Assembly (NCBI GenBank): GCA_017463375.1 | Contig: JAFTPG010000125.1 | Span: 1 to 32,198, forward strand | Direction of reading: 5' to 3' | From: Ruminococcus sp. | Lineage (GTDB): Bacteria; Bacillota; Clostridia; Oscillospirales; Ruminococcaceae | DNA: 32,198 nucleotides | Notes under the pieces: model-generated | Told to the model about the DNA's origin: nothing | Seen by the model: only the letters and a program-made list of their open reading frames with translations | Database searches by the model: none | Part shown: positions 1 to 32,198 of the stretch, one piece after another | Position numbering within the stretch: the stretch's first letter is position 1 | Layout of the letters: every line of letters starts with the position of its first letter | Made by a program: the position numbers and the translations under genes

Positions 1-26
1 AAACTCCCTCCCTAAAACTTTTATTT

Positions 27-68
27 AAATTTTTCAGATAGGGGGCATGCCCCCTATCTGAAAAATTT
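27..68. repeat. 42-bp perfect palindrome
   Basis: The arms 27-46 and 49-68 are exact reverse complements around a central CATG. It would form a very stable cruciform or RNA hairpin with a G5/C5 core flanked by AT-rich ends. It lies downstream of the MFS operon terminator and carries no gene. It could be a bidirectional terminator for a gene to the left of the window or an intergenic repeat unit. Confidence 0.85.
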
Positions 69-101
69 GAGTTGAAGTCTTTGGAAAGGGGGCTGGGGTG
101 A

Positions 102-184
102 CTCCCTGCGGGGCAGGGAGATGTCGAGCTTGCGAGACAGAGGGTACGGGTGACGGTTAGGCAGAACCTTTCTTCAGAAAGGTT
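102..184. repeat. Intergenic hairpin cluster
   Basis: Two further perfect inverted repeats follow the palindrome: CTCCCTGC/GCAGGGAG (102-109 and 113-120) and AACCTTTC/GAAAGGTT (165-172 and 177-184). A weaker TGTCG...GACA stem lies between them. I see no convincing coding sequence in 1-223. The layout resembles the hairpin chain at 10677-10811. Confidence 0.6.
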
Positions 185-223
185 TGCCCCAGTAGGCTGT
201 AGAGCTACTCATACTAAACAAAA

Positions 224-242
224 AAGGGCGAAAAACGCCCTT
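224..242 (-). terminator. Intrinsic terminator of the PTS-malQ-MFS operon
   Basis: On the minus strand AAGGGCG, a TTTTT loop and CGCCCTT are followed by a T run, starting just after the TAA stop of the MFS gene. This is a classic rho-independent terminator. Confidence 0.85.
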
Positions 243-244
243 AA

Positions 245-1411
245 TTATATTCCGGTAATTTTGCTCAGCCGTTCGGAGAGGATCAGCATTACTAATGTAA
301 TAAGAATCAAAAACGCAGGGAAGATAGCTATACCTACGCTATCCGCAATGAATCCGAAAAGCGGAGGCATAAATGTTGAGCCTACATAGGCGCACGCCAT
401 CTCCATTCCGATAATTGCCTGCGACGACTTGCTGCCGAATCGCTCAGGAGTAGAATGTATCAGGCAAGGATATATCGGGGCACATCCTAAACCAATGAGC
501 AGAAGTCCGATCACTGCTCCGATATTTCCAAGCGGAAGCAGCATTGTGATGATTCCGGCTGCAAGAATAGTAATTCCCATTCTCACAAGCTGCTTGTCGG
601 TGAATTTTTCTGTAAGGAATCCATTCAGGAAGCGTCCCGCCGTGATTCCGAGGAAGAATATCGAACCCCATTTTGCTGCCTGTTCAGCGGAGATTCCTTT
701 CTCAAAAACAATGTAGCTGACCGCCCAGAGACTTGTTGTTTGCTCGACGGCGCAGTAGCAGAGAAAGGTAAGCATAATTTCCTTTACACCTTTGATTGAT
801 ATCGTTTTCTTCATTCCCAGCGGCTCAGAGCTTTCCTCTTGCGAGTTCCCGAGGCTCTCGGCAGCCTTCTTTTTCCACAGCGGCAGGGATATGATCAATA
901 CCGCAGTCAGAATTATCTGAAGCACAAACACAGAAAAATATCCGCCGCTCCAGCCATGACTGTTTGTAAGGAAATACGCCATTACATATGGACCTACTGA
1001 GCAGCCGACTCCCCAGAAGCAGTGCAGCCAGCTCATATGACGGCTACTGTAATGAAGTGCAACAAAATTATTCAGTGCAGCATCAACGCTTCCAGCTCCG
1101 AGACCGTAAGGAATGCTCCACAGGCACAGCTGCCAGAACTGCGTACTTACGGAGAATCCGAACAGCGCACACGCTGTCATTGCCACGCTGACTGCTGTAA
1201 CAGCTCCTGTCCCGAGCTTTCTTACAAGACGTTCACTGAACAGGGCTGACAAAATCGTTCCGCCTGATATTATCATGCTTATAATTCCTGCATACGAAAC
1301 GGAAACATCAAGATTTTCATACATACTCGGCCATGCCGAACCAAGAAGCCCGTCAGGAAGCCCAAGACTTATAAATGAAATGTAGATTATTGCAAGAAGC
1401 AACTGTACCAT
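245..1411 (-). CDS. Major facilitator superfamily transporter, probable sugar carrier
   Basis: A 388-residue, highly hydrophobic protein with about 12 predicted membrane segments, the usual MFS length. The N-terminal stretch LPDGLLGSAWPSM and the motif LHCFWGVGCSVGP near residue 130 resemble the FHS/BSC6-like branch of MFS sugar carriers. A charged loop of about 30 residues near the middle (KKKAAESLGNSQEESSE) fits the central cytoplasmic loop. The start is ATG with GGTGA about 9 nt upstream. It is the last gene of the operon, 48 nt after malQ, so it plausibly imports or exports glucose or short malto-oligosaccharides. Substrate and direction cannot be read from sequence. Confidence 0.8.
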   Translation of the reverse strand: MVQLLLAIIYISFISLGLPDGLLGSAWPSMYENLDVSVSYAGIISMIISGGTILSALFSERLVRKLGTGAVTAVSVAMTACALFGFSVSTQFWQLCLWSIPYGLGAGSVDAALNNFVALHYSSRHMSWLHCFWGVGCSVGPYVMAYFLTNSHGWSGGYFSVFVLQIILTAVLIISLPLWKKKAAESLGNSQEESSEPLGMKKTISIKGVKEIMLTFLCYCAVEQTTSLWAVSYIVFEKGISAEQAAKWGSIFFLGITAGRFLNGFLTEKFTDKQLVRMGITILAAGIITMLLPLGNIGAVIGLLLIGLGCAPIYPCLIHSTPERFGSKSSQAIIGMEMACAYVGSTFMPPLFGFIADSVGIAIFPAFLILITLVMLILSERLSKITGI

Positions 1412-1459
1412 AATTTGTTCACCATGCTTAGATCAATTTTTTCAATGCTTTGCAGCAGC

Positions 1460-2947
1460 TTATCTGCTGTACATCTCTGTTATATGCCGGATATTTTCAC
1501 TCAGGGTTCGGCTGAGCTGTGAATCAGTCATGCGCCACTTCCAGTTTTCGCCTACGGTTGAGGGAGTATTCATTCTTGCAGTATCATTGAAGCCGAGCCA
1601 ATCCTGCATCGGAATTATGCAAACATTCGCTTTACTCCGCATGATCAGGCTGATAAACGATATATGAAGCTCTGAATCAGGAGTATATCTGTCGCTGAGA
1701 TAGTCTCTCGCCATCTCACGTTCCTCATCGCTGATCGTCTCAAACCATGAGCTTATTGTCTGATTATCATGAGTTCCCGTATATGCAACGCAGTTCTCAT
1801 CATAATTATGCGGAAGATAATCATTGCGGCTTCCGGTATCTCTTGAATCAAACGCAAACTCCAGAACCTTCATGTTCGGGAATCCGCTGTCTTTCACAAG
1901 CTGGCGTACTGTATCAGTCATAAAGCCCAAATCTTCGGCAATTACATCCTTTTTGCCGAGAGCTTTTTCTGCTGCTCTGAACAGCTCAATTCCGGGACCC
2001 TTTTCCCAGTGACCGTTGACTGCGGTCTTGTCGCCGTAGGGAATGGAATAGTACTCGTCAAAGCCTCTGAAATGGTCGATTCTGACAACATCATAAAGTC
2101 TGAAGCAATGTGCAAGACGTGATATCCACCATTTGTAGCCTGTGGATTTGTGAAGCTCCCAATCATAAAGCGGATTTCCCCAGAGCTGACCGTCTGCGGC
2201 AAAGCCGTCGGGCGGACAGCCTGCAACCGCAGTCGGGATATTGCTTTCATCAAGCTGGAAAAGCTCGGGATTTGCCCATGTATCAGCGCTGTCAAACGCC
2301 ACATATATCGGAATATCCCCGATTATCTGAATACCGTTTTCATTGGCATAGCTTTTCAGCTTATCCCACTGGCTATAAAAATTATACTGCAAAAACTTGT
2401 AGAAGTCAATATCATCGGAAAGCTCCGAGCGATACTTCTCCATTGCGGAAGCTTTTCTCAGACGGATATCCTCGTCCCACTCGTTCCATGAAACTCCGCC
2501 GAATTTGTCCTTGACTGCCATGAACAGAGCATAATCCTCAAGCCACTCGTTTTCCTTGCAGAACTCTGCAAAATCCTGATTCTCCGCAATATTGCTGTTG
2601 CTGTATGCTTTGCGAAGCAGAGGAAATCTTCCATGATAGAGCTTCTCGTAATCAATTTCGTCGGGAGTATCTCCCATATTCGCTTTGCTGCATTCTTCTG
2701 CTGTGAGCAGACCGTCTTTGATGAATTCCTCAAGATTAATGAAATATGGATTTCCCGCAAATGTGGAAAAGGACTGATACGGTGAATCACCATAGCTTGT
2801 GGGACCCAGTGGAAGTATCTGCCAGTAGGTCTGACCTGCTTCCCTGAGCCAGTCAACAAATTTATATGCACTTTCGGAAAAACAGCCGATTCCGTATTCC
2901 GACGGAAGGCTCGATACCGAAAGAAGAATACCTGCGCTTCTTTTCAT
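1460..2947 (-). CDS. malQ: 4-alpha-glucanotransferase (amylomaltase, GH77)
   Basis: A 495-residue GH77 enzyme of normal length for bacterial amylomaltase. It disproportionates malto-oligosaccharides in the cytoplasm, making longer glucans for phosphorylase plus free glucose. The N-terminal signature (SAGILLSVSSLPSEYGIG) is clear. The three catalytic acids are all present: nucleophile D291 in RIDHFRGF, acid/base E338 in VIAEDLG and D394 in TGTHDNQ. The ATG lies only 3 nt after the TGA of the upstream gene, and its AAAGGAAC ribosome site lies inside that gene, so translation is probably coupled. MalQ beside a PTS permease, with glycogen phosphorylase nearby, fits a maltodextrin degradation set. 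Confidence 0.97.
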   Translation of the reverse strand: MKRSAGILLSVSSLPSEYGIGCFSESAYKFVDWLREAGQTYWQILPLGPTSYGDSPYQSFSTFAGNPYFINLEEFIKDGLLTAEECSKANMGDTPDEIDYEKLYHGRFPLLRKAYSNSNIAENQDFAEFCKENEWLEDYALFMAVKDKFGGVSWNEWDEDIRLRKASAMEKYRSELSDDIDFYKFLQYNFYSQWDKLKSYANENGIQIIGDIPIYVAFDSADTWANPELFQLDESNIPTAVAGCPPDGFAADGQLWGNPLYDWELHKSTGYKWWISRLAHCFRLYDVVRIDHFRGFDEYYSIPYGDKTAVNGHWEKGPGIELFRAAEKALGKKDVIAEDLGFMTDTVRQLVKDSGFPNMKVLEFAFDSRDTGSRNDYLPHNYDENCVAYTGTHDNQTISSWFETISDEEREMARDYLSDRYTPDSELHISFISLIMRSKANVCIIPMQDWLGFNDTARMNTPSTVGENWKWRMTDSQLSRTLSENIRHITEMYSR

Positions 2948-2950
2948 AAC

Positions 2951-3787
2951 TCAGTTCCTTTCATATTCAATCATAACGCCGTAGTGGTCGGAAACAACGG
3001 GATAATTCTTGCCGTTGAATATGACCTCCGAGCTTTTCACTCCGGTCTTTCGGCTGCACCAAATCTGGTCTATCCTCATTCCGTCGGTGGAGCTTATTTT
3101 CTCCTTCCAGCCGTCGATGACCTTGCCGACTGTTATTCCGCTGTCCTTCGACTGTGCAAGCTCGTAGCTGTCATGCCAGTGAGATTGTGCTACCATGTCG
3201 TAGCCCTCGTCACGAACCTCGGCAGGACTGTTGAAATCCCCCATAAGCCAGATCTTGCTGTATTTCATCATGTAGGAATCAGTATTCTTCCACTGATTCT
3301 GAAACGGTTCGTCCTCGTCGTTCCACCAGCCGTAGTGCACGCTGAAGAACCATTCGTCGGGAGCCGCTTCTGTACGAATTCCAACTATTTTTCGTGTTTT
3401 CCAGTTATTGTAGTCATTGATATCGCTCACAAGCACGACATCTGTTTCCATTATGGGACTCAGGCTCATAAGAGCTATTCCCTCGTCATATTTATCATAG
3501 CCTATTTTAAGAGGAAGCCATGTCCAGCTGTAATTGATTCCCTTTTCTCTGAGAAGTCTTACGGCGTTGAATACATGGTTGTCACGTCGGATCACTGCAC
3601 TGCTGCTGCACTGACAGTAGCCTGTCAGCTCGTCTTTGGAGACTTCTGCCTCGCAGAAGGTCTGATTGACCTCCTGCAAAGCGATTACCTGAGGCAGCTC
3701 CTGTGAAACTGCCTCAACGAAGTCCCTGAGCTTTTGGGTGTAGTGTTTCTCTATCAGGCTGTGGCTGTTGAGTGTAAGAAGTTTGAT
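2951..3787 (-). CDS. Endonuclease/exonuclease/phosphatase-fold protein, apparent ATC start
   Basis: A 278-residue protein of the DNase I-like EEP superfamily if started at 3787. It shows TLNSHSL with N7, LQEVNQ with E39, the GDFNS loop and a C-terminal SDHYGVM, all metal-binding or catalytic positions of the fold. The first normal start codon in frame is a TTG at 3679, which would remove N7 and the first strand. Coding continues upstream to a TGA at 3791-3793. Between them the only well-placed triplet is ATC at 3785-3787, 7 nt after GAGGTG and 15 nt after the PTS stop. Either ATC initiates or an ATG has mutated. The gene sits between the PTS and malQ genes. Its substrate, nucleic acid or a phosphorylated metabolite, is unknown. 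Confidence 0.8.
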   Translation of the reverse strand: MKLLTLNSHSLIEKHYTQKLRDFVEAVSQELPQVIALQEVNQTFCEAEVSKDELTGYCQCSSSAVIRRDNHVFNAVRLLREKGINYSWTWLPLKIGYDKYDEGIALMSLSPIMETDVVLVSDINDYNNWKTRKIVGIRTEAAPDEWFFSVHYGWWNDEDEPFQNQWKNTDSYMMKYSKIWLMGDFNSPAEVRDEGYDMVAQSHWHDSYELAQSKDSGITVGKVIDGWKEKISSTDGMRIDQIWCSRKTGVKSSEVIFNGKNYPVVSDHYGVMIEYERN

Positions 3788-3794
3788 AGGTCAG

Positions 3795-3800
3795 CACCTC
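3795..3800 (-). promoter_or_regulatory. Ribosome binding site GAGGTG that decides an ATC start
   Basis: GAGGTG on the minus strand lies just before the end of the PTS stop codon region and 7 nt upstream of ATC. No ATG, GTG or TTG is available at this distance in the frame of the phosphatase-fold gene. Confidence 0.6.
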
Positions 3801-3801
3801 T

Positions 3802-5988
3802 TTATAAAATATCGTTAATGTCGGATTTCAGAACATCCGCTTTCGGACCGTAGATCGCCTGAATTCCCTTGTCCTTTTTCACAAGTCCAAGTGCGCCCTC
3901 TGCCTTCCATGCGTCGGCGTCGGCAACAAGATTCGGGTCCTTTACGGTTACTCTGAGTCTTGTCATGCAGGCGTCTACAAGAGTAATATTCTCTCGTCCG
4001 CCGAGAAGTGCAATGATTCTCTCAGGCTGTCCGCCGCCGGCTGAGGATGATTTCTTTTCGTCAGAGGAAGCTTCCTCATCATCACCGCCGCCTGCCGTAT
4101 AGTTTCCGAGACGTCCGGGAGTTGCGAATTTGAATTTGCCAATCATGAAGTGTGCCACAAAGTATCCGATTGCAAAGAATACGGCTACTGCTATTATAAA
4201 GTTGATGATATCTCCTGCAAGACCTGCCTTGATAGACATGGGAACTCGTGTTATAAATTCGAGATTTCCGAACGAGTGAAGTCTCAGGTCGATGATTCCG
4301 GAAAGTGCAAACGCACATCCCTGAAGAACTGCATATACGATATAGAGCGGAAGAGCACAGAACATGAACATGAACTCGATAGGCTCTGTTACACCTGTGA
4401 GAAGTACTGCGAGTCCTGTGGAAATAAACATTGAACGGTATTTTTTCTTCTTGTCCTTGTCAACTCTTCTGTACATCGCAAATGCAATACCGATAAGAAG
4501 TCCTGTTGCGCCTATCATCTGTCCGACCTTGAAACGTGCAGGGATTACTGTTTCCATGAGATTATTATAGGAAGCCATATCGCCTGCGTCCTTGAAATTG
4601 ATGAGATCTGTTACCCATGCAAGCCACAGCGGATCCTGTCCGAATACCTCTGTTCCTGCGTTTACGCCTGTGAGAATCTCGTATGTTCCGCCGAACGATG
4701 TGTAGTTCATCGGAATTGTAAGCATGTGATGAAGTCCGAACGGAAGAAGCAGACGCTCAAGTGTTCCGTAGATAAACGGTGCGAGTACGGGTGATGTGTC
4801 GGAAGAATTTGCGATCCAGATTCCGAACGAGTTGATTCCCGACTGTACAAGCGGCCATACAACTGCGAGTCCGAGCGATACGATTACCGACCAGAAAATT
4901 ACTGCAAGCGGTACGAATCTCTTTCCGTTGAAGAATGAAAGTGCGTCGGGAAGCTTTCTGAAATTGTAGAACTTGTTGTATACCATTCCTCCGACGAAAC
5001 CGGAAATGATTCCGACGAATACGCCCATATTCAGCGCAGGTGAACCAAGAACCGATGTAAAGTAGTTCTCAACGAGCATTTCCTGTCCGAACAGCGAATG
5101 CACTACCGCATCGGGGTTGCTGAGCATATCGCTTGTTACGCCGAAAATAGCTCCTGTTATATTGTTTATCAGTATGAATGCTATCAGTGCCGCAAATGCG
5201 CCTCCGGCTCTTTCCTTTGCCCACGAACCGCCTATTGCTACCGCAAACAGAATGTGCAGATTGTTGATGATTGCCCATCCGATGTTTTCCATTACCCCGC
5301 CGACCGTTACGACTGCGCCGATATCTCCGCCTGCCATCGCAACAAGCTTTCCAAGACTTATCATGAGTCCTGCCGCCGGCATTACAGCGATAACCACCAT
5401 CAGAACTTTGCCAAGCTTCTGAAGAAAGTCAAAATTAACGCCTAATCTTCTCTTAGGAGGTTCTTCAGCAGGAGCTGCTTTGGTTACTTCGGCTGCCGCT
5501 GTCTCCTCGGAACTGTCACCAAACGAGATCAGAGCTGTTGTTCCCTTTTTGACTGTTCCCTCATGAACCTTCATCTCCATGTCGTCTGCACCGTCGCATA
5601 CCAGAACGGGAGTAATGAGATTGATGTTATGCTTTTTCAACAGCTCGATATCAACCTCAGCTACAAGGTCTCCGACCTTTACCTTATCGCCGACGCTTAC
5701 ATGGGATTTGAAGCCCTCGCCTTTCAGTGCAACTGTTTCAAGTCCGAAGTGCACCAGAATCTCAAGTCCGTCCTCAGATGTGAAACCGTATGCATGGAAA
5801 GTTTCTGCAATTGATGAAATTTCTCCGTTAACCGGGCTGTAGATTTTTCCATCAGCAGGAATCACTGCACAGCCGTCTCCGAGCACCTTTTCCGAAAATA
5901 CCGGGTCAGGAACCTGCTCAAGAGCTACCGCTTTTCCGTTCAGCGGCGATGCGATGCTTACAGTTTTTTTGTTTACATTGCTTGCCAT
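3802..5988 (-). CDS. PTS permease, EIIA-EIIC-EIIB fusion, glucose/maltose family
   Basis: A 728-residue phosphotransferase permease carrying three units in one chain. EIIA (about residues 1-155) has H65 in ETFHAYG and the phosphorylated H80 in ILVHFGL. EIIC (about 165-590) starts NFDFLQKLGKV, contains GVTEPIEFMF and has about ten membrane segments. EIIB at the C-terminus has the phosphorylated C674 in VDACMTRLRV. It imports a sugar and phosphorylates it. Neighbours (malQ, MalR-like regulator, glycogen phosphorylase) favour maltose or glucose over N-acetylglucosamine, but this is inference. The start at 5988 is chosen because AAGGAGG lies 8 nt upstream; an in-frame ATG at 6084 has no ribosome site and adds a non-family leader. 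It is the first gene of the operon. Confidence 0.93.
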   Translation of the reverse strand: MASNVNKKTVSIASPLNGKAVALEQVPDPVFSEKVLGDGCAVIPADGKIYSPVNGEISSIAETFHAYGFTSEDGLEILVHFGLETVALKGEGFKSHVSVGDKVKVGDLVAEVDIELLKKHNINLITPVLVCDGADDMEMKVHEGTVKKGTTALISFGDSSEETAAAEVTKAAPAEEPPKRRLGVNFDFLQKLGKVLMVVIAVMPAAGLMISLGKLVAMAGGDIGAVVTVGGVMENIGWAIINNLHILFAVAIGGSWAKERAGGAFAALIAFILINNITGAIFGVTSDMLSNPDAVVHSLFGQEMLVENYFTSVLGSPALNMGVFVGIISGFVGGMVYNKFYNFRKLPDALSFFNGKRFVPLAVIFWSVIVSLGLAVVWPLVQSGINSFGIWIANSSDTSPVLAPFIYGTLERLLLPFGLHHMLTIPMNYTSFGGTYEILTGVNAGTEVFGQDPLWLAWVTDLINFKDAGDMASYNNLMETVIPARFKVGQMIGATGLLIGIAFAMYRRVDKDKKKKYRSMFISTGLAVLLTGVTEPIEFMFMFCALPLYIVYAVLQGCAFALSGIIDLRLHSFGNLEFITRVPMSIKAGLAGDIINFIIAVAVFFAIGYFVAHFMIGKFKFATPGRLGNYTAGGGDDEEASSDEKKSSSAGGGQPERIIALLGGRENITLVDACMTRLRVTVKDPNLVADADAWKAEGALGLVKKDKGIQAIYGPKADVLKSDINDIL

Positions 5989-6015
5989 TATTATTTCCTC
6001 CTTAATCATTTTTGT

Positions 6016-6236
6016 CCGCAAATATTGCACTGAATTTACGCAACATTTCCGTTTCCTTATGCAATTATTATACATCCGTTGCACAAAAATTGCAATAGGT
6101 TTCTAAAAAATTCTCGCAAAAAATTTCAATTTCGTCAAACTTATACAAATCCTCACCTCTGTTGTAGGGCAAATTGCCCAATGCAAATTCATTGCACTGC
6201 TATGTTGCACCAGTGGTTTCCAGAAAGTTGCAGCAA
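6016..6236. promoter_or_regulatory. Cluster of TTGCA/TGCAA half-sites between PTS and LacI genes
   Basis: The 315-bp divergent intergenic region holds repeated TTGCA or TGCAA words, near 6025, 6060, 6079, 6090, 6182, 6192, 6204 and 6228. Two form clean inverted repeats: TGCAA-N5-TTGCA (6182-6196) and, as a separate palindrome, GGGCAA-A-TTGCCC (6167-6179). TGCAA/TTGCA are common LacI/GalR-family half-sites, so these are candidate operators for the regulator encoded at 6304. Several overlap the PTS promoter. Confidence 0.5.
6067..6095 (-). promoter_or_regulatory. Sigma-A promoter of the PTS-malQ operon
   Basis: On the minus strand, -35 TTGCAA (6095-6090), a 17-bp spacer and -10 TATAAT (6072-6067). 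The leader is about 70 nt. TTGCA words cover the -35 and the region just after the -10. Confidence 0.75.
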
Positions 6237-6240
6237 TTCC

Positions 6241-6269
6241 TTGACTTTTATACGAAATTATCCTATAAT
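6241..6269 (+). promoter_or_regulatory. Sigma-A promoter of the LacI-family regulator
   Basis: -35 TTGACT (6241-6246), exactly 17 bp, -10 TATAAT (6264-6269). An AAGGAG ribosome site follows at 6288-6293, 10 nt before the ATG. Confidence 0.8.
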
Positions 6270-6303
6270 TATATTATAAATATTAATAAGGAGACTTGCT
6301 TTT

Positions 6304-7323
6304 ATGTCTGTTACTTTAAAAGATGTTGCGGCTCTCGCTGGAGTCTCTCCCTCAACCGCTTCCAGAGCCTGCAAGGATAATCCCTCGATCAGCAGGGAGA
6401 CTAAGGAGAAAGTCCGCCGTGCTATCGAACAGCTCGGTTATGAGCCAAGCTTTCAGTCGGCAGGCTCTGAAGCTCCCGAAAATAAAACGATCGGCATTAT
6501 TCTGCCGCCCTCCCCGAAAGAATCCTTCGAGAACGCTTTTCACCTCGAGGTTATCAGAGGAGTTAGTCAGTTCTGCAATCAGCATCATTATATGAATACG
6601 GTTATCACTGGTCAGGATGAGAATGAAATACTGAGAGTCCTCAGCGATTTTGTGAAAAGCGGTCAGGTGGATGGCTTTATCGTTACCTACTCCAAGCAGG
6701 AGGATCCTGTTATTGATTATCTCTACAATGAGGGATTATTATATGTAGTTATCGGGAAAGCATACAGATTCGCCAATCAGACCGTCTACGTCGATAACGA
6801 TAACGTTCTTGCAGCTCAGGAGGCTACGGAGCATCTCATAAATCTCGGACATAAAAATATCGCTTATCTCGGAAGCGACAGCAATCTTATGTTCTCAGCC
6901 GACAGAAAATCAGGGTATCAGCTTGCTCTTCTCAATAACAGTATGGCTGTTGATCCCGAAAATATCATTGAGCTTCCCTTTATTCCGGAGGAACATTCTG
7001 CCGCTGTACACTCGCTTCTCAGCCGTGAGGAGCGTCCCACTGCAATTCTCGTGAGTGATGATATCTTCGCTGTTGCGCTTGAGCGTGCCTGCATTGAAAT
7101 GGGAATCTCTATTCCGGACGACCTGTCAATCATTTCTTTCAATAATTCCCTTTTTGCAAGACTCACTTCACCGCCGCTCACCTCTATTGATATAAACTCC
7201 GTTCAGCTCGGAATCGAAGCCGCTTCGCAGGTCATCAATCATATTGAGAACCCGAATCTTCTCGCTACAAAGATCATCGTTCCGCACAGATTAATCGAAA
7301 GGCACAGCTGTATCAGACTATAG
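6304..7323 (+). CDS. malR: LacI-family transcriptional regulator, MalR-like
   Basis: A 339-residue cytoplasmic DNA-binding repressor of normal LacI length. The helix-turn-helix and hinge fill residues 1-60 (TLKDVAALAGVSPSTASRAC and the hinge helix near REKVRRAIEQLGY-like residues). A periplasmic-binding-protein-like effector domain follows. The C-terminal features SFNNSLFARLTSPPLTSIDI and IVPHRLIERHS resemble MalR of low-GC Gram-positive bacteria, so a maltose-related effector is likely. It diverges from the PTS-malQ operon and converges on glgP, both probable targets through TGCAA/TTGCA sites. The family is certain; the MalR identity is a resemblance, not proven. Confidence 0.88.
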   Translation: MSVTLKDVAALAGVSPSTASRACKDNPSISRETKEKVRRAIEQLGYEPSFQSAGSEAPENKTIGIILPPSPKESFENAFHLEVIRGVSQFCNQHHYMNTVITGQDENEILRVLSDFVKSGQVDGFIVTYSKQEDPVIDYLYNEGLLYVVIGKAYRFANQTVYVDNDNVLAAQEATEHLINLGHKNIAYLGSDSNLMFSADRKSGYQLALLNNSMAVDPENIIELPFIPEEHSAAVHSLLSREERPTAILVSDDIFAVALERACIEMGISIPDDLSIISFNNSLFARLTSPPLTSIDINSVQLGIEAASQVINHIENPNLLATKIIVPHRLIERHSCIRL

Positions 7324-7334
7324 CAGCATAAATC

Positions 7335-7363
7335 AGGGACGCCCTGCTTGATAGGGCGTCCCT
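7335..7363. terminator. Bidirectional terminator between LacI regulator and glgP
   Basis: A perfect 11-bp stem, AGGGACGCCCT (7335-7345) and AGGGCGTCCCT (7353-7363), with a 7-nt loop sits in the 51-bp gap between convergent genes. The T run is short. The same core stem recurs after the AraC gene at 10645. Confidence 0.7.
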
Positions 7364-7374
7364 TTACGAATTCA

Positions 7375-9627
7375 TTAAAGCTTCCAAATATCATTGTTAT
7401 ACTCTGCAATTGTTCTGTCGGATGAGAAATATCCTGCCATCGCAATATTGACAAGCATCTTTTCTGCCCATTCCATTCTGTTCTCATAGTCGGAATAAGC
7501 CTGCTCTCTTGTCTTTACATAGTCGTCAAAGTCAGGGAATGTCATGAACCAGTCCTTGCCGATAAGCTCCTTTGAGAGACGCTCGAGACGCTCCTCGTCG
7601 CCAAGCTTCATAAGCTCCTCGCCTGTGATGAAGTCAACGGCACGCTTGATAGCCTTGTTCTTGGTATAGTAGTCCTTAGCCTTGTAGCTCTCGTCCTTGT
7701 AACGCTTTACTACAGTATCACTGGAATCTCCGAAAATGTAGATGTTCTCATCTCCGACAAGCTCATGGATCTCCACGTTTGCGCCGTCCTCAGTACCGAG
7801 AGTTACTGCTCCGTTGAGCATGAACTTCATGTTTCCTGTACCGCTTGCCTCCTTTGAAGCAAGTGAAATCTGCTCCGAAATGTCACACGCCGGAATAAGC
7901 TTCTCCGCATATGTTACATTGTAATTCTCAACCATTACAACGTTGAGATACGGATTGACCTCGGGGTCATTACTGATAAGCTCCTGTAAACAGAGAATCA
8001 GGTGAATGATGTCCTGCGCAATGATATATGCCGGAGCTGCCTTTGCTCCGAAGATTACTGTAATCGGAGTTGACGGCTTCTTGCCTGCCTTGATTTCAAG
8101 ATACTTGTGAATTATATACAGCGCATTGAGCTGCTGACGCTTGTATTCGTGAAGTCTCTTAATCTGAATGTCGAAAATCGAGTTCTCATTGATTGATACA
8201 TTCTGCTTCTTAACGAGATAATTTTTAAGCTCAGCCTTTTTGCTGTCCTTGATTTCAAGAAGCTTCTTCAGAACTTCCTTGTCCTCCTTGAATTTCAGGA
8301 GCATTTCAAGCTCGTCGGCATTCTTCTTGAAGCCCTCTCCGATAAGAGATGTGATAAGCTCCGTAAGCTGAGGATTACTGTGGAGAAGCCATCTGCGGAA
8401 TGTGATTCCATTTGTCTTGTTGTTGAACTTCTCGGGATAAATCTTATAGAAGTGGTTAAGCTCCTCGTTTTTGAGGATATCCGTATGAAGCGAAGCTACG
8501 CCGTTTACACTGTATGAATAGTGAATGTCGATGTGAGCCATGTGGACTCTCTCGTCCTTGTCGATGATGTAGAGCTTAGGCTCGTCGTACTTTCTTCTTA
8601 CCTTGTCGTCGAGAACCTCGATAATCGGCATAAGCTGAGGTACTACCTGCTTGAGATATGCGATAGGCCACTTCTCCAGAGCCTCAGCAAGAATAGTGTG
8701 ATTTGTATATGCACAGCTCTTGCTTACTGCTTCGATTGCGTCGTCCATTTCAAGTCCTCTCTCAACGAGAAGTCTGATAAGCTCGGGAATTACCATTGTC
8801 GGGTGAGTGTCGTTAATCTGAATCACCGCATAATCAGCCAGATCATAGAGATTGCAGCCCTTTGCCACGCACTCGTCAAGTATGAGCTGTGCTGCGCTGG
8901 ATACCATAAAGTACTGCTGATAAATTCTCAGCATACGTCCTGCGTCGTCGCTGTCGTCGGGATAGAGGAAAAGTGTGAGATTCTTCTCGATATCCTCCTT
9001 GTCAAAGGAGATCCCGTCCTCGACAATCGACTCGTCAACACTTTCAATATCAAAAAGGTGAAGCTTATTCGTTGTGCTGTCGTAGCCTGTAACGTTGATG
9101 TCGTACATTCTTGATGTAACTGTTGCATTCCTGAACTTCACGCTGTATGTCACGTCTGTCTTGTTCAGCCAGCTGTTATCTGTGATCCACGGGTCGGGAA
9201 TGGAAGTCTGAGCGTTATCCTTGAACACCTGTCTGAAAAGTCCGAAGTGATAGTTAAGTCCTACGCCGTCGCCGTTAAGACCGAGTGTTGCGATGGAATC
9301 AAGGAAGCATGCAGCAAGTCGTCCAAGACCTCCGTTTCCGAGAGAAGGCTCGTTTTCAAGCTCCTCGATCTCGCAGATATCCTTGCCGTTTTCAGCAAGC
9401 TGCTTCTTCACTTCATCGTAGATTCCGAGATTGATGAGATTGTTTGACAGGAGCTTTCCGATGAGGAATTCTGCTGAGATGTAGTACAGCTTCTTCTTTG
9501 ACGGCTCAGCTTTTTTCTGCTCTGCCATGCTGTTTACCAGCTTGAGAAGTCCGCAGTAAATTTCCTCGTTGGTGCACTCCGATACAGATCTGTTATATTC
9601 CGATTTCATAATTTCTGAAAGATTCAT
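7375..9627 (-). CDS. glgP: Glycogen/maltodextrin phosphorylase (GT35)
   Basis: A 750-residue PLP-dependent phosphorylase that releases glucose-1-phosphate from alpha-1,4-glucan chains using phosphate. The lysine expected to bind PLP is K601 in [15 protein letters not shown], followed by [11 protein letters not shown]. The N-terminal [14 protein letters not shown] and [23 protein letters not shown] are signatures of the family. It is somewhat shorter than the roughly 800-residue enterobacterial enzymes, mostly at the N-terminus. ATG has AAAGGAG 8 nt upstream. It is monocistronic between an AraC regulator and the convergent LacI regulator, and its leader contains a 14-bp palindrome likely to bind one of them. 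Together with malQ it completes maltodextrin catabolism. Confidence 0.96.
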
Positions 9628-9641
9628 ATCAATTTCTCCTT

Positions 9642-9655
9642 TGCAATATGTTGCA
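9642..9655. promoter_or_regulatory. Candidate LacI-family operator in the glgP leader
   Basis: TGCAA-TATG-TTGCA is a perfect 14-bp inverted repeat of the size and half-site form typical of LacI/GalR operators. It lies between the glgP start codon and two TATAAT-like -10 elements (9688-9683 and 9677-9672 on the minus strand), a roadblock position. It uses the same half-sites as the cluster at 6016-6236. It also overlaps the glgP ribosome site region by its left end. Confidence 0.55.
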
Positions 9656-9762
9656 TCGTTAACGTGATTATATTATAATATTATTATAGCCCTGATTTCT
9701 TGCATTATTGTTTCTCTTTTTTGCACAATACTATCCTTTTTCCAAATAAGGAGGCTCTGTAA

Positions 9763-10641
9763 ATGGATAAAAACCAGTACGAAATATATCATGAGAATAT
9801 CAATCACACTCCCTCTGACTTCCCTTATAACACATATCTCTGCTCGATTCCGCTGGACTTCAGAAGCGTCAAGATCCACTGGCATGACGAAACTGAGATC
9901 ATCGTTATAAAAAAAGGCGAAGGAATCATCTGCGTTGACCTGACGGCTTACTGCGTTAAAGCTGGGGATATTGTTTTCGTTTTCCCGGGACAGCTCCACT
10001 CAATCGAGCAGAAGGACAATGCTGTAATGGAGTACGAAAATATCCTTTTTAAACCGAAGCTGCTGAAATCCTCGGGGCATGACTACTGCAATGATAATTT
10101 TATTCAGCCGCTGTTCTCGGGAAAAATCAAGATGTCTCCCGTTGCGGATTCAGAGTGCTCCTATTACCCGGAGCTGTCCGCTCTCATCACCAGAATCGAC
10201 CGCCTGTGCGATATGCGTCCTCACGGCTATCAGCTGGCTGTCAAGGGCTGCTTGTTTGAGATTCTCTTTGAGCTTGTTTCTCACTGCGGTGAAGCTGAAA
10301 TCAAGTCGATGAGCAGAAAATCACTCGAAAAAATAAAAATCATCCTCACCTATATCGCTGAAAATTATCAGAATGATATCTCGATTGACGATATCTCACG
10401 CCACTGCTTTTACAGCAAGTCGTATTTCATGAAGTTCTTTAAGGAAGCCATGGGTACGGGCTTCATTCAGTATCTCAACGACTATCGTCTTGAAATCGCA
10501 GCAGGACTCCTGATTGATACTGATGATAATATTCTCGATATAGCCGTCAGCACGGGATTTGACAATCTCTCGTATTTCAACCGCTGCTTTAAGAAGAAAT
10601 ACGGCATCGCTCCGGGGAAATACAGGGCTAATGCTGTATAG
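9763..10641 (+). CDS. AraC-family transcriptional regulator with cupin sensor
   Basis: A 292-residue regulator of normal length. Residues about 25-110 form a cupin-like sugar-sensing domain (IHWHDETEIIVIKKGEG, then AGDIVFVFPGQLHSIEQ). Residues about 190-290 hold the two helix-turn-helix units (ISIDDISRHCFYSKSYFMKFFKEAMG, truncated here to its key part, and ILDIAVSTGFDNLSYFNRCFKK). AAGGAGG is 8 nt before the ATG. It diverges from glgP with 135 bp between them, so it most likely controls glgP, probably as an activator in response to a sugar. The effector is unknown. A weak promoter (TTGTTT, 18 bp, TATCCT) lies at 9708-9737. Confidence 0.9.
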   Translation: MDKNQYEIYHENINHTPSDFPYNTYLCSIPLDFRSVKIHWHDETEIIVIKKGEGIICVDLTAYCVKAGDIVFVFPGQLHSIEQKDNAVMEYENILFKPKLLKSSGHDYCNDNFIQPLFSGKIKMSPVADSECSYYPELSALITRIDRLCDMRPHGYQLAVKGCLFEILFELVSHCGEAEIKSMSRKSLEKIKIILTYIAENYQNDISIDDISRHCFYSKSYFMKFFKEAMGTGFIQYLNDYRLEIAAGLLIDTDDNILDIAVSTGFDNLSYFNRCFKKKYGIAPGKYRANAV

Positions 10642-10644
10642 ATA

Positions 10645-10675
10645 AGGGGACGCCCTCTCTTGCAGGGCGTCCCCT
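10645..10675 (+). terminator. Terminator hairpin after the AraC gene
   Basis: A perfect 12-bp stem, AGGGGACGCCCT (10645-10656) and AGGGCGTCCCCT (10664-10675), begins 4 nt after the stop codon. The inner 10 bp are identical to the hairpin at 7335-7363 although the loops differ. Confidence 0.65.
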
Positions 10676-10676
10676 C

Positions 10677-10811
10677 TTTCAAAACAGTCCACCGGACTGT
10701 TTTGAAATTCACCCCTTGCGGGGCGCTTTTCAAGGCAAAGAGTTTCGCTCTCTGCGGAGAGCGACCAAAGGCGCTGCCTTTGGAATCCGCCAGCCTTTTG
10801 AAAAAGGCTGG
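10677..10811. repeat. Chain of five hairpins between AraC and NSS genes
   Basis: Five inverted repeats follow one another with little or no spacing: 10677-10690/10694-10707 (14 bp), 10712-10715/10720-10723 (4 bp), 10745-10752/10757-10764 (8 bp), 10765-10772/10776-10783 (8 bp) and 10790-10799/10802-10811 (10 bp). With the terminator at 10645 they make six. No gene is evident in 10642-10851. It may act as a 3-prime end or RNA-stability element for the convergent genes, or be an intergenic repeat family. Confidence 0.75.
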
Positions 10812-10851
10812 ACCGAAAACTTTCTGCTTTTACTCCACTTTGTTTTTTCTG

Positions 10852-12219
10852 TTATTTAAAGAAATTATAAATTCCCACTGCAAACAGCACGAACACAATT
10901 ACGGGAAGAACATAAGTCATGTAGCCTCTCATGAACTTCTGAACCTTCAGTCCCTTTCCTGCGTTTGCCTCTTCTACGAAATTATTCCAGCCCCAGCCCT
11001 TCCTGCTGACGCAGAACAATATAAATATCAGAGAGCCAAGCGGAAGAAGTACGTTGCTGACTGCGAAGTCCTCCAGATCCATAACAGTGCTGCCTTCTCC
11101 GAACGGCTGGAATCCGCTCAATACGTTGAATCCCAGTGCACACGGAAGCGAAAGCACAAACATCAGTATTCCGTTAATCACACAGGCTTTCTTTCTGCTG
11201 AAGCCAAACATATCCATTGTACATGAAATTATACCCTCAAACACAGTAAGTACCGTTGAAAGAGCTGCAAACGTCAGGAACACAAAGAATAAGCTTCCCC
11301 AGAATCTTCCCATGGGCATATTGTTGAAAATATTCGGCAGTGTAATGAAAATCAGGCTCGGTCCGCTGTCAACCTCTACATCATACGCAAAGCAGGCAGG
11401 GAAAATAATGAGTCCCGAAGCAAATGCCACGAATGTATCGAGAAATGCTACGTTTACAGCCTCTCCCATAAGAGCTCTGTCCTTATTGATATAGCTTCCG
11501 AAGATAGCCATAGCTCCCATACCGAGACTCAGCGTAAAGAACGACTGATTCATCGCATTTACGATTACATTCTGAATTCCGATCTCCTTCATTCTTTCAA
11601 CGCTGGGCTTGAGATAGAACTCAAGACCCTCCTCTGCTCCGTCGAGGAAAAAGCTTCTCACTGCAAGAACTACCATTATTACAAGCAGAGCGATCATCAT
11701 TACCTTTGTAATTCTCTCAAGACCGTTCTGTAGTCCGAATGAGCATACAATGAATCCGACTACAACGACAATTGCCATGAATCCGACAAGTATCGGAGCA
11801 CTTCCAAGCATGTGATCAAACTGAGCTTCAACTCCTGCGGAATCAAGTCCGACAAAATCGCCTTTCGCCGTAGCATAGAAATAATACAGCATCCAGCCTG
11901 TAACCGTTGTATAGAACATCATCAGCAGATAGTTTCCTATCATTGCAACGATTCCGTGAATGTGCCATTTACTGCCCTTGGGTTCAAGCTCCTGATACAT
12001 TTTTGCAGGACTCTTCTGACTTGCTCTTCCCATTGAAAATTCCATAGTCATTACGGGAACGCCCATTATTATAAGAAAGAACAGATAGATCAGTACGAAT
12101 ATACCTCCGCCTGATTGTCCTGCCATGTACGGAAATTTCCATACGTTTCCGATTCCGATCGCACAGCCTGCACTGAGCAGAATAAAGCCCAGACGGCTGC
12201 CTAATTTTTCTCTTTTCAT
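10852..12219 (-). CDS. Sodium-dependent neurotransmitter-symporter-family (NSS/SNF) transporter
   Basis: A 455-residue membrane protein of the LeuT/SNF fold, which couples sodium entry to uptake of amino acids or related amines. The N-terminal half has the family signature around TM1, SAGCAIGIGNVWKFPYMAG, with the unwound helix that binds sodium and substrate. About 11-12 membrane segments follow. Bacterial members often lack TM12 and are near this length. The start at 12219 is preferred because GGAGGT lies 5 nt upstream; a GTG four codons earlier overlaps that ribosome site. It is transcribed alone from a strong promoter through a structured leader. Substrate is not predictable, though amino-acid uptake is the usual role. 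Confidence 0.93.
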   Translation of the reverse strand: MKREKLGSRLGFILLSAGCAIGIGNVWKFPYMAGQSGGGIFVLIYLFFLIIMGVPVMTMEFSMGRASQKSPAKMYQELEPKGSKWHIHGIVAMIGNYLLMMFYTTVTGWMLYYFYATAKGDFVGLDSAGVEAQFDHMLGSAPILVGFMAIVVVVGFIVCSFGLQNGLERITKVMMIALLVIMVVLAVRSFFLDGAEEGLEFYLKPSVERMKEIGIQNVIVNAMNQSFFTLSLGMGAMAIFGSYINKDRALMGEAVNVAFLDTFVAFASGLIIFPACFAYDVEVDSGPSLIFITLPNIFNNMPMGRFWGSLFFVFLTFAALSTVLTVFEGIISCTMDMFGFSRKKACVINGILMFVLSLPCALGFNVLSGFQPFGEGSTVMDLEDFAVSNVLLPLGSLIFILFCVSRKGWGWNNFVEEANAGKGLKVQKFMRGYMTYVLPVIVFVLFAVGIYNFFK

Positions 12220-12240
12220 TTTTACCTCCACAATAAAAAC

Positions 12241-12292
12241 AGCCGTTAAAAAACGGCTTTATAGATACTTTGCAGAATTTATGTATCTGCAA
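12241..12292 (-). promoter_or_regulatory. Attenuator-like leader of the NSS transporter gene
   Basis: On the minus strand, a hairpin AGCCGTT/AACGGCT (12258-12252 and 12247-12241) followed by GTTTTTATT looks like an intrinsic terminator directly before the ribosome site. Upstream, TTGCAGA/TCTGCAA (12292-12286 with 12276-12270) and AGATAC/GTATCT (12288-12283 with 12268-12263) overlap by 3 nt and compete. This suggests conditional read-through. I do not recognise it as a known riboswitch class. Confidence 0.45.
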
Positions 12293-12303
12293 TCATTAAT
12301 AAT

Positions 12304-12332
12304 ATTATACCACAACTTCAATTATATGTCAA
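12304..12332 (-). promoter_or_regulatory. Consensus sigma-A promoter of the NSS transporter
   Basis: -35 TTGACA (12332-12327), 17 bp, -10 TATAAT (12309-12304): a perfect match to consensus on the minus strand. Confidence 0.85.
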
Positions 12333-12358
12333 TTTATTTTGGTTCTTTTGACGCAAAA

Positions 12359-12385
12359 AAGCCGGAGAATTTAACTCTCCGGCTT
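12359..12385 (-). terminator. Terminator of the phage-like operon
   Basis: On the minus strand AAGCCGGAGA/TCTCCGGCTT (10 bp, 7-nt loop) is followed by TTTT. It lies 8 nt past the stop of the endolysin gene. Confidence 0.85.
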
Positions 12386-12393
12386 TATTATGG

Positions 12394-12993
12394 TTATTTC
12401 TCAGGAATTCTAAGCGTCATGCCAGCATAAATTTTATCCGAGCTGAGATCATTCAGCTTCATTATCTCCGGATATCGGGTTCCGTCTCCGAGATACTTTG
12501 CCGCGATTTTCCACAGTGATTCCCTTTTCTTAACAGTGTGCACCGACTCCCCTGCTTCAGTAAGCTTAGCAAGATATCCGTCGTCGTATGTACCCTTTTC
12601 ATTCGGGATTCTCAGCAGCTCCGAAACATCCTTAGCCTTTGCCTTTATGCCGTTCGGGCGGCAGCAGATATGCAGATGTGAGCCTGTGGAATGCCCTGTA
12701 CTGCCCTCTGTTCCCAGCACATCGGTAACCCTTACCTCCTGACCAGCCTTTACACGGATGTCGGAAAGATGCCCGTAGTACCAGATATCCCCGTTTGCCG
12801 CCTGCACCTTGACGTACTTTCCGAAGCCCTGACCGTGATTCTGCGGATTCTCCCAGCCGCAGAAAATTACGGTTCCGCTCACAACGCAGTGAACTTCCTT
12901 TGAATCAACTCCCACTAAGTCGAGACCATCATGAACCGCTGCGCCTTTAAATTCCTGTGATACTCTGAATTCTCCCATATACGGACTATTCAT
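12394..12993 (-). CDS. M23 endopeptidase with C-terminal LysM (endolysin-like)
   Basis: A 199-residue peptidoglycan hydrolase. The M23 (lysostaphin-like) zinc site is complete: H21 and D25 in HDGLDLVG, and H106/H108 in SHLHICC. A LysM peptidoglycan-binding domain fills about residues 150-197 (VHTVKKRESLWKIAAKYLG to AGMTLRIPEK). There is no signal peptide, so exit would need the holin-like protein encoded just upstream. The start at 12993 has AAGGAGG 9 nt upstream; an ATG immediately after that AAGGAGG is too close. It overlaps the upstream gene by 8 nt. It is the last gene of a small phage-like operon. A host cell-wall role is the alternative. Confidence 0.9.
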   Translation of the reverse strand: MNSPYMGEFRVSQEFKGAAVHDGLDLVGVDSKEVHCVVSGTVIFCGWENPQNHGQGFGKYVKVQAANGDIWYYGHLSDIRVKAGQEVRVTDVLGTEGSTGHSTGSHLHICCRPNGIKAKAKDVSELLRIPNEKGTYDDGYLAKLTEAGESVHTVKKRESLWKIAAKYLGDGTRYPEIMKLNDLSSDKIYAGMTLRIPEK

Positions 12994-13186
12994 TACTTTC
13001 ATCCTCCTTGACATTGACGTTTTTCTGATATTGTGTTCCGAAGTAGAACGCAATAACAGTCGTGAACACGGTCAGAAACTGCTCCGAGCTTACCGCACCT
13101 CTGACTGCAAGCACAGCAAAGGATATTGTAAGAATCAGCGTTACTATACTCTTGACATCAATCAGTCTTTTGAGCTTTTTAAGCAT
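12986..13186 (-). CDS. Small holin-like membrane protein
   Basis: A 66-residue protein with a basic N-terminus (MLKKLKRLIDVK), two closely spaced hydrophobic stretches (about 15-32 and 38-55) and a charged tail, the usual layout of phage holins. The ATG at 13186 has AAGGAGG 9-10 nt upstream, inside the preceding gene, and both flanking genes overlap it by 8 nt. It precedes an endolysin that has no signal peptide. Holin function is inferred from size, topology and position; the sequence alone would not prove it. Confidence 0.7.
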   Translation of the reverse strand: MLKKLKRLIDVKSIVTLILTISFAVLAVRGAVSSEQFLTVFTTVIAFYFGTQYQKNVNVKEDESNE

Positions 13187-13412
13187 GATGCTGCTCCTCC
13201 TTTTCAAGATCCTGAATGCGGTGATTTATTACCTTTATCTGCTCCTCCACAACAGGCATTCTTCGGGCAAAATTGTTATGCTCCGCAACCTTGTTTTCCA
13301 ATTGCTGGATGCGGTAGTTAGTCATTTTCGAGCTGACTAATATTCCCCCTAACGAGCCGCCGAGAGTTCCTATCAGTGAGATCATTGCCACAATGACATT
13401 TGAATCCGCCAT
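13179..13412 (-). CDS. Phage-type membrane/coiled-coil protein (DUF7365/XhlA-like)
   Basis: A 77-residue protein with an N-terminal membrane segment rich in glycine (IVAMISLIGTLGGSLGGILV) and a C-terminal heptad-like helix (NYRIQQLENKVAEHN and following). This matches small phage lysis-cassette proteins annotated as haemolysin XhlA-like or DUF7365. GGAGG lies 10 nt before the ATG, and TAATG joins it to the upstream gene. It may help anchor or regulate the holin/endolysin pair. Confidence 0.65.
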   Translation of the reverse strand: MADSNVIVAMISLIGTLGGSLGGILVSSKMTNYRIQQLENKVAEHNNFARRMPVVEEQIKVINHRIQDLEKEEQHHA

Positions 13413-14533
13413 TATGCGCTTCCCTCCAATGCATTGATTCTCGCAAGCAGTGCGTTGATCTGCGACTGCAAATCATCAGTATACTGCTCATAGTTCCCGT
13501 CGGAAATCTCTGAGCACCTCACCATGGGACTGAACGTCAAGCCCGAAACAGTCACACCCGAGCCGATATAGATACGGAAAACTATCTCTCCCGGCGACGC
13601 TGTAAATTTATATCCCTCACCGATATCTCTGCCGCCGATTCCAACCCAGTTTGACGTGTAAAGACCATACATATAGTAGGTATCCTCCGCTCCATCCTCG
13701 GGGCAGCCGCTGAGAATATATTCCCTGCCTTCCCCGAGAGAGATTTTCCCGATATCTAAGGACACTGCGGCTGAGGCAGTCCCTTTTGCCGTAACACTGC
13801 CGTCGGTATTGACGGTAAACGTGATTCCGTTTTTTGTAACGGACGAGGCTGTGTTTTTCAGCAGATTCTTCTTGCTCAGTCCGACTGCCGACTGCGTCAT
13901 TGCTGTATTTTCCGCAAGCTCAGCCCGAGCTGTGCTCAGCTGCGTCTGCAAATCATCGGTATACGGCTGATATTCAAGCTCTTCGCTGCTGTAATACAAC
14001 GTATCGCTGCTGAAAACCATAGGCTTGAAAATGAGATTATCGGCAGTCTGCCCGGATCTTACTAAAATTCTCATTATAAGCCAGAATGAAAAAGGAGGAG
14101 TAAATGCAAGACCGTCTAATAGTGTACACCAGGCGGTATTATAAGCAAGCTGAAGACAATATGTATCCTCTGAGCACTCTGCCGGATAACCTGAAAAGGA
14201 ATAGCTCACACCGGCATTTAAATATGCATACCCGATGAAAAATTCCGCATCTTCCGTCGCAGTGCCGTTCACTGTAACCGTCTTATCCTCGTTGACTGTA
14301 AATGTCACACCATTTACAGTTGTTGTTTCCGCAGTATTTTTCAGCAGATTATATTTCTGCAAGCCTAAAGACGCTCTGTTGACGGCTGCCTGTCCGAGCG
14401 CATAATAGAGCCTTGCCTTTTCCTCAGACTCAAGATGAGCTGTCATATCAGCCGCATGCAGGTCAAATTCATCAGTTCTGCCAAGCCTTTCGTCGATTTC
14501 AGACGAGGTGTATTTACTTGTATACTCTGACAT
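13412..14533 (-). CDS. Phage tail-fibre-like protein with two repeated beta modules
   Basis: A 373-residue protein without a signal peptide. After an N-terminal helical segment (1-57) come two copies of a module of about 140 residues, near 58-195 and 217-355. Each begins with a form of KKNLLKNTA, T-NGVTFTVN and TVNGTA, and ends before a short YTDDLQ-Q helical segment (QPYTDDLQTQL and EQYTDDLQSQI). Such modules occur in baseplate or receptor-binding proteins of phages of Clostridia. It is followed by a lysis cassette. I infer a cell-surface-binding role but no receptor can be predicted. Confidence 0.65.
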   Translation of the reverse strand: MSEYTSKYTSSEIDERLGRTDEFDLHAADMTAHLESEEKARLYYALGQAAVNRASLGLQKYNLLKNTAETTTVNGVTFTVNEDKTVTVNGTATEDAEFFIGYAYLNAGVSYSFSGYPAECSEDTYCLQLAYNTAWCTLLDGLAFTPPFSFWLIMRILVRSGQTADNLIFKPMVFSSDTLYYSSEELEYQPYTDDLQTQLSTARAELAENTAMTQSAVGLSKKNLLKNTASSVTKNGITFTVNTDGSVTAKGTASAAVSLDIGKISLGEGREYILSGCPEDGAEDTYYMYGLYTSNWVGIGGRDIGEGYKFTASPGEIVFRIYIGSGVTVSGLTFSPMVRCSEISDGNYEQYTDDLQSQINALLARINALEGSA

Positions 14534-14535
14534 AT

Positions 14536-14724
14536 TTATTCATCCTCACTTTCCTCCCGAACATTGAACAGCAGTCCGTCTGCCGTTCTTAAATAGTATC
14601 CGTCAGCCGTTCTGAAATTTGCCGCAGAAGAAGCTGACGCTTTCAATGCCCGTGCGATCCAGGCTGTCGGCATATCGGGCGCATATCCGAGAAAATGAAA
14701 TTTCAGGATATCCGTGAATCTCAT
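14536..14724 (-). CDS. Small phage-like protein of unknown function
   Basis: A 62-residue protein that I do not recognise by family. Its C-terminal half repeats a short motif (RTADGYYL then RTADGLLFNV). The ATG overlaps the upstream stop as TAATG and has GGGAGTG upstream, so it is translationally coupled. It lies in the same operon as the tail-like protein, 2 nt before it, and is likely a structural or adaptor component. Confidence 0.55.
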   Translation of the reverse strand: MRFTDILKFHFLGYAPDMPTAWIARALKASASSAANFRTADGYYLRTADGLLFNVREESEDE

Positions 14725-14912
14725 TACACCCACTCCCTTGCATTGTTCAGAACCTTAATTTCCTTTGTATCGGCAATCAGCGCCATACTGCCGACGCTCC
14801 AATGAGACTCGGGCTGAGGTATATCCGCCGCAGTATCGACGATGATATCAACTCTCCGCATTGTTACGTCTCCCTCAAAGCCAATGAAGTCGCTGTTGAT
14901 GATCTTATACAT
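14724..14912 (-). CDS. Small phage-like protein, first gene of the operon
   Basis: A 62-residue soluble protein (MYKIINSDFIGFEGDVTMRR to NNAREWV) with no recognised domain. AAGGAGG lies 6 nt before the ATG. Small proteins of this size precede tail-fibre genes in some phages of Firmicutes. It opens a six-gene operon with overlapping stop and start codons throughout. Confidence 0.55.
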   Translation of the reverse strand: MYKIINSDFIGFEGDVTMRRVDIIVDTAADIPQPESHWSVGSMALIADTKEIKVLNNAREWV

Positions 14913-14953
14913 GCCTGACCTCCTTATTTTTCAGCTCCCGTAAAAGTGCTCCC

Positions 14954-14999
14954 ATAATAGGGCTGAAAAACGGCTTCATGCAACGTAAAAACGTTGCAT
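14954..14999 (-). promoter_or_regulatory. Promoter and palindromic operator of the phage-like operon
   Basis: On the minus strand -35 TTGCAT (14983-14978), 18 bp and -10 TATTAT (14959-14954). The -35 is the right arm of a perfect inverted repeat, ATGCAACGT-N4-ACGTTGCAT (14978-14999), so a repressor bound there would block transcription. Confidence 0.5.
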
Positions 15000-15045
15000 A
15001 TTGTCAAAAATTAACAGAATGTTTACAATTAGCAGGCAGCAAAAA

Positions 15046-15069
15046 ACCGTCCGGATAATTCCGGACGGT
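15046..15069 (-). terminator. Terminator of rmuC
   Basis: A 10-bp perfect stem ACCGTCCGGA/TCCGGACGGT with a 4-nt loop, followed on the minus strand by a T run, 7 nt after the rmuC stop. Confidence 0.85.
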
Positions 15070-15076
15070 AAACATG

Positions 15077-16414
15077 TTATTCCTCTTCAAGCGAAACCGT
15101 ATCAAGAACCTCGACCGAGCTTAGCTTGCGGTTGATCTGTCTTGTACGCACTCCGACAAGCTTTTCAAGGTCATCGTCAACCTTTTTGATATGCTTCTGA
15201 GCGTCCTCAAGAGCCTTCGAGAAGGTGAGGAACTCCGACTTGACAGCTCCGAGAACCTCCCACACCTGACTGCTCTTTTTCTGGATCGCAAGCGTCTGGA
15301 AGCCCATCTGAAGCGAATTAAGCATCGCCGCCATCGTTGACGGTCCTGCTACATTTACATTGTAGTCACGCTGGAGCACCTCAATCAGTCCGCTGTTGAC
15401 CACCTCCGAATACAAGCCCTCAAACGGGAGAAACATGATTCCGAAATTCGTTGTATACGGCGGCTCTACGTACTTCTCCCTGATGTCCTTTGCACACTTT
15501 TTTACCACTGTCTGAAGATTCTTCTTTGCGGCTGCAACTGCGTCGGGATTGCCCGAATCATAGGCATCCTGTAGTGCCGCAAAGGTATCTCCCGGGAACT
15601 TTGAGTCGATCGGAAGATAAATGCAGCTGTCTCCGTTTCCCGGAAGCTTGACAGCAAACTCTACTCTGTTTGCGCTCTTTGGGATAGTGGCAATATCCTT
15701 TTCATACTGTTCGGGAGCAAGAATCTCCTCGAGAATCGCTCCCAGCTGAATCTCGCCGAGAATACCTCTGTTTTTCACGTTGGAGAGAACCTTTTTCAGG
15801 TCGCCTACCCCTGCGGCAATGCTCTGCATCTCGCCGAGTCCCTTATACACCTGTTCAAGACGCTCGCCGACAAGCTTGAAGGACTCATTCATTTTGCTCT
15901 CGAGCTTCTCATTTACAGTTGACTGAATTGCATCAAGCTTCTTAGTGTTTTCCTCCTGGATCCCGGTAAGATGCTTTGTCATTGTAGCTCTCATTGCGTC
16001 GAGCTTCATTTCGTTGTTTGCCTCGAGAGTTTTGAAACGGTTCTCGAGCGTTTTAAGCTGGTCATTGATCGCATTTCCCGAAGCCTGCTGCTTCTCGGAA
16101 AGAAACCTGTCCATATCGCTCAGGCGCTGATTTATCTGAGTACTCATATCAGTTATCTTCGCCGCCTGATTTTCTCCGGCAGTACGCTGACTGCTGCTGA
16201 GCAGCTCACCGAGATTTCTTATTGACGTCTGCACGTTGGAGTTAAGCTCCTCACGCAGCTCACGCTGAGAAGCCGCATTGCTTGTCTTTATTTCGTCAAG
16301 CAGCTTTGTATTATCATTTGTACCGGAATTCTTCGCCATTCCTCCCAGCTTTGCAAGCACTGCCGCTGTAAGAAGAATCAGAATTATCCCGATAATCAAT
16401 AATGCAATATCCAT
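15077..16414 (-). CDS. rmuC: DNA recombination protein RmuC
   Basis: A 445-residue RmuC-family protein of normal length. It has an N-terminal membrane anchor (residues 3-22), a long coiled coil (about 30-200) and the nuclease-like RmuC domain (about 205-420, with NVKNRGILGEIQLGAILEEI and YLPIDSKFPGD). RmuC limits DNA inversion and rearrangement in E. coli. The PIDSKFP motif corresponds to the PD-(D/E)XK-like active site. The ATG has AAGGAG 7 nt upstream. It follows the CotH gene by 72 nt on the same strand and has its own terminator, separating it from the phage-like operon. Confidence 0.93.
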   Translation of the reverse strand: MDIALLIIGIILILLTAAVLAKLGGMAKNSGTNDNTKLLDEIKTSNAASQRELREELNSNVQTSIRNLGELLSSSQRTAGENQAAKITDMSTQINQRLSDMDRFLSEKQQASGNAINDQLKTLENRFKTLEANNEMKLDAMRATMTKHLTGIQEENTKKLDAIQSTVNEKLESKMNESFKLVGERLEQVYKGLGEMQSIAAGVGDLKKVLSNVKNRGILGEIQLGAILEEILAPEQYEKDIATIPKSANRVEFAVKLPGNGDSCIYLPIDSKFPGDTFAALQDAYDSGNPDAVAAAKKNLQTVVKKCAKDIREKYVEPPYTTNFGIMFLPFEGLYSEVVNSGLIEVLQRDYNVNVAGPSTMAAMLNSLQMGFQTLAIQKKSSQVWEVLGAVKSEFLTFSKALEDAQKHIKKVDDDLEKLVGVRTRQINRKLSSVEVLDTVSLEEE

Positions 16415-16486
16415 GTAATGCTCCTTTCATTGACATCCCCCCACAGATCGCTGCGAGGGGACAGATTTATGATTTTCAGTTATTTA

Positions 16487-19400
16487 TCAGCCTTCCGCTA
16501 TAAAAGATACATCGTAGATGTCAACCGTATTCAGCGCATATCCGCAGTCGAAGCAGAGGGACGCATCATAGCAGTCCTCCTCAGCAGTAAAGCTGTAGGT
16601 GTATGTTTTCGGCGTCGTACCTGCTTCAATAACATGATGATCAAGCTGACTATAGTCATCGTAATTCTTCTGAACATGTGCAGCAATTGTCACATCAGCA
16701 TCAGACTTCACGGTAAAGGTATAGGTATATGTCCTGCCAGCCTCAATAACCATTCCGCTGTACATACCCTGCGCCTCCCATGTCTCATCAGGAAGAGCTG
16801 TTGTCTTTACAGTAATACTGTCAATATCATTCTGAGTGATCTCAGCAGCTCCGCTCGGATTATAGAGCCACCATTTGCCGACTCCATTCACCAGCTCCTG
16901 CGAGTAGGTAATTTCCTCAATCTTTGCATTTTTGATGATATATGTACCTGCTCCCAGACCATAGTCAAAGCAGAGTCTCCAGTTTGAAGCCGCTGCCTGA
17001 TTGTATACAAAGGTATAGGTGAATTCCTGAAGCTCAGGCGTCAGCATTATATTTGACGCTGAGAAGCAGCTCGGCCAGTCTGAGCCTACGTTATGGTTGA
17101 TATATACAGCAGTCTTATTGCTCTGCGGGCTTGATGCCTGGAAGCTCAGTCTGTAGGTCTTGCCCTCCTGGAGAGTAAACTCAGGAGTCTGCGACTGGAT
17201 ATCCCAGCTGTTTGCTCCTTTGGAGTTTGCAGTAAACGTGTATGTATCTCCGGACTTTGAAGCGCTTCCGTCTCCGTAGAAGCCCCAGCTGCTCACATTC
17301 GGCTGAATGGTCGAGATAACATTTGCCTCAGAAGCTATGCCATAGAGCTGATCCAGATACAGCTTTGCAGTATTGCGGCGGTCGATGAAGTACTGCTTGA
17401 ACTGAGCTATTTCACTGTCATAGTTATTATTTGCCCAGACCTGATCAAAACGCACATTCGTAGCCTCGATAGCCTCACGGTGGATCGCCACGAACTCATC
17501 AACTGCCTCGATAACGTCAGCCGGAGCAAAATTCTCTCTCATGATCTCCGTATAGGTATCATAGAACTCCTCGCTGAAAGTCTCATTATTGAGCAGATTA
17601 TAGAACATCTTTAAATAATTGTAGGGATACTCTGCTGTATAGAGATTATTGAGTGTATCATAGCCGGCAAGGGTGCTTCCAACATCAAAATAGTCGCTGC
17701 TGTTATCTACGTCGTAGAGCATGAATCTCCACTTTCCGTCAGCATAGGCATTCGTTTCATCGGTTACAGTAGCTCTCCATGTGATCCAGTTGTTAAGATA
17801 GCTCGTTCCCCAGTCGCAGTTATTGATAAAGGTCTGGATGGTGATATAGTCCATCAGGCTCTGGATATCGACTGTATCGCAGACTCTCTGGTAATTCTCC
17901 TCGACGGACATATCAGCCTCAGCAGCCCAGTCAAGGAATTCCTGGAATTCAGCAGCGACAGCTTCATCGCCTTCGTCCAGAGCGCTGTTCTTGAGGAGCG
18001 TAACGTTATCCTTGTCAATTCCGTAATGCGACTCGACAAAATCAGTATCCTGCTTCTCACGGATCATATAGTATCCCCAGAACTCGCCGTCGATGAATAC
18101 AACACACGGCTCACCCTCCTGAATAGCTACAGCTCTGTCCTTGCAGAGACGCTGAATCAGTATGTCTCTGCACCGCAGCAGGGTCTGCTCAGTACCGCCG
18201 TTACGGATAGTAACCTTGTCGAACTCCTCTATGGGATCTCCATTCACATCAGTCAGCCCCTCGATGAACTCGTACTTCATCTTGGAGTCGCCGTACTCGC
18301 TTCTTGCATAGAGACGTATGCTCTTCTGTGCATAGCCTCTTGACCAGTTACCGGAGATTCGTGCTCCGACATCTCCCGTATAGGCAAGCTCGCCGTTCTC
18401 GAACACCTGAACATTCATGGGGAACTCGGATTCCTTGCCTTCCTTATTGTAGTTGGTCGGATTTGATGTATCATTCTTATCACTGAGAGGAGTAAATTCT
18501 CCGCTGGCAACCTTATTGTAGTATTCGCTGCCGACCATGTAGAAGCCGGTATCCTCGTCAAAGAGCAGATCGCCGTCAGTTGAAAGCGAAACTACCTTGA
18601 AGTCGGAGTAATACGACGCTGTCTTGCCGATATAATAGCCGTTCGTCTCGACCTTACTGAAGCGTCCGTCAGCCGTTTTGCATACTGCACGGACAATTAT
18701 TCCCTTGTCAACATTGTAATCGGGAGCGCTGTAATCAGTAAGAACGATATCCTCCAGTGCGCTGTACTTATTGGCGTCACTTGTATTATTATAGATGTTG
18801 ATTCCAGCTGTATAAAGCTGCGCTGTCTCGGAGGTCGTCGGATCGCTTCCGTCGGTTGTGTAGTAGATTTCGTTTGCGTTGTTATCACTCAGCTCAAGAG
18901 TGAAGCTGTCGTCGTAGAAGCCTCCCTCGACGGAGAACAGCGGCTTTTCAACAACGTTGAGATCTGTTGCAGTATCGTTGGTTGCTGCGGGAGTACAGGT
19001 GATGTAAGAGAAATTCTCTGAACCGTTTGCAAATCTTCCGTAGGAAACATCGGTATCCAGCTCAGGAACGGTTACAGAGTCAATTTCACCGAACTCGGGA
19101 TGTGTAAGATAAATGGTCTCCCCTGTTGCAGTGATCTTGAATGCAGCATGGTATTCGCCCTCTGCCTGATTTACAGCGTCATCACAGAAAACGACGATAT
19201 ATCCGTATGCAGGAATTACAGTAAATTCGGGGAAAGTAAATTTGAACTTGTTCGTTGCTCCATCGGAAAGTCCGATTCCATCAAGCGTAATTCCCTCATC
19301 GGTCGAGTTGTAAATCTCAATCCAGTCGGGGGAAGCTCCCGAAGCATCAGTAACGGACTCCTTTGCTGACGAGCAGACCTCATTGATAACAAGTCCCGCA

Positions 19401-19696
19401 TATTTCTCTGCGTCCAGAGTCTTTTTCAGCTCCTTACGCACTCCGATAAGATCGAGAGAGTCTATCACTCCGTCTCCGTTTATATCGGAATTCTGATTCT
19501 GCTCCGTGGTAAGCTCGGATTTTCCCAGAACATGGCTTTGAAGCAGCTTCAAATCTTCTGTATCAACCACGCTGTCCAGATTTGCGTCGCCCAAAGCCGA
19601 TTCGACAGCCGCATTGATCACTGCCGCCTGCGGTGCGAGCATAGCTGACGCTGAAATCAAAGCTGTCAGAGCTGCTGCCGTTTTTCGTTTAAGCAT
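16487..19696 (-). CDS. Secreted dockerin/lamin-tail/CotH-kinase protein
   Basis: A 1069-residue multidomain exoprotein. Signal peptide 1-29. Type I dockerin about 36-92 with two calcium loops (DANLDSVVDTED and DINGDGVIDSLD), which would plug it into a cohesin scaffold. Lamin-tail domain about 100-235 (LVINEVCSS, WIEIYNS). Chitobiase/FN3-like domain about 253-355 (YYTTDGSDPTTSE). CotH domain about 365-790 (ISGNWSRGYAQKSIRLYARS, FIDGEFWGYYMIREK, LYDVDNS), related to an atypical protein kinase. Two beta-rich carbohydrate-binding-like modules about 808-1069. CotH-dockerin proteins are known in Ruminococcus cellulosomes, role unsettled. ATG has GAGGGT upstream. A close paralogue lies at the window end. 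Confidence 0.93.
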   Translation of the reverse strand: MLKRKTAAALTALISASAMLAPQAAVINAAVESALGDANLDSVVDTEDLKLLQSHVLGKSELTTEQNQNSDINGDGVIDSLDLIGVRKELKKTLDAEKYAGLVINEVCSSAKESVTDASGASPDWIEIYNSTDEGITLDGIGLSDGATNKFKFTFPEFTVIPAYGYIVVFCDDAVNQAEGEYHAAFKITATGETIYLTHPEFGEIDSVTVPELDTDVSYGRFANGSENFSYITCTPAATNDTATDLNVVEKPLFSVEGGFYDDSFTLELSDNNANEIYYTTDGSDPTTSETAQLYTAGINIYNNTSDANKYSALEDIVLTDYSAPDYNVDKGIIVRAVCKTADGRFSKVETNGYYIGKTASYYSDFKVVSLSTDGDLLFDEDTGFYMVGSEYYNKVASGEFTPLSDKNDTSNPTNYNKEGKESEFPMNVQVFENGELAYTGDVGARISGNWSRGYAQKSIRLYARSEYGDSKMKYEFIEGLTDVNGDPIEEFDKVTIRNGGTEQTLLRCRDILIQRLCKDRAVAIQEGEPCVVFIDGEFWGYYMIREKQDTDFVESHYGIDKDNVTLLKNSALDEGDEAVAAEFQEFLDWAAEADMSVEENYQRVCDTVDIQSLMDYITIQTFINNCDWGTSYLNNWITWRATVTDETNAYADGKWRFMLYDVDNSSDYFDVGSTLAGYDTLNNLYTAEYPYNYLKMFYNLLNNETFSEEFYDTYTEIMRENFAPADVIEAVDEFVAIHREAIEATNVRFDQVWANNNYDSEIAQFKQYFIDRRNTAKLYLDQLYGIASEANVISTIQPNVSSWGFYGDGSASKSGDTYTFTANSKGANSWDIQSQTPEFTLQEGKTYRLSFQASSPQSNKTAVYINHNVGSDWPSCFSASNIMLTPELQEFTYTFVYNQAAASNWRLCFDYGLGAGTYIIKNAKIEEITYSQELVNGVGKWWLYNPSGAAEITQNDIDSITVKTTALPDETWEAQGMYSGMVIEAGRTYTYTFTVKSDADVTIAAHVQKNYDDYSQLDHHVIEAGTTPKTYTYSFTAEEDCYDASLCFDCGYALNTVDIYDVSFIAEG

Positions 19697-19765
19697 TTTT
19701 CTACCCTCTTTCTTTTTTATTTTGAAATTTCTGTTATTTGCCGCCAGAAACTCCTTTTCATATTA

Positions 19766-19794
19766 ATTATACACAAAAAAACGTATCTTGTCCA
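19766..19794 (-). promoter_or_regulatory. Sigma-A promoter of the dockerin-CotH gene
   Basis: On the minus strand -35 TGGACA (19794-19789), 17 bp, -10 TATAAT (19771-19766), about 70 nt before the ATG. Confidence 0.7.
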
Positions 19795-19833
19795 GTGGAA
19801 TTCTGAAAGTTTTATAACCATATATACAAGCAA

Positions 19834-19859
19834 AAACCCGTACATTTCTGCACGGGTTT
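19834..19859 (-). terminator. Terminator after the flavodoxin gene
   Basis: AAACCCGT/ACGGGTTT stem with a 10-nt loop, followed on the minus strand by TT and a T-rich tail, 40 nt after the flavodoxin stop. Confidence 0.7.
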
Positions 19860-19899
19860 CCGGAAGGAGTTGTATGTTATGGATCGTTTGGCTGAGTTA

Positions 19900-20307
19900 T
19901 TATTCGGCGAGCTTTTTTCCAAGCTCTCTGCAATTGTCAAGGTCATCGTCGCCAGGAGTTTCATTTACAATAAGACCCTCGCCGTTTACGAGATTTGCAC
20001 CGTCAGCGATCACACGATCCTGCCAGTTTCTCATCCACTCGCCGTCTCCCCAGCCGTATGAGCCAAAAAGAGCTACTTTCTTGCCGCTGAGTGACGCCTC
20101 GATTGAGGTGAAGAACGGCTCGAACTCATCCTCCTCGAGAACCTCGCAGCCCATTGACGGGCAGCCGAATGCAATTGCATCGTAATCGTCAATACTTCCG
20201 CTGAAGTCAGCTACGCTGAAAAGCTCAGCGCCTGCTCCCTCTGCTACAGCTGCTGCCATAGCTTCTGTGTTGCCTGTACCGCTCCAGTAAATTACTGCTG
20301 TTTTCAT
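19900..20307 (-). CDS. Flavodoxin
   Basis: A 135-residue short-chain flavodoxin, normal length. The FMN phosphate loop is SGTGNTEA (9-16), and the isoalloxazine-binding loops are FGCPSMG and FGSYGWGDGEWM. It is a small acidic electron carrier that can replace ferredoxin when iron is scarce. AGGAGG lies 9 nt before the ATG, and the gene starts 13 nt after DUF3793, so the two are co-transcribed. The metal-box-like repeat upstream of DUF3793 fits induction by low iron, which is inferred. Confidence 0.92.
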   Translation of the reverse strand: MKTAVIYWSGTGNTEAMAAAVAEGAGAELFSVADFSGSIDDYDAIAFGCPSMGCEVLEEDEFEPFFTSIEASLSGKKVALFGSYGWGDGEWMRNWQDRVIADGANLVNGEGLIVNETPGDDDLDNCRELGKKLAE

Positions 20308-20320
20308 ATTAATTATCCTC

Positions 20321-20893
20321 CTAAGATATTTTCAGAGCCTGATAAATATCAGCGCCCTCGTTTAATTTATTGCACAGAAATCTTCTGCACTTTTCATAAT
20401 TTGCAAACGTGCGTCTTGCACTTTCCTCGCAGCCGTAGACCTTCCAGCAACCGCAGAGCTTGAAATTTCCGCCCTTGTTCTCGATGAATCCCAATACATC
20501 CTCAAGAGGATATCCGAGGAAAATTCCTATCTCGTGAGGGAACTCTCCGTTTCTTCGAATACGCTGCGAAAGCCGCTCAAGACATTCATCGACTGTGAGA
20601 GCTTCACTGTAACCACAGCTGCAAAGTACTTCCCTGATTGCGGGGTCGCAGAAACGTTTTTCAAGAAGCTTCTCGCTGTAAACGAAAAACAGCGCTTTTT
20701 CTCCACACTTGCACAGAACCTTGCTTTTCAGTCCCTTTGCGACTGCTTTTCTGTTGAACATCTCCGAGTGAACGTCAATATCAAACTCGTTCACCGACAG
20801 CGAAATGAGACTAGCACATTTTATTCCAAGCAGCGTCGGAGCTGAATGAAAGGCAAGCTTCTCCCCGAAGCTTTTGTATTCCGATACTGACAT
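20321..20893 (-). CDS. DUF3793 family protein
   Basis: A 190-residue cytoplasmic protein that I recognise as DUF3793 from its N-terminal HSAPTLLGIKCASLI and the cysteine-rich middle (LCKCGEKALFFVYSEKLLEK, then LCSCGYSE) plus GIFLGYPLEDVLGFIENKG. Several cysteines (CKC, CSC, CGC) could bind metal. The function is unknown. In Clostridia the family commonly neighbours flavodoxin and ferrous-iron transport genes. AAAGGAG is 8 nt before the ATG. The inverted repeat at 20910-20925 sits directly upstream of that ribosome site. Confidence 0.85.
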   Translation of the reverse strand: MSVSEYKSFGEKLAFHSAPTLLGIKCASLISLSVNEFDIDVHSEMFNRKAVAKGLKSKVLCKCGEKALFFVYSEKLLEKRFCDPAIREVLCSCGYSEALTVDECLERLSQRIRRNGEFPHEIGIFLGYPLEDVLGFIENKGGNFKLCGCWKVYGCEESARRTFANYEKCRRFLCNKLNEGADIYQALKIS

Positions 20894-20909
20894 TTCATCT
20901 CTCCTTTGG

Positions 20910-20925
20910 GTTAGCCTAAGCTAAC
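20910..20925. promoter_or_regulatory. DtxR/IdeR-like operator upstream of DUF3793
   Basis: GTTAG-N6-CTAAC inverted repeat. The surrounding 19 bp match 16 of 19 positions of the actinobacterial DtxR/IdeR iron box, TTAGGTTAGGCTAACCTAA. It lies 17 nt from the start codon, where repression of transcription is expected. Confidence 0.55.
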
Positions 20926-20956
20926 TAGATTCTTTAAAATTAAGCGCCTGAGCGCA

Positions 20957-21238
20957 TTATCTGCAATACTGTTCGAGAATACTCTTCAGCGCACTTACGC
21001 TTGCGCTGTGAATTCTTGCAACAGGAATATCATGTTTCTGGGATTTCTGGTTCACTCTGTTTACCATTTTGTGTGAACAGGTATTTGTGAAAACCACCAT
21101 CAGATCGGGAGTTCCCAGCTTATTTTCAAAGTCCGACGGCATCTGAGTAAAGACCTTTGCCTTGCAGTTATACGACTTACAGATGTCCTTGTATCTTGTT
21201 GCCATGCGGTCGTTTCCGCCTACTACAACTACGCTCAT
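20957..21238 (-). CDS. DUF2325 family protein
   Basis: A 93-residue single-domain protein matching DUF2325 (MSVVVVGGNDRMATRYKDI, then FTNTCSHKMVNRVNQKSQKH and IPVARIHSASVSAL). The Rossmann-like start and the conserved CSH are family traits. Its role is unknown. It has its own consensus promoter and an operator that matches the one before DUF3793, so the three genes are probably one metal-responsive regulon. The gap to DUF3793 is 63 nt. Confidence 0.85.
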   Translation of the reverse strand: MSVVVVGGNDRMATRYKDICKSYNCKAKVFTQMPSDFENKLGTPDLMVVFTNTCSHKMVNRVNQKSQKHDIPVARIHSASVSALKSILEQYCR

Positions 21239-21254
21239 TTATTCACCTCTTTCA

Positions 21255-21313
21255 GTTAGTGATTGCTAACTGTATTCAGTATAGCATATACCGTTTTGTT
21301 TGTCAACCCTAAC
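21255..21313 (-). promoter_or_regulatory. DUF2325 promoter with two overlapping operators
   Basis: On the minus strand -35 TTGACA (21306-21301), 17 bp, -10 TATACT (21283-21278). A GTTAG-N6-CTAAC repeat (21270-21255) lies at the transcription start. A near match, GTTAG-N6-CAAAC (21313-21298), covers the -35. This is a repressor arrangement. Confidence 0.65.
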
Positions 21314-21340
21314 TTGTAATTTTTTCTTTTTTGCATAAAA

Positions 21341-21376
21341 AAGAGCCTCCATGATAATTTTTCATTGGAGACTCTT
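21341..21376 (-). terminator. Terminator of the MBOAT-DHHW operon
   Basis: On the minus strand AAGAGTCTCCA pairs with TGGAGGCTCTT (one G-U) across a 14-nt loop, followed by TTTTT. It lies 20 nt after the DHHW gene. Confidence 0.8.
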
Positions 21377-21395
21377 CCCCGGTCAGAGAGAAATC

Positions 21396-22502
21396 CTATT
21401 TCATCGCCATGCTGTTATTCAGCAGCAGAGTACTGTACAGGAACAGAACATCCTGATTTCCGAACTCTATGAAATTCCCCAGCATACTGCTCCGAACATA
21501 GCGGATATCGACAAGAGTTATCTTTGAATATCCGTCAGCCAGAAGCGGAGCAAGACTGCTGGCAAAAGAATCACGGAAAATAATCAGCTCACGCTCCGTA
21601 TCCGCATTCGGATTTTCTATCGTGAGAAGCGGCTCGCTCCCCGAGAGAAACATCTCATACGGGTCTTTGCCGAAAGCTTTTTCCATGTTGTACAGAACAG
21701 ATTCTTCCTCAGTTCCCGTACTCCAGCTTGTAACACGGCATTGCTCCAGTGTTTCACTCGTCAGATATCTGATTGTATCAGGCTCGACAAGCAGTGCAAG
21801 CTGTCCGCAGTACACACCGTAAAAGGGATTGTCAAGCTCATTGACCGTATACTCACTTTCAAGTACAGCTCCCATTTCCGAAGCCAGCTTTTCGGCTATG
21901 TCAATAATCTTCTCCTGCCGCCAATGAGTATCGGTTCGGTAGTAGTCCTCTTTTTCGAGAAGCTCCGTTATATCAATGTAAGCCATATACTCCGTTTTTT
22001 CACGCATTTTCTCGATCATTGCAGAATAATCCAGTGAAAGACGCTCTGTTTCGGGAGCTGTATAATAATTCTTATCGGGAACAATCGAAAAGTAAATATT
22101 CATATCCTTGTCAGACAAATAATTATCGTAAATATAACGGAAACGCTCCGCCGCATAGTCAAGCATCTCCTCGTTCAGCGGATATTCGGTTTTCGAGATA
22201 TATCCGTCCTCGGGATAAAGTCCGTTATTGTCAAGCTTTCGGAATACGCTAAGCTCTGAAAAGGATTTCAGTCCTCTGAATTTGTCACGGAGTGGAAACT
22301 GGTCCATCGCATAGCTCTCGAAATCCTGCATAAATGCTCCCGACTCCACTGAATCTGCTGTAATCCCGGGAAAGTCCGCAAGAATTCTCCTCTCGCTTTC
22401 GGAATACTCGTCAGCGCCTTTCATCCAGCTCCACAAGGACATTCCGAACAGAAGAACTGCCATCACTGCAATTACAATAATATTTCTGTTTTTTCCATTC
22501 AT
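21396..22502 (-). CDS. DHHW family protein (AlgX/DltD-like acetylation partner)
   Basis: A 368-residue membrane-anchored extracellular protein: one N-terminal membrane segment (8-26), then a SGNH-like domain. The DHHW signature appears as D191-T-H193-W in YRTDTHWRQE, with FESYAMDQFPLRDKF (61-75) and a C-terminal FRDSFA (S312). Families of this type work with MBOAT proteins to move acyl groups onto extracellular polysaccharide. It lies 11 nt after the MBOAT gene in the same operon. The polymer and acyl group are not known. Confidence 0.88.
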   Translation of the reverse strand: MNGKNRNIIVIAVMAVLLFGMSLWSWMKGADEYSESERRILADFPGITADSVESGAFMQDFESYAMDQFPLRDKFRGLKSFSELSVFRKLDNNGLYPEDGYISKTEYPLNEEMLDYAAERFRYIYDNYLSDKDMNIYFSIVPDKNYYTAPETERLSLDYSAMIEKMREKTEYMAYIDITELLEKEDYYRTDTHWRQEKIIDIAEKLASEMGAVLESEYTVNELDNPFYGVYCGQLALLVEPDTIRYLTSETLEQCRVTSWSTGTEEESVLYNMEKAFGKDPYEMFLSGSEPLLTIENPNADTERELIIFRDSFASSLAPLLADGYSKITLVDIRYVRSSMLGNFIEFGNQDVLFLYSTLLLNNSMAMK

Positions 22503-22513
22503 AGCATGCCTCC

Positions 22514-23914
22514 TCAGAATCTGAAATACAGGAACGGATTAAACGAGCCGTCCACGAGATACGCAGTCGAAACAAGCAGAAGCATTCCAAGAAACACAGG
22601 CTCGGCAATCGCTGTTACAGTTTTTCCGTACCTTGTTTTTTCAAATCCCGAAACAAGCTTTTTCGGAAACTCAGTTGCTCCGATAACCGCAATTATAAGA
22701 ATAATGCCGAAGCTCCGCAGATAATAGCTCTGCTCAGCCGAAATCAGCGGAATGTCTCCGAATCCGAGCATGTCTCTGATACATTCGGCAGCAGAGTTTA
22801 TATCCGACGCTCCGAAAATCACAAAGCTTATTATTACTGCAAACAGCACATAGATATGGCTCAGAATTTTTGATTTTTTCAGATATTCAAGCAGGAAAAG
22901 CTTCTCGATTACAAGGAATACCGCAAAATAGAGTCCCCATATTATGAAATTCCACGCAGCTCCATGCCAGAAGCCCGTCAGAAGCCACACTACAAAAATA
23001 TTCCCCAGCCAGCGCAGCTTAGATACTCTGTTTCCTCCCAGAGGAATATAGACGTAGTCCCTGAACCATGTCCCGAGAGATATATGCCATCTGCGCCAGA
23101 ATTCGGTTATGCTTTTTGAAATATAAGGATAGTTGAAATTCTCCATGAAATCAAAGCCAAAAAGCTTTCCCAGTCCGATTGCCATATCGCTGTAGCCCGA
23201 AAAGTCAAAATAGACCTGCAATGAATATGCCGCCGCATACATCCAGCTGAAAACAATTGATTTTTCATCCGATTCGGAATATATACCGCAAAGCTCTCCG
23301 AGAGCATTTGCTATAAGAACCTTTTTAGCCAATCCGAGAATAAATCTTCTTATTCCCTCGGCAGTTTTTTCCGATGTATGGGTTCTTTGCTCCAACTGCT
23401 GTGCAATATCTGAATAGCGGACTATCGGTCCCGCTATCAGCTGCGGGAAAAGCGATACATAGCATGCAAGATTTATCGGATTGCGCTGAGCCTTTGCTTC
23501 TCCCCGATAAACGTCAATCACATAGCTGAGAATCTGAAACGTATAGAAGCTTATTCCCACGGGCAGAGCTATTTTCAGCAGAGGTACTGACAGTCCCGTT
23601 GCTGCATTGAAATTCTCTATGAAAAAATCGGCATACTTGAAATACGCAAGCATTCCTATACTGACTGCCGACGAGACTGCAAGAACTGCTTTTGAAGCTG
23701 CTCTGCCACGGAATTTCTCTGTCAGCATTCCCGATATATAGCCGTTCATGATTCCTGCTGCCATAAGAAGTACATATCCCGGCTCACCCCACGCATAAAA
23801 AACGAGACTCGATATCAGCAGAACCGTGTTTCTCAGCTTTTTCGGCGATATCAGGTAGAATATCAGCACGCACGGAAGAAAATAATACAGAAAAGTTATG
23901 CTCGAAAAAAGCAT
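22514..23914 (-). CDS. MBOAT-family O-acyltransferase (AlgI/DltB-like)
   Basis: A 466-residue multi-pass membrane acyltransferase of normal AlgI-like length. The invariant histidine is H317 in TGFWHGAAWNFIIWG, and the family block NYPYISKSITEFWRRWHIS plus VYIPLGGNR is intact. It would pass an acyl or acetyl group across the membrane to the DHHW protein for O-acylation of a surface polymer. The ATG at 23914 is chosen because GGAGGT lies just upstream; a GTG two codons earlier overlaps that ribosome site. It is co-directional with a lipoprotein gene 57 nt upstream and diverges, as an operon, from the carrier-protein/acyl-ligase operon. Confidence 0.93.
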   Translation of the reverse strand: MLFSSITFLYYFLPCVLIFYLISPKKLRNTVLLISSLVFYAWGEPGYVLLMAAGIMNGYISGMLTEKFRGRAASKAVLAVSSAVSIGMLAYFKYADFFIENFNAATGLSVPLLKIALPVGISFYTFQILSYVIDVYRGEAKAQRNPINLACYVSLFPQLIAGPIVRYSDIAQQLEQRTHTSEKTAEGIRRFILGLAKKVLIANALGELCGIYSESDEKSIVFSWMYAAAYSLQVYFDFSGYSDMAIGLGKLFGFDFMENFNYPYISKSITEFWRRWHISLGTWFRDYVYIPLGGNRVSKLRWLGNIFVVWLLTGFWHGAAWNFIIWGLYFAVFLVIEKLFLLEYLKKSKILSHIYVLFAVIISFVIFGASDINSAAECIRDMLGFGDIPLISAEQSYYLRSFGIILIIAVIGATEFPKKLVSGFEKTRYGKTVTAIAEPVFLGMLLLVSTAYLVDGSFNPFLYFRF

Positions 23915-23936
23915 AGACACCTCCAGATAAAAGCTC

Positions 23937-23959
23937 GGGCTGACAGATCATGTCAGCCC
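23937..23959 (-). terminator. Hairpin between lipoprotein and MBOAT genes
   Basis: A 9-bp perfect stem GGGCTGACA/TGTCAGCCC with a 5-nt loop, followed by GAGCTTTTA on the minus strand. The T run is weak, so it may be a partial terminator or an mRNA-processing point setting different expression for lipoprotein and MBOAT. Confidence 0.5.
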
Positions 23960-23971
23960 TTGTATTGATCA

Positions 23972-24544
23972 TTATTCCTCAAAGCTGCTCGGACACATCA
24001 GGAAGAACACCTTGTCTCCGATATTCTCAACGATAGTTTCATCAGCCTCTGTGCAGATGTTCCATCTTGGGTCAGCGTTGCCCTTGAGAGTCTGTACAAA
24101 TGCAGCCGCATCCGTTCCCTCGTCAAGAGTGAAAACATATCCCACAAAAGGAATCGTACCAATTGTCGGAGCAAACATAACTCCCTCGCTGAAGCCTGTG
24201 ATCTCAGCATTTCCAAAGCCTGTGAGAAGTCCGTTTTCAACAGGCATTGAAGCTCCTGCGAACTGAATAACACCGTTTGTGAGAACTGCGTCCGCAAGCT
24301 CCTGTGCGCTGAGAGAAGCGTCAGCCTCAACTCTGCCTTTGAAGTCCTCGAGAAGCGTCTGTCCGATCGTGCCGGATGCGACACTGCTTCCGCTGTCGGA
24401 CTCCTGATTATCCTCGGGAGCTTCTGTTATCTCCTCAGACGTCCGGCTCTCGCTCACGGAGGAGGACTCCTTTTCCTTATCTCCGCAGCCTGCGAGAGTT
24501 AAGATCATCATTGAAGCTAAAAATAATGTTAATGCCTTTTTCAT
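23972..24544 (-). CDS. Lipoprotein, possibly DUF4358-like
   Basis: A 190-residue secreted lipoprotein. The signal peptide MKKALTLFLASMMILTLAGC carries a lipobox with lipidated C20. A low-complexity acidic/serine linker (about 22-52) follows, then a compact domain with FKGRVEADASLSAQELADAV and VGYVFTLDEG. The domain resembles DUF4358 lipoproteins that often accompany MBOAT and DHHW genes in Clostridia, but I am not certain. The ATG at 24544 has AAGGAG 8 nt upstream; the frame stays open further upstream but that stretch is not a signal peptide. Confidence 0.8.
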   Translation of the reverse strand: MKKALTLFLASMMILTLAGCGDKEKESSSVSESRTSEEITEAPEDNQESDSGSSVASGTIGQTLLEDFKGRVEADASLSAQELADAVLTNGVIQFAGASMPVENGLLTGFGNAEITGFSEGVMFAPTIGTIPFVGYVFTLDEGTDAAAFVQTLKGNADPRWNICTEADETIVENIGDKVFFLMCPSSFEE

Positions 24545-24563
24545 AATAATTCTCCTTGGTATT

Positions 24564-24786
24564 TCAAATATTGCCGGAATCTTCCGGCTGCTGCCACAAA
24601 AAGTCAAAGCTTCCCGGTTCAGCACGAAGACAGGTATCAAGCACGCCGGAAAAATCTTCATTCTTTTCAGCATACTTTCATTATCCGAAGAAAACACTGT
24701 ATTATCCAGCATAAGCGTGAGAAATGCTGCAATAATTTCCGCACTTTCTGCTGCATTCATAATACGTTCTTGTTATCATTTTCCAT
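24564..24786 (-). pseudogene. Possible decayed small gene before the lipoprotein
   Basis: Between the promoter and the lipoprotein, coding-like sequence appears in three frames in turn: a short MENDNKNVL ending in TGA (from 24786), overlapped by ATG for MNAAESAEIIAAFLTLMLDN, then a third frame giving KYAEKNEDFSGVLDTCLRAE and ending at TGA 24564-24566. Joined by two frameshifts they would give a plausible protein of about 70 residues. A leader with an ATGA-coupled mini-ORF is the alternative. Neither is strongly supported. Confidence 0.25.
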
Positions 24787-24819
24787 AGATAATACAAGTA
24801 CCCCGTTTTATTTTTTCTA

Positions 24820-24848
24820 ATTATATCACAAATCCATCTGTTTGGCAA
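24820..24848 (-). promoter_or_regulatory. Promoter of the lipoprotein-MBOAT-DHHW operon
   Basis: On the minus strand -35 TTGCCA (24848-24843), 17 bp, -10 TATAAT (24825-24820). Its -35 lies only 19 bp from the -35 of the divergent promoter at 24868, so the two are back to back. Confidence 0.65.
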
Positions 24849-24867
24849 TATAAATTCCGTGATAAAC

Positions 24868-24896
24868 TTGACCGTCGGTTGAAAACATGGTAAAAT
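24868..24896 (+). promoter_or_regulatory. Promoter of the hydrolase-condensation-ACP-ligase operon
   Basis: -35 TTGACC (24868-24873), 17 bp, -10 TAAAAT (24891-24896). The expected start is near 24903, about 50 nt before the first ATG. Confidence 0.7.
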
Positions 24897-24923
24897 ATAG
24901 AAAAGAAAATTCGACCAACGGTC
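24870..24923. promoter_or_regulatory. Pair of TetR-like operators, GACC-N3-GGTY
   Basis: Two related inverted repeats: GACC-GTC-GGTT (24870-24880), overlapping the -35, and GACC-AAC-GGTC (24913-24923, extended to CGACC/GGTCG), just after the start site. Centres are 43 bp apart, about four helical turns. This half-site form is typical of TetR-family regulators. No such regulator is encoded in the window. Confidence 0.5.
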
Positions 24924-24953
24924 GGAAATTGATAGAAGAAAGTATGTGATATA

Positions 24954-25922
24954 ATGGGAACAGGTTTAATTGCCGGTGCTGTTGCAGGCGGTGTTGTGCT
25001 GGCAGGCGCTGCCGCTTCACTCGGAGGAGCTCTCAAGCTCTTCAACAGCGTTATTCCCCGTCAGAAGGAGCTTCGTGTCAATATGAACGAAATGGCGGAC
25101 GCTCAGAAATGGGAAGAGTATAAAAAGCTTATCTATCCTGCAAAGGAATGGCTTATGGCTCAGCCCCTTGAACCCGTTTCCATTCAGGCTCGCGACGGAA
25201 TTACTCTCCGCGGACATTATCTTCCTGCCAAGGAAAAAAGCAATCGTCTTGTGATCGCTCTTCATGGATATACAAGCAGCGGTCTGAGTAACTTCTGCGG
25301 AATGTCACAGTTCTATCAGAATATGGGATTCAGCTGTCTTATCGTTGACCATCGTGCTCACGGTGAAAGCGACGGAGATTACGTCGGATTCGGTATTCTG
25401 GACCGATATGACTGCCTTGCATGGATCAATTACGCTCTGGAGCGTTTCGGTCCGGATACTGAGATCCTGCTTCAGGGAATCTCTATGGGAGCTTCAACAG
25501 CTCTTATGACTCTCGGTTTTGATGAGCTTCCAAAGGCTGTAAAGGGCGTCGTTTCTGACTGCGCTTTTACTTCTCCCTATGATGTATTTGCTCATGTTAT
25601 CAAGCGCGACTACAAAATGCAGCCGTTCCCGATGATGAATATAAGCGACTCGTTCTGTCAGAAAAAGGCAGGCTACCGCTTCAAGGATTACTCTACTCTC
25701 ACTGCTCTTGCAAAGACAGACCGCCCCGTCCTGCTGATTCATGGAAAGGAAGATAACTTCGTTCCGACATGGATGAGCGAGAAGAATTTCGAGGTATGCA
25801 AGTCTCCGAAAAAACTGTTAATGATAGATAATGCCGGTCACGGCGCAAGCTATTACGAAAATCATGAGGTTTATGAACAGGCAGTTTCTGAGTTTGTTGA
25901 GAAATATATGCCTGCAAAATAA
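24954..25922 (+). CDS. Membrane-anchored alpha/beta hydrolase
   Basis: A 322-residue serine hydrolase with an N-terminal hydrophobic anchor (about 3-28). The catalytic triad is S177 in GISMGAS, D267 in GKEDNFVP and H296 in NAGHGAS, with the oxyanion region LHGYTSSG near 104-110. It resembles acyl/peptidyl esterases of the YfhR/BEM46 group. The ribosome site is weak (AGAAAG), which lowers certainty about the exact start. It leads the operon with the condensation, carrier and ligase genes (17 nt to the next), so it may release or trim the acyl product, acting like a thioesterase. The substrate is unknown. Confidence 0.85.
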   Translation: MGTGLIAGAVAGGVVLAGAAASLGGALKLFNSVIPRQKELRVNMNEMADAQKWEEYKKLIYPAKEWLMAQPLEPVSIQARDGITLRGHYLPAKEKSNRLVIALHGYTSSGLSNFCGMSQFYQNMGFSCLIVDHRAHGESDGDYVGFGILDRYDCLAWINYALERFGPDTEILLQGISMGASTALMTLGFDELPKAVKGVVSDCAFTSPYDVFAHVIKRDYKMQPFPMMNISDSFCQKKAGYRFKDYSTLTALAKTDRPVLLIHGKEDNFVPTWMSEKNFEVCKSPKKLLMIDNAGHGASYYENHEVYEQAVSEFVEKYMPAK

Positions 25923-25939
25923 GGAAATGAGGAAATTTT

Positions 25940-27349
25940 ATGAAAGAATTTCAGGTTAACGGCGTTACGCTGAAATGCTATCCGCTGACCGCTGCTCAGA
26001 GAATCCATAACTACTCTGTTATGCACTGTCCGTATCACCAGCTCCTCAATATCGGTACGGGACTATATATTCAGCTGGATGTGGATTTTAATCTGCTGAA
26101 GGAATCCATATACGAGTGCTATGAGCGTTTTGAGTCCATGCGTCTTCGTTTTCTCGAGGATACCGACGGTACTGTCTATCAGTATCTCGTTCCCTTTGAG
26201 GAGCGTGACATCGAATTCAGAGACTTCTCCCACTGGAAAGAGGAGGACGCTCATGACGAAATGAGAAGATGGACCGCTGTTCCGTTCAAGCGTTTCCACT
26301 CCCCTATGAGTCAGATCGTTATGATCAAGCTGCCCAACGACTACAATGGTATCTATATGAAGGTAAATCACCTGACTATGGACTCCAGCTCAATTATCAC
26401 ATTTTTCCGTGATGTACTGGAAATCTACTGCTCAAAGTGCTATGACTATCCCGCACCTAAGCCGATGCACTCCTATATAAAGGCTCTCGAGAAAGACCTC
26501 GCTTACGAGGCTGGCAGTGCTGCTCAGAAGAAGGACGCTGAGTTCTGGATGAACGAGATCACTAAGAGCGAGCCTATGTATACCGATTTCAACGGTATGG
26601 GCAGACTTCTTACTCAGAGACGTGAGAATAATAACCCTGACCAGAGAAGCGCTAAAGTTACTTCCATCAGCCCCGAGGCTTCGATTTCCGTTTATCAGCT
26701 CGAGAAAGAGCCGTCAGAGAGACTCATTAAGTTCTGTGAGGAAAACCGTGTTCCCGTCGTTTGTCTGCTCCTCATGGGACTGCGTACCGTTCTTTCCAAA
26801 TTCAATAACGACGAAAAGGATGTTTCCATCAAGAGCTGCGTTGCAAGACGAGGAACTCTCCTCGAAAAGAGAAGCGGCGGTACAAGAATACATTTCTTCC
26901 CGATCCGTACGATTCTTGAGCCTGAATGCACATTCCTTGAGGGAATCCGTGCCATTCAGGAGGAACAGAACAGACTCTTCCGCCATGCAAATTATGACCC
27001 GATCGCTCATACCTACCAGCGTGTGCGCCACTGGAAGCTGAACTCCGGCGAAAGCTATGAGAGCATCAGCCTTACATATCAGCCCATGACAATGCGTCAG
27101 GACTCCGAGGATATCCCGAACATCCCCTACAAGAGTATGTGGTATACCAACGGTGTTGCCGCTCAGCCGCTCTATCTCACCGTTATGCACCGTGTCGAGG
27201 ATAACGGTCTCAACTTTAATTTTGAATACCGAAAGGACGCAGTTACCAATTATGAGATGGAATACCTTTATTACTATCTCTGCCGTGTTCTTTTCAGAGG
27301 TATAGAAAACAGCAGCCGTACTATCGGTGAAATACTTGAAATGATTTAA
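25940..27349 (+). CDS. Free-standing condensation-domain acyltransferase
   Basis: A 469-residue protein covering one whole NRPS-type condensation domain. The usual HHxxxDG active-site motif reads N-HLTMDS: the catalytic second histidine (H144) and the aspartate (D148) are kept, while the first histidine is N143 and the glycine S149. The N-terminal LTAAQRIHNYS corresponds to the C1 motif region. Such domains join an acyl group held on a carrier protein to an amine or alcohol. The next two genes encode exactly a carrier and an adenylating enzyme, so it is likely the transfer step. GAGGAAA lies before the ATG. It could also resemble PapA-like or alcohol acyltransferases. Confidence 0.82.
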   Translation: MKEFQVNGVTLKCYPLTAAQRIHNYSVMHCPYHQLLNIGTGLYIQLDVDFNLLKESIYECYERFESMRLRFLEDTDGTVYQYLVPFEERDIEFRDFSHWKEEDAHDEMRRWTAVPFKRFHSPMSQIVMIKLPNDYNGIYMKVNHLTMDSSSIITFFRDVLEIYCSKCYDYPAPKPMHSYIKALEKDLAYEAGSAAQKKDAEFWMNEITKSEPMYTDFNGMGRLLTQRRENNNPDQRSAKVTSISPEASISVYQLEKEPSERLIKFCEENRVPVVCLLLMGLRTVLSKFNNDEKDVSIKSCVARRGTLLEKRSGGTRIHFFPIRTILEPECTFLEGIRAIQEEQNRLFRHANYDPIAHTYQRVRHWKLNSGESYESISLTYQPMTMRQDSEDIPNIPYKSMWYTNGVAAQPLYLTVMHRVEDNGLNFNFEYRKDAVTNYEMEYLYYYLCRVLFRGIENSSRTIGEILEMI

Positions 27350-27363
27350 GGAGGATTTTTATT

Positions 27364-27591
27364 ATGCTGGAACAGCTTAAACCAATTATCTGCGAATATG
27401 TTGAGGCAGAACCCGAGAATATCACTCTTGACTCAAAATTCATCGAGGACCTGCACTTTAATTCCTACGACTTCATGAGCTTCCTCGGCGAGGTAGAGGA
27501 AATGTTCGAGGTTACAGTCGATGAGCAGGATATTCTTAATCTTCAGACTGTGGGCGACGCTATCGCTTATCTCGAAAACCTGAAAAAGTAA
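27364..27591 (+). CDS. Acyl/peptidyl carrier protein
   Basis: A 75-residue acidic four-helix carrier protein of normal length. The phosphopantetheine attachment serine is S34 in EDLHFNSYDFMSF, in place of the common DSL; the following helix (GEVEEMFEVTVDEQDI) and TVGDAIAYL are typical. AAGGAGG lies 8 nt before the ATG. It sits 14 nt after the condensation gene and 9 nt before the ligase gene. It would shuttle an acyl thioester between the two. It is probably not the housekeeping fatty-acid ACP, given its context and changed motif. Confidence 0.93.
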   Translation: MLEQLKPIICEYVEAEPENITLDSKFIEDLHFNSYDFMSFLGEVEEMFEVTVDEQDILNLQTVGDAIAYLENLKK

Positions 27592-27600
27592 GGAGCAGCT

Positions 27601-29163
27601 ATGAATAAGAATAATGTCAAGACTTTACAGGCTCTTATCTTAAAGGCAGCTGAACTCTACGGCGATAAGGTTTTTATGAAAGAGAAATCCGGTAAGGATA
27701 CTGCCGAAACCTCTTTCAATCAGCTTCTTGAGAACAGCAGAAAGACTGCCGCTTTCCTGATGGAACGCTCAGGCGGAGAAAAGCTCCATGCAGCTGTTAT
27801 CGGCGGAACAAGCTCGGCTTACCTGACCGCCTATTTCGGTACAGTATGCTGCGGCAGCGTGATCGTTCCGCTCGACGCCCAGCTTGGCTGCGAGGATCTC
27901 ATCGACCACTTACAGCGCTCTGATTCACAGGTGTTCTTCTACGACAAGCGCTATGCTCCCATGATTCACGAGATCCGTGCAAACTGCCCTGCTATACATA
28001 CATATATCTGCATGCAGGACGACTCTGCTCAGGAGGATGTATACTTCCTCCCTCAGATTCTCAATGAAACAGCTCCTATGAACGAGCTTCCCGAAATCGA
28101 CCCCGCTTCATGTGCGGCTATCCTCTATACCTCTGGAACAACAGGCAAGAGCAAGGGTGTTATGCTTGCACACTCAAACCTCATTGACAATACCTTCTGT
28201 CAGAATAATGAAAGTACTTCCGAGGATGTTACGCTCACAGTTCTTCCTATCCACCATGTATACTGCTTTACATGCGATATTCTTCTCTCGATCCGTTACG
28301 GCGGAACTGTGTGCGTTAATGACTCCATGATGCACATCGCTCAGAATCTCAAAAAGTATCAGCCTACAATTATACTCCTCGTTCCCATGATTGCCGAGAC
28401 CATCTACAAGAAGATTCAGGCAGCGTCTGCCGCAAAGCCTGAGGTTCCGGTTCAGGCTATTGCCCGTGCTGTTTTCGGCGAGAATCTCAAAATCATCTAC
28501 AGCGGCGGAGCTTACCTCAATCCTGAGCTTGCAAAGGCTTACCTCTCACTTGGTATCCCGATTGCTCAGGGCTACGGCATGACCGAATGCTCTCCCCGTA
28601 TCACTACAGGTGCTCCCGATAAGGACTGCCTCGAGGACGTCGGAGTTATTGTAAACGGCTGTGAAGTTAAAATCGTAGACGGCGAAATCTGGGCTAAGAG
28701 TCCCTCTGTTATGATGGGCTATTATAAGGCTCCGGAGGAAACTGCTGCTGTTCTTACCGAGGACGGATGGCTTAAAACAGGCGACCTCGGTTATGTTGAC
28801 GAGAAGAATCGTGTTCACATCACAGGCCGCAAAAAGAATCTCATTATCCTCAGCAACGGCGAAAACGTTTCTCCTGAGGAGCTTGAAAATAAGTTTTCTG
28901 GTCTCGACTGGCTTTCAGAGGTTCTGGTTTATGCGGAGGAAGGCATGATTACTGCTGAAATCTTCCCCAACAGCGAGTTCTGCGCTGAGATGAGCATTGA
29001 CGATGTCAAGAATCTCTGCCGTGAACATGTTCAGAAAATCAACAAAACTGTTTCAGGAGCTAAGGCTATCCGCAGACTCAGAATCCGTGACGTTGAATTC
29101 GACAAGACTACTTCAAAGAAAATCAAGAGAGAGCAGTCTCAGAAGGGCGAGCTTTTCTCATAA
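27601..29163 (+). CDS. AMP-dependent acyl ligase (ANL superfamily)
   Basis: A 520-residue adenylating enzyme. It has the phosphate loop YTSGTTGKSKG (176-186), GYGMTE (324-329), TGDLG (393-397), R410 with KKNLI, and a C-terminal KTTSKKIKR holding the catalytic lysine. It activates a carboxylic acid with ATP and should load it on the carrier encoded 9 nt upstream. The LPIHHVYCF block is like acyl-CoA/acyl-ACP synthetases, and the FD motif that anchors an amino group in NRPS A domains is not evident, so a fatty or other non-amino acid is the likelier substrate. That is inference. TAAGGAG precedes the ATG. Confidence 0.92.
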   Translation: MNKNNVKTLQALILKAAELYGDKVFMKEKSGKDTAETSFNQLLENSRKTAAFLMERSGGEKLHAAVIGGTSSAYLTAYFGTVCCGSVIVPLDAQLGCEDLIDHLQRSDSQVFFYDKRYAPMIHEIRANCPAIHTYICMQDDSAQEDVYFLPQILNETAPMNELPEIDPASCAAILYTSGTTGKSKGVMLAHSNLIDNTFCQNNESTSEDVTLTVLPIHHVYCFTCDILLSIRYGGTVCVNDSMMHIAQNLKKYQPTIILLVPMIAETIYKKIQAASAAKPEVPVQAIARAVFGENLKIIYSGGAYLNPELAKAYLSLGIPIAQGYGMTECSPRITTGAPDKDCLEDVGVIVNGCEVKIVDGEIWAKSPSVMMGYYKAPEETAAVLTEDGWLKTGDLGYVDEKNRVHITGRKKNLIILSNGENVSPEELENKFSGLDWLSEVLVYAEEGMITAEIFPNSEFCAEMSIDDVKNLCREHVQKINKTVSGAKAIRRLRIRDVEFDKTTSKKIKREQSQKGELFS

Positions 29164-29180
29164 ATTTATACAGATAACGT

Positions 29181-29214
29181 AAAATCGGTTCCCGGAAATA
29201 CAGGAACCGATTTT
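29181..29214. terminator. Bidirectional terminator between acyl ligase and second CotH gene
   Basis: AAAATCGGTTCC (29181-29192) pairs with GGAACCGATTTT (29203-29214) in a 12-bp stem followed by further T. It serves the plus-strand operon and probably also the convergent CotH gene. Confidence 0.88.
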
Positions 29215-29226
29215 TTATGCAGCCAT

Positions 29227-29248
29227 AACGGACGGGATCCCGTCCGTT
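29227..29248. repeat. 22-bp perfect palindrome
   Basis: AACGGACGGGA/TCCCGTCCGTT is exact with a BamHI-type GGATCC centre. It lies 10 nt after the CotH stop, before the terminator, and may protect or fold the 3-prime end of that mRNA. Confidence 0.7.
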
Positions 29249-29258
29249 CCTAGTGTTA

Positions 29259-32198
29259 TTAGCCATTGCATACAAGCATAGCGTCCAGAATATAGAATGT
29301 TCCGACATCATAGCCGCAGTCAAAGCAGATAGACGCGTCTGCACAGTCCTCCGCAGGAGTAAAGGTGAAGCTGTATGTCTGACGATCCTCACCGACTGTT
29401 ACCTCTGCCCAGTGGAACTTTGAGTATTCACCGAAGTTCTGCTGAACCATGCACGCAAGCTTTGATTCAACATCTGCTTCCGCTGTGAATGTGTAGGTGT
29501 AGGATTTTCCTGCCTCAAGTGCCACACTGCTGTATATAGCCTGAGCCTCCCAGGTATTGTCGGGAAGAGTCACAGTTTCAACGCCTACAGTATAATCATA
29601 ATACTCTGTAAGCTCTGCTGAACCTGTAGGGTTATATAAAGCCCATGCTCCGTCTGCATTGATGAGGTTTGTTACGGGCATTTCTTCAAGCATTACATCC
29701 TTGATATAGTACTCGCCGATACCGCATCCGAAGTTGAAATACAGGAACCAGTTATCAGCAGTCTCACCGCTCAATGTAAATATGTATTCATAATAGTCCG
29801 TATCAGCTGTAAGCGCAGCATTGCTGCTCCATCCGCTAAAGTACTCGCCGCTTTCTTCACGCAGCAGACCCAATGTCATATCAATATCAGGCTCGCTTGC
29901 CGCCTTAAAGGAGAGCCGGTATGTCTTGCCGCTCTCAAGATGCATATTCTGCGCCAGAGCCTGAGCAGACCATTCTTCCTCACCGAGAGCTGTTACATTT
30001 GCTTCAAATGTCTGATTTGCGGAATCATAGGAGAACGACGCCTCAGCACCGCTGTTTGCCTGAGTATACCATTCTGATACATCGGGAACCAGATTGTTTA
30101 CCTTTTCAAGGCGAGCGTTCTTGATTACATAAGTACCCGCTGCAGCTCCGTAATTGAAATACAGATACCAGTCATCGTATGTATCATAGTCGAGCGTAAA
30201 TGTATATGTATAGCTTGTCAGCTCCGGAGTCAGCTGAACATTTTCGCTCCAGCATACGGGATACTCGCCGTTTTCAGCTGCTCTGCAGAAGCCGAAGTTC
30301 ACAGCAGCGCTTTCAGAGCTGGAAGCTTCAAATGTAAGTCGGTAGGATGCGCCGTCCTCAAGAAGAACGTTCCAAGCCTGGGACTGAATATGATGCTCTT
30401 TCTCGCTTGTCTCAGAAACAACGGCAGTAAAGCTGTCCTCCGCACTGTTATAGCTGAATGTGCCCGAGCCGCTTGTAGCATGATGCGTCCACTCATATAC
30501 CTCAGGAAGCAGATTGCCGTCATCCGTATCATTATATTTGCCGACAAACTTTTCAAGATACGCCTTTGCATAAGCAGGACGCTGATTGAAATAGTTTCTG
30601 AACTGATCAACGCTTGTATCAAAGCTGTAAGCCGCCCAGTCAATGCTGAAACGCAGATCGGAAGCCTTGATCGCATCGCCGTATGCATTAGCATACTCCA
30701 TCAGCTTTGTCTCAACTGTTGCAGGATCGAAAGTTGTTTCCATAATTCTGATGTAGTTGTCATAGAACTGCTGTGCGAAGGTCTGATTGTTCATGAGGTT
30801 TTTCAGCATAGCACCGAAATTGAAGTTTGCACACGGAGATTCAGTAACTGTATTCAGCGAATCGTAATTCGGCATCTGATTTGCACCCTGCCAGAGTCCG
30901 GACGAAATATCCATATCATAGAAGATAAAACGCCACTTGCCGTCAGCCTCGGGAATTGACGGATCTGTTACCTTTGCACGCCATGTCTGCCAGTTATTGA
31001 CGTAATTCTCCTTTATCCAGTCGTCATTGTTAACGTAGGTCTCAACGGTCATATAGTCCATAAACGACTGGACATCCATCTGATTGCAGAACTCTTCATA
31101 ATTTGCCGCATCCGTCATATCCGCAGACGCAGCCCACTGACAGAATGCATTGAATCCGCTTGCATCCTCAGTAACGCCTTCTTCGATTCCGCCGTTTTTC
31201 AGAACAGCAACGTTTTCCTTAGGAATGCCGTAATGGGACTCGATGTAATCTCCGTCGGTCTTTTCACGAAGCATGTAGAAGCCCCAGAATTCGCCGTCAA
31301 TAAAGAGAATACACGGCTCTGATTCCATTGTATCGACCGCAAGATCGGAAGCAAGATCCTGAATGATTGCATCACGGAAATGGAGAACCTCGCTGTCATT
31401 TCCGCCGTTTCTTAGAGTAACCTTATCAAACTCCTCTATAAGCTGATCATTGATATCGGTCATTTCCTCAAAGAAGGAATATCTCATCTTGGAATCGCCG
31501 TACTCGCTTCTTGCATAGAGTCGGAAGCTCTTCTGACGGAGAGCTCTTGTCCAGTTTCCTGCAATACGAGCTCCTACATCCGCTGTATAGGCAAGCTCGC
31601 CGTTCTCGAATACCTGAATATTTACCGGGAATTCCGATTCCTTGCCATCCTTGTTGTAGTTAGTCGGATTCTGGGTATCGCCGTAGTCATAAGCGACATA
31701 TTCAGAGCTGTTTCTCCATTCATACCAGCCGCTGCCGATCATGTAGGCTCCCGTATCCTCGTCAAAGAGATAGTCAGGGTCGGTTGACATTGAAATTACC
31801 TTCAAGTCATAGTAATAATCGGCTGTCTTTCCGATGAAGTAGCTGTTTGTGGCAACCTCGCTGAATCTGCCGTCAGAGGTCTTTGAAGCTGCTCTGATAA
31901 CGATGCCCTTGTCAACCTCGGAGGTCTCGGGAGGAGTGTATGAATTCATCATTTCATACAGAGATATTCCCATCAGCGCACTGTATTTGTTTGCGTCATT
32001 TGAATTGTTGTAGATGTTAATCTCACCGCTGTAAAGCTGCGCCGTCTCGGATGTGGTGGGATCGCTTCCGTCGGTGGTGTAGTAGATCTCATTGCCATTG
32101 CTGTCATTCAGAGCAAGGCTGAAAGCTTCGTCATAGAATCCGCCTTCTACGGAGAACAGCGGCTCTTCCACTACATTCAGGTCTGTTGCTGTATCATT
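29259..32198 (-). CDS. Second CotH-kinase exoprotein, 5-prime end outside the window
   Basis: A partial gene: 979 codons are visible and the frame runs off the right edge without a start (the last visible codons read NDTATDLNV, matching residues 240-248 of the first CotH protein). Visible order: chitobiase/FN3-like domain (about 12-120, YYTTDGSDPTTSE), CotH domain (about 125-550, IAGNWTRALRQKSFRLYARS, LFIDGEFWGFYMLREK, FYDMDISSG), then three beta-rich carbohydrate-binding-like modules (about 560-700, 700-845 and 845-979). By analogy the missing part holds a signal peptide, dockerin and lamin-tail domain, but this cannot be seen. It is a clear paralogue of the protein at 16487-19696, with one extra C-terminal module. 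Confidence 0.9.
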   Translation of the reverse strand, partial: NDTATDLNVVEEPLFSVEGGFYDEAFSLALNDSNGNEIYYTTDGSDPTTSETAQLYSGEINIYNNSNDANKYSALMGISLYEMMNSYTPPETSEVDKGIVIRAASKTSDGRFSEVATNSYFIGKTADYYYDLKVISMSTDPDYLFDEDTGAYMIGSGWYEWRNSSEYVAYDYGDTQNPTNYNKDGKESEFPVNIQVFENGELAYTADVGARIAGNWTRALRQKSFRLYARSEYGDSKMRYSFFEEMTDINDQLIEEFDKVTLRNGGNDSEVLHFRDAIIQDLASDLAVDTMESEPCILFIDGEFWGFYMLREKTDGDYIESHYGIPKENVAVLKNGGIEEGVTEDASGFNAFCQWAASADMTDAANYEEFCNQMDVQSFMDYMTVETYVNNDDWIKENYVNNWQTWRAKVTDPSIPEADGKWRFIFYDMDISSGLWQGANQMPNYDSLNTVTESPCANFNFGAMLKNLMNNQTFAQQFYDNYIRIMETTFDPATVETKLMEYANAYGDAIKASDLRFSIDWAAYSFDTSVDQFRNYFNQRPAYAKAYLEKFVGKYNDTDDGNLLPEVYEWTHHATSGSGTFSYNSAEDSFTAVVSETSEKEHHIQSQAWNVLLEDGASYRLTFEASSSESAAVNFGFCRAAENGEYPVCWSENVQLTPELTSYTYTFTLDYDTYDDWYLYFNYGAAAGTYVIKNARLEKVNNLVPDVSEWYTQANSGAEASFSYDSANQTFEANVTALGEEEWSAQALAQNMHLESGKTYRLSFKAASEPDIDMTLGLLREESGEYFSGWSSNAALTADTDYYEYIFTLSGETADNWFLYFNFGCGIGEYYIKDVMLEEMPVTNLINADGAWALYNPTGSAELTEYYDYTVGVETVTLPDNTWEAQAIYSSVALEAGKSYTYTFTAEADVESKLACMVQQNFGEYSKFHWAEVTVGEDRQTYSFTFTPAEDCADASICFDCGYDVGTFYILDAMLVCNG

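Follow-up and report, generated by a model that had tools for sequence, protein, structure and literature searches.

The locus raises the question of whether two operons standing back to back in a gut Ruminococcus form one acylation system or two. In the stretch of DNA analysed here (the window, 32,198 nucleotides), a plus-strand operon codes for a hydrolase, a condensation protein, a carrier protein and a ligase, and a minus-strand operon codes for a lipoprotein, an MBOAT protein and a DHHW protein. A sequence-only reading had linked the two into a possibly undescribed acylation system resembling DltABCD. All seven genes were found where that reading had placed them, and six of the seven are supported by Pfam. 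The features are as follows.

24954-25922, plus strand: HYD, alpha/beta hydrolase (Pfam Abhydrolase_1, E 2.8e-16)
25940-27349, plus strand: C, stand-alone condensation protein (Pfam Condensation, E 6.5e-35)
27364-27591, plus strand: ACP, free-standing acyl carrier protein (Pfam PP-binding, E 3.1e-10)
27601-29163, plus strand: LIG, acyl-AMP ligase (Pfam AMP-binding, E 2.6e-63)
23972-24544, minus strand: LP, 190-aa lipoprotein of an unannotated family (no Pfam family)
22514-23920, minus strand: MBOAT O-acyltransferase (Pfam, E 7.7e-32)
21396-22502, minus strand: DHHW extracellular acyltransferase (Pfam, E 1.5e-10)
24868-24896, plus strand: promoter-like site of the HYD-C-ACP-LIG operon, TTGACC-17-TAAAAT
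24820-24848, minus strand: TTGCCA-17-TATAAT, probably the promoter that once served tetR; the tetR remnant and LP-MBOAT-DHHW now lie downstream of it
24865-24885: operator O1, over the -35 box, AACTTGACCGTCGGTTGAAAA (27.1 bits)
24908-24928: operator O2, between the -10 box and HYD, AATTCGACCAACGGTCGGAAA (27.6 bits)
24576-24748, minus strand: tetR remnant, the last ~57 codons in two frames, located with TetR proteins of relatives as queries

The window probably holds a fatty acid amide (CTA-type) operon that has lost its repressor, together with an envelope O-acyltransferase operon that is unrelated to it and stands behind the former promoter of the repressor gene. The plus-strand genes do form a tight operon in the order HYD, C, ACP and LIG, with intergenic gaps of 17, 14 and 9 nt, and LP, MBOAT and DHHW follow one another on the minus strand. 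All four plus-strand genes gave pN/pS of 0.12-0.25 against the two nearest relatives; pN/pS alone is given because synonymous sites against the nearest loci were saturated or nearly so. The value of 0.77 for the ligase of another relative, L018, is inflated by a frame break in its contig.

The nature of the plus-strand operon is indicated mainly by its condensation protein. C matched OaaC, the fatty acid amide condensation enzyme of Coprococcus eutactus (PDB 12KH), at E 6.8e-108 over residues 12-469, with 38% identity over the full length (176 of 458 residues), and the next-best PDB chain reached only E 1.3e-5. According to PMC13142362, OaaC works with a free-standing ligase and ACP to produce oleoyl aminovaleric acid, and 12KH is its structure entry. 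The motif of fatty acid amide C proteins is given there as (D/H)HxxxDS, with D or H at the first position and next to no variation at the second H and at the D. The window protein has N143-H-L-T-M-D148-S149 in place of HHxxxDG, and thus keeps H144, D148 and S149 of the variant motif but differs from it in its first residue. Among 73 C proteins, DHMTMDS was present in 61 and N stood at the first motif position in nine; a tree was built from 71 C proteins, leaving aside OaaC and the other C-domain classes. Because an enzyme of known crystal structure that couples amines with fatty acids is thus a full-length homologue of C, the operon likely makes fatty acid amides. An N-acyl small molecule, one of the outcomes named in the sequence-only reading, is the most likely product.

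The gene set points in the same direction. CTA operons consist of C, ACP and ligase genes with the ACP gene in the middle and have acyl-amine products (PMC13060934, Blautia wexlerae); OaaC-OaaACP-OaaA of C. eutactus is a fatty acid amide operon (PMC13142362), and later papers cite Chang et al. (2021, Nat Microbiol) for such operons of gut Clostridia. The window likewise has a stand-alone C, an ACP and an acyl ligase, with the ACP gene between the others. The match to OaaC and the published CTA operon rule out an undescribed ligase-carrier-condensation system. Unlike in the CTA reports, the host is a Ruminococcus, whereas the homologues in PMC13060934 (70% identity cut-off, 7,781 isolate genomes) were confined to Lachnospiraceae. 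In addition, a membrane-anchored hydrolase heads the window operon, and a TetR gene with operators and an SCP2 gene recur near related loci. All four genes were present in 63 of 75 related loci, in the same order in every one of the 63; 12 loci were without one or more core genes, 10 of them cut by a contig end. Of the other two, L084 gave no hydrolase match despite a full flank, and in L089 just the C-terminal 100 residues of C were present, preceded by 9.5 kb of other sequence. SCP2 lay near 20 of the 57 four-gene loci with enough flank; the window operon has no adjoining SCP2, and a homologue (50% identity) is on another contig. The main texts of PMC13142362 and PMC13060934 mention neither a hydrolase nor TetR, and a literature search combining fatty acid amide, TetR, hydrolase and condensation domain returned no match.

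HYD, the first gene of the operon, codes for an N-terminal hydrophobic helix (model residues 4-33) followed by an esterase/lipase-type domain. Its AlphaFold2 model had a mean pLDDT of 88.7, with residues 1-13 below 50, and S177, D267 and H296 were invariant in all 25 aligned sequences. The net charge flanking the helix (+1.0 before, +1.8 after; 57 proteins) does not fix the topology. The nearest solved fold was the esterase Pf2001 (5g59, E 1.3e-18). We propose that HYD, as a membrane-anchored esterase-like protein, would free fatty acids from membrane lipids and feed them to LIG, which would charge them onto ACP, and that C would then join the ACP-borne fatty acid to a free small amine. It is quite possible, although less probable, that the same amide synthase works with a hydrolase that is not its supplier, acting instead in editing, as a thioesterase that removes wrong acyl groups from ACP, or as an amidase that recycles the product. 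The fold search also listed the thioesterase DcsB and acylaminoacyl peptidases, and the gene belongs to all 63 four-gene loci (by definition of the set) and is missing from L084. The best fold match is nevertheless a carboxylesterase, with monoacylglycerol lipase lower in the list, and with its N-terminal hydrophobic helix HYD seems better fitted to act on lipids than on soluble ACP; neither point is decisive. A membrane-anchored hydrolase also headed the operon in Lachnospiraceae loci that we fetched, so a hydrolase may also adjoin the published operons that were tested.

The predicted phosphopantetheine serine of ACP is S34 (DLHFNSYD), and the protein matched the NCBIfam acyl carrier protein model at 4.9e-16, under the model cut-off. 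A point against the amide reading is that a phosphopantetheinyl transferase (PF01648) was not found in the window genome, which is 91% complete; since 32 of the 36 genomes searched carry one, an assembly gap is the likely cause. The LIG strings YTSGTTGKSKGV, YGMTE and SKKIKR are what we take to be acyl-AMP ligase motifs. The best NCBIfam model for LIG was long-chain-fatty-acid--CoA ligase PRK06187 (245.2 bits, below the cut-off of 476), and its PDB relatives were fatty acyl and aryl ligases and luciferases, including coumarate and feruloyl ligases. These comparisons uphold the view that the ligase is not of the amino-acid type and place it in the acyl/fatty acyl type; as LIG is similar both to long-chain fatty acyl and to aryl ligases, its sequence does not fix the acid. 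A different conjugation, with an aryl or short-chain acid, or with an alcohol or amino acid as acceptor, would give another N- or O-acyl small molecule; the aryl ligase kin, the feruloyl and cinnamoyl esterases among the kin of HYD, the N at the first motif position and the identity of just 38% to OaaC speak for it. We regard it as unlikely, because among solved structures C is by far closest to OaaC, which uses fatty acyl-ACP and free amines, because SCP2, a lipid-carrier family, recurs next to the operon, and because the best ligase model is a long-chain fatty acyl one, though under cut-off.

The region between the operons contains the two promoter-like sites described before, with -35 hexamers 19 bp apart; both sites have a 17-bp spacer and a TG ahead of the -10 box. 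Promoter-like sites were not clearly enriched in the region (15 found; shuffles 11.3, sd 4.3), and by eye the same promoter pair is present in many intergenic regions of tetR-holding relatives. The same region holds a tetR remnant and two palindromic operators, which the sequence-only reading had not described. When 601 bases were searched, the TetR proteins of 29 of 30 relatives matched the remnant at E < 1e-3, the best at 9.5e-15; over the whole window the best match was 1.3e-10. The DNA-binding part of the gene is absent, so that only a C-terminal remnant, and no intact TetR gene, stands beside the operators in the window. The LP frame stays open as far upstream as an ATG at 24760 and hence runs through the first remnant piece; we placed the LP start at 24544 on account of the lipoprotein signal and the ribosome-site-like AAGGAGAA found there.

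In relatives, a divergent TetR gene with palindromic operators accompanied 27 of the 51 four-gene loci with enough flank, and the other 24 had no TetR match of the same cluster beside the operon. Against shuffled upstream regions (mononucleotide shuffles, the weaker kind of null; 99% point 4.6, highest of 305 13.1), an operator scored above the highest shuffle at all 30 TetR-cluster loci and a second operator at 19 of them; the window has two. As the divergent TetR gene adjoins these operators, TetR likely represses the operon in relatives, and it may respond to fatty acids. A wider TetR regulon was considered; the operator pattern with at most two mismatches occurred eight times in 36 genomes and a reversed control pattern 13 times. 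Five of the eight adjoin the amide operon (one in genome G000 and two each in G002 and G016), and the remaining three are single and lie in genomes without C; genome G003, which holds C on a cut contig, gave no match. With two operators left and tetR reduced to a C-terminal remnant, the window operon is probably no longer under TetR control. Control in trans by another copy of the same TetR was also considered; beyond the two remnant pieces, the genome (91% complete) gave no TetR match at E <= 1e-3. An assembly fault that hides an intact repressor is a very improbable explanation of the remnant: the genome is indeed a draft (132 contigs, 91% completeness, 4.88% contamination), but the fault would have to include a long deletion as well as a frameshift, no other TetR match exists in that genome, and the two nearest relatives (L016 and L017) show neither a tetR match within 1.5 kb upstream nor an operator.

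The minus-strand operon is best read as a separate envelope O-acyltransferase unit that is not part of the amide system. The closest solved relative of its MBOAT protein is DltB (6bug, E 3.6e-27), and the protein scored 174.6 bits against the curated NCBIfam DltB model, far under the cut-off of 375. The DHHW protein carries the strings DTHW and RDSF and matched PatB1 of Bacillus cereus (5v8d, E 3e-16). According to PMC9487903, PatB1 partners a PatA-type MBOAT, and coenzyme A is the presumed source of the acetyl group that PatA takes up. As in the envelope O-acetyltransferases PatA1/PatB1, an MBOAT gene lies beside that of a PatB1-related extracellular acyltransferase; unlike there, an unannotated lipoprotein gene comes first. 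LP had 1670 homologues at E <= 1e-3, and its predicted fold gave no PDB match at that threshold. In seven fetched contigs (8-16 kb) without a match to hydrolase, C, ACP or ligase, MBOAT and DHHW were adjacent in all seven, mostly with such a lipoprotein and in three behind an ECF sigma gene.

Related amide operons nearly always lack these neighbours: MBOAT/DHHW genes lay near one of 35 four-gene loci flanked by 5 kb or more on either side, and upstream of none of the 41 with that much upstream sequence. The sequence-only reading had named this comparison as its own check; the single case (L031, downstream) means that the "always" in its wording does not hold. Among 36 genomes of the genus, C was present in nine and a close DHHW relative (E <= 1e-100) in four, and only the window genome had both, the other three DHHW genomes being without C. 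The region does share a ligase, a carrier, an MBOAT and an extracellular acyltransferase with DltABCD, but it has a fatty acyl-type ligase, a condensation protein and a DHHW protein in place of DltD. One Dlt-like system, in which LIG and ACP would feed acyl groups via MBOAT to DHHW for acylation of an envelope polymer, is thus the least credible reading, as the parts list, the DltB kinship, the back-to-back promoters and L031 are outweighed by the low DltB score, the unlinked operons in relatives, the probable acetyl-coenzyme A route of PatA and the lack of any place for C.

The LP-MBOAT-DHHW genes lie behind the old repressor promoter and probably use it. The homologies, the gene order, the operators, the remnant and the neighbourhood counts were observed, whereas substrates, products, the role of HYD, expression and the order in which the remnant and the trio arose are what we infer from them. 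A bolder model, which we put forward tentatively and hold to be somewhat doubtful, is that Ruminococcus, many members of which come from herbivore guts, has an extended, self-regulated amide system. A membrane-tethered lipase would release the fatty acids that LIG, ACP and C convert to amides, SCP2 would carry lipid, and a fatty-acid-sensing TetR would act on a double operator. Under that model the repressor has been destroyed here while its operators stand, so that amide production would be permanently on, and the envelope acyltransferase operon took over the dead repressor's promoter. If true, this takeover has accidentally coupled wall modification to a lipid-stress promoter.

Host receptors are targets of the fatty acid amides that gut Clostridia make (PMC13142362), and in Blautia the conjugation of fatty acids to amines is reported to lessen fatty acid toxicity (PMC13060934). 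The C-ACP-ligase type of amide operon is known; new is its member in Ruminococcus, to which the locus extends the type. The hydrolase and TetR go unmentioned in the main texts of those two papers. The conserved upstream hydrolase is a candidate fatty acid source, and a dedicated TetR with defined putative operators makes the switch of amide production directly testable. The locus also illustrates that back-to-back operons can mimic one system when only a decayed gene separates them, and the window and its two nearest relatives form a natural series of repressor loss.

All seven genes proposed in the sequence-only reading were found where it had placed them, and a Pfam search with the window proteins assigned families to six of them, the exception being the window's own lipoprotein. 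Genes on the plus strand read hydrolase, condensation protein (C), ACP and ligase, with intergenic gaps of 17, 14 and 9 nt, and those on the minus strand read lipoprotein, MBOAT and DHHW. The back-to-back promoters were likewise borne out, with 19 bp separating the two -35 boxes.

Features of the window
16487-19696, large surface protein, related to that at 29259-32198
21396-22502, minus, DHHW
22514-23920, minus, MBOAT
23972-24544, minus, lipoprotein
24576-24748, minus, tetR remnant
24848, minus, -35 box
24865-24885, palindromic operator
24868, plus, -35 box
24908-24928, palindromic operator
24954-25922, plus, hydrolase
25940-27349, plus, C
27364-27591, plus, ACP
27601-29163, plus, ligase
29259-32198, large surface protein

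The two surface proteins flanking this region fell into one cluster when open frames were clustered, and on our own reading of their sequences they appear to have dockerin-like starts and a CotH-like nature.

Against all PDB sequences, C matched entry 12kh over residues 12-469 (E 6.8e-108; 38% identity, 176 of 458 residues counted from the printed alignment), with ObiF1 as the runner-up at 1.3e-5. The data statement of PMC13142362 gives 12KH as OaaC of Coprococcus eutactus, and that paper describes OaaC as coupling acyl-ACP with a free amine, in a cluster of free-standing ligase, ACP and C, with the motif (D/H)HxxxDS. The window C carries N-H-L-T-M-D-S. Across 72 loci plus the window (73 C proteins), DHMTMDS was present in 61, NHLIMDA in five and NHMTMDS in three, DHMTADS, HHATMDA and NHLTMDS (that of the window) occurred once each, and one protein had no match to the motif search pattern. 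The CTA operon, a published fatty acid amide operon, consists of the same three genes as in the window, C, ACP and ligase, C and A flanking the ACP gene (PMC13060934). In that report, CTA homologues are given for 36 species, all Lachnospiraceae, acyl ethanolamines are more abundant in CTA-bearing strains, and fatty acid toxicity is mitigated by free amines (PMC13060934). No hydrolase, TetR or SCP2 beside a CTA-type operon is described in the open PMC titles and abstract starts listed, which say little on the wider literature.

A single scan of the genome collection, built on word patterns of the window's own C and therefore biased to close kin, recovered 75 loci encoding a C relative, the nearest from Ruminococcus metagenome-assembled genomes. 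Roe deer, water deer, sheep, goat or 'Lapin' (rabbit) samples are named in 30 of the 75 locus titles, and the remaining titles, as far as displayed, mention none of these hosts. All four genes were present in 63 loci, in the order hydrolase-C-ACP-ligase in every one; the matched stretches were separated by medians of 27, 29 and 19 nt. The other 12 comprised ten cut by contig ends, L084, where the hydrolase match was absent, and L089, which retains just the end of C. Within the window's genus, C was found at E <= 1e-130 in 9 of 36 genomes, the window's own counted; class-wide, 23 of 391 genomes had a match at E <= 1e-30, three of these inside frames of 1,300 to 2,501 codons. Values of pN/pS against L016 and L017, the window's nearest relatives, were 0.24 and 0.25 for the hydrolase, 0.15 and 0.13 for C, 0.12 and 0.16 for the ACP, and 0.18 and 0.21 for the ligase. 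The C of a locus labelled Alistipes senegalensis (L061) was placed deep among Ruminococcus sequences in the C tree, and this locus is probably a misassigned bin. Another C relative (G368:C19:217348-218748; 33% identity) contains two in-frame TGA codons and is either a pseudogene or a sequencing fault. No PF01648 phosphopantetheinyl transferase was found in the window's draft genome; since one was found in 32 of 36 searched genomes, the missing gene is probably a gap in the draft assembly.

The proposed link between the two operons did not hold. Among 35 four-gene loci flanked by 5 kb or more on each side, tblastn at E < 1e-4 detected MBOAT/DHHW neighbours in one, downstream (L031); upstream of the operon, they were detected in none of 41. 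In L031, the only locus besides the window with such neighbours, the MBOAT and DHHW-like genes (13958-16944) follow SCP2 and share its strand. This locus has an intact tetR, and its MBOAT and DHHW-like proteins are distant from those of the window (45% and 24% identity). There are four MBOAT genes in the window's genome, and an MBOAT near any given operon is therefore not very surprising. Among seven contigs fetched because they carry the closest DHHW relatives, MBOAT adjoined DHHW in all seven, and neither the hydrolase nor C, ACP or ligase was matched in any of them. The minus operon is thus separate from the plus operon. A lipoprotein match was clear in L148, L149 and L150 and weak in the L153 contig (E 9.8e-5), and in L151 and L152 a small lipoprotein-like frame occupied its place. 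Upstream of the trio, three of these contigs carried a sigma gene (Sigma70_r2/r4) and a second gene without a Pfam family, which may encode an anti-sigma factor.

Rows of ECF-type sigma, second gene, small lipoprotein, MBOAT and DHHW
L149, 5139-9518
L150, 6454-10659
L152, 6900-11344

These rows look like a sigma-controlled envelope O-acyltransferase cassette, of which the window has the last three genes, without the sigma gene and second gene. DHHW matched PatB1 of Bacillus cereus (3e-16), which according to PMC9487903 O-acetylates a secondary cell wall polysaccharide in partnership with an MBOAT. For the window lipoprotein, whose family comprised 1670 homologues at E <= 1e-3, a core (residues about 60-185) was confidently predicted, and no PDB match was obtained at E <= 1e-3.

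When the open frames surrounding the operon were clustered, two recurrent partners emerged. A divergent TetR gene (TetR_N 4.3e-11) was present in 27 of the 51 four-gene loci having at least 1.2 kb of upstream sequence, and an SCP2 gene (8.6e-16) lay no more than 1 kb downstream in 20 of the 57 having at least 0.9 kb there. Near the hydrolase start, at least one palindrome of the type TCGACCGNCGGTCGA scored over the highest shuffle in all 30 TetR-cluster loci; 19 of them had a second such palindrome, and where both are seen, by eye one of the two spans the -35 box. The weight matrix came from 50 training sites, none of them from the window. Among 31 loci outside the TetR cluster, 16 scored past the 99% point and 13 past the highest shuffle, the operator-bearing ones including the window and L065, whose TetR was overlooked by the frame caller. 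Seven loci (L046, L049, L062, L064, L069, L078 and L086) had operators over the highest shuffle, yet TetR was not matched in the roughly 1.5 kb upstream; in these genomes the repressor may act from elsewhere.

The window operators, at 27.1 and 27.6 bits, were the top two sites within 32 kb. Between the promoter and the lipoprotein, the tetR remnant consists of two pieces in different frames, corresponding to residues ~148-205 of 205 and matched by 29 of 30 TetR queries (E < 1e-3); the remainder of the gene is absent from the locus, and a genome search with TetR returned no matches beyond the same two pieces. The C tree groups the window with L016 and L017 (support 100/89); both lack an operator (best scores -2.0 and -5.9) and any tetR match in the upstream 1.5 kb. 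Stepwise repressor loss in this lineage explains the pattern, in an order of events that we infer.

In the hydrolase, S177, D267 and H296 were invariant in all 25 aligned sequences, selected from 66, and fit a catalytic triad. Modelling (mean pLDDT 88.7) gave a helix at 4-33 with a low-confidence start and a well-predicted alpha/beta domain; a fold search of the model gave a carboxylesterase as the nearest solved fold, and the list includes the thioesterase DcsB, feruloyl esterases and monoacylglycerol lipase. Hydrolase matches were present in five of six Lachnospiraceae/Roseburia-labelled and similar distant loci (L082, L083, L085, L088 and L090; not L084), and the hydrolase is therefore not Ruminococcus-specific. 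In the proposed pathway, it would release fatty acids from lipids.
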